NCBI RefSeq assembly: GCF_030817415.1
Contig: NZ_JAUSZI010000002.1
Coordinates: 1,240,001-1,304,000, forward strand
DNA from: Streptomyces umbrinus
Lineage (GTDB): Bacteria; Actinomycetota; Actinomycetes; Streptomycetales; Streptomycetaceae
Length of the DNA: 64,000 nucleotides
Reading direction: 5' to 3'
The position numbers and the translations under genes were made by a program. The notes below the pieces were generated by a model. The model was not told the origin of the DNA, made no database searches, and worked only from the letters and a program-made list of their open reading frames with translations. Positions 1 to 64,000 of the stretch are shown here, piece by piece; the first letter of the stretch is position 1, and each line of letters begins with the position of its first letter.

Positions 1-1224
1 GTAGGGAACCGGGTCGTCGGGCATGCGCAGCAGCGGGGTCCGCAGGTGCTCGCGCACCAGCGGGTACAGCAGCACGACGCCGCCCGGACCCACGTCGTCC
101 GGGGTGAGCGCGTCCAGGAGCCGGCCTGTCACCTCGGCCGCCTTCCGGCCGGGCACGAGCAGGTTGAGCCATGGATGGGCGTATGCCCACAGCCCGGCTT
201 CCTTGAGAGCGGCGACGGCCGGGGCGAGCCGGTCGAGGAAGTCGTAGTACGGGATGTCGGTGATCTCCGCGCCGGAGGGGTCGTGCCGCAGGCCCCGCAG
301 GAGCGCGGTGTCGTCGGGAACGTCTCCGGCCGGAGGTCCGTAGGCGACGGCCTCGATGACGTACCCGCGGAAGGCGCCCGTGGCATCCGGAACCATCTGC
401 CCCTCGACGTAGGAGAACCGTCGGTCGCGGACGAGCACGCGTTGGTCGTCCACGAAGGTCCGCAGATCGTCGTACGGCAGGAGGTAGTGGCGTACGGTCT
501 CGGGCGCGCGGACCAGTCGTACGGTCGCGCCGACGACCACGGCGCACTGGCCGAGGCCGGCGAGTACGGCGAGGAACAGGTCCTGGTGGCGGGTCGGGGA
601 GCAGCGCAGCAACTCCCCCGCGCCGGTGACGACTTCCAGCTCCAGGACGTTGTCGACCTGCGCGCCGTGGCGGTGGGTCTGGCCGCCGAGGCCTCCGACG
701 GACAGCGTTCCGCCGACGGAGAGTTCGAGGTAGTCGGTGAAGACGGGAGGGGTCAGGCCGTGGACGAGGGTGGTCTTGGCGACGTCGCTCCACTTGGCGC
801 CGGCGCCGACCCGGACGCTCGTGCTGCCGGAGTCGACGGAGTGAATGGCGGCGAACGGGGCGGTCTCGATGACCAGGCCGCCGGCGACCTGTGCCTGGCC
901 GTTCGTGGCGTGGCCCTGTCCGCGTGGGGCGACCGGGATTCCGCGCCTGTCGCAGAACCGCACCATCGCCACGACGTCCGCGACGGAGCCCGGGCGCAGC
1001 ACCGCGGCCGGTCGGCGGTGCACGATGTGGCCGAAGTCGTCGGCGGCGGCGCTCAGCGCGGCCTCGTCGGTGTGGAGGGTTCCGTCCAGATCTGGGATGT
1101 CGTGCAGCGGCCGGTCGGACGGGGTCACCGCCCAACTGCGTGTGAAGGGGTCGAAGCCGATCACCGCGGTTCCTGCGGCGGCCAGGTCGCGCAGCACGGA
1201 ACGTCGGGGCGGTCTGCGGGACAT
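1..1224 (-). CDS. FAD-binding oxidoreductase, cytokinin dehydrogenase-like, Tat-type leader (C-terminus cut off)
   Basis: The gene runs leftward off the window edge, so only 408 codons are present; family members are usually near 500 residues. The start ATG at 1224 follows GGAGGA. The first residues contain twin arginines (RRSVLRDL), suggesting Tat export. The FAD-binding (PCMH-type) domain shows PRGQGHATNGQA at about residues 100-111, whose His is the usual covalent FAD attachment point, and GGTLSVGGLGG at about 171-181 followed by a conserved GVS/HRHG-type segment. This arrangement resembles cytokinin dehydrogenases and other berberine-bridge relatives. The substrate cannot be told from sequence. 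It lies downstream of the LacI gene on the same strand and has its own candidate LacI site, so it is probably controlled by that regulator. Confidence 0.85.
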   Translation of the reverse strand, partial: MSRRPPRRSVLRDLAAAGTAVIGFDPFTRSWAVTPSDRPLHDIPDLDGTLHTDEAALSAAADDFGHIVHRRPAAVLRPGSVADVVAMVRFCDRRGIPVAPRGQGHATNGQAQVAGGLVIETAPFAAIHSVDSGSTSVRVGAGAKWSDVAKTTLVHGLTPPVFTDYLELSVGGTLSVGGLGGQTHRHGAQVDNVLELEVVTGAGELLRCSPTRHQDLFLAVLAGLGQCAVVVGATVRLVRAPETVRHYLLPYDDLRTFVDDQRVLVRDRRFSYVEGQMVPDATGAFRGYVIEAVAYGPPAGDVPDDTALLRGLRHDPSGAEITDIPYYDFLDRLAPAVAALKEAGLWAYAHPWLNLLVPGRKAAEVTGRLLDALTPDDVGPGGVVLLYPLVREHLRTPLLRMPDDPVPY

Positions 1225-1249
1225 GCGTTCCTCCAGGGGAAGGACACGG

Positions 1250-1261
1250 TGAACCGGTCAA
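1250..1261. promoter_or_regulatory. candidate LacI-family operator upstream of FAD oxidoreductase
   Basis: TGAACCGGTCAA matches the perfect palindrome TGGACCGGTCCA at 2502 in 10 of 12 positions and keeps the central CG typical of LacI operators. It sits 26 bp upstream of the oxidoreductase start codon. That it is a binding site is inferred. Confidence 0.45.
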
Positions 1262-1382
1262 CAGCCGCCCACTCTAGAACCCTTGGCGCACGAGGACACG
1301 GCCCCGCGCCGGTGCTCCCCGGGCTTCGTTCGGGCCGGGCGTTCGCCTGCACTGCTCCGGCGGGGCTCGTGGTGTGCGTGGC

Positions 1383-2393
1383 TCAGGCGCGGGTCTCGCG
1401 CGGCGCGGCCGTCGTGCCCCGTACCTCCAGCACCGGCGTGCTGAGGACGGTCTCGGCGGGACGGGCGGGGTCGGCGATCCGGTCGAGCAGGCACTGCGCC
1501 GCGCGGCGGCCGACGTCGTGGCCGGCGCTGTCCACAGTGGTGAGCCACAGGTGGCGCAGGCGCGCGAGGTAGGTGTTGTCGTAGCCGACGAGGGAGAGGT
1601 CGTGCGGCACGCGGAGCCCGAGTTCCTCGGCGGCCGACAGGGCGCCGACACAGGCGATGTCGTTGAAGGCGAAGACGGCGGTGGGCCGTTCGCCCGCGCT
1701 CAGCAGCCGGACCGTGGCCCGGTAGCCGCCCTCCTCGGTCAGGTCGCCCTGTTCCACGACGGCCGTGTCGGCCAGTCCGTGTTCGCGCATGACCGTCTCG
1801 AAGCCGCGGCGGCGCAGTTCGCCGACCATGCCCTGTCCCGCGATGTGGGCGATGCGCCGGTGACCGAGCGCGATGAGGTGCTCGGTGGCGAGCCGGGCGC
1901 CGTACTGGTCGTCGTTCGCGACGATGTCGACGTGCGGCAGTACGGGTTCGCGGGCGCCCGCGACGACGGTGGGCACCCGCGTAGCCGCCGTGCGCAGGGC
2001 CTCGGGGCCCGGCAGCGTGCCGACGGCGATGAGGCCGTCGACCCGCAGGTCCGTGAAGGCGCGGGTCAGGTCCTCGCCCAGGCGCAGGTTGAGGTGACCG
2101 TCGGCAAGGAGCATGCGCAGGCCGTGGGCGTGCAGCAGGGAGTTGAGGCCGTCGAGCAGTTCCACGAACCAGGGGTTACGCATGTCATTGAGGAGCACGC
2201 CCACCGTGCGTGTGCGCCGCTCGCTGAGGCTGCGCGCGGCGGCGTTGGGCCGGTAGCCGAGCTCCTCGACGGCGGCCAGCACGGCCTGCCGCTTCTCGGG
2301 GCGCACCTGGTCGGATCCGCGCAGCACGAGCGAGACCAGGGATTTCGACACTCCGGCCCGTTCGGCGACGTCGCGGATCGTCGGTGGTCTCAT
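1383..2393 (-). CDS. LacI-family transcriptional repressor
   Basis: This 336-residue protein has the normal LacI length. The N-terminal helix-turn-helix reads TIRDVAERAGVSKSLVSLVL at residues 5-24, followed by the hinge segment LGYRPNAAARSLSERRT. The rest is a periplasmic-binding-protein-like effector domain with typical segments such as VGVLLNDMRNPWF and the late VGYDNT and LTTVD motifs. It should bind a palindromic operator as a dimer and release it when a small sugar-like ligand binds; the ligand is unknown. It is divergent from the Gfo/Idh dehydrogenase and precedes the FAD oxidoreductase, and palindromes near all three genes suggest a small local regulon including itself. Confidence 0.95.
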   Translation of the reverse strand: MRPPTIRDVAERAGVSKSLVSLVLRGSDQVRPEKRQAVLAAVEELGYRPNAAARSLSERRTRTVGVLLNDMRNPWFVELLDGLNSLLHAHGLRMLLADGHLNLRLGEDLTRAFTDLRVDGLIAVGTLPGPEALRTAATRVPTVVAGAREPVLPHVDIVANDDQYGARLATEHLIALGHRRIAHIAGQGMVGELRRRGFETVMREHGLADTAVVEQGDLTEEGGYRATVRLLSAGERPTAVFAFNDIACVGALSAAEELGLRVPHDLSLVGYDNTYLARLRHLWLTTVDSAGHDVGRRAAQCLLDRIADPARPAETVLSTPVLEVRGTTAAPRETRA

Positions 2394-2397
2394 GAAA

Positions 2398-2409
2398 TGG
2401 ACCGTTCCA
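2398..2409. promoter_or_regulatory. candidate LacI operator at the regulator's own start
   Basis: TGGACCGTTCCA differs in one base from the perfect palindrome at 2502. It lies just upstream of the LacI start codon (2393), where binding would block the regulator's own expression. Inferred autoregulatory site. Confidence 0.55.
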
Positions 2410-2456
2410 CAGGGATCGATGGCTTGTCAAAGGGTTGCGAGGATACTCCGACGGGC

Positions 2457-2513
2457 TTGACACGTGCGGGAACAGGCCTTCAGTGTGAACCGGGAGAGTT
2501 CTGGACCGGTCCA
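2457..2513 (+). promoter_or_regulatory. putative promoter and LacI operator of the Gfo/Idh gene
   Basis: A TTGACA -35 box lies at 2457-2462. A weak -10 (CAGTGT, 2481-2486) follows after 18 bp. The perfect 12-bp palindrome TGGACCGGTCCA at 2502-2513 falls just downstream, where a repressor would block transcription. The ATG follows 13 bp later. The palindrome is plain; promoter assignment is moderate. Confidence 0.5.
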
Positions 2514-2526
2514 AAGAAGGGCAGTC

Positions 2527-3681
2527 ATGGTGAGTACGCTCGGCGTCGCCGTCGTGGGGTTCGGCTGGATGGGGCGGGTGCACACCCAGGCGTACGCCCG
2601 TGTGCCGCACCACTTCCCCCAGCTGCCCGTGCGGCCCGAACTGGTCGCCGTGGCCGACGAGGTGCCCGGCCGGGCCGAGGAGGCCGCCGAGCAGTACGGC
2701 TTCGCGACGGCGGCTCGGGACTGGCGCGAGGTCGCCGCCGATCCCCGGGTCCAGGCGGTGAGCATCGCAGCCCCGAACTTCCTGCACCGCGAGATCGGCG
2801 TCGCCATGGCCGAGGCGGGCAAGCACATCTGGATCGAGAAGCCGGTCGGCCTCACCGCCGAGGACGCGCGGGCCGTGGCCGGTGCCGTCACGAAGGCGGG
2901 CGTGCAGGGCACGGTCGGCTTCAACTACCGCAACGCACCTGCCGTCGCGGCGGCCCGCGAGCTGATCGCCTCCGGCGGGATCGGCACGGTCACACACGTC
3001 CGCATCCGCCTCTTCAGTGACTACGCGGCCCACCCCGAGGGCGCACTGACCTGGCGGTACGAGCGTGAGCGCGGGGGCAGCGGAGTGCTGGGCGACCTCG
3101 CCTCGCACGGTGTGGACCTGGCCCGCTTCCTGCTCGGCGAGATCGCGTCGCTTGCCGCCGACACGGCCGTCTTCGTCCCCGAGCGCGCCCGGCCCACCGG
3201 CGCCACCGCGGGCCACGCCCGCTCGACGGGCGGCGAACTGGGCCCGGTGGAGAACGAGGACTACGTGTCCTGCCTCCTGCGCTTCACGTCCGGCGCCCGC
3301 GGTGTCCTGGAGGCCTGCCGGGTCTCGGTGGGCGAGCAGAACAACTACGGCTTCGAGATCCACGGCACCAAGGGCGCGGTCTCCTGGGACTTCCGCCGCA
3401 TGGGCGAGCTGAGCGTCAGCCGGGGCACGTCGTACCAGGACCAGCCGGTCAGCACGCTGTACGTGGGTCCCGGGCACGGGGAGTACGCGGCCTTCCAGCC
3501 GGGCTCGGCCAACAGCATGGGCTACGACGACCTCAAGGTCATCGAGGCCTACAACTTCCTGCGCTCGATCACCGAGGGCACGGCGTACGGCGCCACGGTC
3601 GAGGACGCCGTCCACAGCGCGGCCGCCCTGGACGCGATGTCCCGCTCCGCCGAGAGCGGGACCTGGACGAGTCCCGCGTAA
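2527..3681 (+). CDS. Gfo/Idh/MocA-family NAD(P)-dependent oxidoreductase
   Basis: This 384-residue protein probably oxidises a sugar, inositol or related polyol in the cytoplasm. The Rossmann motif GFGWMG is at residues 11-16, and the family EKP motif with its conserved lysine is at 103-105 (IEKPVGLT). The C-terminal alpha/beta domain follows. The ATG at 2527 was chosen because the nucleotide-binding fold begins right after it and AAGAAGG precedes it; an upstream ATG at 2464 would place the LacI palindrome inside the coding region. It is divergent from the LacI gene, so its substrate or product may be that regulator's inducer. The exact substrate is not predictable. Confidence 0.93.
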   Translation: MVSTLGVAVVGFGWMGRVHTQAYARVPHHFPQLPVRPELVAVADEVPGRAEEAAEQYGFATAARDWREVAADPRVQAVSIAAPNFLHREIGVAMAEAGKHIWIEKPVGLTAEDARAVAGAVTKAGVQGTVGFNYRNAPAVAAARELIASGGIGTVTHVRIRLFSDYAAHPEGALTWRYERERGGSGVLGDLASHGVDLARFLLGEIASLAADTAVFVPERARPTGATAGHARSTGGELGPVENEDYVSCLLRFTSGARGVLEACRVSVGEQNNYGFEIHGTKGAVSWDFRRMGELSVSRGTSYQDQPVSTLYVGPGHGEYAAFQPGSANSMGYDDLKVIEAYNFLRSITEGTAYGATVEDAVHSAAALDAMSRSAESGTWTSPA

Positions 3682-3708
3682 GGACCGAAGCCCGCGTAAG
3701 GGCCGAGG
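3673..3708. repeat. 18-bp tandem duplication across a stop codon
   Basis: CCCGCGTAAGGACCGAAG (3673-3690) is followed directly by CCCGCGTAAGGGCCGAGG (3691-3708), with two differences. The TAA stop of the dehydrogenase lies in the first copy, and the second repeats it out of use. It looks like a recent microduplication between convergent genes. Confidence 0.7.
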
Positions 3709-3715
3709 CCCGCGC

Positions 3716-5143
3716 CTACGAGGTGCGCCGGGTGAACAGCCCGTGGAAGCCGAAGGGGATGGCGTGCGGCACGTCCGCACGCGCCAGCACCTCGTACGTG
3801 CGGGCGTCCAGCACCAGCAGGAACGACGAGCCCCGCGCCGAGTCGAGGACCACCGACAGCACGACACCGTCGTCCTCGCCCTCCGCGCCGGGCGCGGCGG
3901 TCGGTGCCGCCACGAAGACCGGCTCGCCGGGGTAGCAGCCCTCCTCGGACCACTTCAGCGCGTGGCCCGTCGTCACGTCGACCTTCACGAGCTGGTTGAG
4001 GAAGTCGTCACCGCTGCGGTCGCGGGCGCCCACACCGTACGCGTAGCGGTAGTCGACGCCGTTGTGCCGCTCGTACGCGATGCGCGGCAGCTCCAGTGCC
4101 TCCTCGGACAGTCGCCTCATCTCGACGTCGCCGGTGCCGAGAGAGATGCGGTAGCGGATGGGCAGCGCGAACGGGACCGCGTCGCCCGCGCGCAGTCGGT
4201 CCAGGTACAGCGTGTCGATGACGGAGGCGTCCTCGTACGAACACATGTCGAGGACGATGTCGTCGCCGTCGTCGAAGGCGTTGATGTGGTGGAACGCGAA
4301 GAACGCCGGCCCCTCGTACACACCGCGCACCGAGCCGTCGCGCAGGTCCATGACCGTGAAGCGGGTGCCGCGCTCCGGCTCCCAGCGGTAGTTCTCGATG
4401 AACGGCCGACCGCTGAGCACGATGCTCATCGGGTTCACCACGAGCGGGAACTCCGCGAGGACCGCGTACCGGCGTGTGATCGCGAAGCTGTGCATGTAGG
4501 AGGGGCGGGCGATCCGGCGGCTGCCGATCAGCTCGCGGGCCGTGCCCGTGGCCTTCTGCCGGTAGACGCGGTACTCGCTGGTGCGCGAGAAGTGCAGCAG
4601 GTAGTTGACCAGGTCACCGGTGGTGGGGTCCTGGTGCGGGTGGGCCGTGGTCAGCTGGCCGCTCAACTCGTCCTCGTAGCCGACCACTCCCGCGGTCGCG
4701 AGCGTGTCCCGGTCGAAGGCGACCGGTATCGGCGTCTCGGTCAGCGCCACGAAGCGGTCGCCGAAGCGGGTGATGTTGACGTTCGCGTTCAGGGTGGGCC
4801 TGCGCGAGAAGCGGGTGAAGAAACGGGCGAACAGTGAGCGGCACGGGTCGGTCGCGAACTCGGGGTAGGCGATCGTCCCCGACTCGACGGCGCGGTGGGC
4901 GGCGGTGTCGAGGAACCTGTTGGCATAGGAGACCCTTCCGCCTTCGATGGTGAAGCGGTGCAGCATCGCCTGCCCGTCGAACCAGTGCCGCAGGGAGCGC
5001 TCCCCCGCGTCGTAGCGCGCGGGGCCGTTCCGCAGCAGGCTCCCCTCCAGCCAGCCGGGCAGCGTCCCTTTGACCGGAAGCTCTGCGACTTCGGCCTCGT
5101 CGTGCAGCCCCTGAAACCCGGCCGCGAAACCCGGTGTACTCAT
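3716..5143 (-). CDS. carotenoid oxygenase (carotenoid cleavage dioxygenase / RPE65 family)
   Basis: This 475-residue protein should be a non-haem iron(II) dioxygenase that cleaves a double bond of a carotenoid, apocarotenoid or stilbene-like substrate. The four iron-binding histidine regions of the seven-bladed propeller are visible: AHPHQDP (about 167-173), YMHSF (217-220), FHHINAF (285-291) and FHGLF near the C-terminus. Length is normal for bacterial members. The ATG at 5143 (MSTPGF) has GGGAGG five bases upstream, better than the ATG at 5164. It is divergent from a PadR regulator, and the shared intergenic repeat suggests PadR control. No carotenoid biosynthesis genes are visible nearby. 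Confidence 0.93.
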   Translation of the reverse strand: MSTPGFAAGFQGLHDEAEVAELPVKGTLPGWLEGSLLRNGPARYDAGERSLRHWFDGQAMLHRFTIEGGRVSYANRFLDTAAHRAVESGTIAYPEFATDPCRSLFARFFTRFSRRPTLNANVNITRFGDRFVALTETPIPVAFDRDTLATAGVVGYEDELSGQLTTAHPHQDPTTGDLVNYLLHFSRTSEYRVYRQKATGTARELIGSRRIARPSYMHSFAITRRYAVLAEFPLVVNPMSIVLSGRPFIENYRWEPERGTRFTVMDLRDGSVRGVYEGPAFFAFHHINAFDDGDDIVLDMCSYEDASVIDTLYLDRLRAGDAVPFALPIRYRISLGTGDVEMRRLSEEALELPRIAYERHNGVDYRYAYGVGARDRSGDDFLNQLVKVDVTTGHALKWSEEGCYPGEPVFVAAPTAAPGAEGEDDGVVLSVVLDSARGSSFLLVLDARTYEVLARADVPHAIPFGFHGLFTRRTS

Positions 5144-5160
5144 GGTCGCCTCCCGACATG

Positions 5161-5208
5161 CCACAGTGGACTGTGCTCTTCATTTCATGGCACACCGTCC
5201 ACAGTGGA
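5161..5208. promoter_or_regulatory. paired CCACAGTGGA boxes, candidate PadR operator
   Basis: CCACAGTGGA occurs at 5161-5170 and again at 5199-5208, start-to-start distance 38 bp. Each copy contains the palindrome CCAC-A-GTGG. They fill the gap between the divergent carotenoid oxygenase and PadR starts. PadR proteins commonly bind such dyads and autoregulate; the assignment is inferred. Confidence 0.55.
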
Positions 5209-5227
5209 ATGTCAAGGGGAGAACGGA

Positions 5228-5743
5228 ATGGCCGACCTCAACCCCACCGCGGCTTCGCTGCTCGGTTTCCTGCACGGCGGGGAAGCCAGCGGGTACGAGC
5301 TGGTGCACACCGCCGAGCAGCTCATCGGCGACTTCTGGACCCTCACCCGAAGCCAGGTCTACCGCGAGCTCGCGGCCCTCGCCGGCCGCGGGCTCGTCGA
5401 GGCCGGGCCCGCGGGCCCCCGGTCGCGGCAGCCCTACCGCCTCACCGACGAGGGCCGGGCCGCCTTCGCCGCATGGCTCGCCGAGCCGCCGGGCTCCGAG
5501 CAGATCCGCTATCCGCTGCTGCTCACCATCGCCTTCGGCTCCGCCCTGGACCGGGACCGGCTGACGGAGTTCATCGCCGGGCACCGCGCGGACCACGAGA
5601 AGCGGCTCGCGGACTACCGCGAGAGAGCGGCCGCGGGCGCCCCGGACCGCTTCACGGAGGCCACGCTGGCCTTCGGCATCCGTTACGAGGAGGCGGTGCT
5701 GGCCTGGATGGACGAGCTGCCCGCGATCCTGGACGGACGGTAG
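5228..5743 (+). CDS. PadR-family transcriptional regulator
   Basis: This 171-residue protein has an N-terminal winged-helix domain: LLGFLHGGEASGYELVHTAE begins the fold, and SQVYRELAALAGRGLVE forms the recognition helix and wing. An amphipathic C-terminal region of the Vir_act_alpha_C type mediates dimer formation in the family. The ATG at 5228 follows GAACGGA. It is divergently arranged with the carotenoid oxygenase and separated by two copies of a dyad sequence, so the oxygenase is its most likely target. An aromatic or apocarotenoid ligand is possible but not shown by sequence. Confidence 0.92.
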   Translation: MADLNPTAASLLGFLHGGEASGYELVHTAEQLIGDFWTLTRSQVYRELAALAGRGLVEAGPAGPRSRQPYRLTDEGRAAFAAWLAEPPGSEQIRYPLLLTIAFGSALDRDRLTEFIAGHRADHEKRLADYRERAAAGAPDRFTEATLAFGIRYEEAVLAWMDELPAILDGR

Positions 5744-5810
5744 GCCCCGCCACCCTCGCCACGGCACCGGACGCGGCACCGGACGCGGGCAACTGCTAGC
5801 GTCCGGGCGC

Positions 5811-6194
5811 GTGAACGACAGTGTGTATGTGGGAAACGCGGGCAAGGACGCGGCACTGGACCGGGGGTGGCTGCTCGGCCACTTCAAGGACGCCGACGAT
5901 CCGCGCCACAGCGAGGCCCTGGAGATCAAGTGGGGCGTACACCCCAAGGGCGACGAGCGGGCGCGGTGGGTCGAGGGCGAGGAACGCACGGCCCTCCAGG
6001 TCCTGGTGAGCGGCCGGTTCCGCGTCGAGTTCCCCGGCCGCAGCGTCACGCTGCAACAGCAGGGTGACTACGTGGTGTGGGGGCCCGGAGTCGACCACTC
6101 CTGGTTCGCGGAGGAGGAGTCGGTCGTGCTGACCGTCCGCTGGCCGTCCGTGCCCGGCTACGCGGTCCCGGAGACGGACCGAGATCCTCAGTAG
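5811..6194 (+). CDS. small cupin-domain protein
   Basis: This 127-residue protein starts at GTG 5811. The central part is a single cupin beta-barrel: WGVHPKGDERARWV corresponds to the first cupin motif region and GDYVVWGPGVDHSWFAEEES to the second, with the terminal metal-binding-type His in DHSW. The first motif is poor in histidines, so metal binding is uncertain. Proteins of this type may be isomerases, signal-sensing domains or effector-binding proteins. It is followed after 12 bp by the SUMF1-like gene, so the two are likely cotranscribed. No specific function can be assigned. Confidence 0.8.
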   Translation: MNDSVYVGNAGKDAALDRGWLLGHFKDADDPRHSEALEIKWGVHPKGDERARWVEGEERTALQVLVSGRFRVEFPGRSVTLQQQGDYVVWGPGVDHSWFAEEESVVLTVRWPSVPGYAVPETDRDPQ

Positions 6195-6206
6195 GATCGA
6201 CAGCTC

Positions 6207-6890
6207 ATGGACACGAGCACGGTGAACGAGATGATCGCTGTCCCTCCGGGGCAGGTGACGCTGTCGGACCGGCGGACGCACCGCAGTTGGCAGGTCGACC
6301 TCGCGCCGTACCGGCTCGGGGCGTTCCCGGTCACGCAGGCGCTGTACGCACAGGTCACGGGTGCGCGGCCGAGCAGCGCCGAGGGCGACCTGCTGCCCGT
6401 GGAGGGCGTGTCCTGGTGGGACGCGGTCCGGTTCTGCAACGCCCTGTCCCGGCACGAGGGGTTGGCCCCCGCGTACCTCCTCCACACCGACGACGAAGGC
6501 GTCGAGGGCATCGAGTGGAACGCGGCCGCGGACGGGTACCGGCTGCCCACCGAGGCCGAGTGGGAGCACGCGTGCCGCGCCGGTACGACCGGGCCGCGCT
6601 ACGGGCCGCTCGACGACATCGCCTGGTACCGCGGCAACTCGGACGAGCGCATCCACGACGTGGGCGGCAAGCAGCCCAACCCCTGGGGCCTGCACGACAT
6701 GCTCGGCAACGTCTGGGACTGGTGCTGGGACGTCTACGACGCCGAGGTCTACGGGACCTACCGAGTCCTGCGCGGCGGCGGCTGGTTCGACGAACACTGG
6801 AGCTGCCGGGCCTCCGCACGGCGCCGCAGTCACCCGAGCTATCAGGTCGACGACGTGGGGTTCCGCGTCGCGCGCTCCGCCGCGCCCTGA
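6207..6890 (+). CDS. SUMF1/FGE-fold protein (formylglycine-generating-enzyme family, catalytic cysteine pair incomplete)
   Basis: This 227-residue protein has the whole SUMF1 fold: PVTQALYAQVTG, VEGVSWWDAVRFCNALS, YRLPTEAEWEHACRAG, NPWGLHDMLGNVWDWCWD and the ending RVLRGGGWF ... DVGFRVAR. True bacterial formylglycine-generating enzymes have two active-site cysteines after the RGG motif. Here only the second is present (WSCRASARR) and acidic residues replace the first region, so sulfatase activation is doubtful. The fold is also used by hercynine synthases and non-catalytic proteins. It follows the cupin gene closely, and no sulfatase gene is visible nearby. Confidence 0.88.
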   Translation: MDTSTVNEMIAVPPGQVTLSDRRTHRSWQVDLAPYRLGAFPVTQALYAQVTGARPSSAEGDLLPVEGVSWWDAVRFCNALSRHEGLAPAYLLHTDDEGVEGIEWNAAADGYRLPTEAEWEHACRAGTTGPRYGPLDDIAWYRGNSDERIHDVGGKQPNPWGLHDMLGNVWDWCWDVYDAEVYGTYRVLRGGGWFDEHWSCRASARRRSHPSYQVDDVGFRVARSAAP

Positions 6891-7167
6891 TCCGCCCACC
6901 GGGACGGGGAGTTACCCGGGTCGCCACGGAACCCCGTGGTCAACGCGCCCTCCACACCAGGGCGACCGCACCTCACACAACGTTCACATTTGTTGACGCA
7001 GCGCATTGGGTTGCACCAAGATCTTCAACGGATGAGTGATCGCGCCCTCTGCGAGGAGCGCGAACTCCCCCATGCCCCGCCCGTGTTGACCGCGGCCCGC
7101 CAGGCCGCGCCGCCACCGGCAGCCGGGGCCTCGCCTCCCCCACACCTTTCATCTCAAGGAGTCTGTC

Positions 7168-7770
7168 TTGCTGCGCCACCATTCCGCGCTGCGCGCCGTC
7201 GCACCCGCCGCCGTCCTCGCGCTCACCCTCAGTGCATGCGGCGGTGGCGACGACGCCGGCACGGACGCGAAGAAGTCCTCCCGGCCCAAGGCCTCCGCCT
7301 CGCAGTCCAAGGCCTCGTCCGGGGGCGAGCTGGCCACCGGCGAGAGCGCCACGGGGAAGGTCGAGGAGGAGGACGGCAAGGTCACGTACGAGATCACCGC
7401 CCAGAAGGTCGATCTCGGCACGGAGGCCGAGGCCGAGAAGCTGGTCCAGGACAAGGCCGACGCCAAGGGCATGGCCCTCGCCGTCGCCCACGTGAAGTAC
7501 ACCCACAAGGCGGGCCCGGCCCTCACGAGCGACTCCGACGCGGGCGACGGCACCACCATCTGGGCGGACGGACAGCGCGGCACCCTGCTCCTCGGCTCCG
7601 CCGACGACGCCCCCGGCTGCGAGGACCCGTACGACGTCACGAGCTGGAAGTCCGGCGAGAGCCACGTCTTCTGCGAGTCGTACCTGGTCCCCTCGAACGC
7701 GAAGTCCCTCGAGGTCCACTGGTCGGAGGAGGACGGCGAGCCGTACATCTGGAAGTTCCCCGACGAGTAG
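7168..7770 (+). CDS. putative secreted lipoprotein
   Basis: Translation starts at TTG 7168, with AAGGAG seven bases upstream. The 200-residue product has a basic N-terminus, a hydrophobic segment and the lipobox LSAC near residue 24, so it should be lipid-anchored on the outer face of the membrane. A Gly/Ser/Lys-rich linker follows, then a compact domain with repeated acidic and Trp residues (WSEEDGEPYIWKFPDE at the end) and two cysteines (CEDPYD and FCES) that may form a disulfide. I do not recognise the domain. The 277-bp gap upstream is less GC-rich and probably holds the promoter. Confidence 0.85.
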   Translation: MLRHHSALRAVAPAAVLALTLSACGGGDDAGTDAKKSSRPKASASQSKASSGGELATGESATGKVEEEDGKVTYEITAQKVDLGTEAEAEKLVQDKADAKGMALAVAHVKYTHKAGPALTSDSDAGDGTTIWADGQRGTLLLGSADDAPGCEDPYDVTSWKSGESHVFCESYLVPSNAKSLEVHWSEEDGEPYIWKFPDE

Positions 7771-7786
7771 GCGGAACGCCCGCGGC

Positions 7787-10510
7787 ATGGCTACACCGGC
7801 CCCCGAGCGGGAAAAGGAGGACCAACAGCCGCACGGGGGTGGTGTCATGGCGTGGCGGGCGGGGTGGTTCGCGTCTGTGGGGGCCGGGGTGGTGCGCTTG
7901 GTGGCGGCCGTGGCTCGCCCGGTGCTCGTGGCGGTTCTCGGGCCGCCCGGTGCTGCCGTCGCAGCGCCCGCGGGGGCCGCGGTGGCATCGGGCGGGCAGG
8001 CGTTGGACCGGGTCGCGGCGCGGCAGCAGGCGTTACCCGGTCTGCTGAGGATCTCGCGGCGGGGGCGGGTGCCGACCGTGGCCGACGCGCGGGATCCGAT
8101 CTGGCTCGGGGTGCATCCGGCGCCGCCGGGCGGTGGTGGGGCGGCGGGTCTCGGCCGGGTGCCCGCGTTCATCGACCGGGACATGATGCCGCAGGTGGAG
8201 GCCGCGCTCAGTGCGGGTGAGGGGTTCGTCCTGCTGATCGGCGAGTCGACGGCGGGCAAGTCGCGGCTCGCGTACGAGGTGATGCGCAAGCATTTCGCCA
8301 GGTACCACCTCATCGTGCCCGACAGCCGGGAGTCGGCAGTTCCCCTGGTCGACCTCGTCGTGCGGACGCGCCGGTCTGTCGTGTGGCTCGACGAGTTGGA
8401 CGTGTTTCTGGGGGTCGGCGGGCTGACCGCGGGTCATGTGCAGCGGATGCTGGGCTCCGAGGACTCCAGTGTGGTGATCCTGGCGACGATGAGCGCCCAG
8501 CAGCACGGCAAGTTCGGGGCCAGGTCGGGGGCCGACAACGAGCCCGGGTTCGATGTCCTGCGCAGCGGCCGTGAGGTGATCCGGCTGGCCACCACGGTGC
8601 GGGTGGACCGTACGTGGAGCGCGGCCGAGATCGCCCGCGCCGAGCGGCACACCGAGGACCCCCGGATCAGGGCGGCGGTCAAGGGCGCCGGCCGGGACGG
8701 TCACGGGGTGGCCGAATACCTGGCCGCCGCACCGCAGTTGCTGGACGAGTGGCACAACGCCTGGTCGCCCGGCACCCATCCGCGCGCCGCCGCGCTGGTG
8801 ACGGCCGCCGCGGACGCCCGCCGTACGGGCTTCCACCAGCCGCTGCCGCAGGAGGTCCTGCTCCGGTTGCACGAGGTGTATCTGGAGCGGCGCGGCGGGA
8901 CCGCGCTGCGTCCGGAGCCCTGGGAGGAGGCGCTGACCTGGGCGACGGAACCGCTGCATGCCACCTCCAGCCTGCTGCTGCCGCACGACGGGGACCGCTT
9001 CCAGGCCTTCGACTACCTCCACCACACCCTCGACGAGCAGGTCCCGCCGCCGCGCATCCCGGACACCGTCTGGGAGACCCTCATCGGCCACGCGAACGCC
9101 ACGGGAGCACTCGACATCGGCACCACCGCCTACCAGCGCGGCGACCTCTCGCACGCCATGGCCGCGTTCGAGAAGGCCGGCCTGGGCCGCGGACGGCTGC
9201 CCCGCCAGTGGTACGCGACCTGCGTGGGCGAAGCCGGGAACCCCGCGCGGGCCGTCGAGCTGTACGGGGAGCTGGTGACCGAGTCGACGGGCGAACTGGG
9301 CCCGGACGCCCGCGAGACACTGGAGAACCGCAATGCCTACGCCCGGTACGTCGGCATGGCCGGCCGCCCCGCCGAAGCGGCGGACCTGCTGCGGGACGTC
9401 GTCGCCGACCGCGCACGGGTTCTGGGTGCCGGCCACTCCCACACCCTCAACAGCCGCAACAACCTTGCCCTGTTCCTCGGCGAGTCCGGCCGGATCGGCC
9501 CGGCGCTGGCGGAGTTCGAGACGGTGCTCGCCGACCGCACCCGGCTGCTGGGCGCCGACCATCCGCACACCCTCAGCACCCGCTACGGGCGCGCCTATCT
9601 GCTGGGCGACGCGGGCCGCCCCGCGCATGCGGCCCGGCTCTTCGAGAGCCTGGTCGCCGACCGGACCCGTACGCAGGGCCCGTACCACCCGTACACGCTC
9701 AACAACCGGCGCCACCACGCCCACTTCCTGGGGGAGGCCGGACACGCGGCGCAGGCGGCCGAGCTGTTCGAGGAGCTGATCCAGGACTGCCTCCAGGTCC
9801 TCGACCCGGACCATCCCGACACCGTCGCGGCCCGTCATGGGCACGCACGCTTCCTCGGCGAGTCCGGAGACCCCGCCAGGGCGGCGGCGCTGCTCACCGC
9901 ACTGCTGGCCGACGCGAACGGGGACGGCGCGCGGGACAGCGGGACGCACGGCTCCCGCAGCCCGGTGGCCCTGGTGTGGCGGCGCTACCGGGCCTTCTTC
10001 ACCGGCGAGGCGGGCGATCCCGACCAGGCCGCGCGGCTGCTCGACGAGCTGCTCACCGACAGCCGTGCCGTACTCGACGACGGCCACCCGCATCTGTTCG
10101 CCATCCGCGCCGCCCACGCCCGCAGCACCAGCCGCCGCGGCCGACCCCAGGAAGCCGTCGAACTGTACGAGCGCCTCGTCGACGACTGCCGGTCGGCCCT
10201 GGGCGACGACCACCCGCACACGCTCGCCGCCCGCAGCGGTCACGCGCGCGGCCTGGGCGCCGTCGGCCGCGCCGCGGAAGCCGCCGACCTGCTGGAGATC
10301 CTCGTACAGGACCGCACCCGGATCCTCGGCGACGACCACCCCGCCACCCTGGGCAGCCGCAACGCCCACGCCCGCTGTGTCGGTGAGGCAGGCGACCGGG
10401 CGCGCGCCGCACGGCTGCTGCGGCAGATACTCCAGGACCGTGTCCGGCACCTCGGCGAGGAGCACTCCTGGACCCTGCGCACCCGCCAGGAGCTCGCCGG
10501 CTTCCAGTGA
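7787..10510 (+). CDS. large P-loop ATPase with C-terminal tetratricopeptide-like repeats (TTA codon)
   Basis: From ATG 7787 this is a 907-residue protein; a second in-frame ATG at 7847 is also possible, and neither has an ideal ribosome site. A hydrophobic Ala/Val-rich segment lies at about 27-68. The P-loop GESTAGKS is at 152-159, and the Walker B-like VVWLDELD comes about 50 residues later. From about residue 470 to the end there are some ten degenerate 42-residue repeats with the pattern DHPHTLxxRxxxAxxLGExG, like the TPRs of kinesin light chain and NB-ARC/TPR regulators. This is a STAND-like layout: nucleotide switch plus repeat sensor. A TTA codon at 8033-8035 suggests bldA-dependent translation. 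Function is unknown. Confidence 0.88.
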
Positions 10511-10574
10511 GCGGGAAGAACCGACACCCGTTCACCCTTTCGGGCGAGAGCCTCTGGCTGACACACTCCGGAGG

Positions 10575-11978
10575 GTGCGCGACTTCGACTTGCTCGTCAT
10601 CGGATCCGGCCCGGGCGGCCAGAAGGCCGCCATCGCCGCGGCCAAGCTCGGCCGCCGGGTCGCCGTCGTCGACCGCCCCGACATGGTCGGTGGGGTCTCC
10701 ATCCATACCGGGACCATCCCCTCGAAAACGCTTCGCGAGGCGGTCCTCTATCTCACGGGTCTCACCCAGCGCGATCTGTACGGCCAGAGCTACCGCCTGA
10801 AGGAGGACATCACCGTCGCCGACCTGACCGCGCGCACCTCTCACGTGGTCAGCCGCGAGGTCGACGTCATCCGCAACCAGCTCTCCCGCAACCATGTCTC
10901 CCTGTTCGCCGGTACCGGCCGCTTCGTCGACGACCACACCGTCGCCCTGCGCGAAGTGACCGGCCACGACCGGATGTTGAGCGCCGACAACATCGTCATC
11001 GCCACCGGCACCCGCCCGGCCAGGCCCGCGACCGTCGAGTTCGACGAGCGGACGATCCTGGACTCCGACAACGTTCTCAACCTGGAGCAGGTACCGCGCT
11101 CCATGGTCATCGTCGGGGCAGGCGTGATCGGCATGGAGTACGCCTCCATGTTCGCCGCCCTCGGCAGCAAGATCACCGTGGTCGAACAGCGGCCCGGGAT
11201 GCTCGACTTCTGCGACGTCGAGGTGATCGAGTCGCTCAAGTACCACCTGCGGGACCTCGCGGTCACGTTCCGCTTCGGCGAGACCGTTGCCGCGGTCGAA
11301 AAACACCCCAAGGGCACGCTCACCATCCTGGAGAGCGGCAAGAAAATCCCCGCCGACTCCGTCATGTACTCCGCGGGCAGGCAGGGGCTCACCGACGAGC
11401 TCGACCTGGACAAGGCGGGGCTGTCCGCCGACCGGCGCGGGCGGATCACCGTCGACGAGCACTACCGCACCGAGGTGCCGCACATCTACGCCGTCGGCGA
11501 CGTCATCGGCTTCCCGGCGCTGGCCGCGACCTCGATGGAGCAGGGGCGTACGGCGGCGTACCACGCGTGCGGTGAGCCGGTGAACCGGATGCACGACCTC
11601 CAGCCGATCGGCATCTACACCATTCCGGAGATCAGTTTCATCGGGAAGACCGAGGACCAACTCACCGAGGACTGCGTGCCGTTCGAGGTGGGCATCTCCC
11701 GCTACCGCGAACTGGCCCGGGGCCAGATCATCGGCGACTCGCACGGCATGCTCAAGCTGCTGGTCTCCCCCGAGGACCGGAAGCTGCTCGGCGTGCACTG
11801 CTTCGGCACGGGCGCCACCGAGCTCATCCACATCGGGCAGTCCGTGATGGGCTGCGGCGGAACCGTCGACTACCTGGTCGACGCCGTCTTCAACTACCCG
11901 ACGCTCGCCGAGTCGTACAAGGTGGCCGCCCTGGACGCGACCAACAAGATCCGGCAGATCGACCGGCTCAGGGACTGA
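10575..11978 (+). CDS. sthA: Si-specific NAD(P)+ transhydrogenase (soluble pyridine nucleotide transhydrogenase)
   Basis: This 467-residue flavoprotein should transfer hydride between NADPH and NAD+ in the cytoplasm. It has the FAD motif GSGPGG near residue 10, [19 protein letters not shown] in place of the redox-active disulfide region, the NAD(P) motif [17 protein letters not shown], and [18 protein letters not shown] for the second FAD contact. SthA proteins lack the CxxxxC disulfide of lipoamide dehydrogenases, as here. The GTG at 10575 fits the family N-terminus ([11 protein letters not shown]), although GGAGG directly abuts it, which is unusually close. A strong hairpin follows the stop. 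Confidence 0.92.
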
Positions 11979-12004
11979 CGACCCTCCACGCCGAACCCGC
12001 TCAC

Positions 12005-12033
12005 GGCGCTGGTGAGCCCCGCTCACCAGCGCC
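12005..12033 (+). terminator. hairpin terminator after sthA
   Basis: GGCGCTGGTGAGC (12005-12017), loop CCC, and GCTCACCAGCGCC (12021-12033) form a perfect 13-bp stem 26 bp after the stop. No U-tract follows, as is usual in Streptomyces. Confidence 0.8.
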
Positions 12034-12131
12034 CCGGGGAAAACCGCACCGGACTCCGCGTTGGACCTCCTCACCGGACCTCCGCACCGGGCCTGCGTCG
12101 GCCGCAGGGGCCGAGAGCATAAGCTCGGCAC

Positions 12132-12752
12132 GTGGCCAAGTACTTCGACGTTCATCCCGAAAATCCTCAGCAGCGGACGATCAGCCAGGTCGCCGACTCC
12201 ATCCGCACGGGCGCGCTCGTCGTGTACCCCACGGACTCCTGCTTCGCGCTGGGCTGTCAGCTGGGCAGCCGTGACGGCATCGACCGGATCCGGTCGATCC
12301 GCCGGCTCGACGACCGGCACCACTTCACCCTCGTATGCCAGAACTTCGCGCAGCTCGGCCAGTTCGTGCAGGTCGACAACGACGTGTTCCGCGCGATCAA
12401 GGCGTCGACCCCCGGCAGCTACACCTTCATCCTGCCCGCGACCAGGGAGGTGCCGCGCAAGCTGCTCCACCCGAAGAAGAAGACGGTCGGTGTCCGTATC
12501 CCCGACCACGTGGTCGCCCAGGCGCTGCTCGCCGAGCTCGGCGAACCCCTCCTGTCCAGCACCCTGCTCCTGCCCGACGAGGAGGAGCCGATGACCCAGG
12601 GCTGGGAGATCAAGGAACAGCTCGACCACGTCGTCGACGCGGTGATCGACTCCGGGGACTGCGGCACCGAGCCGACCACGGTCATCGACTTCTCCAGTGG
12701 TGAGGCCGAGATCGTGCGCAAGGGAGCGGGCGACACGGCACGGTTCGAGTGA
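12132..12752 (+). CDS. YciO/Sua5/YrdC-family protein (threonylcarbamoyl-AMP synthase-like)
   Basis: This 206-residue protein starts at GTG 12132. It carries the YrdC fold: VVYPTDSCFALGCQLGS near residues 30-46 (typically YPTDT.YGLG), KASTPGSYTFILPATREVP, and GVRIPDHVVAQALLAELGEP followed by LLSSTLL. The family makes threonylcarbamoyl-AMP for the t6A modification of ANN-decoding tRNAs. The short form without the C-terminal Sua5 domain, and departures from the canonical motifs, point to the YciO subgroup, whose exact role is less settled. It stands alone between hairpins and is probably monocistronic. Confidence 0.88.
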   Translation: MAKYFDVHPENPQQRTISQVADSIRTGALVVYPTDSCFALGCQLGSRDGIDRIRSIRRLDDRHHFTLVCQNFAQLGQFVQVDNDVFRAIKASTPGSYTFILPATREVPRKLLHPKKKTVGVRIPDHVVAQALLAELGEPLLSSTLLLPDEEEPMTQGWEIKEQLDHVVDAVIDSGDCGTEPTTVIDFSSGEAEIVRKGAGDTARFE

Positions 12753-12904
12753 TACGCCGCTCCGCGGTGCGGCCGCGCCGCGCGTCGACACGCGGCCGGG
12801 CCGGGGGCCGGGTGAGAGCAGTTCGCGGCTGGGCCGGAAGCCGGTTGGGAACGGCCGGGACACTTCGGCGTGGGCCGAATCGTTCCCCGCTTAGCGTCGG
12901 CTCC

Positions 12905-12994
12905 ATGAACATCTCCCGGCGCCTCTTCCGCCGTACTGCCCCTGCCGCCCGTCAGACCATGGGCGGCGGTCACGCCGGGCAGGGCGCCGCGTGA
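12905..12994 (+). CDS. possible 29-residue leader ORF overlapping the TSUP transporter start
   Basis: An ATG at 12905 opens a 29-codon frame giving MNISRRLFRRTAPAARQTMG and a short glycine-rich tail. Its TGA overlaps the GTG start of the transporter as GTGA, an arrangement that favours translational coupling. There is no strong ribosome site and no known family, but the peptide is Arg-rich and placed like an attenuating or coupling leader. Coding status is unproven. Confidence 0.35.
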   Translation: MNISRRLFRRTAPAARQTMGGGHAGQGAA

Positions 12995-13758
12995 CACCGC
13001 TGGAAGGTCTCGCCGTGTTCGCCGCCGGGGTGGGCGCCGGCGGCATCAACACCGCGGTCGGCTCGGGGACGCTCATCACCTTTCCGGTTCTGCTCGCCAC
13101 CGGCCTGCCGCCCGTCACCGCCACGGTCTCCAACGCGCTCGGACTGATCCCCGGCAACATCAGCGGCGCCTTCGGCTACCGGGAGGAACTGCGCGGCCAG
13201 CGCCGGCGCATCCTGAAACTGGGCGTCGGTGCCCTGCTGGGGGGCCTGACGGGCGCCACGCTCCTGCTGGCCCTCCCCGCGACGGCGTTCGAGCGGATCG
13301 TGCCGGTCATGGTGGGGCTCGCCCTCGTTCTGGTCGCGTTCCAGCCCCTCATCGGCAAGTACTTGCGCGGCCGGCGCGAACGGACCGGCGTCCCGGCCCA
13401 CAGGGACGGCGGCCCACTGCTGTTCACCGGCCTGACTCTCGCCAGCGTCTACGGCGGCTACTTCGCCGCCGCGCAGGGAATCATCTATGTGGCGGTGATG
13501 GGAACGCTCCTGGACGAGTCGCTGCAGCGCCTGACCGCCGTCAAGAACGTGTTGGTCGCCATCGTCAACACGGCCGCCGCGACGTTCTTCCTCTTCGTCG
13601 CGGACTTCGACTGGACGGCCGTCGCGCTGATCGCCTGCGGTTCCGCGCTGGGCGGCCAGTTCGGGGCCAGGATCGGCCGCCGCTTCAGTCCCGCGGCCCT
13701 ACGGGCTCTCATCGTGGCGGTCGGCACCGTCGCGATCGTCCAACTGCTGCTCCGTTGA
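12991..13758 (+). CDS. TauE/SafE (TSUP) family membrane transporter
   Basis: This 255-residue integral membrane protein has about eight predicted hydrophobic helices. The first family repeat begins with GVGAGGINTAVGSGTLITFP and the second with GGYFAAAQGIIYVAVMG, the internally duplicated pattern of TSUP transporters. Known members export sulfite or sulfoacetate or take up small organosulfur compounds and anions, so an anion transporter in the plasma membrane is likely; the substrate is not clear. It starts at GTG 12991 in a GTGA overlap with a possible leader ORF, and it ends in a strong shared terminator. Confidence 0.88.
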   Translation: MTPLEGLAVFAAGVGAGGINTAVGSGTLITFPVLLATGLPPVTATVSNALGLIPGNISGAFGYREELRGQRRRILKLGVGALLGGLTGATLLLALPATAFERIVPVMVGLALVLVAFQPLIGKYLRGRRERTGVPAHRDGGPLLFTGLTLASVYGGYFAAAQGIIYVAVMGTLLDESLQRLTAVKNVLVAIVNTAAATFFLFVADFDWTAVALIACGSALGGQFGARIGRRFSPAALRALIVAVGTVAIVQLLLR

Positions 13759-13801
13759 GCACGCATGGAACCCGAGTGGACTGCTCGGGTTCCATGCGTG
13801 C
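13759..13801. terminator. bidirectional 18-bp stem terminator
   Basis: The left arm 13759-13776 and right arm 13784-13801 are perfectly complementary over 18 bp around a 7-nt loop. It begins directly after the transporter stop, and the opposing NUDIX gene ends at 13810, so it can serve both convergent genes. Confidence 0.88.
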
Positions 13802-13809
13802 CGGGTGGA

Positions 13810-14493
13810 CTACTCGGTGGCGGACGCGTCCTTCACGCTGAACGGCCCTTCCAGCGCCGCCCACTGCAACAGCATGATGGTCTTGGCGTCGGCGATCTCG
13901 CCGGTGCGGATCATGGACAGGGCCTGGCGGAAGGGCAGTTCGACGATCTCGATGTCCTCGCCTTCCTCGTCGAGGCCGCCGCCCTCGTGGGTGCGGGTGG
14001 CCGGTCCGTACGAGGCCGCGTAGAAGGTCACGCGTTCGGTGACCGATCCCGGGCTCATATAGACGTCGAAGACCCGCTGGACGTCGCCGACGGTGTGGCC
14101 GGTCTCCTCGATGACCTCGCGTCGTACGGCGACCTCGGGGTGTTCGTCGTCCTCGTCGAGCAGTCCGCCGGGGGTCTCGACGAGCATCCCGTCCGGGTGG
14201 CCGTTGACGTACACGGGATAACGGAACTGCCGGGTGAGCAGCACGGTTTCGCGGTCTTCGTCGTAGAGCAGGATCGTGGCGCCGTTGCCGCGGTCGTGCG
14301 TTTCGCGCTCCTGGGTGGACCAGGTGCCGTCCGCGTGCTGGAAGTCGAAGGTCGTGGTGCGCTCCACGTACCAGTGGCAGGACAGCAGTTTCACGTCCCG
14401 CACCTTGACCCGGTGGTTTCCCGTCAGGTCAAGGCCGACCCGGTCGAGGCCGGTGCGGCCCCTGCTGTCGGGGGTGTCGACGCCCGCGGTCAT
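13810..14493 (-). CDS. nudK: NUDIX hydrolase, GDP-mannose pyrophosphatase (NudK)-like
   Basis: This protein is about 227 residues from the ATG at 14493; an upstream ATG at 14577 would add a His-rich 28-residue tail unlike the family. The order of motifs follows E. coli NudK closely: DRGNGATILLYDED, RQFRYPVYVNG, the Nudix box from GGLLDEDDEHPEVAVRREV through IEETG, YMSPGSVTERV, and EDIEIVELPFRQALSMI followed by TGEIADAKT. Such enzymes hydrolyse GDP-mannose and related nucleoside-diphosphate sugars to the sugar phosphate and NMP, using metal ions held by the Nudix glutamates. It is convergent with the TSUP gene. The start is uncertain. Confidence 0.85.
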   Translation of the reverse strand: MTAGVDTPDSRGRTGLDRVGLDLTGNHRVKVRDVKLLSCHWYVERTTTFDFQHADGTWSTQERETHDRGNGATILLYDEDRETVLLTRQFRYPVYVNGHPDGMLVETPGGLLDEDDEHPEVAVRREVIEETGHTVGDVQRVFDVYMSPGSVTERVTFYAASYGPATRTHEGGGLDEEGEDIEIVELPFRQALSMIRTGEIADAKTIMLLQWAALEGPFSVKDASATE

Positions 14494-14602
14494 CGGGCGC
14501 CGGCCGGGGAGGAGGTGCGGGTGGTGCCGGAGGTGAATGTGCAGGTGGAACAAGTGGTCATGTCCTGCTTCTACCATCCTGGTCCGGTCCGTGTCATGCA
14601 GG

Positions 14603-15403
14603 TCAGGGACCGGTGGACTCGCCGGTGGTCAGCCGGACCACGTTCGACCGCTCTCCGTAGGTGAAGGCCCGGACCCGGTAGGACGCCTCCTTCTCGGCGG
14701 GCAGGGTGATCAGCCCGGTGGAATTGACGTCGGGATCGAGGACCACGACAGGTTCGTAGGCCGAGCCCGTCCTCGTCCGGGCCTCCAGCAGGAACCCCGC
14801 CTCGTCGGAGGCACGGTCCGTCCACGTGAAGAGAATGCCGTTCGCGTGCTTGACCGTGGCCTTGAACCCGGTGGGCGCTCCCGCACCCGTGGAACGGAGG
14901 GGCCGGCCCGGGACCGTCCGCTTCGGATCCTTGCGGGCGGGCAGCCAGTCGTGGCTGGAGTTCTCGGCCTCCGCCGTCAGTTCTCCCTTCGGGAGGGTGA
15001 CGCTCACCGCCTTCGAGACAGGACCCCGAAAGGCACGCAGCCGGTAGAAGAAGGTGGTGTTCGGGATCAGGTCGGGGTGCCGGTAGCTCGTCACTCGAGG
15101 CGGCAGATACTGCAGAACGGTGTACGGTCCCGACTCGTCCGTCGCGAATTCGAGGACGTGGCCGGAGGCACCCGAACCGCCGCCCCGCCAGCGCAGATCG
15201 ATGTCGGTGGGCGTGGTGCGCTCGGCATGAAGCACGACCCCCGAGGCGGCATCGGCCTTCCCGGCCACGGGGTGCCCGGCGGTCGCGGGACGCTTGTCCG
15301 CCCCGCCCTCGCCCTTCGTCCGCGTGGCCGAGCAGGCCGACAGCACCAGGACGAGAGCGAAGACGAGCGCCGTCGGCGCTGCGATACGTACGGGAACACT
15401 CAT
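14603..15403 (-). CDS. lipoprotein with two fibronectin type III domains
   Basis: This 266-residue protein starts at ATG 15403. Its hydrophobic leader ends in the lipobox LSAC (residues about 21-24), so it should be anchored to the outer membrane leaflet. Two FnIII-like beta-sandwich domains follow, the first around IDLRWRGGGSGASGHVLEFA ... FFYRLRAFRGP and the second around PTGFKATVKHANGILFTWTD ... SYRVRAFTYGERSN. No catalytic domain is visible. It sits 10 bp behind the secreted jelly-roll protein, so the two probably share a transcript and may act together on a surface glycan. Confidence 0.85.
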   Translation of the reverse strand: MSVPVRIAAPTALVFALVLVLSACSATRTKGEGGADKRPATAGHPVAGKADAASGVVLHAERTTPTDIDLRWRGGGSGASGHVLEFATDESGPYTVLQYLPPRVTSYRHPDLIPNTTFFYRLRAFRGPVSKAVSVTLPKGELTAEAENSSHDWLPARKDPKRTVPGRPLRSTGAGAPTGFKATVKHANGILFTWTDRASDEAGFLLEARTRTGSAYEPVVVLDPDVNSTGLITLPAEKEASYRVRAFTYGERSNVVRLTTGESTGP

Positions 15404-15413
15404 GGGTTCTCGG

Positions 15414-16016
15414 CTACTTGCGCCAGAAGCGGACGTTGCTCCACACGACGGTGGCCGGTCCGTTGCCGCTGTTGGTGCGGTAGGCGCCGAACTTGTCGTA
15501 GAAGCTGCCGCCGGGGCTCGCGTAGGTGTGCTGGAGCGAGCCGTTGATGTACGTGCGGTGCGAACTGCCCACCTGGTGAACGGTGTTGACGCGTACCGTG
15601 GCGCCGACCGTGCCCGCGTTCGACAGCGTGTCGCCGCCGTGGACCGCGTACAGGCGCCCGCCGCGTTCGACGGCGAGCATGAAGTACGGGCCCGCCGCGG
15701 ACTCGTTGAAGGTCTGCTTGAGGCTGATGCGGGTGCCGCTGAGGCTGCTGATCCGGAAGTAGCCCTCGAACTGGCGGGTGCCGCCGGTGTAGGTGGCGTA
15801 CCGCCGCTCGGCGCGCTGGTCGCCACTGGCCGTGGAGCAGGTGAGCTGGAAGGTCAGCCCGTCGACCTGTCCGCAGCCTCGCTCCTGGACGGTGAAGGTG
15901 GGAGAGACCGAGGTCCAGCCGCCGGGTTCCACCTCGGCGACGGCGTTCGGCAGGGCCATGAACGTTGAAGCGCACACCGCACCGGTCACGGTGAGCGCCC
16001 GAAAGCGCGTGAGCAT
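15414..16016 (-). CDS. secreted protein, concanavalin-like jelly-roll fold (polysaccharide lyase/lectin-like)
   Basis: This 200-residue protein has a Sec signal peptide (MLTRFRALTVTGAVCASTFM, cleavage near LPNAVA). The mature part is rich in beta strands, with RQFEGYFRISSLSGTRISLK, PYFMLAVERGG and the ending YDKFGAYRTN ... VVWSNVRFW. That ending recalls alginate-lyase-like and GH16-like jelly rolls, where the last strands read KYGVY ... V.W.NVRFW. No catalytic residues can be assigned with confidence, so a carbohydrate-binding or lyase role is an inference. AAGGAG precedes the ATG. A DasR-like sequence lies upstream at 16099. Confidence 0.85.
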   Translation of the reverse strand: MLTRFRALTVTGAVCASTFMALPNAVAEVEPGGWTSVSPTFTVQERGCGQVDGLTFQLTCSTASGDQRAERRYATYTGGTRQFEGYFRISSLSGTRISLKQTFNESAAGPYFMLAVERGGRLYAVHGGDTLSNAGTVGATVRVNTVHQVGSSHRTYINGSLQHTYASPGGSFYDKFGAYRTNSGNGPATVVWSNVRFWRK

Positions 16017-16098
16017 GTCGGCTCCTTGGGCGTGGGGGGTTCAGTCGAGATTCACAGACATGAACGTTGACTGTCTTTTTGAACGACTGACTGGAAGG

Positions 16099-16112
16099 TA
16101 GGACTAGACCAA
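16099..16112 (-). promoter_or_regulatory. DasR-like (dre) site upstream of the secreted jelly-roll gene
   Basis: On the minus strand this reads TTGGTCTAGTCCTA, matching 10 of 12 core positions of the DasR box TGGTCTAGACCA seen before chitinase and amino-sugar genes in Streptomyces. It is 83-96 bp upstream of the start codon. The rest of the 313-bp gap (16017-16329) shows nothing else certain. Confidence 0.4.
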
Positions 16113-16329
16113 CGGGCCGTCAAGAGGCCCATGTGCACCAGCTGTTCATCGCCGCGACCCGCCGCGGCCGACGAACCATCAGGTCATCCGTCCCGGACCC
16201 TTGACTCCGTACACCCCAGTCGCGATTCTCGACCCATCGTTTGCACGAGTCATGACAACCAGCCGTGGGGTGTCGAGCCCCGACGGCCGGCTCATCGACT
16301 GCGCCGTCCGCCGACCGAAGACGTGGGTG

Positions 16330-18393
16330 ATGACCATGACTCAACAGCCGCACCACAGGCGCAGACCGATCACGGTTCTGTCGTTGCTCCTGCTCGTGAT
16401 GGCCGTGACACTCGGCCCCACCCCGAGTTCCGCGGCAGGGACGGACTGGTGGAACCCGGTCGCGCGGCCGGCACCGGACTCCCAGATCGGTGTCACCGGT
16501 GAGCCCTTCAAGGGGACCAACTCCCAGGGCGAGGTACGCGGGTTCGTCGACGCGCACAACCACATCATGGCCAACGAGGGCTTCGGCGGCCGACTCATCT
16601 GCGGCAAGCCGTTCTCCGACGCGGGAGTGGCCGCGGCGCTCAAGGACTGCCCCGAGCACTACCCCGACGGCTCGCTCGCGATCTTCGACTTCATCACCAA
16701 CGGCGGCGACGGCAAGCACGACCCCGACGGGTGGCCCACCTTCAAGGACTGGCCGGCCTACGACTCGCTGACCCACCAGCAGAACTACTACGCCTGGGTG
16801 GAGCGGGCCTGGCGCGGCGGCCAGCGCGTACTCGTCAACGACCTCGTCACCAACGGCGTGATCTGCTCGGTCTACCCCTTCAAGGACCGCAGCTGCGACG
16901 AGATGACGTCCATCCGTCTGCAGGCGAAGCTGACCTACGACATGCAGGCCTACATCGACAAGATGTACGGCGGCACGGGCAAGGGCTGGTTCCGGATCGT
17001 CACGGACAGCGAGCAGGCCCGCACCGTCATCGAGCAGGGCAAGCTGGCCGTCATCCTGGGCGTCGAGACGTCCGAGCCGTTCGGCTGCAAGCAGATCCTC
17101 GACATCGCCCAGTGCGACAAGGACGACATCGACGCCGGTCTGGACGAGCTGTACGACCTGGGCGTACGCAGCATGTTCCTCTGCCACAAGTTCGACAACG
17201 CGCTCTGCGGGGTCCGGTTCGACGAGGGCGGCCTCGGCACGGCGATCAACGTCGGCCAGTTCCTGTCGACCGGCACCTTCTGGCAGACGGAGAAGTGCAC
17301 GGGCCCGCAGCACGACAACCCCATCGGGGGTGCGGCGGCGCCGAGTGCCGAGGAGGAGCTGCCTGCGGGGGTCGAGGTCCCGTCGTACGACGATGACGCC
17401 CAGTGCAACAAACGCGGGCTGACCGAGCTGGGCGAGTACGCCGTACGCGGCATGATGCAGCGCAAGATGATGCTCGAGGTCGACCACATGAGCGTCAAGG
17501 CCACCGGCCGGGTCCTCGACATCTTCGAGTCGGAGTCCTACCCCGGTGTGCTCTCCTCGCACAGCTGGATGGACCTCAACTGGACCGAGCGGGTCTACGG
17601 TCTCGGCGGCTTCATCGCCCAGTACATGCACGGATCCGAGGGGTTCAGCGCGGAGGCGGACCGCACCAAGGCACTGCGCGACAAGTACGACGTCGGTTAC
17701 GGCTACGGCACCGACATGAACGGCGTCGGCGGCTGGCCGGCCCCGCGCGGCGCGAACGCCTCGAACCCCGTGACGTACCCCTTCCGCAGCACCGACGGCG
17801 GCTCGGTCATCAACAAGCAGACGACCGGTTCACGCACCTGGGACCTGAACACCGACGGCGCCTCGCACTACGGGCTGGTCCCGGACTGGATCGAGGACAT
17901 CCGGCAAGTCGGCGGCCAGGACGTCGTGGACGACCTCTTCCGGGGCGCCGAGTCGTATCTCGACACCTGGGGCGCGTCCGAAGGGCACAAGGCGGGCGTG
18001 AATCTCGCCAAGGGCGCCTCCGCGTCGGCCAGTTCGTCGGAGTCCAACCCGTTCACGAGCTACGCCCCCGGCCGGGCGGTGGATGGGAACGCGGACACCC
18101 GCTGGGCGAGCGACTGGAGCGACGACCAGTGGCTCCGGATCGACCTCGGCTCCACGAGCACGGTCAAGCGTGTCACCCTCGAATGGGAGCGCGCCTACGC
18201 GAAGTCGTACCGCGTCGAGGTCTCCACCGACGGCACCACCTGGCAGTCCGCCTGGTCCACCACCGCCGGTGACGGCGGTCTGGACACGGCCCGGTTCAAC
18301 GGCGTGCCGGCCCGCTATGTACGGATCCACGGGCTGGACCGGGGCACCGACTGGGGCTACTCCCTTTACGAGGTGGGCGTCCACAGCAGCTGA
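16330..18393 (+). CDS. secreted membrane-dipeptidase-like (M19/amidohydrolase) protein with C-terminal discoidin domain
   Basis: This 687-residue protein starts at ATG 16330 (MTMTQQ), followed by a Sec signal peptide (PITVLSLLLLVMAVTLG ... SSAA). The catalytic part opens with FVDAHNHIM, the HxH metal motif of the amidohydrolase/renal dipeptidase barrel. Later it has MMLEVDHMSVKATGRVLDIF and YPGVLSSHSW, matching the DLSH ... SHS region of M19 dipeptidases. The last ~135 residues form an F5/8 type C (discoidin) galactose-binding domain (AVDGNADTRWASDWS ... WLRIDLG). It is much longer than typical M19 enzymes. The likely role is a zinc hydrolase that binds an extracellular glycan. The TetR gene follows directly. 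Confidence 0.85.
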   Translation: MTMTQQPHHRRRPITVLSLLLLVMAVTLGPTPSSAAGTDWWNPVARPAPDSQIGVTGEPFKGTNSQGEVRGFVDAHNHIMANEGFGGRLICGKPFSDAGVAAALKDCPEHYPDGSLAIFDFITNGGDGKHDPDGWPTFKDWPAYDSLTHQQNYYAWVERAWRGGQRVLVNDLVTNGVICSVYPFKDRSCDEMTSIRLQAKLTYDMQAYIDKMYGGTGKGWFRIVTDSEQARTVIEQGKLAVILGVETSEPFGCKQILDIAQCDKDDIDAGLDELYDLGVRSMFLCHKFDNALCGVRFDEGGLGTAINVGQFLSTGTFWQTEKCTGPQHDNPIGGAAAPSAEEELPAGVEVPSYDDDAQCNKRGLTELGEYAVRGMMQRKMMLEVDHMSVKATGRVLDIFESESYPGVLSSHSWMDLNWTERVYGLGGFIAQYMHGSEGFSAEADRTKALRDKYDVGYGYGTDMNGVGGWPAPRGANASNPVTYPFRSTDGGSVINKQTTGSRTWDLNTDGASHYGLVPDWIEDIRQVGGQDVVDDLFRGAESYLDTWGASEGHKAGVNLAKGASASASSSESNPFTSYAPGRAVDGNADTRWASDWSDDQWLRIDLGSTSTVKRVTLEWERAYAKSYRVEVSTDGTTWQSAWSTTAGDGGLDTARFNGVPARYVRIHGLDRGTDWGYSLYEVGVHSS

Positions 18394-18420
18394 CGCCCAC
18401 CGGAACGAAAGGGAACACCC

Positions 18421-19074
18421 ATGGCACGGATGCCGTCGGCCGAACGGCGTCGGCAGCTCACCGAAGCGGCCATCCGCGCGATGACCCGGGACGGCGTCTC
18501 CAGGACGACGACCCGGTCCATCGCCGCGGAGGCCGGTCTGTCCCTGAGCGTCTTCCACTACTGCTTCGACTCCAAGCAGGCCCTGATCGAGTCCGTCATC
18601 ACGACGATCACCGAGCACTCCGTCACGGTGGTCAGGGAGGCGATCAGGCCGAAGGCCACTCTTCGGGAGACAGTCCGGGCCGGGTTCCAGGCCTACTGGG
18701 ACCATGTGTCCGCGCATCCCGGCGAGCACATGCTCACGTACGAGCTGACGCAGTACGCCCTGCGTCAGCCGGGGTTCGAGCATCTGGCGCGGCGGCAGTA
18801 CCAGCTGTACTGCGACACCTACACCGAGCTCGTCGAGCAGCTCGCCCGGAGCATGGACTTCGAACTCCGCGTCCCGGCCCCCGTGCTGGCCCGCTATCTG
18901 GCCGCCATGACCGACGGTCTGACCCTGAACTTCCTTGTGCTGGGCGACGACGCGGCCTGGGCGGACATCCTCGACACGATCACCGACCATGTCGCGGGCC
19001 TCGTGCGCGATGCGGACGAACTCCGGCCCCGTACGGGATCCGGTCCCGCCGGTTCCTCTTTTTCGTCCCCCTGA
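18421..19074 (+). CDS. TetR-family transcriptional regulator
   Basis: This 217-residue protein has an N-terminal TetR helix-turn-helix: RRRQLTEAAIRAMTRDGVS, TTRSIAAEAGLSLSVFHYCF and the following DSKQALIESV helix. The C-terminal ligand-binding helices resemble the TetR_C_6/BetI-like type. AAAGGGAAC precedes the ATG. It starts 28 bp after the secreted dipeptidase and is probably cotranscribed with it, so the dipeptidase gene may be a target. No clear operator palindrome was found. The 224-bp gap downstream separates it from the terpene cluster. Confidence 0.92.
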   Translation: MARMPSAERRRQLTEAAIRAMTRDGVSRTTTRSIAAEAGLSLSVFHYCFDSKQALIESVITTITEHSVTVVREAIRPKATLRETVRAGFQAYWDHVSAHPGEHMLTYELTQYALRQPGFEHLARRQYQLYCDTYTELVEQLARSMDFELRVPAPVLARYLAAMTDGLTLNFLVLGDDAAWADILDTITDHVAGLVRDADELRPRTGSGPAGSSFSSP

Positions 19075-19128
19075 TGTGACCCTTTACAAAAGGCCACTTG
19101 AGTGACGAAAGGTAATTCCAGTAAATGC

Positions 19129-19138
19129 ATCATGCATC
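19129..19138. promoter_or_regulatory. ATCATGCATC motif upstream of the P450-terpene synthase operon
   Basis: ATCATGCATC lies in an AT-richer stretch 161 bp before the P450 start. Its exact reverse complement, GATGCATGAT, is at 21824-21833 upstream of the LAL regulator. A shared site for the cluster activator is inferred. The 19075-19298 gap also has TTTACAAAAGG-like AT-rich sequence. Confidence 0.4.
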
Positions 19139-19298
19139 AACAATGTTTCACCCAACGCCTCTTTGTGCTCCTGTGCGCCCCCAAGGAAAGTGGATCTGGG
19201 GAGCCGACAGCAGTTGAACTGGGCAGGACATGACTCGAGCACCGAGCCGGTGGCACGTTCGCCGATTTACGTGAGTCGACTGAGGCAGGTGGTATTCG

Positions 19299-20780
19299 AT
19301 GAGCAACGCCATGCCCGAACCGGATCGACTATGGACCCTGGGCACTGCGCCAGGCATATTCCCGAGCATCAGCCACGGTATCGCTTTGTTCCGTCGCCCG
19401 TTGGCTTTTCTGAATTCCCTGCCCGCCCGGGGCGATCTGGTCGAGTTACGCCTGGGCCCGTCGCGGGCCTGGATGGTGTGCCACCCCGAGCTGGTCCACC
19501 GGGTGCTCATGGACCCGCGCACCTTCGACAAGGGAGGTTCGCAGTACGACAGGCTCCGGGCCCTGATGGGTGACGGTGTGGTCACCTGCCACCAGGAGGC
19601 ACACCGACGGCAGCGCACACTGCTCCAGCCGGACTTCCGCGCCTCCCGCGTCGCCGACTACACGGAACTGATGGGCGAGGAAGCCGAGTCGGTGTGCCGA
19701 GCGTGGCAGGCCGGACAGCGGATCGACGTCAGCGCGGCGATGATGGCCCTGACCACAAGGGTGACCAGCCGCGTCCTCCTCTCGGACTCGCTCGACGACG
19801 CCAGGGCCGCCCAGGTTCGCGGCGCCCTCGGCACCATCGTCCGTGGCCTGTTCGTCCGCACGGTCGTGCCGGTCGACGCCCCGTTCCGTGTCCCCACGCC
19901 GGCGAACCGTCGCTATCGGCGTGCGGTCGACCGGCTGCACGGGATCATCGACTCCGTCATAGCGGAACGGCGGCGGGGCGCTCCCCGCGACGACGTGCTG
20001 GGGACGCTGCTGGCCGCCGCGCGCGACGGGGGCGAGGACGCGGCGGTCACCGAACAGGAAGTCCACGACCAGCTCATCACCCTCCTGCTCACCGGCGTGG
20101 AAACCACCGCACTGTGCTTGGCCTCCGTCTTCAGCCTCCTGGCACAACATCCGGAGACCGAGCGCCATCTGCACGCCGAGGTCGACACCGTGCTCGACGG
20201 GCGGCGACGGCCCGGCCTCGACGACCTGTCGCGGCTCACCTACACCCGGTCCGCCGTCACCGAGACGCTGCGCCACTCACCACCGGGCTGGCTCTTCACC
20301 CGCGTCACGACCAGAGAGACGGAGCTCGCCGGGTGCCGGCTCCCCCGGGGCGCCACGGTCCTGTACAGCCCCTATCTCCTGCACCACGATCCCGCGTCGT
20401 TCCCCGACCCCGAACTGTTCCTGCCCGAACGCTGGTTGCCGGGTTCGGAGCGGACCGGTGCCGCACAGCACCGCGCGATGCTCCCCTTCGCCACGGGAAG
20501 CCGCAAGTGCATCGGTGACGCGTTCGCGATGGCGGAGACCACGGTGGCCGTCGCGGTCATCGCCGGTCACTGGCGGCTGCGCCATCCGCCCGGACCCGTC
20601 CAACAACCGCGCCCCGCGGCGACGTTGGGCCCGAGGTCGCTGCCGATGATCTGCGAACCACGCTCACCCACACCGGTCGGCACACCGCCGCGCGCCCGTT
20701 CTCTCGCTCCCCGAACCACGGTGACATCCCGTACACAGGATCCCCGAACGGCAGGTGACAACGGTGTCGACGACGCATGA
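19299..20780 (+). CDS. cytochrome P450 of a terpene cluster (TTA codon)
   Basis: This 493-residue monooxygenase has all P450 landmarks: the I-helix LLLTGVETTALCL (oxygen-binding region, about 262-274), the ExxR pair E322-R325 (TETLR), PERW in the meander, and the haem loop FATGSRKCIGDAFAMAE with ligand Cys404. Its normal end (LPMICEP) is followed by about 40 disordered residues that overlap the terpene synthase start by 26 bp, so translation is coupled. It most likely oxidises the product of that synthase. Leu50 is encoded by TTA at 19446-19448, which in Streptomyces makes expression depend on bldA tRNA. The ATG at 19299 follows AGGTGG. Confidence 0.93.
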   Translation: MSNAMPEPDRLWTLGTAPGIFPSISHGIALFRRPLAFLNSLPARGDLVELRLGPSRAWMVCHPELVHRVLMDPRTFDKGGSQYDRLRALMGDGVVTCHQEAHRRQRTLLQPDFRASRVADYTELMGEEAESVCRAWQAGQRIDVSAAMMALTTRVTSRVLLSDSLDDARAAQVRGALGTIVRGLFVRTVVPVDAPFRVPTPANRRYRRAVDRLHGIIDSVIAERRRGAPRDDVLGTLLAAARDGGEDAAVTEQEVHDQLITLLLTGVETTALCLASVFSLLAQHPETERHLHAEVDTVLDGRRRPGLDDLSRLTYTRSAVTETLRHSPPGWLFTRVTTRETELAGCRLPRGATVLYSPYLLHHDPASFPDPELFLPERWLPGSERTGAAQHRAMLPFATGSRKCIGDAFAMAETTVAVAVIAGHWRLRHPPGPVQQPRPAATLGPRSLPMICEPRSPTPVGTPPRARSLAPRTTVTSRTQDPRTAGDNGVDDA

Positions 20781-21771
20781 GGAAATCACGGTCGCCCTGC
20801 AAGAAGAAATTCCCGCGGACAACTTGAAAGACCTCATCGACGCCAATCTCTACATGCCGTTCCCTTTCCTGAGCAACCGCCATGAATCCGAATCGGCGGC
20901 AGGCGTCGACACCTGGCTGCGCACCTGGGGACTGACCGACGACCCGGCAGTGGCGGCCATGATCGTCAAAACTCGCCCGGCGGAACTCGCGTCCTACAAC
21001 AGCCCGACCGTGGACCGCGATGTCCTGCAGATCGTGGCCAACCAAATCGCCTACCAGTTCATCTTCGACGACCTGGCGGAAGAGGTCGGCCGACACCGGC
21101 CGGGCCGCCTCCTGCCCATGCTCAGCGAGAGCATCGGAATCCTGCGCGACGGCCGGCCGCCCGTCACACCCCTCGGGGCGGCCCTGGCCGATCTCCACCG
21201 CCAGGTCCAGGAACGGTGCACGCCCGCACAGGCCGCACGATGGGCCTGGAACAGCCGCGAGTACGTACACGGCCTGCTGTACGAGTCGGTGGCCCAGACG
21301 CACTCTCCTCCGGTGCGGATGGAGTTGTGCAACTCGATACGTTCGCTGACCGCGGGCATCGAGCCCTTCTATCCGTTGTACGAAGCCGCGCAGCCGTGCG
21401 AACTCACCCCCAAGGACCTCCATCACGCCACAATGCAGCACTTGCGGCGTCTCTCGGTCGATGCGGCCGTGTGGACAGCCGACCTCTTCTCCTCGGTGAA
21501 GGAGCAACGGACAGGCGGAATGGTCAACCTGGCCCTCGCCTATCAGCGTGCGTACGAGTGTTCCCTGCCGCAGGCCGTCACGCTGGCCATCCGACGGATC
21601 AACAGCACCATCGACGAGTTCGAGACGCTCTACGAGAAGATCAAGCCGGAGCTGAGCCCGGCCGGCGTCGGTTACGTGGAAGGCATGTCCGGCTGGATTC
21701 GCGGGTGCTACTACTGGTCCCGCACCGTGCCGCGCTACGCGGACGCGACGGCGATGTCCTCCGTCCACTGA
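20755..21771 (+). CDS. class I terpene synthase with altered NSE motif
   Basis: This 338-residue enzyme (GTG 20755; GTG 20764 is also possible, with AGGTG upstream) should cyclise a prenyl diphosphate, probably farnesyl diphosphate, in the cytoplasm. The aspartate-rich motif FIFDDLAEE places D105, D106 and E109/E110. The pyrophosphate-sensing Arg196 is 46 residues before the NSE motif, as in the family. The C-terminal PRY pair is present. The NSE motif reads ADLFSSVKE (242-250): the first metal-binding Asn/Asp is Ala242. Either metal binding is altered or activity is lost. It overlaps the P450 gene, so they form one operon. Product cannot be predicted. Confidence 0.92.
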   Translation: MTTVSTTHEEITVALQEEIPADNLKDLIDANLYMPFPFLSNRHESESAAGVDTWLRTWGLTDDPAVAAMIVKTRPAELASYNSPTVDRDVLQIVANQIAYQFIFDDLAEEVGRHRPGRLLPMLSESIGILRDGRPPVTPLGAALADLHRQVQERCTPAQAARWAWNSREYVHGLLYESVAQTHSPPVRMELCNSIRSLTAGIEPFYPLYEAAQPCELTPKDLHHATMQHLRRLSVDAAVWTADLFSSVKEQRTGGMVNLALAYQRAYECSLPQAVTLAIRRINSTIDEFETLYEKIKPELSPAGVGYVEGMSGWIRGCYYWSRTVPRYADATAMSSVH

Positions 21772-21823
21772 CGGCAGACCAATCAAATTACATTACCTGA
21801 AAGCAAGGCGCTCAAACCGTTCC

Positions 21824-21833
21824 GATGCATGAT
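21824..21833. promoter_or_regulatory. GATGCATGAT motif upstream of the LAL regulator
   Basis: This is the exact reverse complement of the motif at 19129-19138. It lies in an AT-richer gap, 110 bp before the LAL start. It may be an autoregulatory or shared activator site. Confidence 0.4.
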
Positions 21834-21942
21834 TCGCCCTTCCCTGTGTACTCATTGCTCAATACGACCACCCGATGTCCGCAAGGGCGTACGCTCATCG
21901 CTGCCTTCCGAAGGATCAACGAAACAGGAAGCGGTAGGGCAT

Positions 21943-24852
21943 ATGGCGCATGAGCTGCGGCAACCGGACCCCGAGAGCCATCTGTTGCTGGAGCGCCATA
22001 GGGAACTCCGGGCGATCGACGCCGCGTTGGCCGAGCTCAGCGATACAGGGGACGGTGTGCCGCGACCGCGCCACACCGGGCTCCTCACCTTCACCGGCTC
22101 GGCCGGGCTGGGCAAGACGGCGCTCATGACGGAGGCACGCGCCCGGGCCGTGGCCCACGGGTTCACTGTGTTCTCGGGCAAGGGCGGAGAGAAGGAACAG
22201 GAGCTGGCCTTCCACGTGGTCCGCCAGCTCGTGCAACCCGCCCTGGCGGCGATGGACGAGCCCGAGCGCCGGGCCTTCCTGGGCAGTTGGTACGACATCG
22301 TCGCCGCCGCGCTCGGTCTGGAGGCAACGGGCACCGCCCGGGTGCCGGACCCGACCGGGGTGCGCGACGGACTCGACTGGGTCATGACGCGCCTCACGGT
22401 GATGAAGGCGCCCGTCATCCTGCTCCTGGACGACATGCACTGGGCCGATGTCGAGTCCCTGAACTGGCTCGCCTCCTTCGCCCCACGGGCCGAGGATCTC
22501 CCGCTGCTGATCGTCGCCGCCTACCGGCCCGACGAACTACCGAGCGAGGCGGCGGTGTTCCGCACACTCGTCGAACGCCACCGGAACCGCCCTTACTCCC
22601 TCGCTCCGCTCACTTCCGCGGGCGTGGCGCGCATCGTCAGGGACGAGGTGGGCGAGGGAGCCGAGGACGAGTTCTGCGACGAGTGCTGGACGGCCACCGG
22701 CGGAAGCCCGTTCGAGGCCGTCGAGCTCGCCATCCGACTCGGCGAACGGCGCCTGAAGGGCACGCGGGACGAATTGTCCTCGATGCGGGACCTCGCCTCG
22801 GCGGTCAAGGGACCCGGGCTCCTCGACCGGCTGCACCGTCTCGGCACGACCACCGTCCGCTTCGCGTGGTCCGCTGCCGTCCTCGGTACGTCCATCTCGC
22901 CAGAACTCGCCGCCACCATCGCGGTGGTCGGCAGCGAGGAAGCCGCCGAGGCGACCGAGAGGCTGCGCGCCGCTCGGATCCTGAAGGACGCCCCAGGTCA
23001 GGGAGGCGGCCTGGAGTTCGTACACCCCTTGATCGCGACAGCGGTCTACCGGGACATCTCCGCGAGTCTGCGGGTCGGTCTGCACAACGCGGCCGCGGAG
23101 GCGGTCCACGCCGCGGGGTTCGGGCCCACCGCCGCTTCCCGGCATCTGCTGGAAGTCCCGTGCGAGGGAAGGCCCGAAGCAGTCGCATGCCTTCGGGAGG
23201 CCGCCCGCGAGTACCTGTGCGCCGGGGCTCCGGAGGCCGCCCGGCGCGTCCTGACCCGGGCCCTGCAGGAGCCGCCCCTTCCGGAGGACCGGGCGGCACT
23301 CCTCCATGAACTCGCGTGCTCGACCTTCCTGATCGAACCCGCGGCCACCGTCAGCCACCTCCGGGCGGCTCTCGCGGAACCCGGGGTCGACCCCCATCTG
23401 CGCGCCTCCATCGTCTACCGGCTGACCCAGGCTCTGGCCCACCTCGACCGGGTGGCCGAGGCCGCGGCCGTGGCCGCCGACGAGGCACAGCAGGCCACCA
23501 ATCCGCGCATCCGACTGCGCATGCAGGCCGACCACTTCGTATGGAGCGCGTTCCGCACCGACGAGCCCGACTCGGCCGCCCGCTCGCGCAGGCTGACACG
23601 GCTGGCCGCGCGGCTGACCGGCCGTGGTCTGGAGGAGCGGTACATCCTGGGCCTTCGGTCCTGGGACGCGATGATGCGAGGCGAGCCGCGGCAGACCGTT
23701 CTTGAGTATGCCGAGGAGTCCTTGCGGGGCGGGCTGAGCTGGACCGCTGAGAACCGGGGCTTCGAGCTGCCCGTTTCCGTCGCCCTCGTCTTCATGTACT
23801 GCGACCAGCCACGACGGGCCGAGGAACTGTTCACCAAGGGAATGGCCGAGTGCGAGACCAAGGGCTGGCGCGGCTCCCACCTGGCCGTCGGCCAGACCCT
23901 CTTCGGCTACATCCGCTACCGTCGTGGCTGCCTCATCGAGGCGGAGGAATTCGTACGTGAGGGGCTGCGCACCGCCGACCGGGTGGAAGGAGCGGTGCCC
24001 GCCCAGTGGTTCGCCATCGGCATCCTGATTCAGATCCTCCTCGCCCGTGGCCGGACCGACGAAGCGCGACAGCTCGCCGACTTCTACCACTACGGCGAGG
24101 TGGTCCCGAACGCCGTCATCTACCCGGATCCCCGCACGGTCTACGCCGAACTGCTCCTGGCCGAGGGCAGGCACTCCGAGGCCGAGCACCTGTTGTCCGC
24201 GGTAGGCGAATGGCTGGACTCACGATCCTGGCGCAACCCGACCTGGTGCCCCTGGCAGCTGAATCTCGCGTCCGCCGTCGCTCCCACCGCTCCCGACCGG
24301 GCGATCCGTCTCGCCCAGGACGCCGTCAAGCGGGCCCGTGACTTCGGTGCGGCCTCCGCGATCGGCCAGGCGCTCCACACCGAGGCCGAGGTGACGGGCG
24401 GACCTGCGTCGCTCGACCTGTACACGGAGGCGGTCGAGCACCTCGAACGGTCGCCAGCCTCATACGAGTTGGCCCGTGCGCTGGTCGGCCACGGTGCCGC
24501 GCTGTCCCGGAACGGCAGACTGCAGGAGGCAGCGGACCGGCTCTACCAAGGCCAGGAAGGCGCCGTCCACTGCGGTGCCGAGGCGCTGGCGACCCGGGCC
24601 AGGGCAGAACTCTCGGCGGCCGGACTGCGGCCGCTGCCCCTTCGCTACGGACAGACGGACACACTCACCGCTCCGGAACGCAAGGCCGCCGAGATGACGG
24701 CCCAGGGGCTCCAGGCAGGGGTGGTCGCGAAGGCTCTGAGCCTCACCGAGCAGGGCGTGACACGACTGCTCTCCTCGGTCTACCGGAAGATCGGCACCGA
24801 CGCCGCCGGCCTCGCCAGAGCCTTGGAGACCTTCCCGCGCCCTCATCCGTGA
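21943..24852 (+). CDS. LAL-family (large ATP-binding LuxR-type) regulator of the terpene cluster
   Basis: This 969-residue protein starts at ATG 21943 with GGTAGGG nearby; an ATG at 21829 is less likely. It has an N-terminal AAA/STAND ATPase with Walker A GSAGLGKT (52-59) and Walker B VILLLDDMHW, a long helical TPR-like middle, and a LuxR-type helix-turn-helix over the last ~62 residues (LTAPERKAAEMTAQGLQAG, then QGVTRLLSSVYRKIG). The recognition region is somewhat divergent from classic LuxR proteins. LAL proteins are often pathway-specific activators of natural-product clusters. It follows the terpene synthase on the same strand and is the natural candidate to control that operon. Confidence 0.92.
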   Translation: MAHELRQPDPESHLLLERHRELRAIDAALAELSDTGDGVPRPRHTGLLTFTGSAGLGKTALMTEARARAVAHGFTVFSGKGGEKEQELAFHVVRQLVQPALAAMDEPERRAFLGSWYDIVAAALGLEATGTARVPDPTGVRDGLDWVMTRLTVMKAPVILLLDDMHWADVESLNWLASFAPRAEDLPLLIVAAYRPDELPSEAAVFRTLVERHRNRPYSLAPLTSAGVARIVRDEVGEGAEDEFCDECWTATGGSPFEAVELAIRLGERRLKGTRDELSSMRDLASAVKGPGLLDRLHRLGTTTVRFAWSAAVLGTSISPELAATIAVVGSEEAAEATERLRAARILKDAPGQGGGLEFVHPLIATAVYRDISASLRVGLHNAAAEAVHAAGFGPTAASRHLLEVPCEGRPEAVACLREAAREYLCAGAPEAARRVLTRALQEPPLPEDRAALLHELACSTFLIEPAATVSHLRAALAEPGVDPHLRASIVYRLTQALAHLDRVAEAAAVAADEAQQATNPRIRLRMQADHFVWSAFRTDEPDSAARSRRLTRLAARLTGRGLEERYILGLRSWDAMMRGEPRQTVLEYAEESLRGGLSWTAENRGFELPVSVALVFMYCDQPRRAEELFTKGMAECETKGWRGSHLAVGQTLFGYIRYRRGCLIEAEEFVREGLRTADRVEGAVPAQWFAIGILIQILLARGRTDEARQLADFYHYGEVVPNAVIYPDPRTVYAELLLAEGRHSEAEHLLSAVGEWLDSRSWRNPTWCPWQLNLASAVAPTAPDRAIRLAQDAVKRARDFGAASAIGQALHTEAEVTGGPASLDLYTEAVEHLERSPASYELARALVGHGAALSRNGRLQEAADRLYQGQEGAVHCGAEALATRARAELSAAGLRPLPLRYGQTDTLTAPERKAAEMTAQGLQAGVVAKALSLTEQGVTRLLSSVYRKIGTDAAGLARALETFPRPHP

Positions 24853-24862
24853 CCTGACGATC

Positions 24863-24901
24863 AGGAAGCCCGGGTCCGGACCGTCCGGACCCGGGCTTCC
24901 T
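24863..24901 (+). terminator. 18-bp perfect hairpin after the LAL gene
   Basis: Arms 24863-24880 and 24884-24901 are fully complementary around a 3-nt loop (CCG). It starts 10 bp after the stop and closes the terpene cluster. Confidence 0.87.
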
Positions 24902-24953
24902 GCTGCCCTTCGCCCAGTAGCTCGCTCCTGCTGCCCTTCGCCCAGCGGCTCAC
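24898..24953. repeat. 28-bp imperfect tandem duplication
   Basis: TCCTGCTGCCCTTCGCCCAG at 24898-24917 recurs exactly at 24926-24945. With the flanks, two 28-bp units agree at 25 positions. The first copy begins inside the terminator's right arm. It looks like a non-coding microduplication. Confidence 0.65.
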
Positions 24954-25010
24954 TCTGCGACGACAGCCGGCCGCGCACTCCTACGACCGCCGTTACCCGC
25001 ACCTGATAGC

Positions 25011-25028
25011 TTCTACACCGCTGTAGAA
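25011..25028. promoter_or_regulatory. BlaI-type operator upstream of terB-like gene
   Basis: TTCTACA-CCGC-TGTAGAA is a perfect inverted repeat with a 4-bp centre, 62 bp before the TerB-family start. The same half sites with the same spacing occur at 27106-27123 beside the BlaI gene. TACA/TGTA half sites are typical of BlaI/MecI operators. Confidence 0.65.
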
Positions 25029-25089
25029 ATATGCGGCGGTCGGAGCCTCCACCGGCTCGGGCCACCCTCTGACACAAACCGGAGTTCTC

Positions 25090-25545
25090 ATGGCCCTGTG
25101 GGACCGCATCAAAGAGTCCGCATCGACGATGCAGACCCAGCTGGTGACGAAGAAGAACGACCTCAAGGGCGGCGCCTTCCGTGACGCCAGCATGGCGATG
25201 TGCGCGCTGGTCGCGGCCGCCGACGGCACGATCGACCCGGCCGAGCGCCGCCGCGTGGCCCAGCTCATCGCCACGAACGAGGTTCTGCGGAACTTCCCCG
25301 CCGACGATCTCCAGCGCCGCTTCGACGGCAACCTCGACAAGCTGGTCGCCGACTTCGACTTCGGCAAGGTCAGCGTCCTTCAGGAGATAGCCAAGGCGAA
25401 GAAGAAGCCCGCCGAGGCGCGTGCCGTGATCCAGATCGGCATCGTCATCGGCGGCGCCGACGGCGACTTCGACAAGACCGAGCAGGCCGTCGTGCGCGAG
25501 GCGTGCTTCACCCTGGACCTGCCGCCCCACGAGTTCGACCTCTGA
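25090..25545 (+). CDS. TerB-family (tellurite-resistance-type) protein
   Basis: This 151-residue protein is an all-helical TerB domain from about residue 28 to the end. It has two internally similar acidic motifs, LVAAADGTIDPAERRRVAQL and IVIGGADGDFDKTEQAVVRE, where D/E residues form the metal-binding or contact sites of the family. TerB proteins are linked to tellurite and stress resistance and to membrane-associated chemical-stress complexes with TerD. The ATG at 25090 follows a moderately good GGAG. A BlaI-type palindrome directly upstream suggests repression by the BlaI protein encoded at 26572-26961. Confidence 0.92.
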   Translation: MALWDRIKESASTMQTQLVTKKNDLKGGAFRDASMAMCALVAAADGTIDPAERRRVAQLIATNEVLRNFPADDLQRRFDGNLDKLVADFDFGKVSVLQEIAKAKKKPAEARAVIQIGIVIGGADGDFDKTEQAVVREACFTLDLPPHEFDL

Positions 25546-25562
25546 CCGGAACACCCTGTATG

Positions 25563-25597
25563 GGCCGGGCCGTACCCTCTCGGGCGACGGCCCGGCC
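25563..25597. terminator. 11-bp hairpin between convergent terB and M56 genes
   Basis: GGCCGGGCCGT (25563-25573) pairs perfectly with ACGGCCCGGCC (25587-25597) across a 13-nt loop. It can end transcription from both sides. Confidence 0.65.
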
Positions 25598-25632
25598 TGA
25601 CCTCACGCGGGAAGACGTGGCCGGCCAGGAGC

Positions 25633-26565
25633 TCAGAGCGGTGTCGCGGCGTGCAGGATGAAGAACATCGTCACGGCGGAGTTGGCCGAGGACATCGCGG
25701 AGAGTGCCGTGCCGACGGCCGCCGTCCAGGTGGCCATGCCGACCGTGGTGAACAGGGAGGGCCAATTGCGTACCGCGGGTGCGGGTTCCAGGAGGGCCGC
25801 CACTCGGCGGGGTACCGGGCCCGGTGCGGCGAAGCCCGCGAGTGTCGGGAGTGGGGTGCCGCGGGAGACCAGCGCCGCCTTGCCGATCGCGCGTGCCACG
25901 ACCCTGCGGCTGCCCACGGCGTGGGCCGCCGCTTCGTCGGCCCAGCGTTCCGCCGTGTAGGACACGGCCGTTCGCAGGGGTCGCAGGAACGGGTTGGCGC
26001 GGGCCGCGAGCTGTACGACCAGGAGGAAGCGGTGGTGGCGGGCCGTCAGATGGGCGCGCTCATGGGCGAACAGGGCGCGCCGTTCGGCGGGTTCGAGGCA
26101 GGACAGCAGGGCGGTGGTGACCACGACCCGGTCGCGGGCTCCGCCGGGCAGGGCGTACGCGTAGGGCGTCGCGTCGGGGAGCACCGCGACCCCCGTACCG
26201 GGCAGGCCCACCAGCGCGCGGTGGGCGCGGCGGCGCACCCTGCCGTGCCGCCACAGCGTTCCCACGCACACCACGGCCACGGCCAGGAGGGCGGGGATGG
26301 CCGCTCGCCCGGCGACCTCGTCGTAGGGGACGGCCGCGCGCACCTCGGGGTCCGACCATCCATCGGGCAGCGGGTTTCCGGGCAGTTGCGCGGTGCCGAC
26401 GACCATCAGCAGCGCCAAGCACACCGTGCTGCAGACGGCCATGACACCTGCCACGCCGGTCAGCAGCCGGGTCGCGGTGCCCGGGTGCAGGCGCTGCTCG
26501 GCCAGCCGGGCGATCGGCCAGGCCGTCAGGGGCAGGACCAAGGGCAGAAAGACGAACACCCCCAT
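25633..26565 (-). CDS. M56-family (BlaR1/MecR1-like) membrane metallopeptidase
   Basis: This 310-residue protein has hydrophobic segments at about 4-20, 34-58, 88-103 and near 275-305. The zinc-peptidase motif FAHERAHLTARHHR gives the HExxH residues H168, E169 and H172. The zinc protease domain thus faces the cytoplasm between membrane segments, as in BlaR1, but there is no extracellular penicillin-binding sensor domain. In the family the peptidase triggers removal of the BlaI repressor. The BlaI gene is 6 bp upstream on the same strand, so the two form an operon. What signal it senses is unknown. Confidence 0.9.
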   Translation of the reverse strand: MGVFVFLPLVLPLTAWPIARLAEQRLHPGTATRLLTGVAGVMAVCSTVCLALLMVVGTAQLPGNPLPDGWSDPEVRAAVPYDEVAGRAAIPALLAVAVVCVGTLWRHGRVRRRAHRALVGLPGTGVAVLPDATPYAYALPGGARDRVVVTTALLSCLEPAERRALFAHERAHLTARHHRFLLVVQLAARANPFLRPLRTAVSYTAERWADEAAAHAVGSRRVVARAIGKAALVSRGTPLPTLAGFAAPGPVPRRVAALLEPAPAVRNWPSLFTTVGMATWTAAVGTALSAMSSANSAVTMFFILHAATPL

Positions 26566-26571
26566 GAGGCT

Positions 26572-26961
26572 TCAGTCTTCCCTCTCCGTCTCGGGCTGCC
26601 CCAGCAGTTCACGCAGCAGCCGCTCGTCGTCCGGCGACAGCGCGGTGACGAAGCTGGCCAGCACCGCCTCCCGGTCCGGTTCGCCGTCCAGCACCTTGCG
26701 CATCTTCCGTGCCGCGAGCCCGGCCTCGTCCGACGCGGGCGTCCACGCGAACGACCGTCCCGCGCGCTCCCGGGTCACCGCGCCCTTGGCCAGCAGCCGG
26801 GTGAGGATCGTGATCACGGTCGTATAGGCGAGGTCCCCGCCGAGGCGGTCCTGCACCCAGCCCGCCGTCGCCGGTCCCTCCGCCTCCCGCAAGGCCGACA
26901 GGACCTGCACCTCCAGCTCACCCTGTCCCCGCCGCCGGGGACGCCGCCGGTGATCCGTCAC
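26572..26961 (-). CDS. BlaI/MecI/CopY-family repressor
   Basis: This 129-residue protein starts at GTG 26961 with GGGAG upstream; the open frame continues further but without family similarity. The winged helix is clear: GELEVQVLSALREAEGPATA, WVQDRLGGDLAYTTVITILT, then RLLAKGAVTRERAGRSFAWT. The C-terminal half, with LASFVTALSPDDERLLRELL, provides the dimer contacts. BlaI proteins bind TACA-TGTA dyads and are inactivated by the partner M56 peptidase. Two such dyads lie at 25011 (before terB) and 27106 (between this gene and terD), which defines a likely regulon. Confidence 0.93.
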   Translation of the reverse strand: MTDHRRRPRRRGQGELEVQVLSALREAEGPATAGWVQDRLGGDLAYTTVITILTRLLAKGAVTRERAGRSFAWTPASDEAGLAARKMRKVLDGEPDREAVLASFVTALSPDDERLLRELLGQPETERED

Positions 26962-27105
26962 GCCCTGTCTCCCTTCCGCTGCCGCGCACTCGCACTTCAC
27001 GGGCGGTCCATCGTATAGAGATCCGCTCGCGCTCCACTCGCCGGAGAACCGCCGCCTCATTCGGACCGGCCTCGCGACCGAGTACGACCGACCCACCCCC
27101 CATAT

Positions 27106-27123
27106 TTCTACAGTGATGTAGAT
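27106..27123. promoter_or_regulatory. BlaI-type operator between blaI-like and terD-like genes
   Basis: TTCTACA-GTGA-TGTAGAT differs from a perfect dyad only in its last base and repeats the half sites and spacing of 25011-25028. It lies 61 bp before the TerD start in a notably AT-rich patch, and 145 bp before the divergent BlaI start. Confidence 0.65.
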
Positions 27124-27183
27124 TTATTTTAGGGTCCACCACCCGGACCCGGCACCGCACAACCGAGGATGAAGGAGAGCAGC

Positions 27184-27759
27184 GTGGGAGTTTCCCTGGC
27201 CAAAGGCGGCAATGTCTCGCTCAGCAAGGAGGCTCCGGGCCTGACCGCGGTCCTGGTCGGCCTGGGCTGGGACGTCCGGACGACGACGGGCACCGACTAC
27301 GACCTCGACGCGTCCGCGCTGCTGCTGAACGAGGCCGGCAAGGTCGCCTCCGACACGCAGTTCGTCTTCTACAACAACCTCACCAGCCCGGACGGGTCGG
27401 TCGAGCACACCGGTGACAACCTCACCGGTGAGGGCGAGGGCGACGACGAGGTCATCAAGGTGAACCTCGCCGGCGTGCCCGCCGACGTCACCCGGATCGT
27501 CTTCCCGGTGTCCATCCACGACGCCGAGAACCGCGGCCAGAGCTTCGGCCAGGTCCGTGGCGCCTTCATCCGGATCGTCAACCAGGCCGGCGGCGCCGAG
27601 ATCGCCCGCTACGACCTGTCCGAGGACGCCGCCACCGAGACCGCGATGGTCTTCGGCGAGCTGTACCGCAACGGCACGGAGTGGAAGTTCCGCGCCGTGG
27701 GCCAGGGTTACGCGTCCGGTCTGGCCGGAATCGCCTCCGACTTCGGCGTCGGCGTCTGA
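27184..27759 (+). CDS. terD: TerD-family stress protein
   Basis: This 191-residue protein starts at GTG 27184, with AAGGAG six bases upstream, giving the standard MGVSL-type TerD start. Motifs include [20 protein letters not shown] and the calcium-site segment DLDASALLL, then [34 protein letters not shown], and [20 protein letters not shown]. TerD proteins bind calcium and belong to a widespread stress and tellurite-resistance system; Streptomyces encode many copies. It is divergent from the BlaI gene and has a BlaI-type dyad in its promoter region, so it is probably repressed by BlaI together with terB. Confidence 0.95.
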
Positions 27760-27786
27760 GCCAGCGGCTCCCGCCCTCCGTATCCA

Positions 27787-27818
27787 CGGGCCCGCCCCCT
27801 TCGCAGGGGGCGGGCCCG
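27787..27818 (+). terminator. 14-bp GC-rich hairpin after terD
   Basis: CGGGCCCGCCCCCT (27787-27800), loop TCGC, and AGGGGGCGGGCCCG (27805-27818) form a perfect 14-bp stem shortly after the stop. Confidence 0.85.
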
Positions 27819-27873
27819 CGCCCCGCGTGAAGCGGGTCGCACCTCTATCGTCCGAGCCACCCAGGGAGACCAC

Positions 27874-28506
27874 TTGGCCGGCCCGACCCGCCTCCGCCCG
27901 GAGGACCGAGCGGACTTCGAGGACGTACTGCGCCAGGCGCTGAGCACGACGGACATTCGTACGGCGCTGCTCGCCGATCCCACGAGCGCGGCCGCCACGC
28001 GGCTGCGCGCCCAGGCGCTGCGGGCCGCGGACGAGATCACGGCCGCGGCAAGTGACGAGTACCGCGAGTACCTCGCCGCGCGTACGGTCATGGAGCGCGG
28101 TCGGCAGTCCGGTACCACCGGGGAGCACGGTCGGCAGCCCCAACCGGCCGATCCCGGAGCCTTGTTGCCCGCCCTCGCCGCGCTCACTCCGCCGGTCGCC
28201 GGCACGGCGGCGGCGGTCCTGCTCGTGCTCGGGTACAGCCTCCGGCTCGCCGACGCGCAGGGCCCGATGGGCGGTTCGCTCGTCACCGCCGGCTGGGTGT
28301 TCGCGCTCATCGCGGCCGCGAGCACGCTCGCCGGGCTGACCGCACTGCTGTGCACCGCGTTGCGCTCACGTCCCGGCCACGGCGACCGGACCGGGGCGTC
28401 GGCCCGTAATCTGCACCATGCCCGTGCGAGGTGGCAGCGGGCGCTGCTGGAGCGTGGCGTGCTGCCCTACCTCCGGCGGCAGCTCGCCACCACCCACTTC
28501 GACTGA
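27874..28506 (+). CDS. membrane protein of unknown function, two transmembrane segments
   Basis: This 210-residue protein starts at TTG 27874 with AGGGAG upstream. A charged helical N-terminal region of about 75 residues (RADFEDVLRQALS ... DEYREYLAARTVM) faces one side. Two hydrophobic segments follow at about 103-123 and 136-162, then a basic C-terminal tail ending in WQRALLERGVLPYLRRQL. I do not recognise a family. The pattern suggests a membrane-anchored cytoplasmic protein. It lies between the TerD terminator and tatA, and cotranscription with tatA across a 99-bp gap is possible. Confidence 0.8.
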   Translation: MAGPTRLRPEDRADFEDVLRQALSTTDIRTALLADPTSAAATRLRAQALRAADEITAAASDEYREYLAARTVMERGRQSGTTGEHGRQPQPADPGALLPALAALTPPVAGTAAAVLLVLGYSLRLADAQGPMGGSLVTAGWVFALIAAASTLAGLTALLCTALRSRPGHGDRTGASARNLHHARARWQRALLERGVLPYLRRQLATTHFD

Positions 28507-28605
28507 CTCCCGGCACCGCGCCACCCACCACCGCACACCGCACGACCCCGTCCCCGTAGTGCCCGAGCCCCGACCGGCACGGGCAGAGAAGAAGACAGGA
28601 ACCGA

Positions 28606-28899
28606 ATGTTCGGACTGAGCGAAATCGCGATCATCCTCGTCGTCGTCATCCTCGTCCTCGCCGCCAAGAAGCTCCCCGATCTGGCCCGCTCGGCGGGCAA
28701 GTCGGCCCGCATCCTCAAGGCCGAGGCCGCGGCGACGAAGGACGAGCCGGCCGGGACGGACGGGCAGACGGCTCCCCGCGTCATCCCGGGCGAGACCGTC
28801 GGCCCTCGGCACGACACCGCTCCCACCGACACCGCCCGGCCCTCCGCAGCGCCCGACCCCACACAGCCGGACTCCGGGCAGCCCCGTCCACGGGACTGA
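28606..28899 (+). CDS. tatA: Sec-independent translocase subunit TatA
   Basis: This 97-residue protein has the TatA layout: a short N-terminal transmembrane helix (LSEIAIILVVVILVLAA), the hinge KKLPDLARSAGKSARILK forming the amphipathic helix, and an acidic, Pro-rich C-terminal tail. TatA oligomers form the pore that exports folded proteins carrying twin-arginine signals. No tatB or tatC is nearby; in Streptomyces tatA and tatC are usually elsewhere, so this is probably an extra tatA-like paralogue. The ATG follows GAAGACAGGAACCGA. Confidence 0.9.
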   Translation: MFGLSEIAIILVVVILVLAAKKLPDLARSAGKSARILKAEAAATKDEPAGTDGQTAPRVIPGETVGPRHDTAPTDTARPSAAPDPTQPDSGQPRPRD

Positions 28900-28914
28900 A
28901 GCAGGGCGTCACGG

Positions 28915-29961
28915 TCACCGGTCCCGGATCCTCAAGGCACGCAGCAGCATGGGGAGTGAGCGGTACAGCTCACGCTTCCAGTACGCAGGCGAGTGCGTCC
29001 CGGCGTAGAAGTGCGTGGTCACCGGAGCCCCGACGGCCGCCAGGCGAGTGGCCAGGGACCGGGACTGGCGTTGCATGAGGGTCTCCGTGGGGGAGATCGC
29101 GTCCTCGGGGAACGGGTCGGCGGGGTCCTCAAGCCCCGGGATCTCCACGTCCGGTGGTGTGCCGGGCGGGTCGAGGACACCTGCCGTGCCGTCGCCGCCG
29201 GAGAGGTGGACCGGGGTGGTGCGCAGCCGGTCGGCCAGGTAATAGGGGTCGTGGGCCTGCCAGTTGGCCCGTTGGGTGACCGGATCGCCCCACAGCGCCG
29301 TCCAGTCCAGGCCCAGGTACGTCATCGCGGCACGCACCGCATGCGGATGGCGCAGTGGATGTATGAAACCGCTGTAGCTCGCCACCGCCCGGAACAGCCC
29401 GGGGTGGCGTGCCGCGTAGGAGAGAGCGCCGAACCCGCCCTACGACTCCCCCTCGGCCACACGCCGGACGCCCGCTCCATAGCGGCGCTCCAGAAGAGGG
29501 CGTACCTCCTTGAGATGGAAGGTCTCGACCGCTGGCGGGCCGCCCTCGCCACCGTTGAACCAGTCGCTGTAGAAGCCGAACAACGGCATCTCCGGCATCA
29601 CGACCAGTACGTCCCGCAGGTCGGGCAGTTCCTGGAGATGGGCGTCGTAGTCCTCGGTCCAGGCCTTGTAGTTGCCGTCGCCGCCGACCAGAAGATACAG
29701 AGTCGGCCAGGTCTCGCCGGACCGCCGCCGGTCCCACCCGTCCGGAGTCAGCAGCCGGACCTTCGCGGAACCGCCCAGCGCGGGCGAGTCCACCGTGAGA
29801 TCGACCAGACGCTCACCGGCCTTCTCCTCGGCGATGATCCGGGCGCCGTGCGGGGCGGAAACGGTCGCCTCCGCACACGTCGCGGACACCGCCGCCAGCA
29901 GCAGGAGATCGGCGACCACCAGGGCGAGCAGGGTGCGTGGGCGAGCGGCGCTCCAAGCCAT
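28915..29961 (-). pseudogene. alpha/beta-hydrolase esterase (esterase D/mycolyltransferase type) interrupted by an amber codon
   Basis: One frame of 349 codons runs from ATG 29961 (with GGAGGA upstream) to 28915, except for TAG at 29442-29440. The N-terminal part has a signal or anchor helix and ESTERASE-D features (KVRLLTPDGW, PTLYLLVGGDGNYKAWTEDY, VVMPEMPLFGFYSDW). The stop falls inside the nucleophile elbow: RVAEGES-stop-GGFGALSYAARHP, where the family reads GxSxGG. The frame then continues with the normal C-terminal half, including FYAGTHSPAYWKREL with the catalytic His. A single base change from TAC (Tyr) or TGG (Trp) to TAG would explain it. As read, only a dead 173-residue fragment is made. 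Confidence 0.82.
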
Positions 29962-29980
29962 GAGCGTTCCTCCGTTCCTG

Positions 29981-30754
29981 TCAGACGTCGCGGCCGCGCA
30001 GCGCCCCGGTCGCGAGCAGGAGCAGGGCGGCCGTGCAGCCAGCCACCAGGAGCAGGGACGGCCAGGGGCCGAGGCTGCCGACGGTTTCCGCGGTCGCGTC
30101 CGAGGTCTGGATCAGCTTCTCCAGGGCGCTCGTCGGGGAGACGCCCGCGATCCAGCGCTGGGCGTCGCCGAAGAGCGGGCCGAGGAGGGAGGGCAGGAGC
30201 AGGACGCCGATGACGGTGGTGACGGCTCCCGCGGAGTGGCGTACGAGGGTGCCGACCGCAAGGCCGAGGATTCCGGCGACGGCGAAGGAGGCGGCGATGC
30301 CGAACAGGGCGGGCAGCGGCTCGCCCTGGGCGTACTGACCGTTGTCGAGCATCGCGCCGCCGATCAGGTAGGCGAGGGTGCAGGAGATGAGGGCCAGGAC
30401 GTACATCAGCGCCGCGATCAGGGTGGCCTTCGCGGCGAGCACGGTGGCGCGGCGCGGGTTGGCGGCGAAGGTGGTGCGGACGGTGCCGCTGCCGTACTCG
30501 CCCGTGATCAGCAGGGCACCGACCACCGCGGCCAGCATCTGGGCGGGGACGGAGGCGGTGAGGCTGCCGCCGAGCACCGTGTCGTCCGGCTGCAGGCTCT
30601 CGGTCGCGGCCACGAACACCGCGCCCAGCACGGGGACGACGGCGGTCGCGAGTGTCGTCCAGACCATGGAGCGCACGCTGTTGAACTTGATCCATTCATG
30701 GGCGAGGGCCCCCGGGAAGCCGGCCCGGGCGGTGGTGAGGGTGACGGTCGCCAT
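29981..30754 (-). CDS. ABC-2 type transporter permease
   Basis: This 257-residue protein has about six hydrophobic segments, including SMVWTTLATAVVPVLGAVFV, MLAAVVGALLITGEY, a segment around IAALMYVLALISCTLAYLIG, and a C-terminal one ending in LLLLATGALRGRDV. The motif GEYGSGTVRTTFAANPRR is typical of ABC-2 exporter permeases. Its ATG overlaps the stop of the ATP-binding gene (TGATG), so the subunits are translationally coupled. It probably exports a drug, peptide or lipid. The adjacent two-component system may sense the same compound. Confidence 0.92.
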   Translation of the reverse strand: MATVTLTTARAGFPGALAHEWIKFNSVRSMVWTTLATAVVPVLGAVFVAATESLQPDDTVLGGSLTASVPAQMLAAVVGALLITGEYGSGTVRTTFAANPRRATVLAAKATLIAALMYVLALISCTLAYLIGGAMLDNGQYAQGEPLPALFGIAASFAVAGILGLAVGTLVRHSAGAVTTVIGVLLLPSLLGPLFGDAQRWIAGVSPTSALEKLIQTSDATAETVGSLGPWPSLLLVAGCTAALLLLATGALRGRDV

Positions 30755-31683
30755 CAGACTTTCTCCTTCCGGCTCCGGACAGCGCTCGTCCGGTACTCGG
30801 CCGAGTCCTGGGACAGGGCCGTGTAGACCTCCTCCAACGAGGAGTGCGCTGGGGTGAGTTCATGGATCGCGAGACCGTGGTCGCGGGCCAGGTCGCCGAT
30901 GGCCGCGGCGTCCGGACCGTCCACGCGCCAGCCGCCCCGCGCGTCGAGACGGACGTCGGCGCCCTTCGCCTCCAGCAGGCCCCGCAGCTTCTCGGGTTCC
31001 GGGGAGCGGACGAGCGTATGGGCGCGGGAGTTGGTCTCGATGAAGTCGCGCATCGTGGTGTCGGCGAGGAGCCGGCCGCGTCCGATGACGATCAGATGCT
31101 CGGCGGTCAGTTCCATCTCGCTCATCAGATGGCTGGAGAGGAAGACCGTACGGCCCTGCGCGGCAAGGGACTTCATCAGACCGCGGATCCAGCGGATGCC
31201 CTCGGTGTCCAGCCCGTTCACCGGCTCGTCGAGGATCAGCACCTCCGGGTCGCCGAGCAACGCGGCGGCGATACCGAGCCGTTGGCCCATGCCGAGCGAG
31301 AAGCCGCCGAACCGGCGTCCCGCGGCCTCGGTCAGACCGGTCAGGTCCAGTACCTCGTCGACACGGCGGCGCGGGATGCGGTTGCTCGCCGCGAGCCCGG
31401 CCAGGTGCCGGTACGCCGAACGCCCGCCGTGCGCGCCCTTCGCGTCCAGCAGCGAGCCGACGGCGCGCAGGGGTGCGGCCAGTTCGGCGTAGGGCTTGCC
31501 GCCGACCGTGACGGTGCCCGAAGTGGGCGCGTCCAGGCCGAGGATCAGTCGCATGGTGGTGGATTTTCCGGCGCCGTTCGGGCCGAGGAAGCCGGTCACC
31601 CGGCCGGGCCGGACCGTGAAGGACAGGTGGTCGACGGCGGTCTTGTCGCCGTACCGCTTGGTGAGTTCGCGTGCCTCGATCAT
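30754..31683 (-). CDS. ABC transporter ATP-binding protein (drug-exporter type)
   Basis: This 309-residue protein powers the permease encoded next to it. It has Walker A GPNGAGKST, the Q-loop region, the ABC signature FSLGMGQRLGIAAALLGDP, Walker B VLILDEPVNGLD and the H-loop VFLSSHLMSEMEL. The extra C-terminal domain (about residues 225-309) is usual in bacitracin/daunorubicin-type exporters. The ATG at 31683 (MIEARELTKRYG) gives the standard family start; a further upstream GTG/ATG frame is not needed. A palindrome at 31741-31756 lies 58 bp upstream, probably in its promoter. Confidence 0.93.
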   Translation of the reverse strand: MIEARELTKRYGDKTAVDHLSFTVRPGRVTGFLGPNGAGKSTTMRLILGLDAPTSGTVTVGGKPYAELAAPLRAVGSLLDAKGAHGGRSAYRHLAGLAASNRIPRRRVDEVLDLTGLTEAAGRRFGGFSLGMGQRLGIAAALLGDPEVLILDEPVNGLDTEGIRWIRGLMKSLAAQGRTVFLSSHLMSEMELTAEHLIVIGRGRLLADTTMRDFIETNSRAHTLVRSPEPEKLRGLLEAKGADVRLDARGGWRVDGPDAAAIGDLARDHGLAIHELTPAHSSLEEVYTALSQDSAEYRTSAVRSRKEKV

Positions 31684-31717
31684 GTCTTCGACGGTAGGGA
31701 GCGGCGACGCCCCGGAC

Positions 31718-31740
31718 ATCCGCCGCCGGGAGTCGGCCGC
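31718..31740. promoter_or_regulatory. repeat element upstream of ABC operon, shared with HK-RR promoter
   Basis: This 23-bp stretch matches 33721-33743 at 20 positions, including the 13-bp core CGCCGCCGGGAGT (31721-31733). The two copies precede the ABC operon and the histidine kinase gene, so a common response-regulator site is likely. Confidence 0.5.
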
Positions 31741-31756
31741 TACTCCCGCGGGAGTA
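31741..31756. promoter_or_regulatory. 16-bp perfect palindrome TACTCCCGCGGGAGTA
   Basis: The palindrome lies between the response-regulator stop (31760) and the ABC operon start. It contains the CGGGAGT core of the neighbouring repeat on both strands. It may be the response-regulator operator for the ABC genes or, less likely, a terminator. Confidence 0.5.
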
Positions 31757-31759
31757 CCC

Positions 31760-32428
31760 TCACCGCTCCCCCGCCCGGACCAGCCCGGTCTCGTACGCCA
31801 GCACCACGAGCTGCGCCCGGTCTCGCGTTCCCAGCTTGATCATCGCCCGGCTGACGTGGGTCTTCGCCGTCAACGGGCTCATGATCAGCTGTCGGCCGAT
31901 CTCCTCGTTGCTCAGTCCGGCCGCGACCAGGGCCATCACCTCGCGCTCCCGGTCGGTGAGCACGGCCAGCCGCTCGGCACCGGCCGTCTCCGGGGCCTTC
32001 AGCCGGGCGAACTCCTCGACGACCGACCGCGTGACCGCCGGTGCGAGGAGGCCCTGTCCGGCCGCGACCGTGCGGATGGCCGCGCGCAGCCCGTCCGGCT
32101 CGATGTCCTTCAGCAGAAAACCCGCGGCGCCGTGCCGCAGCGCCTCGAAGACGTACGCGTCGACCTGGTAGGTGGTGAGCATGACGACGCGTACGGCGTC
32201 GAGGGTGCGGTCGGCGGCGATGCGGCGGGTGGCCTCGATGCCGTCGACGCCGGGCATCCGGATGTCCATCAGCACCACGTCCGGCCGGGTCAGCCGGACC
32301 GCTTCGACGGCCTGTGTCCCGTCGGCCGCCTCCGCGACGACCACCAGGTCGTCGGTCAGGTCCAACAGGGCCCGGAAGCCTGCCCGTACGACGGTCTGGT
32401 CGTCGGCGAGCACCACGCGCACGGTCAC
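31760..32428 (-). CDS. NarL/FixJ-family response regulator
   Basis: This 222-residue protein starts at GTG 32428 with GGAGG upstream and overlaps the kinase stop as GTGA. The receiver domain shows the acidic pair (VVLADDQ), the phosphoacceptor in DVVLMDIRMPGVDG, the switch Thr in VVMLTTY and the lysine in GFLLKDIEPDGL. The C-terminal LuxR-type helix-turn-helix reads LTDREREVMALVAAGLSNEE and LTAKTHVSRAMIKLGTRDRA. It should be phosphorylated by the kinase encoded at 32425-33687 and probably controls the adjacent ABC exporter through the CGGGAGT elements. Confidence 0.95.
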   Translation of the reverse strand: MTVRVVLADDQTVVRAGFRALLDLTDDLVVVAEAADGTQAVEAVRLTRPDVVLMDIRMPGVDGIEATRRIAADRTLDAVRVVMLTTYQVDAYVFEALRHGAAGFLLKDIEPDGLRAAIRTVAAGQGLLAPAVTRSVVEEFARLKAPETAGAERLAVLTDREREVMALVAAGLSNEEIGRQLIMSPLTAKTHVSRAMIKLGTRDRAQLVVLAYETGLVRAGER

Positions 32429-33687
32429 GGCTGCCCTCCGCGGAGTGCCTCGGCCGGGAGCACGACCGGGAGTACGGCCCGTACCCGGAAGCCGCCGCCG
32501 GACACCGGACCGTACTCGATGCTGCCACCGACCGCTGCGGCCCGCTCCCGCATACCGACGAGCCCGAAGCCTTCGGCCGCCAACGGTGGCGGTGGTCCGA
32601 GCTGTGACGGTGGTTCGGTCCGCGACGGTGGTCCCGGCTGCGCGGATGGTTCGATCCGTGAAGCGCGTCCGTCGTCCACGATCTCCACGCACAGCCCGTC
32701 GCCGTGCCGGGCGACCGAGACCGCCGCATGCCGTGCGCCGGAGTGCTTCACCACGTTCGTCAGCGCCTCCTGCACGATGCGGTACGCCGCCAGCTCGACC
32801 ATCGGCGAGAGCCCGTCCGCCGTGCCGTCGTGGCGCAGTGCCGCGTCCACGCCGCTGTCGGTGAACCGGCCGACCAGTTCGGGCAGTTGGGCAAGTCCGG
32901 GAGCGGGTGCCGTCGACTCGCTGTCGTGGTCGCGCAGCACGGTGACGGTGGCCCGCAGTTCTCCCACGGCCTCCTTGCCCGAGTCGCGTACCTGCCGCAT
33001 CGCCCGCCGGGAGACCTCGGGCCGGGTGTCGAGGGCGTCGAGGGCGACTCCGGCCTGCACCGTCATCGCGGTCACCGTGTGCGCGACGATGTCGTGCAGT
33101 TCGCGGGCGATGCGCAGGCGCTCCTCGTGCACGCGTCGCGCTGCTTCCCGCTCCCGCTCCTCCTCCGCGCGGACGGCCCGGGCCGCGTACTCGTCCATCA
33201 ACTGCCGCCGCGTACGGATGACTTCGCCGAGGAGCAGGGGCACCAGCGGCCAGATCATCTCCAGCAGGGGCAACCCCTGTGGGTTGGCCACGTCACGCCC
33301 CACCCGCAGCGCGACCGCGCCCGAGACGAGGGAGGCGACGAGCCCGGTCCACAGGGTGCGCCGCCGGTCGCCCAGCACCGCGACGGTGTACAGGGCGACG
33401 ATCACCGGCAGGTTGAGCAGCTCCCCGATGTGCCCGTGCAGCGCCCAGCCCGCGCAGGCGGCGCCCGTGACGATCGCGACCGGGACCGGCCACCGTCGGC
33501 GCCACAGGAGTGCAGTCAGGGAGACCGCGAGCAGCAGCCAGGTGAGCCCGTCCGCCTGCTGGTAGTCGGGGTCGTTGGACGCGGCGTCGGACGCCGTGAA
33601 CAGTCCGACCACGGCGACCACCAGCAGATCCGCGGTCAGCGGCGGCAGTGATCGCGCACGCTCCACCAGTCCGTCGAAGCTCGTCAC
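32425..33687 (-). CDS. sensor histidine kinase (HisKA_3/NarX-like)
   Basis: This 420-residue kinase starts at GTG 33687. Four or five hydrophobic helices in residues 18-155 form an intramembrane-type sensor with almost no extracellular loop. A coiled-coil linker rich in Glu/Arg follows, then the HisKA_3 motif RLRIARELHDIVAHTVTAMT with the phosphorylated His. The ATPase domain has EALTNVVKHSGA (N box) and GFGLVGMRERAAAVGG (G box). A Pro/Ser/Gln-rich insert between the boxes is made of short near-repeats. It pairs with the coupled response regulator. Such kinases next to ABC exporters often sense cell-wall antibiotics. Confidence 0.95.
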   Translation of the reverse strand: MTSFDGLVERARSLPPLTADLLVVAVVGLFTASDAASNDPDYQQADGLTWLLLAVSLTALLWRRRWPVPVAIVTGAACAGWALHGHIGELLNLPVIVALYTVAVLGDRRRTLWTGLVASLVSGAVALRVGRDVANPQGLPLLEMIWPLVPLLLGEVIRTRRQLMDEYAARAVRAEEEREREAARRVHEERLRIARELHDIVAHTVTAMTVQAGVALDALDTRPEVSRRAMRQVRDSGKEAVGELRATVTVLRDHDSESTAPAPGLAQLPELVGRFTDSGVDAALRHDGTADGLSPMVELAAYRIVQEALTNVVKHSGARHAAVSVARHGDGLCVEIVDDGRASRIEPSAQPGPPSRTEPPSQLGPPPPLAAEGFGLVGMRERAAAVGGSIEYGPVSGGGFRVRAVLPVVLPAEALRGGQP

Positions 33688-33720
33688 GTCATCACCGTAT
33701 GGGCCGGATCATCCCGGCGC

Positions 33721-33743
33721 ATACGCCGCCGGGAGTAGCCCGC
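33721..33743. promoter_or_regulatory. repeat element upstream of the histidine kinase gene
   Basis: This is the second copy of the 23-bp element found at 31718-31740 (20 of 23 positions; core CGCCGCCGGGAGT at 33724-33736), 34 bp before the kinase start. It suggests autoregulation by the response regulator. Confidence 0.5.
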
Positions 33744-33767
33744 GAGACTCGTCGGCCCCCGCAGTCG

Positions 33768-34559
33768 CTAGGACTTGCGGCGGGGCTTTCCGCGTTTCGC
33801 TCCCTTGGGGGCGCCGGAGCCTGTCCGTGGGCTCCTGCCGGTCGGCTTGCCCGTTGCCTTGCCCGCGGCGGGCTTCCGCCGAGCAGCGCCCTTGTCGGAG
33901 CCCTTGCTCTTGGACTGGGACTCGCCCTTCGGCTGCGACTGGGCCGTGGAACGGCCCCGGGTGCTGTTGACCGTCCGGCCGCGGACGATGCCGATGAAGT
34001 CCTCGACCAGCTCCGTGGTCCGGTCCTCCGGCCAGGACAGGGCGACGCGCGACTCGGGGGCGTCGGTGACCGGCCGGTAGGTGAGGTCCTTCCGGTGGTG
34101 GAGGCGGGCGAGCGACTGCGGGACCACCAGGAGTCCCACCCCGGCCGCCACGAGTTCGACCGCGTCCTCCGTCGTCGCGGGGCGCTCGATCGCGGGGCGG
34201 CCCGGCAGCCGCTCCCAGTCGAGGGTGTCGTCGAGGGGGTGCAGCACGATGTCGTCCGCCAGGTCCTCGGCGGTCACCTCGTCGACGGCCGCCACGACGT
34301 GGTCCTTCGGCACCACGACGACGGTCGTCTCGGTGTAGAGGGGGATCGCGCTGAGGTCCGTACGGTCGACCGGCAGCCGTACGAATCCCGCGTCGGCGTC
34401 GCCGCGCCGCAGCACGTCGAAGACCTCGGCGAGGGACACCGCGAGGAGGGTGAGGGGGACGTCGGGCAGCCGCTCGTTCCAGATCCGCACCCACTTGCTG
34501 GGCGTCACTCCCGGGACATACGCGAGCCGGAACGAAGGGGAATCTTCCGAGCCTGTCAC
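33768..34559 (-). CDS. LysR-type effector-binding domain protein lacking the DNA-binding domain, with basic C-terminal tail
   Basis: This 263-residue protein begins directly with the LysR substrate-binding fold: FRLAYVPGVTPSKWVRIWNE, LAEVFDVLRRGDADAGFVRL and AAGVGLLVVPQSLARLH. No N-terminal winged helix is present, and only 58 bp separate it from the divergent gene, so none was missed. After about residue 200 comes a ~60-residue tail rich in Lys, Ser, Gly and Pro, ending GAKRGKPRRKS, which could bind nucleic acid in the way of AT-hook or H1-like tails. It may act as a ligand-binding partner of another regulator. This is an inference. Confidence 0.88.
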   Translation of the reverse strand: MTGSEDSPSFRLAYVPGVTPSKWVRIWNERLPDVPLTLLAVSLAEVFDVLRRGDADAGFVRLPVDRTDLSAIPLYTETTVVVVPKDHVVAAVDEVTAEDLADDIVLHPLDDTLDWERLPGRPAIERPATTEDAVELVAAGVGLLVVPQSLARLHHRKDLTYRPVTDAPESRVALSWPEDRTTELVEDFIGIVRGRTVNSTRGRSTAQSQPKGESQSKSKGSDKGAARRKPAAGKATGKPTGRSPRTGSGAPKGAKRGKPRRKS

Positions 34560-34617
34560 CTGCCCAGGTTACCCGGCGTGGTCGGCGGTGGTTCACATGC
34601 TCGATACCCTGGACACC

Positions 34618-35022
34618 ATGACGTCGCACCAGAACACCCAGACGATGAAGCCCGCGACCGCGGCCAAGAAACTGGGTGTGTACCTCGAGGCCACCCCCAC
34701 CGAGTTCCAGGAGGGTGTCGTCTCGCGATCCGAGCTCACCGCACTGCAGGCCGACCCCCCGCAGTGGCTGCAGGACCTGCGAAGCAACGGCCCGCACCCC
34801 CGACCGGTCGTCGCGGCGAAGCTGGGCGTCTCCATCGCGGGGCTCGCGCGCGGCGGTGTCACGGAGGCTCTCACCACGGAGCAGATCGAGGCGCTGAAGG
34901 CCGAGGGCCCCGAGTGGCTCCAGAAGGAGCGCGCCACCCAGGCCGAGGTCCGCAAGGAAGCGGTCCGCATCAAGGAGAAGAACGCGGAGCGCGACGACAA
35001 GGGCGACCAGTCGCGTAAGTAA
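34618..35022 (+). CDS. DUF5997-family protein
   Basis: This 134-residue protein starts at ATG 34618. It matches an actinobacterial family of unknown function in layout: MKPATAAKKLGVYLEATP, FQEGVVSRSELTALQADPPQ, PRPVVAAKLGVSIAGLARGG and a charged C-terminal helix (RKEAVRIKEKNAERDDKG). The repeated AAKKLGVYL and AAKLGVSIAGL segments look like small helix-turn-helix elements, so DNA or protein binding is possible. It is divergent from the LysR-domain protein across 58 bp, and shared regulation or a functional link between them is plausible. Confidence 0.88.
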   Translation: MTSHQNTQTMKPATAAKKLGVYLEATPTEFQEGVVSRSELTALQADPPQWLQDLRSNGPHPRPVVAAKLGVSIAGLARGGVTEALTTEQIEALKAEGPEWLQKERATQAEVRKEAVRIKEKNAERDDKGDQSRK

Positions 35023-35085
35023 CGGTCTTCGGACCGCCTCAGCACTCCCTCGAACCACCGTGGCGCGCTGTGGAAGACTCGACCC

Positions 35086-35796
35086 GTGATCATCGAACGC
35101 GCGTACGCACACGTGGCCTCGCACGACGAGAACGCATGGCCCTGGTCCGTGCCCTGTGTGCGCGGGCTCCTGGCGGACGGGATGCGGTTCACGGCACCGG
35201 TGACCTTCGTCGTCGGTGAGAACGGCTCGGGCAAGTCGACCCTGGTCGAGGCGCTGGCCGAGGGCTTCGGTCTGGACTCCTGGGGCGGCTCTCACAACTG
35301 GCGGTACGCGAGTCACCGGGCCAAGTCGGTACTCGGCGAGCGGATCCGCTTCGACGCGGCGGCAGCACGCGGGCGTCGCATGCTCGGCAGCTGGTCGGCC
35401 CGCAAGGGGTTCTTCCTGCGGGCCGAGACGGCACTGGACGCGCTGGACCGCGAAGGGCTCGCGCCGCATTCGGTCAGTCACGGCGAGGGCTTCCTCGCGG
35501 CGTTCCGCGGGAAGTTCCTGGAGCCGGGACTGTATGTGCTGGACGAGCCGGAGGCGGCGCTGTCGTTCGGCTCGTGTCTCGAACTGCTCGGCCATTTCGA
35601 CCAGTTGGCGAAGCAGGGCGGCCAGGTCATCTGTGCCACGCACTCACCGCTGCTGACCGCGCTGCCGGGTGCGGACATCATCGAGGTCGGCGACCACGGA
35701 ATGCGCCAGGTGGCCTGGCAGGATCTCGCCCTGGTCGACCACTGGCGCCGTTATCTCGCCGATCCGCACGCCTATCTCCGGCACATTCTCGGCTGA
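35086..35796 (+). CDS. AAA-family ATPase (ABC-ATPase/SMC-like fold)
   Basis: This 236-residue protein starts at GTG 35086. It has Walker A FVVGENGSGKSTLVEALAEG, a degenerate signature around SVSHGEGFLAAF, Walker B LYVLDEPEAALS and the H-loop VICATHSPLL. This is the compact RecF/SMC-like family of standalone cytoplasmic ATPases with no membrane partner. Such proteins are often annotated simply as ATP-binding proteins; roles in DNA repair or toxin-type systems are known for relatives but cannot be assigned here. It lies alone, 63 bp after the DUF5997 gene. Confidence 0.9.
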   Translation: MIIERAYAHVASHDENAWPWSVPCVRGLLADGMRFTAPVTFVVGENGSGKSTLVEALAEGFGLDSWGGSHNWRYASHRAKSVLGERIRFDAAAARGRRMLGSWSARKGFFLRAETALDALDREGLAPHSVSHGEGFLAAFRGKFLEPGLYVLDEPEAALSFGSCLELLGHFDQLAKQGGQVICATHSPLLTALPGADIIEVGDHGMRQVAWQDLALVDHWRRYLADPHAYLRHILG

Positions 35797-35893
35797 GGGC
35801 GAACCCGTGAGCGCGGTCTGCGGTGATCGCCTGCCAGAATGACGATCAGTGCAGGCGTTCGACAGAACCCGCCCCGGACGATGGAGGAGCCCC

Positions 35894-36931
35894 GTGCCTC
35901 TGCCCTCACAACCGTTGCGCAAGCTGGGCTTCCTGACCATCGGGTTGTTCGACGAGGCCGACCCCCGCAAGGGCCACGAGTCGACGTTGGAGATCATCCA
36001 GCTCGGTGAGCGCCTGGGCTTCGACAGCGCGTGGCTGCGCCACCGCCATCTCCAGTACGGCATCTCCTCGCCCGTGGCCGTCCTTGCCGCGGCCTCTCAG
36101 CGCACCACCCGGATCGAGCTCGGCACGGCGGTCATCCCACTGGGCTGGGAGAACCCGCTGCGGCTGGCCGAGGACCTGGCCACGGTCGACCTCCTGTCCG
36201 GCGGCCGGCTCAATCCAGGCATCAGCGTCGGCCCGCCGATGCACTACGACCAGGTCAAGCAGGCGCTGTATCCGGACACCGCCGACGCCGAGGACTTCGG
36301 GTACGACCGGGTGGCGCGGCTGCTGGACTTCGTACGCGGCAAACCGGCCACCGACTTCAGCGGTGTCGAGGGCTTCGAGGTGTTCTCGGACCGGGTCCAG
36401 CCGCACGCGCCCGGTCTTGGCCGTCGCCTCTGGTACGGCGGCGGAAGCCTGCGGTCGGCCCAGTGGGCCGGTGAGCACGCGATGAACTTCCTGACCAGCA
36501 GCGTCGTCAAGGCGGAAGGACCACAGGAACCCGAGGACTTCGCCGAGGTCCAGCTGTCCCACGTACGCGCCTTCCGCGCCCACCACCCCGACGGCGACCG
36601 TGCCCGGGTCTCCCAGGGGCTCGTCGTCATCCCGACCGACAGCGCCTCACCGGAGCAGCGCGCGAAGTACGAGGCGTACGCGGAGAAGCGGCTGCCGCGG
36701 ACCGCCACGCCTCAGGGGCCGGCCCGCCTGATGTTCGCGCCGGACCTCGTCGGCACCTCCGCGGAGATCGCCGAACGGCTCTACGCGCACGCGGCGTTCC
36801 GGGAGATCGACGAGGTGGCGTTCGCGCTGCCCTTCACCTTCGAGCACGACGACTACGTCCAGATCCTCACCGACATCGCCACCCGGCTGGGCCCGGCACT
36901 CGGCTGGCAGGCGTCGGCCCAGCACGGATAG
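35894..36931 (+). CDS. LLM-class (luciferase-like) flavin-dependent oxidoreductase
   Basis: This 345-residue protein starts at GTG 35894 (GGAGGA upstream). It is a TIM-barrel bacterial luciferase-like monooxygenase that uses FMNH2 or F420. Family features include LGFLTIGLFDEADP, LGERLGFDSAWLRHRHLQYG, RIELGTAVIPLGWENPLRLA, EDLATVDLLSGGRLNPGISV and the C-terminal VGTSAEIAERL. The substrate is not predictable. It is convergent with the GNAT gene. Length agrees with the family. Confidence 0.9.
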   Translation: MPLPSQPLRKLGFLTIGLFDEADPRKGHESTLEIIQLGERLGFDSAWLRHRHLQYGISSPVAVLAAASQRTTRIELGTAVIPLGWENPLRLAEDLATVDLLSGGRLNPGISVGPPMHYDQVKQALYPDTADAEDFGYDRVARLLDFVRGKPATDFSGVEGFEVFSDRVQPHAPGLGRRLWYGGGSLRSAQWAGEHAMNFLTSSVVKAEGPQEPEDFAEVQLSHVRAFRAHHPDGDRARVSQGLVVIPTDSASPEQRAKYEAYAEKRLPRTATPQGPARLMFAPDLVGTSAEIAERLYAHAAFREIDEVAFALPFTFEHDDYVQILTDIATRLGPALGWQASAQHG

Positions 36932-36968
36932 AGGCCCGTCGGCCGCGTGTGCGGCGTGGGCGTCGGTG

Positions 36969-37277
36969 TCAGTCGCTGACCTGGCTGCGTGCCTGGTACA
37001 GCAGGTCTCCGTACCCGGGGTGGCGGGCGATCCAGCCCGCGTAGAAGGGGCAGGTGGCCAGCACCCGCAGGCCCGCGGCACGTGCCTCGTCCAGGGAGGC
37101 CCGGACCAGCGCGGACCCGACGCCCTTGCCCTCGCACTCCGGGCTCACCTCGGTGTGGACGAACGCGATCAGCTCCTCGGTACGGATGTACTCCGCGAAG
37201 CCGGCGACCGTCGACGCCCCGTCGATCCGGGCCTCGTAGCGACGCGCCTCGGGCTTGTCACTGATCTCGATCGCCAT
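36969..37277 (-). CDS. small GNAT-type N-acetyltransferase (NATD1/YjdJ-like)
   Basis: This 102-residue protein starts at ATG 37277 with AAGGAGG upstream. It has the short GNAT fold of the YjdJ/NATD1 group: RRYEARIDGASTVAGFAEYI, ELIAFVHTEVSPECEGKGVG with the acetyl-CoA pyrophosphate loop, then SALVRASLDEARAAGLRVLA and CPFYAGWIARHPGY. The ending CPFYAGWI is characteristic of this subgroup. It transfers an acetyl group from acetyl-CoA to an unknown small acceptor. It is monocistronic. Confidence 0.92.
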   Translation of the reverse strand: MAIEISDKPEARRYEARIDGASTVAGFAEYIRTEELIAFVHTEVSPECEGKGVGSALVRASLDEARAAGLRVLATCPFYAGWIARHPGYGDLLYQARSQVSD

Positions 37278-37440
37278 GTCTCCTCCTTGAACCCCGTTGC
37301 GCCGGTGCACGACACTAACCCACAGTGGCCAAAACCCGTACGGTCCACCCGAGTTGCCCTCCGGAGCGCAGACCCGCGGGTGGATCATTCGACTAAGTTG
37401 ACGTTCGATTGCCGAACAACGATCCGCAGGAGGCCCTCTC

Positions 37441-38250
37441 GTGACAGAGCACGAACCCGAACTCGCCGCAGCTGCCGAGATACGGGCCCGGATCGACACG
37501 GACAAGCCGCACTCCGCGCGCTTCTGGAACTACTTCGTGGGCGGCAAGGACCACTACGAGGTGGACCGTGAGATCGGGGACCACATCAAGGAGATCTTCC
37601 CCGGCCTCGTCGACGTGGCGAGCACGAGCCGCCACTTCCTCGGACGTGCTGTCACTCACCTCGCCGGCGAGCAGGGCATCCGGCAGTTCCTGGACATCGG
37701 CACCGGTCTGCCGACCGCCGACAACACGCACGAGGTCGCCCAGCGCGTGGCGCCGGACGCACGCATCGTGTACGTCGACAACGACCCCCTGGTCCTCGCC
37801 CACGCCCGTGCACTGCTCACGAGCACGCCCGAGGGCGAGACGGCGTACCTCGACGCCAATCTCTACGAGCCCGAGGCCGTCCTCAAGGCAGCGGCGCACA
37901 CGCTGGACTTCTCCAAGCCCGTCGCCCTGATGATCCTCAACACGCTCGGCCATGTCGCCGAGTACGACCAGGCCCGGGATCTGGTCTCGCGCCTCATGGC
38001 CGGTCTGCCGTCGGGCAGTTACCTGGTGATCAGCGACAGCACCGCCACCAGCGAGGGCATGATCGCCGCGTCGGATGCGTACAACGCCAGTGGCGCCGTC
38101 CCGTACTACGTGCGCGCCGTCGACGAGATCGCCGGGTTCTTCGACGGGCTGGAGCTGGTCGAACCCGGCGTCGTGCAGGTCACCCAGTGGCGTCCGGAGG
38201 CCGCCGGTTCGGTGGTCGACGCCTACGGAGCGGTCGGCCGCAAGCCGTAG
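37441..38250 (+). CDS. SAM-dependent methyltransferase, PF04672 (S-adenosyl methyltransferase, DUF574)
   Basis: This 269-residue protein starts at GTG 37441. It belongs to an actinobacteria-specific family recognised by the N-terminal PHSARFWNYFVGGKDHYEVD, then FLDIGTGLPTADNTHEVAQR, the SAM-binding loop, VYVDNDPLVLAHARALL, and VALMILNTLGHVAEYD. The later LPSGSYLVISDSTA and AGFFDGLELVEPGVVQVTQW complete the family pattern. Streptomyces genomes carry many paralogues of unknown substrate, often near regulatory genes. Two hairpins follow the gene. Confidence 0.94.
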   Translation: MTEHEPELAAAAEIRARIDTDKPHSARFWNYFVGGKDHYEVDREIGDHIKEIFPGLVDVASTSRHFLGRAVTHLAGEQGIRQFLDIGTGLPTADNTHEVAQRVAPDARIVYVDNDPLVLAHARALLTSTPEGETAYLDANLYEPEAVLKAAAHTLDFSKPVALMILNTLGHVAEYDQARDLVSRLMAGLPSGSYLVISDSTATSEGMIAASDAYNASGAVPYYVRAVDEIAGFFDGLELVEPGVVQVTQWRPEAAGSVVDAYGAVGRKP

Positions 38251-38264
38251 CGGGTGGTCACGGT

Positions 38265-38315
38265 CGGGCCCGTCCGAGGACGGGCCCGCCTCACCCGCGC
38301 GCATCGGATGCGCGC
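38265..38315. terminator. tandem hairpins between convergent genes
   Basis: CGGGCCCGTC/GACGGGCCCG (38265-38274 and 38279-38288, 4-nt loop) and GCGCGCAT/ATGCGCGC (38297-38304 and 38308-38315, 3-nt loop) are both perfect. They fill the gap between the methyltransferase and VOC stops and can act in both directions. Confidence 0.75.
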
Positions 38316-39113
38316 TCAGGACACGTCGGTCAGCTTCGGCATCTCGCCCTCGGTGGTGGTGACGTCGATCACGGAGAACGACGCGCCCTGGGGGTCGCTG
38401 AGGGCCGCGAACCGCCCGAAGGGGCTGCTCATCGGGCCGAACCGCAGGATCGCGCCACGTTCGGTCGCCTTCGCCACGGCGGCGTCGCAGTCCTCGACCG
38501 TGAAGTAGACGTTGACGTAGGACGGGACCTCGGGCGGGAACTCGTCCGTCATCTTCATCCGGCCCAGGACCGTCTCCTCGCCGAGGTTGAAGATCCTGAA
38601 GTCGATCGCGTCGTCCTCCATCTGCTGCGCGCGGTAGGGGAAGACGGCGGGGAGGAAGCCGTCCACCTTCTCGGGCTCCCGGGTGAAGAACTCGCCCCAG
38701 CAGTACGCGCCCGGCACGGCCGTCGCCTCGAAGCCCTCGTGGACGCCTGCCTGCCACACGCCGAAGACGGCGCCGCTCGGCTCCTGGGCCAGCAGCATGG
38801 TGCCGAAGTCGCCGACCTTCATCGGTTCCATCAGGACCTGGCCGCCGTTGGCGCGTACCTTCTCGGCGGTGGCGGCGGCATCCGGCGACGCGAGGTACAG
38901 ACACCACGCCGACTGACCCTCCGCGCCGGGCATCGGCGGCACGACGGCGGCCACCGCCTTGCCGTTCGCGTAGGCCTGTGTGTAGTTCCCGAACTCCGAC
39001 GACGCCTCGCCGAACGTCCACCCCAGCACGTCACCGTAGAAGCTCTTGGCACCCTCGACATCGCTGAACATGGCGTCGGCCCAGCACGGTGTTCCCTCAG
39101 GTTGTACGGCCAT
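38316..39113 (-). CDS. VOC-family (glyoxalase/bleomycin-resistance fold) protein, two-domain
   Basis: This 265-residue protein consists of two vicinal-oxygen-chelate domains: the first around PCWADAMFSDVEGAKSFYGD ... QSAWCLYLASPDAAATAEKV, the second around YCWGEFFTREPEKVDGFLPA ... VPSYVNVYFTVEDCDAAVAK and ending in GQFAALSDPQGASFSVID-type sequence. The conserved metal-site histidines are largely replaced, so catalysis is uncertain. Streptomyces relatives are usually annotated as hydroxylase or glyoxalase-like. The ATG at 39113 has GAGGGAGT upstream. Confidence 0.9.
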   Translation of the reverse strand: MAVQPEGTPCWADAMFSDVEGAKSFYGDVLGWTFGEASSEFGNYTQAYANGKAVAAVVPPMPGAEGQSAWCLYLASPDAAATAEKVRANGGQVLMEPMKVGDFGTMLLAQEPSGAVFGVWQAGVHEGFEATAVPGAYCWGEFFTREPEKVDGFLPAVFPYRAQQMEDDAIDFRIFNLGEETVLGRMKMTDEFPPEVPSYVNVYFTVEDCDAAVAKATERGAILRFGPMSSPFGRFAALSDPQGASFSVIDVTTTEGEMPKLTDVS

Positions 39114-39300
39114 GGCTCTGACTCCCTCGTCATTGAAGGCTCTGACCTGTCACGCTAGCCAGCCGTCGGCCGACGCGCGCGGCGAACACCGCGAGACACG
39201 TGACGCAGGTCACTTCTGCCCGCCGATGATGTTCCGTGACCGCCTCGGTCCAACACTGCGACACCACTCGAAGCAGCAGACCAGAGGATGGGACACCGAC

Positions 39301-39513
39301 ATGAGTGAGACCGTGAAAGGGCCCGCGAGCTACTTCCCCTCCATCGAGAAGAAGTACGGCCGTCCCATAGCCGAGTGGCAGGGCCTCATCCGCTCCTCGC
39401 CCCTCGCCAAGCACATGGAACTCGTGGCCTGGCTCAAGACAGAGCACGGCATCGGCCACGGCCACGCCAACGCCCTCGTCGCCCACACGCTCGCCGAGGA
39501 CAGCGGCAGGTGA
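39301..39513 (+). CDS. DUF4287-family small protein
   Basis: This 70-residue protein carries the whole DUF4287 domain: ASYFPSIEKKYGRPIAEWQG, LIRSSPLAKHMELVAWLKTE and HGIGHGHANALVAHTLAED. It is helical and cytoplasmic. Its function is unknown; the family is often found alone or fused to DUF5655. The ATG at 39301 lies 21 bp after an AGAGGATGGG ribosome-site-like stretch. It may be cotranscribed with the HEAT-repeat gene 83 bp downstream. Confidence 0.9.
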   Translation: MSETVKGPASYFPSIEKKYGRPIAEWQGLIRSSPLAKHMELVAWLKTEHGIGHGHANALVAHTLAEDSGR

Positions 39514-39596
39514 TCCACCGCGAAGAAATGCGTTGCGGGCCGTGAGAGAGCCTCCGCAGACTCGTCGATGAGGGGAGCCCGGGACGGGGAGGCGCC

Positions 39597-40145
39597 ATGT
39601 CGGTCACGGAGACACACGAGGACGCTCTGGTGCGTGCGCTGGGGAGCGAGCCGAGGAGGCCGGCCGCCTTTCGTGAGCTGATGCGGCTCGGCTCCGCCGC
39701 CGTGCCGGCCGTCCGGCGGGGCCTGGCGCACCCCGAGGCCCTGGTACGGGAGCAGTGCTGCAGGCTGCTTGACCACCTGCTGGTGACCGAGGCACTGGAC
39801 GATCTGATCGCCATGCTCGACGACCCCAGCCCCCAGGTCCGGATCGCCGCGGTGCACGCGCTGGCCTGTGACCGGTGCAAGAGCGACGCCTGCCGCCCCG
39901 ACCGAGCCGTGGTACTGCCCCTGGGGATCCGGCTGCTGAACCGGGATCCGGACGCCCACGTACGCAACTTCGCCGCGGAGCTGGTCGGACTGTCGGTGCA
40001 CACCCGCACGGAGGCGGTCGCCGCCCTGGTCCGGGCCCGGGACAACGATCCGTCGCCCGCTGTCCGGAAGAAGGCCGGCTGGTACGCGCCGGGCGGACCC
40101 ATCCACCGCAGGACCGCGCCGCGACCGGCCCGGGGGCCCCGCTGA
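39597..40145 (+). CDS. HEAT-repeat protein
   Basis: This 182-residue protein consists mainly of four HEAT-type helical repeats: AAFRELMRLGSAAVPAVRRG, HPEALVREQCCRLLDHLLVT, LDDPSPQVRIAAVHALACDR and NRDPDAHVRNFAAELVGLSV, with a fifth partial repeat at DNDPSPAVRKKAGWY. It has no enzyme motifs and no signal peptide. It is probably a protein-protein scaffold in the cytoplasm. Two Cys in the CDRCKSDAC segment might bind a metal. The ATG follows GGGGAGG. The 281-bp gap after it (40146-40426) holds no clear feature. Confidence 0.88.
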   Translation: MSVTETHEDALVRALGSEPRRPAAFRELMRLGSAAVPAVRRGLAHPEALVREQCCRLLDHLLVTEALDDLIAMLDDPSPQVRIAAVHALACDRCKSDACRPDRAVVLPLGIRLLNRDPDAHVRNFAAELVGLSVHTRTEAVAALVRARDNDPSPAVRKKAGWYAPGGPIHRRTAPRPARGPR

Positions 40146-40426
40146 CAGCAGGGTTCCCGACCCGACGGGACCGTTCTCGACCGCACAGGACCGTCAAAGA
40201 CCAGACGGGAGCGGTTTCCGTGGCCGGTTGTGGCCCCTGTTCCGGCACGGGCTGGTGCGGCGTCACGCGCTCCCCGCGCCGCACGCGCCCGCGCCGGAAC
40301 TCCCCCGGGCGGCTCCCCCTTGAACCGTGGGTGCCTACTGTTCTGCCTTCGCCACATGGTCGGGGCATCAACGCCCGCTCACCAGCGGCACAACGTGCGG
40401 GCGGCAGTTGGGCCGGGTGATGACGA

Positions 40427-41130
40427 GTGCGTCCACACCTCGCGTTGATCGAGGACGATCCCGACTTCGCACTGATGTGCCGTACCTATCTGGAGCGTGA
40501 GGGTTTCACCGTCACGTGGGCCATGGACGCCCGGGCCGGCAAAGCCGTCATGCACGACGGCGGCATCGATCTCGTCATCCTCGACCTGGGACTTTCCCGA
40601 CGGCAGCGGTCTTGAACTGCTGCGGGCGCTGCGCTCCACCAGTCGACTTCCGGTCATAGTCGTCAGCGGTCGCGGAGACGAGACGGACCGGGTGGCGGCC
40701 CTGGAGATCGGCGCGGACGACTATCTCGTCAAGCCGTTCTCGCAGCGGGAACTCGTGGCCCGTATCGGCGCCGTGCTGCGCCGGTGCCGGCCGCCCGAGC
40801 TGTCGACGGTCCTCGACGTCGGGACTCTGCGCGTAGACACCGCCGCGCGCCAGGCGAGCGGGACGGGTGTCCTGCTGAACCTGCGCCCCAGGGAGTACGC
40901 CCTGTTGGAGGCCCTCGCGCGCTCCCCCGGCCGGGTCCTCTCCGCCGAGCAGCTGCTGGAGCTGATCTGGGGAGCGTCCTGGCAGCAGTCCGCGACGGTC
41001 ATCGAGCACGTGTACCGGGTGCGCGGCAAACTCTCCCGACTCCCGACTCCCGACTCCCGACTCCCGACTCCCGGCGCCCGCACCGCGGATCACCACGGTG
41101 CGCGGCTGCGGATACCGTCTCGATCCGTGA
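40427..41130 (+). pseudogene. OmpR-type response regulator disrupted by two frameshifts
   Basis: From GTG 40427 the receiver reads LALIEDDPDFALMCRTYLE ... LVILDLGLS, then meets a stop at 40613. Removing one T from ACTTTCCCG (T run 40593-40595) restores LDLGLPDGSGLELLRALRS and the rest of the receiver and winged helix (LRPREYALLEALARSPGRVL). After VIEHVYRVRGKLSR a 7-bp repeat (five copies, 41037-41071) shifts the frame again. With one, four or seven copies the frame would end PRITTVRGCGYRLDP-stop at 41130, a normal OmpR terminus. With five, translation would run into the kinase. It precedes the hybrid kinase and was presumably its partner. Confidence 0.75.
41037..41071. repeat. heptanucleotide tandem repeat (CGACTCC)x5
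   Basis: Five exact tandem copies of CGACTCC lie inside the response-regulator coding sequence. Seven is not a multiple of three, so each gain or loss changes the reading frame downstream: copy numbers 1, 4 or 7 restore the regulator's own stop, 2 or 5 fuse it in frame to the kinase. Confidence 0.85.
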
Positions 41131-41138
41131 GGGCCGCC

Positions 41139-42818
41139 ATGTCCACGAGCCGTCCGTCCAGCACCCCGAAGCCCGTCCCGGACTTCCGGCGCCTCTTCGA
41201 CTCCACGATCTCCCCGCTGCTCATCCTCGCCCCTGACTTCACGATCGTCGAGGTCAACCGCGCCTATCTGACGGCCACGGGCACCCGTCGGAGCATTGTC
41301 GGGCGCCCCGTCTTCGAGGTGTTCCCCGACAACCCCGAGGACCCGTCGGCCGACGGCGTCACCAACCTGCGCCGCTCGCTGGAGACGGTGGTGGGCACGG
41401 GCCGCACGGACACGATGGCGCTGCAGCGATACGACATCCCGACGGGCGGCGAGGGCGGTTTCGCCGAGCGCTACTGGAGCCCGGTCAACACACCGGTCCT
41501 GGACGCCGACGACCGGGTGACGCACATCATCCACCGGGTCGAGGACGTCACCGAGTTCGTACGGCTGCGCCGGGCCGGGCACGAACGCGAGCGGGCGTCC
41601 GCCGAGGCGCAGATGCGCGCGGAGGGCATGGAGATCGATCTGTTCGTCCGCGCGCGGGAGATCCGCGAGGTCAACGAGCAGTTCCGCCGGGTGAACGGCG
41701 AACTCGACGCCGCCGGGCGGCAGTTGCAGGAGGAGCAGCGGGCCAAGGACCGGTTCATCGCGACGCTCTCGCACGAGCTGCGCAATCCGCTGGCCGCCGC
41801 CGCCACCGCGGCGACCGAGCTGCTGGCGCTCGACCTGCCCGGAGGCCATCCGGCGCTCTCCGTCCTGGAGCGGCAGCTCGGCATCCTGGCCCGGATGAGC
41901 AACGACCTGCTGGACGGCACGCGCGCGTTGACCGGTCGTCTGGAGCTGGTGCCCGAGCGGATGGATCTGAGGTCGGCCGTCGAGAGCGCCTGCGCCGACA
42001 TGCGTGGTCTGTTCGGCCACGAGGGACGGGCTCTCGACCTCCGGCTGCCCGACGATCCGGTGCTCGTCGACGGTGACCGGCTGCGGCTGGCCCAGGTGCT
42101 GACGAACCTGCTGTCCAACGCGCTGAAGTACACGCTGCCGGGCGGCCGTACGGACGTATGCCTGTCGTGCGTGGACGGGCAGGCGCAGCTCACGGTCAGG
42201 GACGACGGGATCGGTTTCGAGCCCGGGCAGGCCGAGGAACTGTTCGGGGTGTTCATGCGGGCGGCTCCCGCCGGGCCGCACACTCCCGAGGGCCTCGGAC
42301 TCGGGCTCGCGGTGGCCCGGACCATCGTCGAACTCCACGGCGGCCGGATCTCCGCGCACAGCGACGGGCCGGACAAGGGCGCCTCGTTCGGCGTGCTGCT
42401 GCCGACGGCCGCCCCGGACGCCCCGCAGCCGGCCCGCCCCGCGGCCACCGGCCGTGCGCAACGGCAGCTGGTCATCCTGATCGTCGAGGACAACACGGAC
42501 CTCGCCGCGACCTACCGGGCGCTGCTGGAGCGCCAGGGGCACCACGTCACGGTCGTCCACACGGGCGCCGACGCCGTCACGGCCACCGAGGCCGGCCTCT
42601 TCGACGTCGTGCTGTGCGATCTCGGGCTGCCCGACATGGACGGCTACACGGTCGCCCGTACCGTACGGTCCCGTCCGCACGGCGCCGGGCTGCGCCTCAT
42701 CGCGGTCTCCGGCTTCAGCCGGGGCACCGACCGGACGCTGGCCCACGAGGCCGGATTCGACGCCCACCTGGCCAAGCCGCTGCCGCTCGCGGATCTGCTG
42801 GGCCTGCTGGAGCGCTGA
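41139..42818 (+). CDS. hybrid sensor histidine kinase (PAS-HisKA-HATPase-receiver)
   Basis: This 559-residue cytoplasmic kinase starts at ATG 41139 (GAGGG upstream). It has a PAS domain at about 15-145 (LLILAPDFTIVEVNRAYLTA, RVEDVTEFV), a coiled coil at about 148-205, HisKA with FIATLSHELRNPLAAAATAA (phospho-His212), HATPase motifs LTNLLSNALKY, DDGIGFEPG and GLGLGLAVARTI, and a C-terminal receiver (QLVILIVEDNTDLAAT, phosphoacceptor in VVLCDLGLPDMDG). There are no membrane helices, so the PAS domain probably senses an internal signal. The neighbouring response-regulator gene is broken, so its output partner may now be elsewhere. Confidence 0.9.
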   Translation: MSTSRPSSTPKPVPDFRRLFDSTISPLLILAPDFTIVEVNRAYLTATGTRRSIVGRPVFEVFPDNPEDPSADGVTNLRRSLETVVGTGRTDTMALQRYDIPTGGEGGFAERYWSPVNTPVLDADDRVTHIIHRVEDVTEFVRLRRAGHERERASAEAQMRAEGMEIDLFVRAREIREVNEQFRRVNGELDAAGRQLQEEQRAKDRFIATLSHELRNPLAAAATAATELLALDLPGGHPALSVLERQLGILARMSNDLLDGTRALTGRLELVPERMDLRSAVESACADMRGLFGHEGRALDLRLPDDPVLVDGDRLRLAQVLTNLLSNALKYTLPGGRTDVCLSCVDGQAQLTVRDDGIGFEPGQAEELFGVFMRAAPAGPHTPEGLGLGLAVARTIVELHGGRISAHSDGPDKGASFGVLLPTAAPDAPQPARPAATGRAQRQLVILIVEDNTDLAATYRALLERQGHHVTVVHTGADAVTATEAGLFDVVLCDLGLPDMDGYTVARTVRSRPHGAGLRLIAVSGFSRGTDRTLAHEAGFDAHLAKPLPLADLLGLLER

Positions 42819-42902
42819 TCCTGGGTGTGCGGCACCCAGGAGGCGTCCACCTGGGAGGACGGCGGCCTGGTCGGCCCGCGCCGCCGGGGAGACCGTGGAG
42901 CC

Positions 42903-43181
42903 ATGACCACAGGAACGAGCATGAACGACGACACGTCCCGCGCCCCGCACCCGTACGTCGGGATGTGGGTGACCGCCGACGGCTACATCCGCCAGGAACT
43001 GCTGCCCGACGGCCGGTACGACGAGGCCCGCGGCGAGCGGCAGAGCGCGTACACCGGCAGTTACACCGTGACCGGCAGCCATATCGACTACGTCGACGAC
43101 ATCGGTTTCACCGCCACGGGCGATGTCCGCGACGGGGTGCTCTACCACGAACACCTGGTCCTCTACCGCGAAGCGACCTGA
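42903..43181 (+). CDS. Atu4866-domain protein
   Basis: This 92-residue protein matches the small beta-barrel Atu4866 family: PHPYVGMWVTADGYIRQELL, PDGRYDEARGERQSAYTGSY and HIDYVDDIGFTATGDVRDGV, ending VLYHEHLVLYRE. Function of the family is unknown; homologues are often linked to stress or to NADPH-dependent reductase genes. The ATG at 42903 has GTGGAG upstream; ATG 42921 is an alternative. It follows the hybrid kinase by 84 bp. Confidence 0.85.
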   Translation: MTTGTSMNDDTSRAPHPYVGMWVTADGYIRQELLPDGRYDEARGERQSAYTGSYTVTGSHIDYVDDIGFTATGDVRDGVLYHEHLVLYREAT

Positions 43182-43207
43182 CCGGTCCCGGACCGGGCGG
43201 TTCCGGC

Positions 43208-43229
43208 ACCGCCGTACCCCGACGGCGGT
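43208..43229 (+). terminator. 8-bp hairpin after the Atu4866 gene
   Basis: ACCGCCGT (43208-43215) and ACGGCGGT (43222-43229) pair around a 6-nt loop, 26 bp after the stop, in a GC-rich stretch with further weak pairing outside. Confidence 0.5.
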
Positions 43230-43393
43230 ACGGGCCGGTCCCCGGGGGGTCAGGCGCGTACGGAAGAAAAGCGCAGGTCGGCGCCCACGTGGGCGTGCGC
43301 CGGGAGCTCACTGTCGGTGTGTGATCGGTTGCGGTGCGCCGACGGGTTTCACACGGTGGGGCCCAGATACTGCCGTCCTCGAAAGGAACCGGT

Positions 43394-43957
43394 ATGCGCG
43401 CCCTGGTATCCCGCGGGCTCCTCCTCCCACCCCTCGTCTGTGCCGCTCTCGTCTGCGGGCCGGTCGCTACGGCCACTGCCGCCTCCGACGTGTCCACGGG
43501 GTCCGTGGGCAGCCCCGTCGCGGTGGCCCCGCTGTCCGCCGACGCGGCCGACATGACCTTGGAGCGGATCCACGCCCTGGAGGCGGCGGATCACGGAGGC
43601 GTCCTGACGCCTCTCCTGGACGCGCTCACCCCCCTCGCCGACAGGGATCACGATCCGCTCGACGCGGCCGAGGCGGCCGAGCACGGCAAGGCCGTCACGG
43701 AGGCGACCGCGTCCGTCGAGGAGCGGCTGGAGACCGTGGACCGTCCCGCCGACCTGGCCGCGGCCGACCCGGTGTCGGACGCGGTGGCAGGGCTTCAGGA
43801 ATCACTCGGCGGGCTGCTCTCCGCTCTGACCTCCCTCGACGTGGGAGGAGTGGTCGCCGAGGTGCCGAAGGTGCTGTCGAACGTGATCGGTGTGCTGACG
43901 GGGCTGCTCGGCGGCGGTCTGCCCGCTCTGCCGAGCGTCCCGGCGCCGACGGAGTAG
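43394..43957 (+). CDS. secreted protein of unknown function
   Basis: This 187-residue protein starts at ATG 43394 with GAAAGGAACC upstream. A Sec signal peptide (SRGLLLPPLVCAALVCGPVA, cleavage near ATATAA) is clear. The mature part is acidic and mainly helical, with amphipathic segments around LERIHALEAADHGGVLTPLL and LQESLGGLLSALTSLDVGGV, and ends in a hydrophobic Gly/Leu-rich stretch (VLTGLLGGGLPALPSVPAP). No catalytic motif or known domain is seen. Similar small exported helical proteins are common in Streptomyces without known role. Confidence 0.85.
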   Translation: MRALVSRGLLLPPLVCAALVCGPVATATAASDVSTGSVGSPVAVAPLSADAADMTLERIHALEAADHGGVLTPLLDALTPLADRDHDPLDAAEAAEHGKAVTEATASVEERLETVDRPADLAAADPVSDAVAGLQESLGGLLSALTSLDVGGVVAEVPKVLSNVIGVLTGLLGGGLPALPSVPAPTE

Positions 43958-44102
43958 TCGCACACCGATGGGGTGCGCAGCGGTGACGCGCGCACACCAG
44001 CGGGACGACAACCGGCCGGAGTGGACGGGAGGCTTGCGGGCCTCGCCCGGATCGGCGGGGCCCGCGGGCTGTCGAAAGCGCTCCGGCGGGTACCTGTACG
44101 TC

Positions 44103-44324
44103 ATGACCGATGTCGTGGACTCCGACGAACTCCTGCGCCGTATCCAGCGTGCTCGCGCCTGGGCCGAGCGGGAGGAGGAAACGTGGAAGGCGCGGAGCGA
44201 CGACCTCAGGCGGGGCGATCCCGGTGGATCGCGCGACGCCGACGTGCGAGGACAGGCCTATGAGGCCGTACGCAAAGTGCTGGACGAGATCCTGACCCCG
44301 GGCGTGCATGCCGTGGACGGCTGA
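44103..44324 (+). CDS. small hypothetical protein, charged helical
   Basis: The 73-residue product from ATG 44103 is highly charged and predicted helical: DELLRRIQRARAWAEREEET, then AYEAVRKVLDEILTPGVH. No family is recognised. The upstream ribosome site is weak, and an in-frame start at 43968 would add a low-complexity extension. The strong hairpin after the stop and good codon bias support a real gene. Confidence 0.6.
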   Translation: MTDVVDSDELLRRIQRARAWAEREEETWKARSDDLRRGDPGGSRDADVRGQAYEAVRKVLDEILTPGVHAVDG

Positions 44325-44333
44325 AGGAGCCGG

Positions 44334-44370
44334 GCGAACCGGCCCGACCGAGGGAGCCGGGCCGGTTCGC
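44334..44370 (+). terminator. 13-bp hairpin after the small helical ORF
   Basis: GCGAACCGGCCCG (44334-44346) and CGGGCCGGTTCGC (44358-44370) are perfectly complementary. Outer GGAGC/GCTCC (44326-44330, 44371-44375) extends the stem past a bulge. Confidence 0.75.
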
Positions 44371-44381
44371 GCTCCCGACGC

Positions 44382-44564
44382 TCAGTCACATGCGGGGCGT
44401 CGGCCGTCCGATCGCGTGGGCCGTTCCCGGCTCCGTGCGCGCAGGGGCTCGTCGTCGGCCTGTGCGGGAACTGCTCGAACGGTGCGCGGGACGTATGTGT
44501 CGCCCCTGAGGCGACGCAGGGGCGTCACGCGGATCCTGACCTCCGGGTGCTTGGTGGTGTTCAT
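44382..44564 (-). CDS. possible small basic protein
   Basis: A 60-codon frame from ATG 44564 gives MNTTKHPEVRIRVTPLRRLR and an Arg-rich remainder ending in RPTRSDGRRPACD. It occupies the otherwise empty 323-bp gap 44325-44647. No ribosome site or known domain is visible, so coding is only tentative. If real, it would be a cytoplasmic basic protein downstream of the histidine kinase. Confidence 0.35.
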   Translation of the reverse strand: MNTTKHPEVRIRVTPLRRLRGDTYVPRTVRAVPAQADDEPLRARSRERPTRSDGRRPACD

Positions 44565-44647
44565 GGGGCAACACTGCGCCATCGGTGCCGGAGCAACCAG
44601 ATCACTGTTGTGGGCAGGACCGCTGATCCTGGTACCGGAACCACCAG

Positions 44648-46495
44648 TCAGCGGGCGCCGGGGAGCCTGAGGGTGAAGACCGACCCGGTGCCGAGTTCGC
44701 TGGTGACCGTCACCGTACCGCCGTGGGCCGTGACGAGTTGACGCACGATCGACAGACCCAGGCCGCTGCCGCCGGTGCGCCGGCTGCGGGACTTCTCCGC
44801 GCGCCAGAACCGTTCGAAGACGCTGGGCAGGTCCTCCGGGGCGATCCCGCTGCCGGTGTCGGCCACTTCGAAGACGACCTCGTCGTCGTGGCGGCGGGAG
44901 GAGAGCGTGATCGTGCCGTCGGCCTGCGTGTGGCGAATCGCGTTGGAGACCAGGTTGCCCAGCGCCTGCCGCATCCGGACCGGATCCGCGTCGAGCCATG
45001 GTGTGCCGTCGCGGCCGTCCGGACCCGTAGAACCGTCCACGGCCGTGTGCAGCCGGACTCCCGCCGCCTCGGCCGCCACGCGGTGTGCCGCGACGACCTG
45101 TTCGAGCAGTTCGTCGGCGCGAACCGGCTCGCGGTGCAGCCTGAGCGTGCCCGCGTCGGCGGCGGCGAGATCCTGGAGGTCGTCGATGACCCGCTGGAGG
45201 ACGACCGCCTCGTCGTGCAGGGAGGCGAGCAGTTCGGGGTCGGGGTCCACGACACCGTCGCGGGTCACCTCCAGCCAGCCGCGGATGTTGGTGAGCGGAG
45301 TGCGCAGTTCATGGGCGATGTCGGCGACCATCGCCTTGCGCTGCGCCTCCATGCGTTCGCGGCGCTCGGCCAGGTCGTTGAACGCGACGGCCAGGATGCC
45401 CGTCTCGTCCTGGGTGGTCACGGGTACGCGGACATGCTGCTCCGGGGGCTGCTGGGCGGCGTGCGTCAGCGCGCGCAGCGGCCGTACGAGCCGCGTGGCG
45501 ACCAGCACCGTCACGGCCACCGTGAGGGCGAGGACGAGGCCGGCGACGCCCGTGACCTTGGCCTTGTTGGCGGCCGACATGTCGAAGTGCGGGACGGCGC
45601 TGTCGCCGCGGCCGAGGAACAGCTCCGCGGCCGGCGCGACGTAGGGCTCCAGTTGCCGGCGCCGGGCACGGTCGACGCACTCCTGCGCCTTCTTGTCCTG
45701 GTCACGGGTGGTGTCGATGCCCGTCTCCGCTTTCCGGCCGAGGTAGCGCGTGAGCGTGGACCGGTCCGTGAAGTCGACCGTGGCGGCGAAGAGCGAGGGG
45801 AATTTCCCGCCGACACGCTCCAGGCAGTCCCCGGCGTACGTGTTGAGTTCCGCCAGGGCCTTCTCCTCCGTCGCGGTCGGGGTGTTGAGCACTCCGTCGG
45901 CGCACGGCGTCGGTACCTGGCCTCCGTCCACGGTGCCGTCCTCGTCGACGAGGACGGAGCGGCCGCTGGGCATTTGCGTGATGCCGGTCTCGACACCGTT
46001 GTTCGAGAAGCAGGCCCGGCGCTTCTCGGCCAGGAGCCGTACGCGCTCACGCTCCGCGCGCGGCAGCCGGAACGGACCCACCGCGCGCGGGTCGATGCCG
46101 GTCCGCTGTGCTCCGGGCTCGGTGAAGGTGTCGGTGTGCAGGGGATCGACCGCGGCGGCGGCCCTGGGCGGCAGAGCCGTGTCCCGTGTCTCGGAGTCCG
46201 CGATCGGCGTACGGTCCGGGGCCGTCAGGGCGATGCGCCGCCCGGTCCGGTCCGACAGTGCGCGGACGGTCTTCCCGACGCCGGACCAGTCGCGATGGGT
46301 GGCCGCGTAGCCGCTCAACTGCCGCAGGATGTCCATGTCCTCGGTCAGTACCTGCCCCTGCTCCTCCTGGATCGCCCGGGTCGTGGTCTCCACCGCCAGC
46401 CAGGCCGTCGCCGCCACCGAGCAGATGGCGATCAGCACCGACGTGATCAGCAGCCGGACCAGCAGCCTCTTGCGCAGCGGTATCGGGCGGGTCAT
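44648..46495 (-). CDS. sensor histidine kinase with large extracytoplasmic domain (HAMP-HisKA)
   Basis: This 615-residue membrane kinase starts at ATG 46495, overlapping the response-regulator stop as TGATG. Transmembrane helices at about 10-32 (LLITSVLIAICSVAATAWLA) and about 305-325 (GVAGLVLALTVAVTVLVATR) flank a sensor of some 270 residues containing several Cys that may form disulfides. A HAMP linker is followed by the HisKA motif MVADIAHELRTPLTNIRG, then LVSNAIRHTQ, DTGSGIAPEDL and GSGLGLSIVRQL. It should phosphorylate the OmpR-type regulator encoded upstream. The L,D-transpeptidase beyond suggests an envelope-related signal, by inference. Confidence 0.94.
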   Translation of the reverse strand: MTRPIPLRKRLLVRLLITSVLIAICSVAATAWLAVETTTRAIQEEQGQVLTEDMDILRQLSGYAATHRDWSGVGKTVRALSDRTGRRIALTAPDRTPIADSETRDTALPPRAAAAVDPLHTDTFTEPGAQRTGIDPRAVGPFRLPRAERERVRLLAEKRRACFSNNGVETGITQMPSGRSVLVDEDGTVDGGQVPTPCADGVLNTPTATEEKALAELNTYAGDCLERVGGKFPSLFAATVDFTDRSTLTRYLGRKAETGIDTTRDQDKKAQECVDRARRRQLEPYVAPAAELFLGRGDSAVPHFDMSAANKAKVTGVAGLVLALTVAVTVLVATRLVRPLRALTHAAQQPPEQHVRVPVTTQDETGILAVAFNDLAERRERMEAQRKAMVADIAHELRTPLTNIRGWLEVTRDGVVDPDPELLASLHDEAVVLQRVIDDLQDLAAADAGTLRLHREPVRADELLEQVVAAHRVAAEAAGVRLHTAVDGSTGPDGRDGTPWLDADPVRMRQALGNLVSNAIRHTQADGTITLSSRRHDDEVVFEVADTGSGIAPEDLPSVFERFWRAEKSRSRRTGGSGLGLSIVRQLVTAHGGTVTVTSELGTGSVFTLRLPGAR

Positions 46496-47190
46496 CAGCG
46501 GTCCCCGCTGAGCTTGTAGCCCACGCCGAAGACGGTCAGCAACCGTACCGGTCTGCGCGGATCCGCCTCGATCTTCCTGCGCAGGTTCATGATGTGCACG
46601 TCGACCGCCCGTTCGGTCGAGGCCCGGTCGATGCCCCGGGTGCGGTGCAGCAACTGCTGCCGGGAGAAGACCCGTTCCGGCTCGGCGGTCATGGCCAGGA
46701 GGATCTCGTACTCGGCCGGGGTGCAGTCCACCGGCGATCCGTCGCACACCACCTCGTGCCGTACGCGATCCACGGCGATCCCGGCGGCCCGTACGACCGG
46801 GTCCTCGCGGTGCCCGGCGGCCTGGCGGCCGCTGCGGCGCAGGACGGTGCGGATGCGGGCCATGAGTTCGCGCGGGCTGTACGGCTTGGTCATGTAGTCG
46901 TCCGCGCCGAGTTCGAGGCCGAGCAGCACGTCCTCCTCCGTGGAGCGTGCGGTGAGCATGAGGACGGGGATGTCGTCGTTCTGGCGCAGTGCCCGGCACA
47001 CGCCGAAGCCGTCGATCACCGGGAGCATCAGGTCCAGGACGACAAGGTCGGGCCGACGCTGCCGGGCCGCCTCCAGGGCGGCTCCGCCGTCGTGGACCAC
47101 GGTGGCGGTGTGGCCCTCGCTCAGCAGGGAACGGCGTATCAGCTCCGCCTGCTTCTCGTCGTCCTCGGCAACCATCACATGTGCGCACAC
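46495..47190 (-). CDS. OmpR/PhoB-family response regulator
   Basis: This 231-residue protein starts at GTG 47190 (VCAHVMVAEDDEKQAE). The receiver has the acidic pair AEDD, the phosphoacceptor in LVVLDLMLPVIDG, the switch Thr in VLMLTAR and the lysine in DDYMTKPYSPRELMARI. The C-terminal winged helix reads LLAMTAEPERVFSRQQLLHR, RAVDVHIMNLRRKIEADPR and ends VFGVGYKLSGDR. It is translationally coupled to the kinase gene. Its likely local target could be the L,D-transpeptidase 109 bp upstream, though both lie on the same strand and may share transcripts. Confidence 0.95.
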   Translation of the reverse strand: MCAHVMVAEDDEKQAELIRRSLLSEGHTATVVHDGGAALEAARQRRPDLVVLDLMLPVIDGFGVCRALRQNDDIPVLMLTARSTEEDVLLGLELGADDYMTKPYSPRELMARIRTVLRRSGRQAAGHREDPVVRAAGIAVDRVRHEVVCDGSPVDCTPAEYEILLAMTAEPERVFSRQQLLHRTRGIDRASTERAVDVHIMNLRRKIEADPRRPVRLLTVFGVGYKLSGDR

Positions 47191-47298
47191 GGGGCCGATG
47201 CTAAGCGCCCCGGGCTGTACGGGCCCGTGGGTGAGGGGCTTCCCACGCCCTGACATCTTCCTCACAACCGCCTGCTAGGGCTGGTCCGGCGGCCCGGG

Positions 47299-48069
47299 TC
47301 AACGTCTGAGCGCGGCGGCGTCGCCCATGACGATCACGGGATCTCGGTCGGGGTCGAGGGCGCGCAGGAGTTCCTTCATGTGTTTCTTCCGGAGGCTGAC
47401 GCAGCCCTGGGTGGGGCCGTCGTGGTCGACGTGCACCCAGGTGCCGCCGCCCCGGCCGGCTCCGAGGGGGCGGGTCCAGTCCAGCGGTGTGGTGCCGGCC
47501 TGGCGGTTGTAGTTGATGGCGACCACGTAGTCGAACGAGCCGGCCAGGGGCTCGCCCTCGAATCCCGTGCCACCGATGCCGAAGCCGCCGGAGTGGTCGT
47601 ACGGGAGGCTCGTGCCCGGGTCGGGGCGCAGGCCGCCCGCGTCCGTGAGCGCGTAGACGCCGATGGGTGAGCGGAGGTCTCCCGCCCGGTGGTGGTCGGT
47701 CCAGCCCCTGAGCGCGTTGTGCGCGGGCCAGCTGGTCCCGGCATGCCAGCCGGACTCCGTGCGCTCGTACAGCACCGCGGTGGAGGTCGACGAGTTCTTG
47801 CCCCGGCCCGTCACCACCAGGGCCTGACGGGCCTTCGGGGGGACCTTGGCCCACGTCTTCGAGCCCAGGCCGGGCAGTTGCTGAGGTGCCACGCTCAGGG
47901 CGACGTGGGGTGCGGGGGCGGGTGACGCTCCCGCACTGCCGTTCACCGATGTCGTGCCGGGCCTCTGATCCGACGAGGTCACCGCTCCTCCTCCGCAGCC
48001 GACGAGGACGAGCGAGGCGGCCAGAACGGCGACGGGGCGGCGCACGGCACCGTGTGTGGATGTGATCAT
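47299..48069 (-). CDS. L,D-transpeptidase family lipoprotein (YkuD domain)
   Basis: This 256-residue protein starts at ATG 48069. The leader ends in a lipobox (LVGC, Cys25), so it is anchored outside the membrane. The YkuD domain lies in the C-terminal two thirds, with SPIGVYALTD, GFGIGGTGFEGEPLAGSFD and the catalytic motif WVHVDHDGPTQGCVSLRKKH: His213/His216 and Cys223. Such enzymes make 3-3 crosslinks in peptidoglycan or attach proteins to it. The domain is of the compact type found in Streptomyces. The stop is 108 bp before the response-regulator start, so cotranscription with the two-component system is possible. Confidence 0.92.
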   Translation of the reverse strand: MITSTHGAVRRPVAVLAASLVLVGCGGGAVTSSDQRPGTTSVNGSAGASPAPAPHVALSVAPQQLPGLGSKTWAKVPPKARQALVVTGRGKNSSTSTAVLYERTESGWHAGTSWPAHNALRGWTDHHRAGDLRSPIGVYALTDAGGLRPDPGTSLPYDHSGGFGIGGTGFEGEPLAGSFDYVVAINYNRQAGTTPLDWTRPLGAGRGGGTWVHVDHDGPTQGCVSLRKKHMKELLRALDPDRDPVIVMGDAAALRR

Positions 48070-48162
48070 GCGTCGACCTTGACCGGTACATGTGAGGAAC
48101 TCGTCAGGTCGGTTCGATCGGTGCCGCAGAATCACTCGGTTGTCCTCCTGACCCTCCCTCTT

Positions 48163-48173
48163 CGAAACATTCG
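48163..48173. promoter_or_regulatory. xylanase-type operator, near-consensus copy
   Basis: CGAAACATTCG differs in one base from CGAAACTTTCG, the palindromic element known upstream of Streptomyces xylanase genes. It lies in the 312-bp gap between the L,D-transpeptidase and xylanase starts, 178 bp before the second copy. Confidence 0.5.
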
Positions 48174-48296
48174 CTGACCATGGCGACTGTTGTGTGGAAT
48201 GTAGGCAGAACAGAGCCGCCCGGCAAGGGGCGTGACGAGACTCGCGAGGCGGCCCGATCATCTTGAGCCATCCGAAATCCTTGCCATCACGGGGCG

Positions 48297-49764
<1,468 letters not shown>

Positions 49765-49801
49765 GAACGGGCCGCGCCCTTCGGCGAGTTCGGTGGCAGC
49801 T

Positions 49802-49841
49802 GGGGCGGGGTGCGGCGGCCCGGACCGCCGCACCCCGCCCC
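49802..49841 (+). terminator. 17-bp hairpin after xylanase
   Basis: Left arm 49802-49818 and right arm 49825-49841 are perfectly complementary over 17 bp with a 6-nt loop. This is the strongest simple terminator in the region. Confidence 0.87.
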
Positions 49842-49940
49842 GGGACACGACAGGCACCTCAACAGTTCCCGGTAAAGAGAGCACCAATTTTGGTATGTAC
49901 CTGACCATGAACAGCCGCTAGGCTCTGCTCCGCCATGCAC

Positions 49941-49954
49941 TGAGAGCGCTCTCA
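49941..49954. promoter_or_regulatory. CebR-like palindrome TGAGAGCGCTCTCA
   Basis: This perfect 14-bp palindrome resembles the CebR box TGGGAGCGCTCCCA used for cellulose-utilisation genes, differing symmetrically at one position of each half. It lies 52 bp before the serine protease start. CebR control of a protease would be unusual. Confidence 0.5.
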
Positions 49955-50005
49955 CAGTTCAGCTGTTCCACCCCCACCACGCTGGAACAACGAAGGGCTA
50001 CTGCC

Positions 50006-51172
50006 TTGAGACGCACCACAACCATGCGCACAGGCCTGTCCGCACTCCTCATAGTCGGCGCCTGGGCAACCTTCGCCGCCGGACCCGCCTCTGCCGCCGG
50101 CGCCCCCGAACCCACTCATACCTCCGGCGCTCCGGCCTCCGCCGGTCTCCTCGACGCCATGCAGCGCGACTTCGGCCTGACGAAGACCCAGGCCGAAGCG
50201 CGGCTCGCGGCCGAGAAGACCGCGACGGCCGTCGAGTCGGACGCACGTCGCGCGGCGGGAGCCGCTTACGGCGGTTCCTGGTTCGACGCCAAGAGCGGGA
50301 AGTTGACCGTCGCCGTCACGGCCGGCGCCTCCGACGCCGCCGTCAACTCAGTACGGAAGACCGGCGCGAACGTCCGCACCGTCAAGCACAGCGCGAAGCA
50401 GCTCGACGCGGCCAAGGCCCGCATCGACAAGCTGGCCGCGCCCGAAGGTGTCAGCAACTGGTACGTCGACGCCAAGGCGAGCTCGGTCGTCGTGGCCGTC
50501 GTCGCCGCGCAGCGTGCTGACAACGATGTCCGCTCATTCCTCTCGAAGGCGCGTGCGGCAGGTCCCGTCAAGGTCGAAGAAGCCACCTCGGCACCTGAGA
50601 CCTTCGCCGCCGGGACGGTCGGCGGCGACCCCTTCTACACCGGCAACGTCCGCTGTTCCATCGGCTTCTCGGTGCACGGCGGCTTCGTCACCGCGGGCCA
50701 CTGCGGCGGGGCGGGACAGGGCGTCAGCGGCTGGGACCGCTCCTACATAGGCAACATCCAGGGCTCCTCGTTCCCGGGCAACGACTACGCCTGGGTCAAC
50801 GTCGGAAGCGGCTGGTGGACCGTACCGGTCGTGCTCGGCTGGGGCACCATCTCGGACCGGCTCGTCCGCGGGTCCAACGAGGCGCCCGTCGGTTCCTCCA
50901 TCTGCCGGTCGGGGTCGACCACGCACTGGCACTGCGGCACGGTCCTCGCCAAGAACGAGACCGTCAACTACAGCCAGGGCGCGGTGCATCAGATGACCAA
51001 GACCAGCGTCTGCGCCGAACCGGGCGACTCCGGCGGTTCCTTCATCAGCGGCGACCAGGCACAGGGCGTCACCTCCGGCGGCTGGGGCAACTGCTCCGGC
51101 GGCGGTGAGACCTGGTACCAGCCCATCAACGAGATCCTCAGCCGGTACGGCCTCACGCTCCACACGGCCTGA
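50006..51172 (+). CDS. secreted S1-family serine protease (streptogrisin/alpha-lytic type) with propeptide
   Basis: This 388-residue preproenzyme starts at TTG 50006, with GAAGGG eight bases upstream. A signal peptide (to about residue 31, ASA-A) is followed by an alpha-lytic-type pro-domain to about residue 203 (DAMQRDFGLTKTQAEARLAA). The mature chymotrypsin-fold protease carries the triad His232 (VTAGHCG), Asp260 (GNDYAWV) and Ser342 (GDSGGS). Cysteines 217/233, 300/310 and 336 with a later partner fit the three disulfides of streptogrisins. It is exported, self-processes, and digests extracellular protein. A CebR-like palindrome lies in its promoter region. Confidence 0.95.
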   Translation: MRRTTTMRTGLSALLIVGAWATFAAGPASAAGAPEPTHTSGAPASAGLLDAMQRDFGLTKTQAEARLAAEKTATAVESDARRAAGAAYGGSWFDAKSGKLTVAVTAGASDAAVNSVRKTGANVRTVKHSAKQLDAAKARIDKLAAPEGVSNWYVDAKASSVVVAVVAAQRADNDVRSFLSKARAAGPVKVEEATSAPETFAAGTVGGDPFYTGNVRCSIGFSVHGGFVTAGHCGGAGQGVSGWDRSYIGNIQGSSFPGNDYAWVNVGSGWWTVPVVLGWGTISDRLVRGSNEAPVGSSICRSGSTTHWHCGTVLAKNETVNYSQGAVHQMTKTSVCAEPGDSGGSFISGDQAQGVTSGGWGNCSGGGETWYQPINEILSRYGLTLHTA

Positions 51173-51200
51173 TCCGCAAGGCTCCGGGGCACGGCTCGAC

Positions 51201-51231
51201 GGGCTCCGTCACCGGTCAGGTGGCGGAGCCC
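51201..51231 (+). terminator. 13-bp hairpin after the serine protease
   Basis: GGGCTCCGTCACC (51201-51213) and GGTGGCGGAGCCC (51219-51231) pair with one G-U and a 5-nt loop, 28 bp after the stop. Confidence 0.75.
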
Positions 51232-51287
51232 CTCGGCGCCCGCCCCGCGTTACCCGGGCCAGTACCCCCTCGACCCAAGTGCCCCGG

Positions 51288-51305
51288 ATTCACCACCCGT
51301 TCACC
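51288..51305 (+). promoter_or_regulatory. PHO-box-like direct repeat upstream of GH92 gene
   Basis: ATTCACC-ACCC-GTTCACC shows two heptamers spaced exactly 11 bp apart, the pattern of PhoP boxes (GTTCACC direct repeats). It lies 124 bp before the start. Only two units, so tentative. Confidence 0.35.
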
Positions 51306-51365
51306 AGGGCTGCCACCTCTGTCGTTCCACCCCGCGTCCGGGCGGCCTACGCTCGGCGGCATTTC

Positions 51366-51400
51366 GCGGGCCCGGATCCCCGACGGGCAGCCGGGCCCGC
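51366..51400 (+). other. 10-bp inverted repeat in the GH92 upstream region
   Basis: GCGGGCCCGG (51366-51375) and CCGGGCCCGC (51391-51400) are perfectly complementary with a 15-nt loop, 28 bp before the GH92 start. It may fold in the leader RNA. A second dyad (ACGGAA/TTCCGT, 51412-51425) overlaps the ribosome site. Confidence 0.4.
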
Positions 51401-51428
51401 TGTCCGTCCTGACGGAAGGTTCCGTTAC

Positions 51429-53876
51429 ATGGTCCTCGGATCCACAGGTGTGGCGCGGAGGTTCGGCAGAAGAGCCGCCGCTCTCGCGCTGACCACGGCG
51501 CTCGCCGCCGCACTGCCCGGCCCGGTCTCCTCCGCGGCCGGCGCCCCCGACACACCGGCCCACCCCACGGCGTACGTCGATCCGCTCATCGGCACGACGA
51601 ACGGAGGCAACACCTATCCGGGTGCCACCCTCCCGTACGGCATGATCGCCTGGTCTCCGACCAGCACCCGGGGCGACCAGACCAGCACGGGCGCAGCCAA
51701 CGGCTACGAGTACAACGCGACCCGGCTGCGCGGGCTGAGCCTCACCCACGTGAACGGCGCGGGCTGCAACCCGGGGGCCGCGGGCGACGTACCGATCATG
51801 CCGTTCGTCGGGGACGTCACGTCGTCGCCGTCGGCCGACACCACGGACTCCGTGTACGCCGCGAACTTCTCGCACGCCGACGAGGGGGCCGTGCCGGGCC
51901 GCTACTCCGTGGGGCTCGACTCCGGTGCCCGCGCAGACCTCGCCGTATCGAAGCGCGCGGGCGTCGCCGACTTCACGTTCCCCGCCGACAAGCCCGCCAA
52001 CCTGTTGTTCCGGGTCTCCAACTCGCTCAACGGCAGCGAGGACGCCCATGTCGAGATCGACCGGGCGGGGCGCAAGGTGAGCGGCTGGGTGCTGACCGGC
52101 GCGTTCTGCGGACGGCGCGCCAACGGCGGCGTCAACAACCGCAAGAGCTACTACCGGCTCTACTTCAGCGCCTCGTTCGACCGCGCGTTCTCGACGACGG
52201 GTACGTGGAAGGACGGCGCCCTCTCCCCCGGCGCCACCTCGGGCGGAGGCGGCGAGGGCTACGCCACGGGCGCCGACCGCGCGGGCCGCGGCTCCGGCGG
52301 CTGGGTCGGCTTCGACACCAGCTCTGACAACGATGTCCGCATGCGGCTCGGGATCTCGTACGTAAGCAAGGCAGGCGCCGAGGCCAACCTCCGCGAGGAG
52401 ATCGCGCCACGGGCGAGCGTCGACCAGGTGGCGGCGGCCGGGACACGGGCCTGGGACCGCGAGCTGCGTTCCGTGCGCGTCGGCGGCGGCAGCACGGCTC
52501 AGCGCACCACGTTCTACACCGCGCTCTACCACTCGCTCATGCAGCCGAACCTGGTCAGCGACACCGACGGCCGCTATCCGGGCATGGACGGCAAGCCGCA
52601 GCGCGTCGAGCGCGGGCAGGGTGCGCAGTACAGCAACTTCTCCGGCTGGGACCAGTACCGGGCGCAGATACAACTGCTCGCCCTGCTCAAGCCGCGGATC
52701 GCCGGGGACTTCGCCCAGTCCCTCTACAACTTCGCGCGGCAGAACGGCGGCGTGTGGGACCGCTGGGTGCACATCAACGGCCCGACCCATGTGATGACCG
52801 GCGATCCGACGGCGGCCACACTCGCCACCTTCTACGCCATGGGCGTCCGCAACTTCGACTACCGCGGCGCCTTCGACTCCCTGGCCCGCCAGGCCACCGT
52901 GCCGCACCCCGACGGGCTCTCCGACGCGGGCTGCCCCGGCCAGTGCACCGGTCAACGACCCAACCTGGCCCAGTACTTGACCTCTCAGTACGCGGCGCAG
53001 GACGTCTGCCACTGCTGGGGCGGCGCCGCCGAGACCCTGGAGGACTCGGTCGCCGACGACGCACTCGGCCGCTGGGCGAAGCTGCTGGGCCCCGACGAGC
53101 GGGCCGCCGCCTTCGCCGAGCGGGGCGGCTGGTGGCGCAACGTCTTCAACCCGGGGGCCACCGACGGCGCGGGCACCACCGGCTACATCCAGGCCCGCAA
53201 CCTCGACGGATCCTGGGTCACGCCGTTCAGCCCGGGCAGCGACCGCGGTTTCGCTCAGGGCACCAGCGCGACGTACACGTGGATGGTGCCGCAGGACGTC
53301 CAGGGCCTCGCCGAGGTAATGGGCGGACGCGAGACGGCCGCGCGCCGGCTGGACGCCTTCTTCCACAAGCCCGACGGCTCCTGGTCGGTGAAGGGCGGTG
53401 ACGCCCTGCGGTACGACCCGACCAACGAGCCCGGTATCCACGCCCCTTGGCTCTACAACGCGCTCGGCCAACCGTGGAAGACCCAGGCGACGGTCCGGCA
53501 GATCCTCGACACCGTGTACGGGACCGGACCGGCCGGGCTGCCCGGCAACGACGACCTCGGGACCATGTCCGCCTGGTACGTCTTCTCGGCGCTCGGCCTC
53601 TATCCGCAGACGCCGGGCAGCGGCAACCTGCTGCTTGGCGCCCCGCTCTTCCCGTACGCCGTGGTCGACCGGCCGGGTGGCGGGGGCATCGTCATCGACG
53701 CGCCCTCGGCCGACGCCGGTCATCCGTATGTGAGCGGCGTCCTGCTCAACGGCCGTACGCACGACCGCTCCTGGACGGATGCCCGCTTCCTGCGCGGCGG
53801 CGGCACCCTCACGTTCGGGCTCTCGCGGGAGCCGGACACCGACTGGGCTACCGCGCCCGGCGGACTGCCCCGCTGA
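51429..53876 (+). CDS. secreted GH92 alpha-mannosidase
   Basis: This 815-residue protein starts at ATG 51429 (GGAAGG upstream). The signal peptide has an RRFGRR start and an Ala-rich core with cleavage near SSAAGA. The GH92 two-domain structure is clear: VDPLIGTTNGGNTYPGATLP at the start, the C-terminal (alpha/alpha)6 barrel with WGGAAETLEDSVADDALGRW (general-acid region) and GNDDLGTMSAWYVFSALGLY (catalytic Asp and calcium-site region). These are calcium-dependent exo-alpha-mannosidases, commonly alpha-1,2, acting on fungal or glycoprotein mannans. The gene is next to other secreted polymer-degrading enzymes. A hairpin follows. Confidence 0.95.
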   Translation: MVLGSTGVARRFGRRAAALALTTALAAALPGPVSSAAGAPDTPAHPTAYVDPLIGTTNGGNTYPGATLPYGMIAWSPTSTRGDQTSTGAANGYEYNATRLRGLSLTHVNGAGCNPGAAGDVPIMPFVGDVTSSPSADTTDSVYAANFSHADEGAVPGRYSVGLDSGARADLAVSKRAGVADFTFPADKPANLLFRVSNSLNGSEDAHVEIDRAGRKVSGWVLTGAFCGRRANGGVNNRKSYYRLYFSASFDRAFSTTGTWKDGALSPGATSGGGGEGYATGADRAGRGSGGWVGFDTSSDNDVRMRLGISYVSKAGAEANLREEIAPRASVDQVAAAGTRAWDRELRSVRVGGGSTAQRTTFYTALYHSLMQPNLVSDTDGRYPGMDGKPQRVERGQGAQYSNFSGWDQYRAQIQLLALLKPRIAGDFAQSLYNFARQNGGVWDRWVHINGPTHVMTGDPTAATLATFYAMGVRNFDYRGAFDSLARQATVPHPDGLSDAGCPGQCTGQRPNLAQYLTSQYAAQDVCHCWGGAAETLEDSVADDALGRWAKLLGPDERAAAFAERGGWWRNVFNPGATDGAGTTGYIQARNLDGSWVTPFSPGSDRGFAQGTSATYTWMVPQDVQGLAEVMGGRETAARRLDAFFHKPDGSWSVKGGDALRYDPTNEPGIHAPWLYNALGQPWKTQATVRQILDTVYGTGPAGLPGNDDLGTMSAWYVFSALGLYPQTPGSGNLLLGAPLFPYAVVDRPGGGGIVIDAPSADAGHPYVSGVLLNGRTHDRSWTDARFLRGGGTLTFGLSREPDTDWATAPGGLPR

Positions 53877-53883
53877 CACGTCT

Positions 53884-53915
53884 GTTGCCCCGGGTCCGAC
53901 GGGATCCGGGGCAAC
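53884..53915. terminator. 14-bp hairpin between GH92 and DUF1206 genes
   Basis: GTTGCCCCGGGTCC (53884-53897) pairs with GGATCCGGGGCAAC (53902-53915), one G-U, 4-nt loop. It separates two convergent genes. Confidence 0.8.
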
Positions 53916-53929
53916 GTCCGTGTGACGGG

Positions 53930-54757
53930 TCAGACCTTGCGGTACCTGGCCATGGCGAACGAGAACAGCCCGAAGAGCATCAGACCGACGGCGATGAGCA
54001 CCAGCAGCCACGGCCCCGCCGGGGTCTCGGTGAACGAGCGCAGGGTGTCGTCCATGCCCTTCGCCTTGTCCGGTTCGTACTCCACGGCGGCCCGGAGCGC
54101 GAAGCCTCCGGCGACGGCGAACACCAGACCACGGGCCACACCGCCGCCGACGCCCGTCACGTCGACCGTCCGGCGCACGCCGTGCGACATCTCACCGAGC
54201 CTCATGTGCTTGTGGTACTTCCGGCGCGCGGCCTGCACCACCATCCACACACCCGCACAGAGGACGCCCACGCCCGCCGCGGCCACGAGCCACTGCCCGG
54301 CGGGCAGGTCCATGGCTCTGGCCGTCGCGTCCTTGGACTTCCCGTCGCTCGATCCGCTCCCTCCGGAACCGGCGGCGAAGGAGAGCACGGTGTAGGCGAC
54401 GAAGCCGTAGAACACGGCTCGTGCCGCCGACGCCAGCCTCTTCTTGGCTTTACCGCCGTCGGGGCCCGCCGCGCCGAAGACCGTTTCGGACAGCCGCCAG
54501 AGCGCCATACCGACCAGTCCGATGCCGAGCGCCCAGAGCACGGCCTCACCGAACGGCTTCCCGGCGACCTCCTCGAGTGCGCCCCCCTGATCCGCCTGTT
54601 TCCCGCTTCCGCCGAAGGCGATCTGGAGTGCCAGCAGGCCCACCAGCAGGTAGATGACACCGCGCGCGGTGAAACCTGCCCGGGCCGCGCCCTCGATCGC
54701 CGGGGCGGCCTTTCGTTTCCCCGCCCGGCCGCCTCGTGTCAACGTGCTTGCGTTCAT
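53930..54757 (-). CDS. DUF1206-family membrane protein
   Basis: This 275-residue protein starts at ATG 54757 (GGGAGG upstream). It contains three copies of a two-helix membrane repeat (six transmembrane segments): ARAGFTARGVIYLLVGLLAL, SAARAVFYGFVAYTVLSFAA and GVGGGVARGLVFAVAGGFAL open the three units. This threefold repeat defines DUF1206. Function is unknown; the family is widespread in actinobacteria and cyanobacteria. It is divergent from the receiver-flavoprotein operon with a 180-bp gap, which probably contains promoters for both. Confidence 0.92.
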   Translation of the reverse strand: MNASTLTRGGRAGKRKAAPAIEGAARAGFTARGVIYLLVGLLALQIAFGGSGKQADQGGALEEVAGKPFGEAVLWALGIGLVGMALWRLSETVFGAAGPDGGKAKKRLASAARAVFYGFVAYTVLSFAAGSGGSGSSDGKSKDATARAMDLPAGQWLVAAAGVGVLCAGVWMVVQAARRKYHKHMRLGEMSHGVRRTVDVTGVGGGVARGLVFAVAGGFALRAAVEYEPDKAKGMDDTLRSFTETPAGPWLLVLIAVGLMLFGLFSFAMARYRKV

Positions 54758-54937
54758 CAATGCCTCCCGTCTCCGAGTGCCCCTGCCCGGCCGTACGACA
54801 CCCGGGCGGGCGCCGACCGTGCGGTACCTCCCGGTTTCGGAGCGAAGCAGGACGATCGAACATACGATGGGCATGCACCGGGGGCGGTACCGCAGACAGG
54901 CCGCCCCGGGACGCCGACCGCTCGGGGTGGGAGACGA

Positions 54938-56614
54938 ATGGCACAGGGCACGGACGCAGCACGGACCGTCATCCTGACCGTGGACGACGACCCTGGAGTC
55001 TCCCGTGCCGTGGCCCGTGACCTGCGACGACGCTATGGCGAGGGATACCGGATCGTGCGCGCCGAGTCCGGCGAGAGCGCCCTGGAGGCCCTGCGGGAGC
55101 TGAAGCTGCGCGGTGATCTCGTCGCGGTGATCCTGGCGGACTACCGGATGCCCCAGATGAACGGCATCGAGTTCCTGGAGCAGGCCCTGGACGTGTACCC
55201 GGGCGCGCGGCGGGTGCTGCTGACCGCCTACGCGGACACGAACGCGGCCATCGACGCGATCAACGTCGTCGACCTCGACCACTATCTGCTCAAGCCCTGG
55301 GACCCGCCCGAGGAGAAGCTCTATCCCGTCCTGGACGACCTCCTGGACGCCTGGCGGACCTCCGACCACCGGGCGGTTCCGATCACGAAGGTCGTCGGGC
55401 ACCGCTGGTCGGCGCGGTCGTCGGACGTACGGGAGTTCCTGGCGCGCAACCAGGTGCCGTACCGCTGGTACTCCTCGGACGAGCCAGAGGGCAAGCGGCT
55501 GCTGGCCTGCGCGGATCAGGACGGCGAGCGGCTGCCGCTCGTGATCACCGCGGACGGGGCCGTGCTGGTCGAGCCCGACGACCCGGAGCTGGCCGCCCAG
55601 GTGGGGCTGGCCACGACTCCGGCCGAGGACTTCTACGACCTCATCGTCATCGGTGGCGGACCCGCCGGGCTCGGCTCGGCGGTGTACGGGGCCTCGGAAG
55701 GGCTGCGGACCGTGCTCGTGGAGCGTTCCGCGACCGGCGGACAGGCCGGCCAGAGCTCGCGGATCGAGAACTACCTGGGCTTCCCGGACGGTGTGTCCGG
55801 GGCGCAGCTCACCGACCGGGCGCGGCGTCAGGCGTCGAAGTTCGGCGCCGAGATCCTCACCGCGCGCGAGGTGACCGGTCTGGAGGTCAACGGCTCCTCG
55901 CGGACCGTGCGGTTCTCGGACGGTTCCGCGATCGCCGCGCACTGCGTGATCCTGGCGACCGGCGTGTCGTACCGGCAGTTGCAGGCGCCGGGCACGGAGG
56001 GCCTGACCGGGTGCGGGGTGTACTACGGATCGGCACTGACCGAGGCGGCCTCGTGCCAGGGCCACGACGTGTACATCGTGGGCGGCGCGAACTCCGCCGG
56101 GCAGGCCGCGATGTACCTGGCCAGGGGCGCGAAGTCGGTCACCCTGCTGGTGCGCGGCTCTTCCCTGTCCGCGTCGATGTCGCACTACCTGATCGGGCAG
56201 ATCACGGACGCGCCCAACATCTCCGTGCGTACGGGGACGGTCGTCGAGGCGGCGCACGGCTCCGACCACCTGGAGCAGCTGACGCTGCGCGACATCGAGA
56301 GCGGGCACACCGAACTCGTCGACGCGCAGTGGATGTTCGTGTTCATCGGCGCGGCCCCGCTCACCGACTGGCTGGACGGCACCGTGCTCAGGGACGAACG
56401 CGGGTTCATTGTCGCCGGACCCGACCTGGCCGTCGGCGGACAGCCGCCGCCCGACTGGGAGTTGGACCGGGCGCCGTACCACCTGGAGACCAATGTGCCC
56501 GGGGTGTTCGTGGCGGGTGACGCCCGGGCCGAGTCCGCGAAACGTGTCGCCTCCGCCGTCGGAGAGGGAGCCATGGCCGTGATGCTCGTCCACAGGTATC
56601 TGGAGCAGTCGTGA
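54938..56614 (+). CDS. receiver-domain / thioredoxin-reductase-like FAD flavoprotein fusion
   Basis: This 558-residue protein starts at ATG 54938. Residues 8-140 are an intact receiver (TVDDDPG, phosphoacceptor Asp68 in LADYRMPQMNG, Lys119 in YLLKPW). Residues 148-225 resemble a glutaredoxin-like domain (RWSARSSDVREFLARNQVPY) without CxxC. The rest is a thioredoxin-reductase-like flavoprotein: FAD motif GGGPAG (239-244), NADPH motif GGANSA (382-387) and a final FVAGDARAESAKRV. The redox CxxC of true thioredoxin reductases is missing, though Cys359 and Cys373 flank its place. It probably links phosphorylation to NADPH/flavin redox state. The next gene overlaps as GTGA. Confidence 0.92.
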   Translation: MAQGTDAARTVILTVDDDPGVSRAVARDLRRRYGEGYRIVRAESGESALEALRELKLRGDLVAVILADYRMPQMNGIEFLEQALDVYPGARRVLLTAYADTNAAIDAINVVDLDHYLLKPWDPPEEKLYPVLDDLLDAWRTSDHRAVPITKVVGHRWSARSSDVREFLARNQVPYRWYSSDEPEGKRLLACADQDGERLPLVITADGAVLVEPDDPELAAQVGLATTPAEDFYDLIVIGGGPAGLGSAVYGASEGLRTVLVERSATGGQAGQSSRIENYLGFPDGVSGAQLTDRARRQASKFGAEILTAREVTGLEVNGSSRTVRFSDGSAIAAHCVILATGVSYRQLQAPGTEGLTGCGVYYGSALTEAASCQGHDVYIVGGANSAGQAAMYLARGAKSVTLLVRGSSLSASMSHYLIGQITDAPNISVRTGTVVEAAHGSDHLEQLTLRDIESGHTELVDAQWMFVFIGAAPLTDWLDGTVLRDERGFIVAGPDLAVGGQPPPDWELDRAPYHLETNVPGVFVAGDARAESAKRVASAVGEGAMAVMLVHRYLEQS

Positions 56615-58059
56615 GCGGGCAGCCGATGCCGTGCGACGCGGCGGAACTCAGCACCCTGTTCCTGTTCGAGAAGCTGGACCCGGAACAGCTCGGGCGGCTG
56701 TGCAGCGAAGGCCGCGTCGAGAAGTTCGAGCCCGGCTATGTGTACGAGGAGGGCGAGCCGGCCACCTGCTTCTTCGTCCTCCTCGAAGGCACGCTCGTGA
56801 TGTCGCGGCGGGTCGGCGAGGACGACGTCGAGATCAGCCGCACCTCCCAGCGCGGGGTGTACGCGGGGGCCATGCAGGCCTATCTGGCCGTCCCGGACGA
56901 CGCGCGCTACAAGGGCTCCCTGCGGGTCACCGTGCCGTCGCGGTTCTTCATCCTGCCCGCCGAGACGTTCGCCGCGGTCCTGCGGGAGTGGTTCCCGATG
57001 GCCGTTCATCTGCTGGAAGGGCTGTTCTTCGGCAGCCAGAACACCCAGCGGACCATCGGGCAGCGCGAGCGGCTCCTGGCGCTCGGCTCGCTGTCCGCCG
57101 GGCTGACCCACGAGCTCAACAACCCGGCCGCGGCGGCCGTACGGGCCACGTCCGCGCTGCGGGACCGGGTGGCCGGGATGCGGCACAAACTCGGCATGAT
57201 CGCGGCAGGCCCGTACGCGCGCGCCGCCCTGGAGACGCTCGTCGAGATCCAGGAGCGCACCGCCGAACAGGTCGCCAAGGCCACGCCCTTGAGTCCGCTC
57301 GAAGCCTCCGACCGGGAGGACGCGCTGGCGGACTGGTTCGACGACCACGACATCGCGGGCGGCTGGCAGCTCGCGCCGACGTTCGTCCAGGCGGGCCTCG
57401 ACACCGACTGGCTCGACCAGGTCGCGGCGGCCGTGGACGAGGGGACGCTCGAAGGCGCGATCAGGTGGCTCAACTACACGGTGGAGACCGAGTTGTTGAT
57501 GAACGAGATCGAGGACTCCACGACCCGGGTCTCGAATCTCGTGAACGCGGCCAAGCAGTACTCCCAGCTCGACCGGGCGCCCTACCAGGTCGCCGATGTG
57601 CACGAACTGCTGGACAGCACGCTGATGATGCTCGCCGGGAAGATCGGCTCCGGCATCAGGATCGTCAAGGAGTACGACCGCGAACTGCCCAGGATCCCCG
57701 CCTACCCCGGCGAGTTGAACCAGGTGTGGACGAACCTCATCGACAACGCCGCCTCCGCGATGGGCGGCGAGGGCGTGCTGACCGTCCGCACCGCGCTCGA
57801 ACGGGACCAGTTGCTCGTCGAGTTCCGCGACACCGGGCCCGGGGTGCCCGAGGAGATCCGCGGCAGGATCTTCGACCCGTTCTTCACGACGAAGCCGGTC
57901 GGTGAGGGCACCGGACTCGGGCTCGACATCTCCTGGCGCATCGTCGTGAACAAGCACCACGGGCATCTGGAGGTCCACTCCGAGCCCGGCGACACCCGCT
58001 TCCAGGTGTTCCTCCCGCTCACCGCCGCCGAACCCGACGCCCCTCAGGAGGCCTCATGA
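56611..58059 (+). CDS. cyclic nucleotide-binding-domain sensor histidine kinase
   Basis: This 482-residue soluble kinase starts at GTG 56611, overlapping the flavoprotein stop. The N-terminal 145 residues are a CRP-type cNMP-binding barrel (LSTLFLFEKLDPEQLGRLCS, YVYEEGEPATCFFVLLEGTL). The kinase core begins with LGSLSAGLTHELNNPAAAAV (phospho-His167), followed by a long helical insert (about 200-310), then NQVWTNLIDNAASAMGGEG, RDTGPGVPEEI, FFTTKPVGEGTGLGLDIS. HELNNPA-type kinases commonly sense intracellular signals. It is probably the kinase for the receiver of the preceding gene. The UBP zinc-finger gene overlaps its end as ATGA. Confidence 0.93.
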   Translation: MSGQPMPCDAAELSTLFLFEKLDPEQLGRLCSEGRVEKFEPGYVYEEGEPATCFFVLLEGTLVMSRRVGEDDVEISRTSQRGVYAGAMQAYLAVPDDARYKGSLRVTVPSRFFILPAETFAAVLREWFPMAVHLLEGLFFGSQNTQRTIGQRERLLALGSLSAGLTHELNNPAAAAVRATSALRDRVAGMRHKLGMIAAGPYARAALETLVEIQERTAEQVAKATPLSPLEASDREDALADWFDDHDIAGGWQLAPTFVQAGLDTDWLDQVAAAVDEGTLEGAIRWLNYTVETELLMNEIEDSTTRVSNLVNAAKQYSQLDRAPYQVADVHELLDSTLMMLAGKIGSGIRIVKEYDRELPRIPAYPGELNQVWTNLIDNAASAMGGEGVLTVRTALERDQLLVEFRDTGPGVPEEIRGRIFDPFFTTKPVGEGTGLGLDISWRIVVNKHHGHLEVHSEPGDTRFQVFLPLTAAEPDAPQEAS

Positions 58060-58403
58060 CCACGGACGGAATCGACCCGGGGGTCCCGCCGAGCGGTGCG
58101 GGCTGCGTCGAATGCGACGAGGTGGGTGGCTGGTGGTTCCATCTGCGCCGATGCGCCCAGTGCGGACATGTGGGCTGCTGCGACGACTCCCCCGCCAAGC
58201 ACGCCACGGCCCATCACCAGACCACCGGCCATCCGATCATCCGCAGCTTCGAGCCGGGCGAGGCCTGGTTCTGGAACTTCAAGACGTCCGAGCTGTACGA
58301 GTCCGGTCCGGAGCTCGCTCCGCCGCTCGCCCACCCGGCGGACCAGCCCGCGCCCGGGCCCGCGGGACGGGTTCCGGCGAACTGGGCGGAGACCCTGCGC
58401 TGA
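58056..58403 (+). CDS. UBP-type zinc-finger protein
   Basis: This 115-residue protein has a zf-UBP domain at about 15-80: CVECDEVGGWWFHLRRCAQC then GHVGCCDDSPAKHATAHHQT and TGHPIIRSFEPGEAWFW. Cys17, 20, 33, 36 and 41, with His49, 53 and 59 or their neighbours, can hold two to three zinc ions. In eukaryotes the fold binds the free C-terminus of ubiquitin; in bacteria the partner is unknown. Translation is coupled to the kinase gene (ATGA overlap), so it probably belongs to the same signalling complex. A Pro-rich tail ends the protein. Confidence 0.92.
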   Translation: MTTDGIDPGVPPSGAGCVECDEVGGWWFHLRRCAQCGHVGCCDDSPAKHATAHHQTTGHPIIRSFEPGEAWFWNFKTSELYESGPELAPPLAHPADQPAPGPAGRVPANWAETLR

Positions 58404-58405
58404 AG

Positions 58406-58840
58406 TTGATCTCCGTCATCGGAAGCAGCCCCGGAGTCGGCAAGTCCACGCTGTGCCGGGCCCTGGCCGACTGGCCGGCCGGGCTCGGCGCCTCGATCGA
58501 CCACTTCGAGGAGGCTGACATCCTCGCCCGGCCCGCCTTCCGGCCCGTTGCCGAGGAGTTCGCCGGTGGGGCCGGTGCCGTCCGGCCCGAGACGCTCGTC
58601 GAGTGCACTCGTGCCTACGTCGACGAGTCGCTCGCGGCGGGCAGGGACTGCCTGGTGACGGACGCGCTGCTGCCGTTCGTCCCGTCGCTCGTGGCATGGG
58701 GCCACGACGAGAGCACCCTCGTCCAGGTCATGAAGGACCTGACCGGGGCCATGGAACCCGCCGACGTCACCGTGGTGTACGTCCACGACGACCCGGCGAC
58801 CGCACTGCGACGGGCCGTCGAGCGTGAGGGGGCCGACTGA
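58406..58840 (+). CDS. P-loop ATPase/kinase-like protein, N-terminal part, probably frameshifted
   Basis: From TTG 58406, 2 bp after the zinc-finger stop, the frame encodes 144 residues. It opens with a P-loop (LISVIGSSPGVGKSTLCRAL), then DHFEEADILARPAF and VTVVYVHDDPATALRRAVER like nucleotide-kinase-type proteins. It stops early at 58840. Dropping one G from the GGGGG run at 58828-58832 joins it to the overlapping frame 58824-59051, which supplies a plausible C-terminus of about 70 residues. So the gene is either recently broken or the run is misread. It is the last gene of the redox-signalling operon. Confidence 0.75.
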   Translation: MISVIGSSPGVGKSTLCRALADWPAGLGASIDHFEEADILARPAFRPVAEEFAGGAGAVRPETLVECTRAYVDESLAAGRDCLVTDALLPFVPSLVAWGHDESTLVQVMKDLTGAMEPADVTVVYVHDDPATALRRAVEREGAD

Positions 58841-59051
58841 GCTCGCCTCTTCTCCCGGCACCAGGTCGGTCCACGATCTCCCGTCCGCCGCCGCTCATCT
58901 CCGCTTCGAGGCGGATCTGACCCGTCGGCTGCTGGCACTGACCCCGTGGCAGGTACTCACCGTGGACGCGGGGACACTCGACGCGGCGGAGTCCTTCGAC
59001 CACACCCGGCGCCGCCTGACCGAACTGCTGAGGCTGCCGACGCGACCGTGA
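58824..59051 (+). pseudogene. out-of-frame C-terminal piece of the P-loop ATPase
   Basis: This frame reads SVHDLPSAAAHLRFEADLTR and LLALTPWQVLTVDAGTLDAA before its stop. Good codon bias and the nucleotide-kinase-like LTVDA segment show that it is the natural continuation of the P-loop protein at 58406. It overlaps that frame by 17 bp and has no ribosome site of its own. Confidence 0.6.
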
Positions 59052-59108
59052 GGGCGGCCCGGGCCCACTCTCGGTGGCTGTGTCGGTGGTGCGTGCCAGG
59101 ATGGATGT

Positions 59109-62100
59109 GTGCCGACCACCTCTTTCACCACGCCGTTCATCGGCCGCGAGGACGAACTGGCCCGCCTGACCCGAGTCCTGGACCGGGCCCGGGCCGGTGA
59201 GGCGCGTGCCGTGCTCGTCGCGGGGGACGCGGGAGTCGGCAAGACCCGACTGCTCGCCGAGGCCGCGGGGCATGCCGCCGAGGCCGGCACGACCGTCGTC
59301 ACGGGGCACTGTGTGGACCTCGGTGACGTGGGTCTGCCCTATCTGCCGTTCACCGAGATCGTGGGTGTGCTCGCCGACGACGAGCGGTTCTCCGCCGCCC
59401 TGGCCTCGCATCCCGTGGTGGACCGGCTGCTCGGCGACGGCGGCGGTGGCGCGGGGGACGCGGGCGGACGGCTGCAGTTGTTCGAGGGCATGGCGAGTCT
59501 GCTGACCGATCTCGCCGGGACCGCCCCGCTGCTGCTGGTCCTGGAGGACCTGCACTGGGCTGACCAGTCCTCCCGCGACCTGCTGCGCTTCCTGCTCAGC
59601 CGGGGGATCCTGCAGTCCCGGGTCCGCTCAAGAGGAGCGGACGCGGTCGCGGGTGGTGCGCCCGGTCAGCGGCTCGCGGTGTTCGCCTCGTACCGCGCCG
59701 ACGACCTGCACCGCAGACACCCGCTGCGCCCCCTGCTCGCCGAGCTCGTCCGGCTGCCCGTCGTCGAACGGCTCGAACTGCGGCCGATGCCCGACGGCGA
59801 GGTGGCGCGCCTCGTCCGTGCCCAGCAGGCCGCCCCGCTGCCCGATGCCACCGTCCGCCGTATCGTCGAGCGCGCCGAGGGCAACGCGTTCTACGCGGAG
59901 GAGTTGCTCGCCGCCACCTCCGAGACCATGCCCGGGGCGGTGTCCGCCGTGCCGAGCGGGCTGGCCGACGTGCTGCTCATCCGCTTCGAGCAACTCACGG
60001 CGACCGCCCAGCAGGTGCTGCGCACGGCAGCCGTCGCGGGGCGCCGCGTCGAGCACGATCTGCTGCGCGACACCGTCCAACTGCCCGAGGAGGAGCTGGA
60101 GTCGGCCCTGCGCGAGGCCGTCGGACGGCAGCTCCTCGTCCCCGGTGACGACGACACGTACTCCTTCCGTCATGCCCTGATCCGCGAGGCCGTGTACGCC
60201 GACCTGCTGCCGGGTGAACGGGTGCGGCTGCACAGGGCGTTCGCCGGAGTGCTGGCCGGACGCGGCCACCGGGCCGAGAGCGCGGCGGAGCGCGCCCACC
60301 ACTCCCGGGAGAGCCACGACCTGGCCGACGCGCTGGCCGCGTCGCTGGAGGCCGCCGACCACGCGGGCAGCGTCCGGGCGCCCGCCGAGGAGCTGCGGCA
60401 TCTGGAAGCCGCGCTCGACCTGTGGTCGGCGGTGCCTGCGGCCGCGCGGCCCGACGGCTTCGACACGGTCACTTTGACGCTGCGGGCCTCCGCGGCCGCC
60501 GCGCACGCCGGTGAGACCCACCGGGCCGTCTCGCTGACGCGGTCCGCGCTCGCGAGGGTCGGCAACGACGAGGACTCCGAACTGGCCGCCCGCGTCCGCT
60601 ACACGCTGGCGGGCAACCTCATGCGCATCGACAACCTCGCGGCGGCTTTCACGTACAGCAACGAGGCGCTCGCGATGATCCCCGCCGATCCTCCGTCGCG
60701 CACCTGGGTGTGGGCCGCGTCCACGCACGTCATGGCGGCGACGTACATGGGCGAGGACGAGGCCGCCCACCGCGTGGCCCGCAAGGCACTGCGCATCGCC
60801 GAGGAACTCGACGTGTCCGACGCGCAGGCCGATCTGCTGATCTCCCTGGTCAGCCTCGAAGGGGGCAGTCGGCGCACCCCCGAGGGGCGGGCCCGGCTGC
60901 GGGACGCACGAGAGCTGGCCCGCCGCGCGGGCAACGCCTCCGTCGAGATGCGCGCGCTCTTCAACCTCTCCATCGGCGCGCACGAGTCCGGTGACCTGGA
61001 CGAATGCCTGACCTGGCTCACCGAGGGGCTGGAGCGCGCGGGCCGCGCCGGGCTCCTCTCGTCCCCGTACCCGGTGGAGATGCGCTATCTGCGCTCCCTG
61101 ATGCTCTACACCCTCGGCCAGTGGGACGAGTGCCTCCGGGCCGCGGAGACCGAACTCGACGGGCTGCCGACGGCGGGCAGGTACGCGATCGGGCCCGCCC
61201 TGTCCGTGGCGCTGGCGCGCGGTGACCAGCATGCCGTCGAGCGGGCCCGGGCCCTGCTCGACGGGCCGTTCGACTGGATGGCCACGCTCGTCGCGGGCCT
61301 CCTCCTGACCGACGCCGCGGTACTGCGACACGACGCGGAAGGAGCCCTCGAACAGTTCCGTACGACGCTTGCCGCTCTCATAGACGACGCCGGCACCACG
61401 CCCCATGTGGCCGTACGGCTCGCGGCCCTCGCCCTGACCGCCATCGGGGACGCGGTCGTGGACTCCCGGCGGACCGGCGACGAGGAGGGGGTCGACCGCT
61501 GGACGGAGACCGGGACGGAGCTGGTGGAGCTGGCCCGGATCACGGCGAACAAGGGCGAGGACGATACGCCACAGGGCCCGGAAGGGCTGGCGTGGCTGGC
61601 GCGCGCCGAGGCGGAGTGGACGCGGGCCTGTGCCCGGCCGGACGACGGACCGGGCGTCGAACTGAGCGTCGGGGCCTGGGAGAAGGCCGTCGCGGCGTTC
61701 GGCTACGGAGACGTCTATGAGCAAGCCCGCTGTCAACTGCGCCTGGCGGAGGCCCTGTTGGTGGCGGAGCGGCGAGACGAGGCCGCCGCGCACGCGCGTA
61801 CCGCGCGCGACACGGCCGTCCGGCTGGGCGCCGTGCCACTGCTCGACGAGGTCGAGCGGCTGATCCGCCGGGGCCGCCTCGCGGAGACCCCGTCCGCGGC
61901 CGAGCGGGCACCCGTCCTGACGGCACGCGAGAACGACGTACTGCTCCTCCTCTCCCGCGGCCGCACCAACCGCCAGATCGGCGAGGAGCTCTTCATCAGC
62001 GGGAAGACGGCAAGCGTGCACGTCTCCAACATCCTCGCCAAGCTCGGCGCCGCCAGCCGCACGGAGGCCGTGGCGATCGCCTACCGCGAGGGGTTGGTCG

Positions 62101-62126
62101 AGCCGGAGCCGTCCGCTTCCGGGTGA
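59109..62126 (+). CDS. LAL-family (large ATP-binding LuxR-type) regulator
   Basis: This 1005-residue protein starts at GTG 59109. The N-terminal STAND-type ATPase has Walker A GDAGVGKT (39-46), Walker B LLLVLEDLHWAD and the sensor RLAVFASYRADDL. A TPR-like helical region occupies the middle. The C-terminal LuxR domain is canonical: LTARENDVLLLLSRGRTNRQ, IGEELFISGKTASVHVSNIL and AKLGAASRTEAVAIA. It should activate target promoters after binding an inducer and ATP. No natural-product genes are seen beside it in the window, and the convergent neighbour is an ABC importer, so its targets are unknown. Confidence 0.93.
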   Translation: MPTTSFTTPFIGREDELARLTRVLDRARAGEARAVLVAGDAGVGKTRLLAEAAGHAAEAGTTVVTGHCVDLGDVGLPYLPFTEIVGVLADDERFSAALASHPVVDRLLGDGGGGAGDAGGRLQLFEGMASLLTDLAGTAPLLLVLEDLHWADQSSRDLLRFLLSRGILQSRVRSRGADAVAGGAPGQRLAVFASYRADDLHRRHPLRPLLAELVRLPVVERLELRPMPDGEVARLVRAQQAAPLPDATVRRIVERAEGNAFYAEELLAATSETMPGAVSAVPSGLADVLLIRFEQLTATAQQVLRTAAVAGRRVEHDLLRDTVQLPEEELESALREAVGRQLLVPGDDDTYSFRHALIREAVYADLLPGERVRLHRAFAGVLAGRGHRAESAAERAHHSRESHDLADALAASLEAADHAGSVRAPAEELRHLEAALDLWSAVPAAARPDGFDTVTLTLRASAAAAHAGETHRAVSLTRSALARVGNDEDSELAARVRYTLAGNLMRIDNLAAAFTYSNEALAMIPADPPSRTWVWAASTHVMAATYMGEDEAAHRVARKALRIAEELDVSDAQADLLISLVSLEGGSRRTPEGRARLRDARELARRAGNASVEMRALFNLSIGAHESGDLDECLTWLTEGLERAGRAGLLSSPYPVEMRYLRSLMLYTLGQWDECLRAAETELDGLPTAGRYAIGPALSVALARGDQHAVERARALLDGPFDWMATLVAGLLLTDAAVLRHDAEGALEQFRTTLAALIDDAGTTPHVAVRLAALALTAIGDAVVDSRRTGDEEGVDRWTETGTELVELARITANKGEDDTPQGPEGLAWLARAEAEWTRACARPDDGPGVELSVGAWEKAVAAFGYGDVYEQARCQLRLAEALLVAERRDEAAAHARTARDTAVRLGAVPLLDEVERLIRRGRLAETPSAAERAPVLTARENDVLLLLSRGRTNRQIGEELFISGKTASVHVSNILAKLGAASRTEAVAIAYREGLVEPEPSASG

Positions 62127-62144
62127 TCACCGAAGGACGCTCGC

Positions 62145-62984
62145 TCAGGACTCGGTCTTCTGGAGGACCGGCTCGATGGTGCGGTCCGCGATCACGGGGT
62201 CCGGGGCCGTGTCCCCGCTGTGGTGCTTGGCCCGTTGGATCTGTTCGTAGACGTGGGCGCGCAGTTCGGCGAAGCGGGGGCTGGAGCGGGTGTGCAACTG
62301 GTCGCGCTCGTCGGGGAGGTCGATGGTGAGGTCCTCCTGCACGACGGTCGGGGACTTGGAGAGGATCAGGGTGCGCTGGCCGAGGTAGACCGCCTCGTCG
62401 ATGTCGTGGGTGACGAACAGGACGGTGACGCCGAGTTCGTGCCACAACTTCCGGATGAGGTCCTCCAGTTCGGCGCGGGTCTGCGCGTCGACCGCCGCGA
62501 AGGGCTCGTCCATGAGCAGTACCTTCGGCTCGTACGCGACGGCGCGGGCGATGGCGACGCGCTGCTGCATGCCTCCCGAGAGCTGCCAGGGGTATGCCTC
62601 GTGGGCGTCGGAGAGGCCGACCACCTCCAGGGCGTGGTCCACCAACTCCCGCTCGCGCGCCTTGCCGAGCTTCTTGCGGCGCAGCGGCAGGGCGACGTTG
62701 TCGCGCACGTTCATCCAGGCGAACAGCGAGCGGCCGTACTCCTGGAAGACGACCGCCATGCCGGGCGGCGGTCCGGCGACCGGACGGCCGTCGAGACGCA
62801 CCTCGCCCCGGGTGGGGGCGAGCAGGCCCGCCATGCACTTCAGCAGGGTGGTCTTGCCGCAGCCCGACGGGCCGACCAGACAGACCAGTTCGCCCTCGGC
62901 TATGTGGAAGGTGAGATTGCGCAGCGCCTCGACGTTGCGGTGCCGACCGGTGTAGATCTTCTGCAGGTCCTGTACGTCGAGCAT
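62145..62984 (-). CDS. ABC importer ATP-binding protein (nitrate/sulfonate/taurine type)
   Basis: This 279-residue protein starts at ATG 62984 with AAGGAG upstream. It has Walker A GPSGCGKTT, the Q-loop region VVFQEYGRSLFAWMNVRDN, the signature LSGGMQQRVAIARAVAYEP, Walker B VLLMDEPFAAVDAQTR and the H-loop FVTHDIDEAVYLGQR. The pattern is that of SsuB/TauB/NrtC proteins. It powers the permeases encoded upstream. A C-terminal extension of about 45 residues (HHSGDTAPDPVIADRTIEPV) is variable in the family. The substrate-binding protein is not in the window and probably lies beyond the right edge. Confidence 0.93.
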   Translation of the reverse strand: MLDVQDLQKIYTGRHRNVEALRNLTFHIAEGELVCLVGPSGCGKTTLLKCMAGLLAPTRGEVRLDGRPVAGPPPGMAVVFQEYGRSLFAWMNVRDNVALPLRRKKLGKARERELVDHALEVVGLSDAHEAYPWQLSGGMQQRVAIARAVAYEPKVLLMDEPFAAVDAQTRAELEDLIRKLWHELGVTVLFVTHDIDEAVYLGQRTLILSKSPTVVQEDLTIDLPDERDQLHTRSSPRFAELRAHVYEQIQRAKHHSGDTAPDPVIADRTIEPVLQKTES

Positions 62985-63031
62985 CGACGTCTCCTTGTCA
63001 GGCGTTGCGTCTGGGGTTCGTCGGGTGTGCG

Positions 63032-63814
63032 TCAGGGGTTGCGCTGCGCGCGGCGCAGACCGTGGTACCAGGCCAGGGCGCGGTTCTCGGCGAACCGGAA
63101 GAGCAGGGACAGGAGGAAGCCGAGGATGCCGAGGAGCAGGACCCCGCTCCACATCTCGGGGATGGCGAAGGAGCGCTGGAACTGCACGATGGTGAAGCCG
63201 AGTCCGTTGCTGGCGGCGAACATCTCGCTGATGACCATGAGGATGATCCCGATCGACAGGGCCTGGCGCATGCCCGTGACGATCTGCGGGCTCGCCGCGC
63301 GCAGCACCAGATGCCGCAGGCGCGCGACGCCGGTGATGCCGTAGGAACGGCAGGTGTCGCCGAGCACCTCGTCGACCGCGCGGACGCCTTCGACGGTGTT
63401 GAGCAGGATCGGCCACATGCAGCCGCTGACGATGACGAGCACCTTCATGGTGTCGCCGATGCCCGCGAACAGCATGATCACCGGGATGAGCACGGGCGGC
63501 GGGATGGCCCGGAAGAGTTCGAGGACCGGTTCCAGGACGTCCCGTACGGCCCGCCGCATGCCGACGACCAGGCCGAGCCCCACTCCGACGACCACGGCGA
63601 GGAGGTAGCCGGCCGCGAGGCGCAGCAGGCTGGGGACGACGTCCGACAGCAGCCGTTCCCCCGTCCAGACCTTCCCGAAGCTGTCCAGGATGGTGGACAG
63701 GGGCGGGAAGTAGAAGTCGGCGCTGCCCGCGGTCGCGAACCACCACACGGCGAAGAGGACGGCGGGCAGGCCCAGTACCAGCAGCCCGCGTCGCAGGACG
63801 GAGAGGGCGGTCAT
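63032..63814 (-). CDS. ABC importer permease (nitrate/sulfonate/taurine type)
   Basis: This 260-residue protein has six hydrophobic segments and the BPD_transp_1 EAA-like loop in ARLRHLVLRAASPQIVTGMR, which contacts the ATPase. Other family features are LLRLAAGYLLAVVVGVGLGL, ELFRAIPPPVLIPVIMLFAG and ALSIGIILMVISEMFAASNG. It should form a heterodimer with the second permease whose gene overlaps it (ATGA at 63811-63814). The ATG at 63814 has GGGAGG upstream. Substrate is likely an anion or small organic sulfonate, by family only. Confidence 0.93.
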   Translation of the reverse strand: MTALSVLRRGLLVLGLPAVLFAVWWFATAGSADFYFPPLSTILDSFGKVWTGERLLSDVVPSLLRLAAGYLLAVVVGVGLGLVVGMRRAVRDVLEPVLELFRAIPPPVLIPVIMLFAGIGDTMKVLVIVSGCMWPILLNTVEGVRAVDEVLGDTCRSYGITGVARLRHLVLRAASPQIVTGMRQALSIGIILMVISEMFAASNGLGFTIVQFQRSFAIPEMWSGVLLLGILGFLLSLLFRFAENRALAWYHGLRRAQRNP

Positions 63815-64000
63815 GCAGTCACCTCCCTGCGTACGGACTGGTGCCAGTGCAGTGCCCGTCGTTCGACCGCCCGTGCCGCCAGGTTGACGGCGACGCCGAG
63901 CAGACCGGTGACCAGGACGAGGGCGTAGACCTCCGGTACCGCGCCGGACACCTGGGCGACGGCGATCTCGTGGCCGAGTCCCGGGGCGCCGATGACGAGT
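63811..64000 (-). CDS. second ABC importer permease, C-terminal end only
   Basis: The gene enters from the right edge and ends at 63811, overlapping the next permease start as ATGA. The 62 residues in view include LVIGAPGLGHEIAVAQVSGA and VYALVLVTGLLGVAVNLAAR, the last membrane segment of a BPD_transp_1 permease, and a cytoplasmic end with ALHWHQSVRREVTA. It is the partner of the permease at 63032 in the same operon. Confidence 0.85.
   Translation of the reverse strand, partial: LVIGAPGLGHEIAVAQVSGAVPEVYALVLVTGLLGVAVNLAARAVERRALHWHQSVRREVTA

Follow-up and report, generated by a model that had tools for sequence, protein, structure and literature searches.

What would a two-component receiver control when it is joined to a thioredoxin-reductase-like (TrxR-like) flavoprotein, and what part would be played by the histidine kinase and the UBP zinc-finger (zf-UBP) protein encoded directly downstream? 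This question is raised by a locus in the window (the whole stretch of Streptomyces umbrinus DNA analyzed, 64,000 nucleotides), which the sequence-only reading described as a four-gene operon with GTGA, ATGA, and 2-bp junctions. Genes 1–3 and all of the junctions stand as described, and a neighborhood survey of relatives' genomes bears out genes 1–3 as a conserved unit; the extension of gene 4 to 59051 does not stand. The features are as follows.

54938..56614, +, gene 1: receiver (REC), degenerate glutaredoxin-like domain, and TrxR-like flavoprotein, 558 aa, ATG at 54938
54971..55309, +, receiver domain, residues 12–124
55139–55141, +, receiver phospho-acceptor Asp68, invariant in 35/35 aligned REC-type proteins
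55385..55615, +, glutaredoxin-like domain, about residues 150–226, with WSARS at the active-site position
55631..56602, +, TrxR-like FAD/NAD(P)H domain, about residues 232–555
56021..56044, +, YYGSALTE, residues 362–369, aligned with the CATC active-disulfide site of TrxR
56611..58059, +, gene 2: histidine kinase with a CNB domain, 482 aa, GTG at 56611, GTGA overlap with gene 1
56650..56985, +, CNB domain, about residues 14–125, pocket Glu and Arg missing
57109..57111, +, kinase phospho-acceptor His167 of HELNNPA, invariant in 27/27 aligned proteins
58056..58403, +, gene 3: zf-UBP protein, 115 aa, ATG at 58056, ATGA overlap with gene 2
58406..58840, +, gene 4: P-loop ATPase frame, a neighbor outside the conserved unit, TTG at 58406, two bases past gene 3

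The gene 4 frame stops at 58838–58840, and the C-terminal homology continues in a different reading frame, as far as about 59051; five of the six relatives examined are open across this part. The Streptomyces sample consists of 81 genomes, of which 45 carry the flavoprotein (48 kinase places, 63 flavoprotein places). Gene 4 occurs in seven of the 81, and among the 45 it has no match in 43; of the two with gene 4, only the window genome has it beside the operon. Five of the six other genomes with gene 4 have no flavoprotein at E 1e-80, which leaves no adjacency to compare, whereas G207, the sixth, has the two genes on separate contigs. Operon membership of the P-loop ATPase is not upheld, and gene 4 is rejected as a component of the system because it is not conserved alongside genes 1–3.

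The gene 1 flavoprotein and its disulfide sites

Gene 1 matches the Pfam families Response_reg (57.6 bits) and Pyr_redox_2 (104 bits). Its receiver has the response-regulator signature (phospho-acceptor Asp, acidic pair, Thr/Ser, and Lys), with Asp16-18, Thr96, and Lys119 kept at 90% or more of the 35 aligned REC-type proteins. The glutaredoxin-like domain alone gives no significant match to PDB sequences; the sister-clade version of this domain is recognized as Pfam Glutaredoxin in 5/5. WSARS in the window occupies the position of WCPDC in the sister clade (WCGDC in one member). The glutaredoxin CxxC/CxxS active site is thus absent from the window, and CxxC at this site is confined to five sister-clade members.

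In the TrxR-like domain, the FAD and NAD(P)H Rossmann motifs are retained (invariant or nearly so in groups A1 and A2), and a conserved Tyr/Glu motif, including Tyr363 (invariant in 35/35 aligned REC-type proteins), replaces the CxxC. A redox-active CxxC at the aligned TrxR site is missing from the window protein and from 119 of 124 members overall. Both CxxC sites are therefore lost outside the sister clade, whose standalone glutaredoxin–TrxR proteins keep both; judged from the alignment, this loss is a new observation here. The Pfam matches, the alignment, and the sister-clade Glutaredoxin assignments agree with the three-part description of gene 1 given by the sequence-only reading, in which the TrxR-like part lacked CxxC.

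Low-Mr thioredoxin reductase and AhpF share the FAD/NAD(P)H fold with gene 1, and in AhpF, too, a TrxR core is linked with Trx-fold domains. AhpF tops a fold search with the gene 1 model (TM 0.45 on the query), at an rmsd of 16.9, so the domains of the two proteins are placed differently. Unlike these enzymes, gene 1 has no redox CxxC in either domain and has an N-terminal receiver.

PMC5847659 names REC–thioredoxin reductase regulators, PMC9953108 lists them under "TrxB" in a table, and NCBI calls the REC form "fused response regulator/thioredoxin-disulfide reductase." The window protein belongs with these regulators by architecture (a receiver fused to a TrxR-like domain), so a flavoenzyme as output is indeed unusual, as had been remarked, but was already known (PMC5847659; PMC9953108). 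The accessible parts of these census accounts make no mention of the glutaredoxin-like domain, disulfide loss, CNB kinase, zf-UBP, or a CNB-fused counterpart.

The kinase, the zinc finger, and their linkage to the flavoprotein

Gene 2 matches cNMP_binding (30.0 bits; cut-off 27.5) and HATPase_c (81.4 bits), whereas HisKA scores 18.1 bits, under the Pfam cut-off of 26.9. HELNNPA is found at residues 167–173, the N, G1, F, and G2 motifs are conserved in an alignment of relatives (giving an H-box, N-box, and G-box signature), and no transmembrane segment is evident by eye. With a genuine CNB fold match, HATPase_c, and the invariant His167, gene 2 is a CNB domain joined to a HELNNPA kinase, as first described. 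The nearest PDB sequences of the kinase CNB domain are those of DNR (2z69, 3dkw). The cNMP pocket follows the pattern Gly-Glu ... Arg-Ser/Thr-Ala, which is present in 2/56 kinase CNB domains, the window's not among them, and in 3/6 further CNB proteins encoded by that genome (a control count that omits two stray matches, in frames of 35 and 681 residues); this pattern was relaxed once one of the controls had been inspected, and its stricter form gives 1/56 and 2/6. Because the kinase CNB domain lacks the cNMP pocket, the proposed internal nucleotide signal and the label of cyclic-nucleotide signaling are unsupported. A cyclic nucleotide is rejected as the signal of the window kinase, the pocket Glu and Arg being absent.

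Gene 3 is a UBP zinc finger, as had been read: it scores 48.4 bits against zf-UBP (cut-off 22.7), has the zinc-ligand Cys/His pattern (bacterial CGxxxCCD in 33/35), and has 2ida as its best PDB sequence. Among eukaryotic ZnF-UBP domains (USP13, USP5, HDAC6), it matches USP13 at E 4e-4 and USP5 at E 2e-3. The Arg with which USP5 binds the ubiquitin tail aligns with His in gene 3, and one tail-binding Tyr aligns with Gly, other aromatic positions being partly retained. Arg is present at this position in one of the 33 bacterial proteins with CGxxxCCD. Gene 3 thus lacks part of the tail-binding residue set of USP5. Literature searches found nothing on the function of bacterial zf-UBP proteins.

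In Streptomyces, the kinase lies less than 500 bp from the flavoprotein in 40/48 kinase places, and at 22.3–22.7 kb in the remaining eight. A 22-kb island, read in one genome, separates a second REC–TrxR type from its kinase. zf-UBP lies within 5 kb of 55/63 flavoprotein places, which makes it a recurrent partner, and the kinase–flavoprotein pair is found in seven phyla. The conserved linkage that the sequence-only reading had suggested looking for is thus present. Streptomyces also carry further zf-UBP genes remote from the flavoprotein.

A wider sample of 127 genes with both glutaredoxin-like and TrxR-like domains contains 78 REC-type, 36 CNB-type, and 13 with neither domain. A CNB histidine kinase is found within 3 kb of 50/78 REC-type genes, 0/36 CNB-type genes, and 0/13 of those without either domain. 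Of the 28 REC-type genes without such a kinase, 26 group in a second clade, placed on the CNB side in the tree, and no member has the kinase next to it. With the catalytic residues conserved as well, the suggested kinase–receiver pairing is supported, and the two are very probably a cognate pair. zf-UBP is near 33/127 sampled genes (many on short contigs), lies far from the flavoprotein in four genomes of the phylum survey (G192, G038, G071, G082), and is joined to CNB and kinase in a single ORF in L087.

The CNB domain therefore reaches the flavoprotein either by direct fusion or via kinase and receiver, with both found at 0/36 loci, and CNB-type and REC-type are separated by one switch on the tree when unassigned genes are excluded. 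In the CNB-type no kinase is present because CNB replaces REC. This cis/trans alternation of the CNB domain is a new observation here, and provides a natural experiment in which a phosphorelay substitutes for direct domain contact.

NCBI names the CNB form "cyclic nucleotide-binding domain-containing thioredoxin-disulfide reductase," and one from C. metallidurans shares 41% identity with P0001 across 396 columns. CNB-fused enzymes (ATII-TrxR, PMC6544261) have the same glutaredoxin-like and TrxR-like core as the window protein and likewise lack CATC; they differ in having CNB in place of REC and, at part of the loci, in lying in a heat-shock operon with trxA. In four plasmid operons trxA is directly upstream of zf-UBP and CNB–TrxR, and the arrangement is the same in 8/9 Streptomyces chaperone-operon loci. 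That the CNB-fused form and zf-UBP often lie in a heat-shock operon with trxA is also new here, and ties part of the class to the heat-shock disaggregase operon.

A proposed phosphorylation-controlled flavoprotein and its alternatives

We favor, with modest confidence, the reading of genes 1–3 as a two-component switch with an NAD(P)H flavoprotein as output and a zinc-finger partner, its activity, ligand, and phosphotransfer being putative. The key REC, kinase, and zf-UBP residues are all retained in the window proteins. The CNB-fold domain of the soluble kinase would sense a cytosolic signal, probably other than a cyclic nucleotide, and linkage and conserved residues suggest that the kinase hands its phosphate to the gene 1 receiver. 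Phosphorylation may then shift the receiver against the glutaredoxin-like/TrxR-like part, thereby setting NAD(P)H redox activity or conformation. The usual NADPH–FAD–CATC–CxxC electron route is impossible because both redox disulfides are gone, and electrons would leave FAD along a different path to an outside acceptor. For the CNB-fused form, the co-operonic thioredoxin is the best candidate acceptor; for the window's REC-type form no candidate is visible. By linkage, zf-UBP is probably a dedicated flavoprotein partner in both forms, acting perhaps as a docking subunit or a redox-sensitive zinc protein; the adaptor role that the sequence-only reading gave it is likewise putative.

The flavoprotein might instead be a sensor whose TrxR-like part reads the FAD/NAD(P)H redox state and signals via REC (or CNB), with the kinase or zf-UBP as output. 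We regard this as doubtful, though worth keeping in mind: it accords with the loss of both CxxC sites in proteins that conserve the FAD/NAD(P)H motifs along with a new Tyr/Glu motif, and with the fusion of zf-UBP to KefB-like Na_H_Exchanger+TrkA_N proteins on two Deinococcus plasmids, TrkA_N being another nicotinamide-nucleotide-linked setting, but receivers as a rule receive signals rather than send them, and substantial NAD(P)H-dependent turnover is reported for a probable CNB-type member in the accessible part of PMC6544261.

That FAD-bearing enzyme is reported to reduce DTNB and thioredoxin using NADPH or NADH (PMC6544261), and trxA adjoins the CNB-type in heat-shock operons, as would suit a thioredoxin reductase under phosphorylation control that passes electrons directly or via non-adjacent cysteines. 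Such a reductase is unlikely. Cys373 is present in 80/124 members but missing from 44/124, gene 1 scores 211.5 bits against NCBIfam TRX_reduct (cut-off 343.45), and the disulfide loss apparent in the alignment argues against reductase activity, contrary to what the accessible text of PMC6544261 reports. Literature searches found no published assay of a REC-type member.

Mere co-inherited clustering, with kinase, flavoprotein, and zf-UBP not acting on one another, would suit the variable position of zf-UBP (upstream or downstream, at times on the opposite strand) and its 19 linkage changes on the tree, but is highly improbable given the start–stop overlaps, the kinase–UBP fusion, the pairing of the kinase with the REC-type only, and the spread across seven phyla.

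Under the two-component switch that we prefer, similar kinase/flavoprotein/zinc-protein sets look like a widespread, little-studied signaling circuit, because they recur across several phyla with an enzyme that lacks its relatives' sulfur chemistry. Literature searches, judged by titles and the beginnings of abstracts and with most subscription papers outside their reach, returned no paper on the set as a subject. More tentatively, a signaling class may have arisen from glutaredoxin–TrxR by removal of the disulfides, placement of Tyr/Glu at the CATC site, and recruitment of CNB in cis or via a His–Asp phosphorelay, with zf-UBP as partner. It might link NAD(P)H status with proteostasis and stress as a phosphorylation-gated flavoenzyme or redox sensor, bacterial zf-UBP then being a reader of a partner's tail or of redox state unrelated to ubiquitin.

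Many proteins named "thioredoxin-disulfide reductase" or "FAD-dependent oxidoreductase" thereby gain a testable alternative; in the cysteine-less members, the disulfide mechanism that the names imply is impossible. A concrete partner is also indicated for bacterial zf-UBP proteins. As to further recurrent neighbors, the 30 largest clusters were judged by eye to be generic or taxon-specific families. One cluster among these 30 is ClpB-like and comprises four loci.

Kinase–flavoprotein operon and its relatives

Genes 1–3 of the window, in a host genome of 12.4 Mb, have the starts and overlaps that the sequence-only reading had described, as read from the window sequence. Named proteins with 88–94% identity place the host in Streptomyces. 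Gene 1 encodes a receiver (REC), a middle domain without a significant database match and a thioredoxin reductase (TrxR)-like flavoprotein; gene 2 encodes a CNB domain joined to a kinase, and gene 3 a UBP zinc finger (zf-UBP). AlphaFold2 models of gene 1 (mean pLDDT 84.4, pTM 0.61) and gene 2 (mean pLDDT 86.8, pTM 0.56) have as best fold matches AhpF and TrxR, and kinase structures, respectively. The proposed operon of four genes is real and conserved for genes 1–3, and is not for gene 4, which is a neighbour starting 2 bases past gene 3:

58406–59051 (+), gene 4, P-loop ATPase, broken in the window (frame stop at 58838–58840, homologous rest in a different frame)

Among 81 Streptomyces genomes, 7 carry a member of the gene 4 family; two of the 45 that bear the flavoprotein have it, and only in the window's own does it adjoin the operon, so its membership of the operon is not supported. 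All five relatives compared over the C-terminal part, from six looked at, have an open reading frame there, and a short stretch found in the same five is missing from the window's copy; gene 4 is possibly undergoing decay.

Using HMMs built on the domains encoded in the window, 60 loci of 197 Actinomycetota genomes (all but one of the 61 matches of at least 221 bits outside the window) were annotated together with a sample consisting of the best 80 of 170 matches from a scan of 84,980 species genomes. With the window included, 127 genes passed the cut for the glutaredoxin (Grx)-like and TrxR-like domains, comprising 78 fused to a receiver (REC-type), 36 fused to a CNB domain (CNB-type) and 13 with neither recognised. 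A kinase lies within 3 kb of at least 50 of the 78 REC-type genes, versus none of the 36 CNB-type and none of the 13 other genes, contig ends making these counts lower bounds. REC-type genes with a kinase are found in Actinomycetota, Bacteroidota, Cyanobacteriota, Acidobacteriota, Verrucomicrobiota, Gemmatimonadota and Pseudomonadota, and 26 REC-type genes without an adjoining kinase branch as a clade of their own on the CNB side of the tree. Because the kinase adjoins the REC-type and not the CNB-type, and the tree needs one change between the types (unassigned genes excluded), a similar CNB sensor is linked to the same flavoprotein either within one fused protein (cis) or through a phosphorelay (trans). 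In two loci (L079, L080) one REC–TrxR gene is followed by three tandem CNB histidine kinases, suggesting multiple inputs into one flavoprotein, and a single ORF in another (L087) fuses CNB, kinase and zf-UBP (Pfam).

The earlier pairing of kinase and flavoprotein is thus well supported by comparative evidence, in which co-occurrence, gene overlaps and conserved phospho-residues are directly observed. A regulated flavoprotein is, on balance, the somewhat favoured reading: the kinase would phosphorylate the receiver, phosphorylation would change the flavoprotein, the electron acceptor would be external to it, and the zf-UBP protein would be a partner. The REC–TrxR regulator class is already known by name (PMC5847659), and TrxB is tabulated among output classes (PMC9953108).

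Loss of the active-site disulfides and of the cNMP pocket

Disulfide loss is directly observed. Aligned to solved TrxRs, gene 1 has YYGSALTE at the site of the active-site motif CATC, and in 119 of the 124 members long enough to be compared (three of the 127 were too short) neither active site has a CxxC; L153, counted among them, carries the motif at another position. The remaining five are standalone proteins, all with a Pfam Glutaredoxin domain that holds a CxxC, and with CATC in the TrxR part. They form one clade (SH-aLRT 97) whose sister is the 117 cysteine-less members (SH-aLRT 100) in a quick-search tree of 129 rows, rooted on seven canonical TrxRs, from which 2 of the 124 members were dropped for an unmatched FAD-motif pattern. 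These glutaredoxin–thioredoxin reductase fusions (L126, L127, L190, L194, L195) come from Chloroflexota and Actinomycetota and are apparently self-contained NAD(P)H-to-Grx reductases.

At the replacement site, Tyr363 is present in 35 of 35 REC-type proteins, and Gly364, Glu369 and Ala370 in at least 90%, in an alignment that includes several close Streptomyces relatives. Simple decay of the CATC site is unlikely because these residues are conserved. That a protein with this conserved, disulfide-free site acts as a redox sensor is a possible but less likely reading. That it is a thioredoxin reductase is doubtful given the lost CATC, the evidence in favour including a CNB-fused enzyme, ATII-TrxR, which is reported to contain FAD, use NADPH and NADH, reduce DTNB and thioredoxin, and have 87% identity to a Cupriavidus metallidurans protein (PMC6544261). 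The survey includes a C. metallidurans CNB–TrxR (L208) that shares 41% identity with gene 1 and has no CATC; with an offset picked post hoc, three of the four cysteines named for ATII-TrxR (PMC6544261) can be matched to cysteines of L208. If ATII-TrxR is L208-like, its activity requires a CATC-free mechanism, or needs re-examination.

The nearest PDB sequence to the kinase CNB domain is DNR (E = 4e-10), a heme/NO regulator, and the pocket Arg is absent from the DNR stretch aligned to that domain. Pocket loss is also directly observed: an approximate pattern that we take to represent the cNMP pocket, loosened after sight of one control, matches 2 of 56 kinase CNB domains, 4 of 38 CNB–TrxR domains and, as a control, three of six other CNB proteins of the window's genome; a stricter pattern matches 1 of 56 and 0 of 38. 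Because the pattern is rare in kinase CNB domains and missing from the window's, a cyclic nucleotide is unlikely as its signal, and the suggestion that the kinase reads a nucleotide is not upheld.

Linkage in Streptomyces

In the 81 Streptomyces genomes, flavoprotein-family matches (E up to 1e-80) occupy 63 places in 45 genomes and kinase matches (E up to 1e-60) 48 places in 41; a flavoprotein gene lies within 500 bp of 40 of the 48 kinase places and zf-UBP within 5 kb of at least 55 of the 63 flavoprotein places, counts that are not independent, since related genes have common ancestry. Mere clustering of neighbouring genes is a very improbable reading.

Across the wider survey, zf-UBP lies within 6 kb of at least 33 of the 127 flavoprotein genes (a lower bound owing to contig ends), and its linkage needs 19 changes on the tree of 124 members. 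Several genomes (G192, G038, G071, G082) have zf-UBP and flavoprotein genes far apart, which counts against the partnership. Among the Streptomyces matches listed, 56 of 126 zf-UBP rows are near a flavoprotein gene, the rest being extra copies elsewhere. Most surveyed Streptomyces, and the window's genome, have one or more additional zf-UBP genes that are not near the flavoprotein:

G000:C2:4300440–4300712, further zf-UBP gene in the window's genome (G000)

For each of the remaining eight kinase places, a REC flavoprotein of a second type lies 22.3–22.7 kb away (8 of 8), implying a conserved island between the two. In one Streptomyces genome (L238–L239, G267), STAS-like, glycogen-debranching-like and MinD-like proteins were recognised in it by eye.

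CNB-fused form and heat-shock operons

Among 16 plasmid regions (one without annotation), four (two Rhodococcus, one Nocardia, one Streptomyces) have the order J protein–cbpM–clpB–trxA–UBP–CNB–TrxR, with dnaK and grpE in view in three. The order grpE–dnaJ–cbpM–clpB–UBP–CNB–TrxR occurs in nine of 15 Streptomyces loci (14 flavoprotein places matched over a stretch without REC, and one additional locus), eight of the nine with trxA, and is absent from the other six. One surveyed locus (L116) has the whole chaperone–trxA–UBP–CNB–TrxR order and another (L119) has chaperones and trxA without a zf-UBP match; the other 139 of 141 loci include five with a lone clpB or trxA match (L162, L198, L201, L205, L207), and neither is matched in the window (47001–64000 examined). 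This heat-shock-operon link, the zf-UBP partnership, the placing of CNB in cis or trans, and disulfide loss beside a disulfide-bearing sister clade appear to be new, none being found in the parts of the literature examined.

Two Deinococcus plasmids encode KefB-like cation:proton antiporters with a C-terminal zf-UBP:

L214:4201–6231, Na_H_Exchanger + TrkA_N + zf-UBP
L215:4183–6216, Na_H_Exchanger + TrkA_N + zf-UBP
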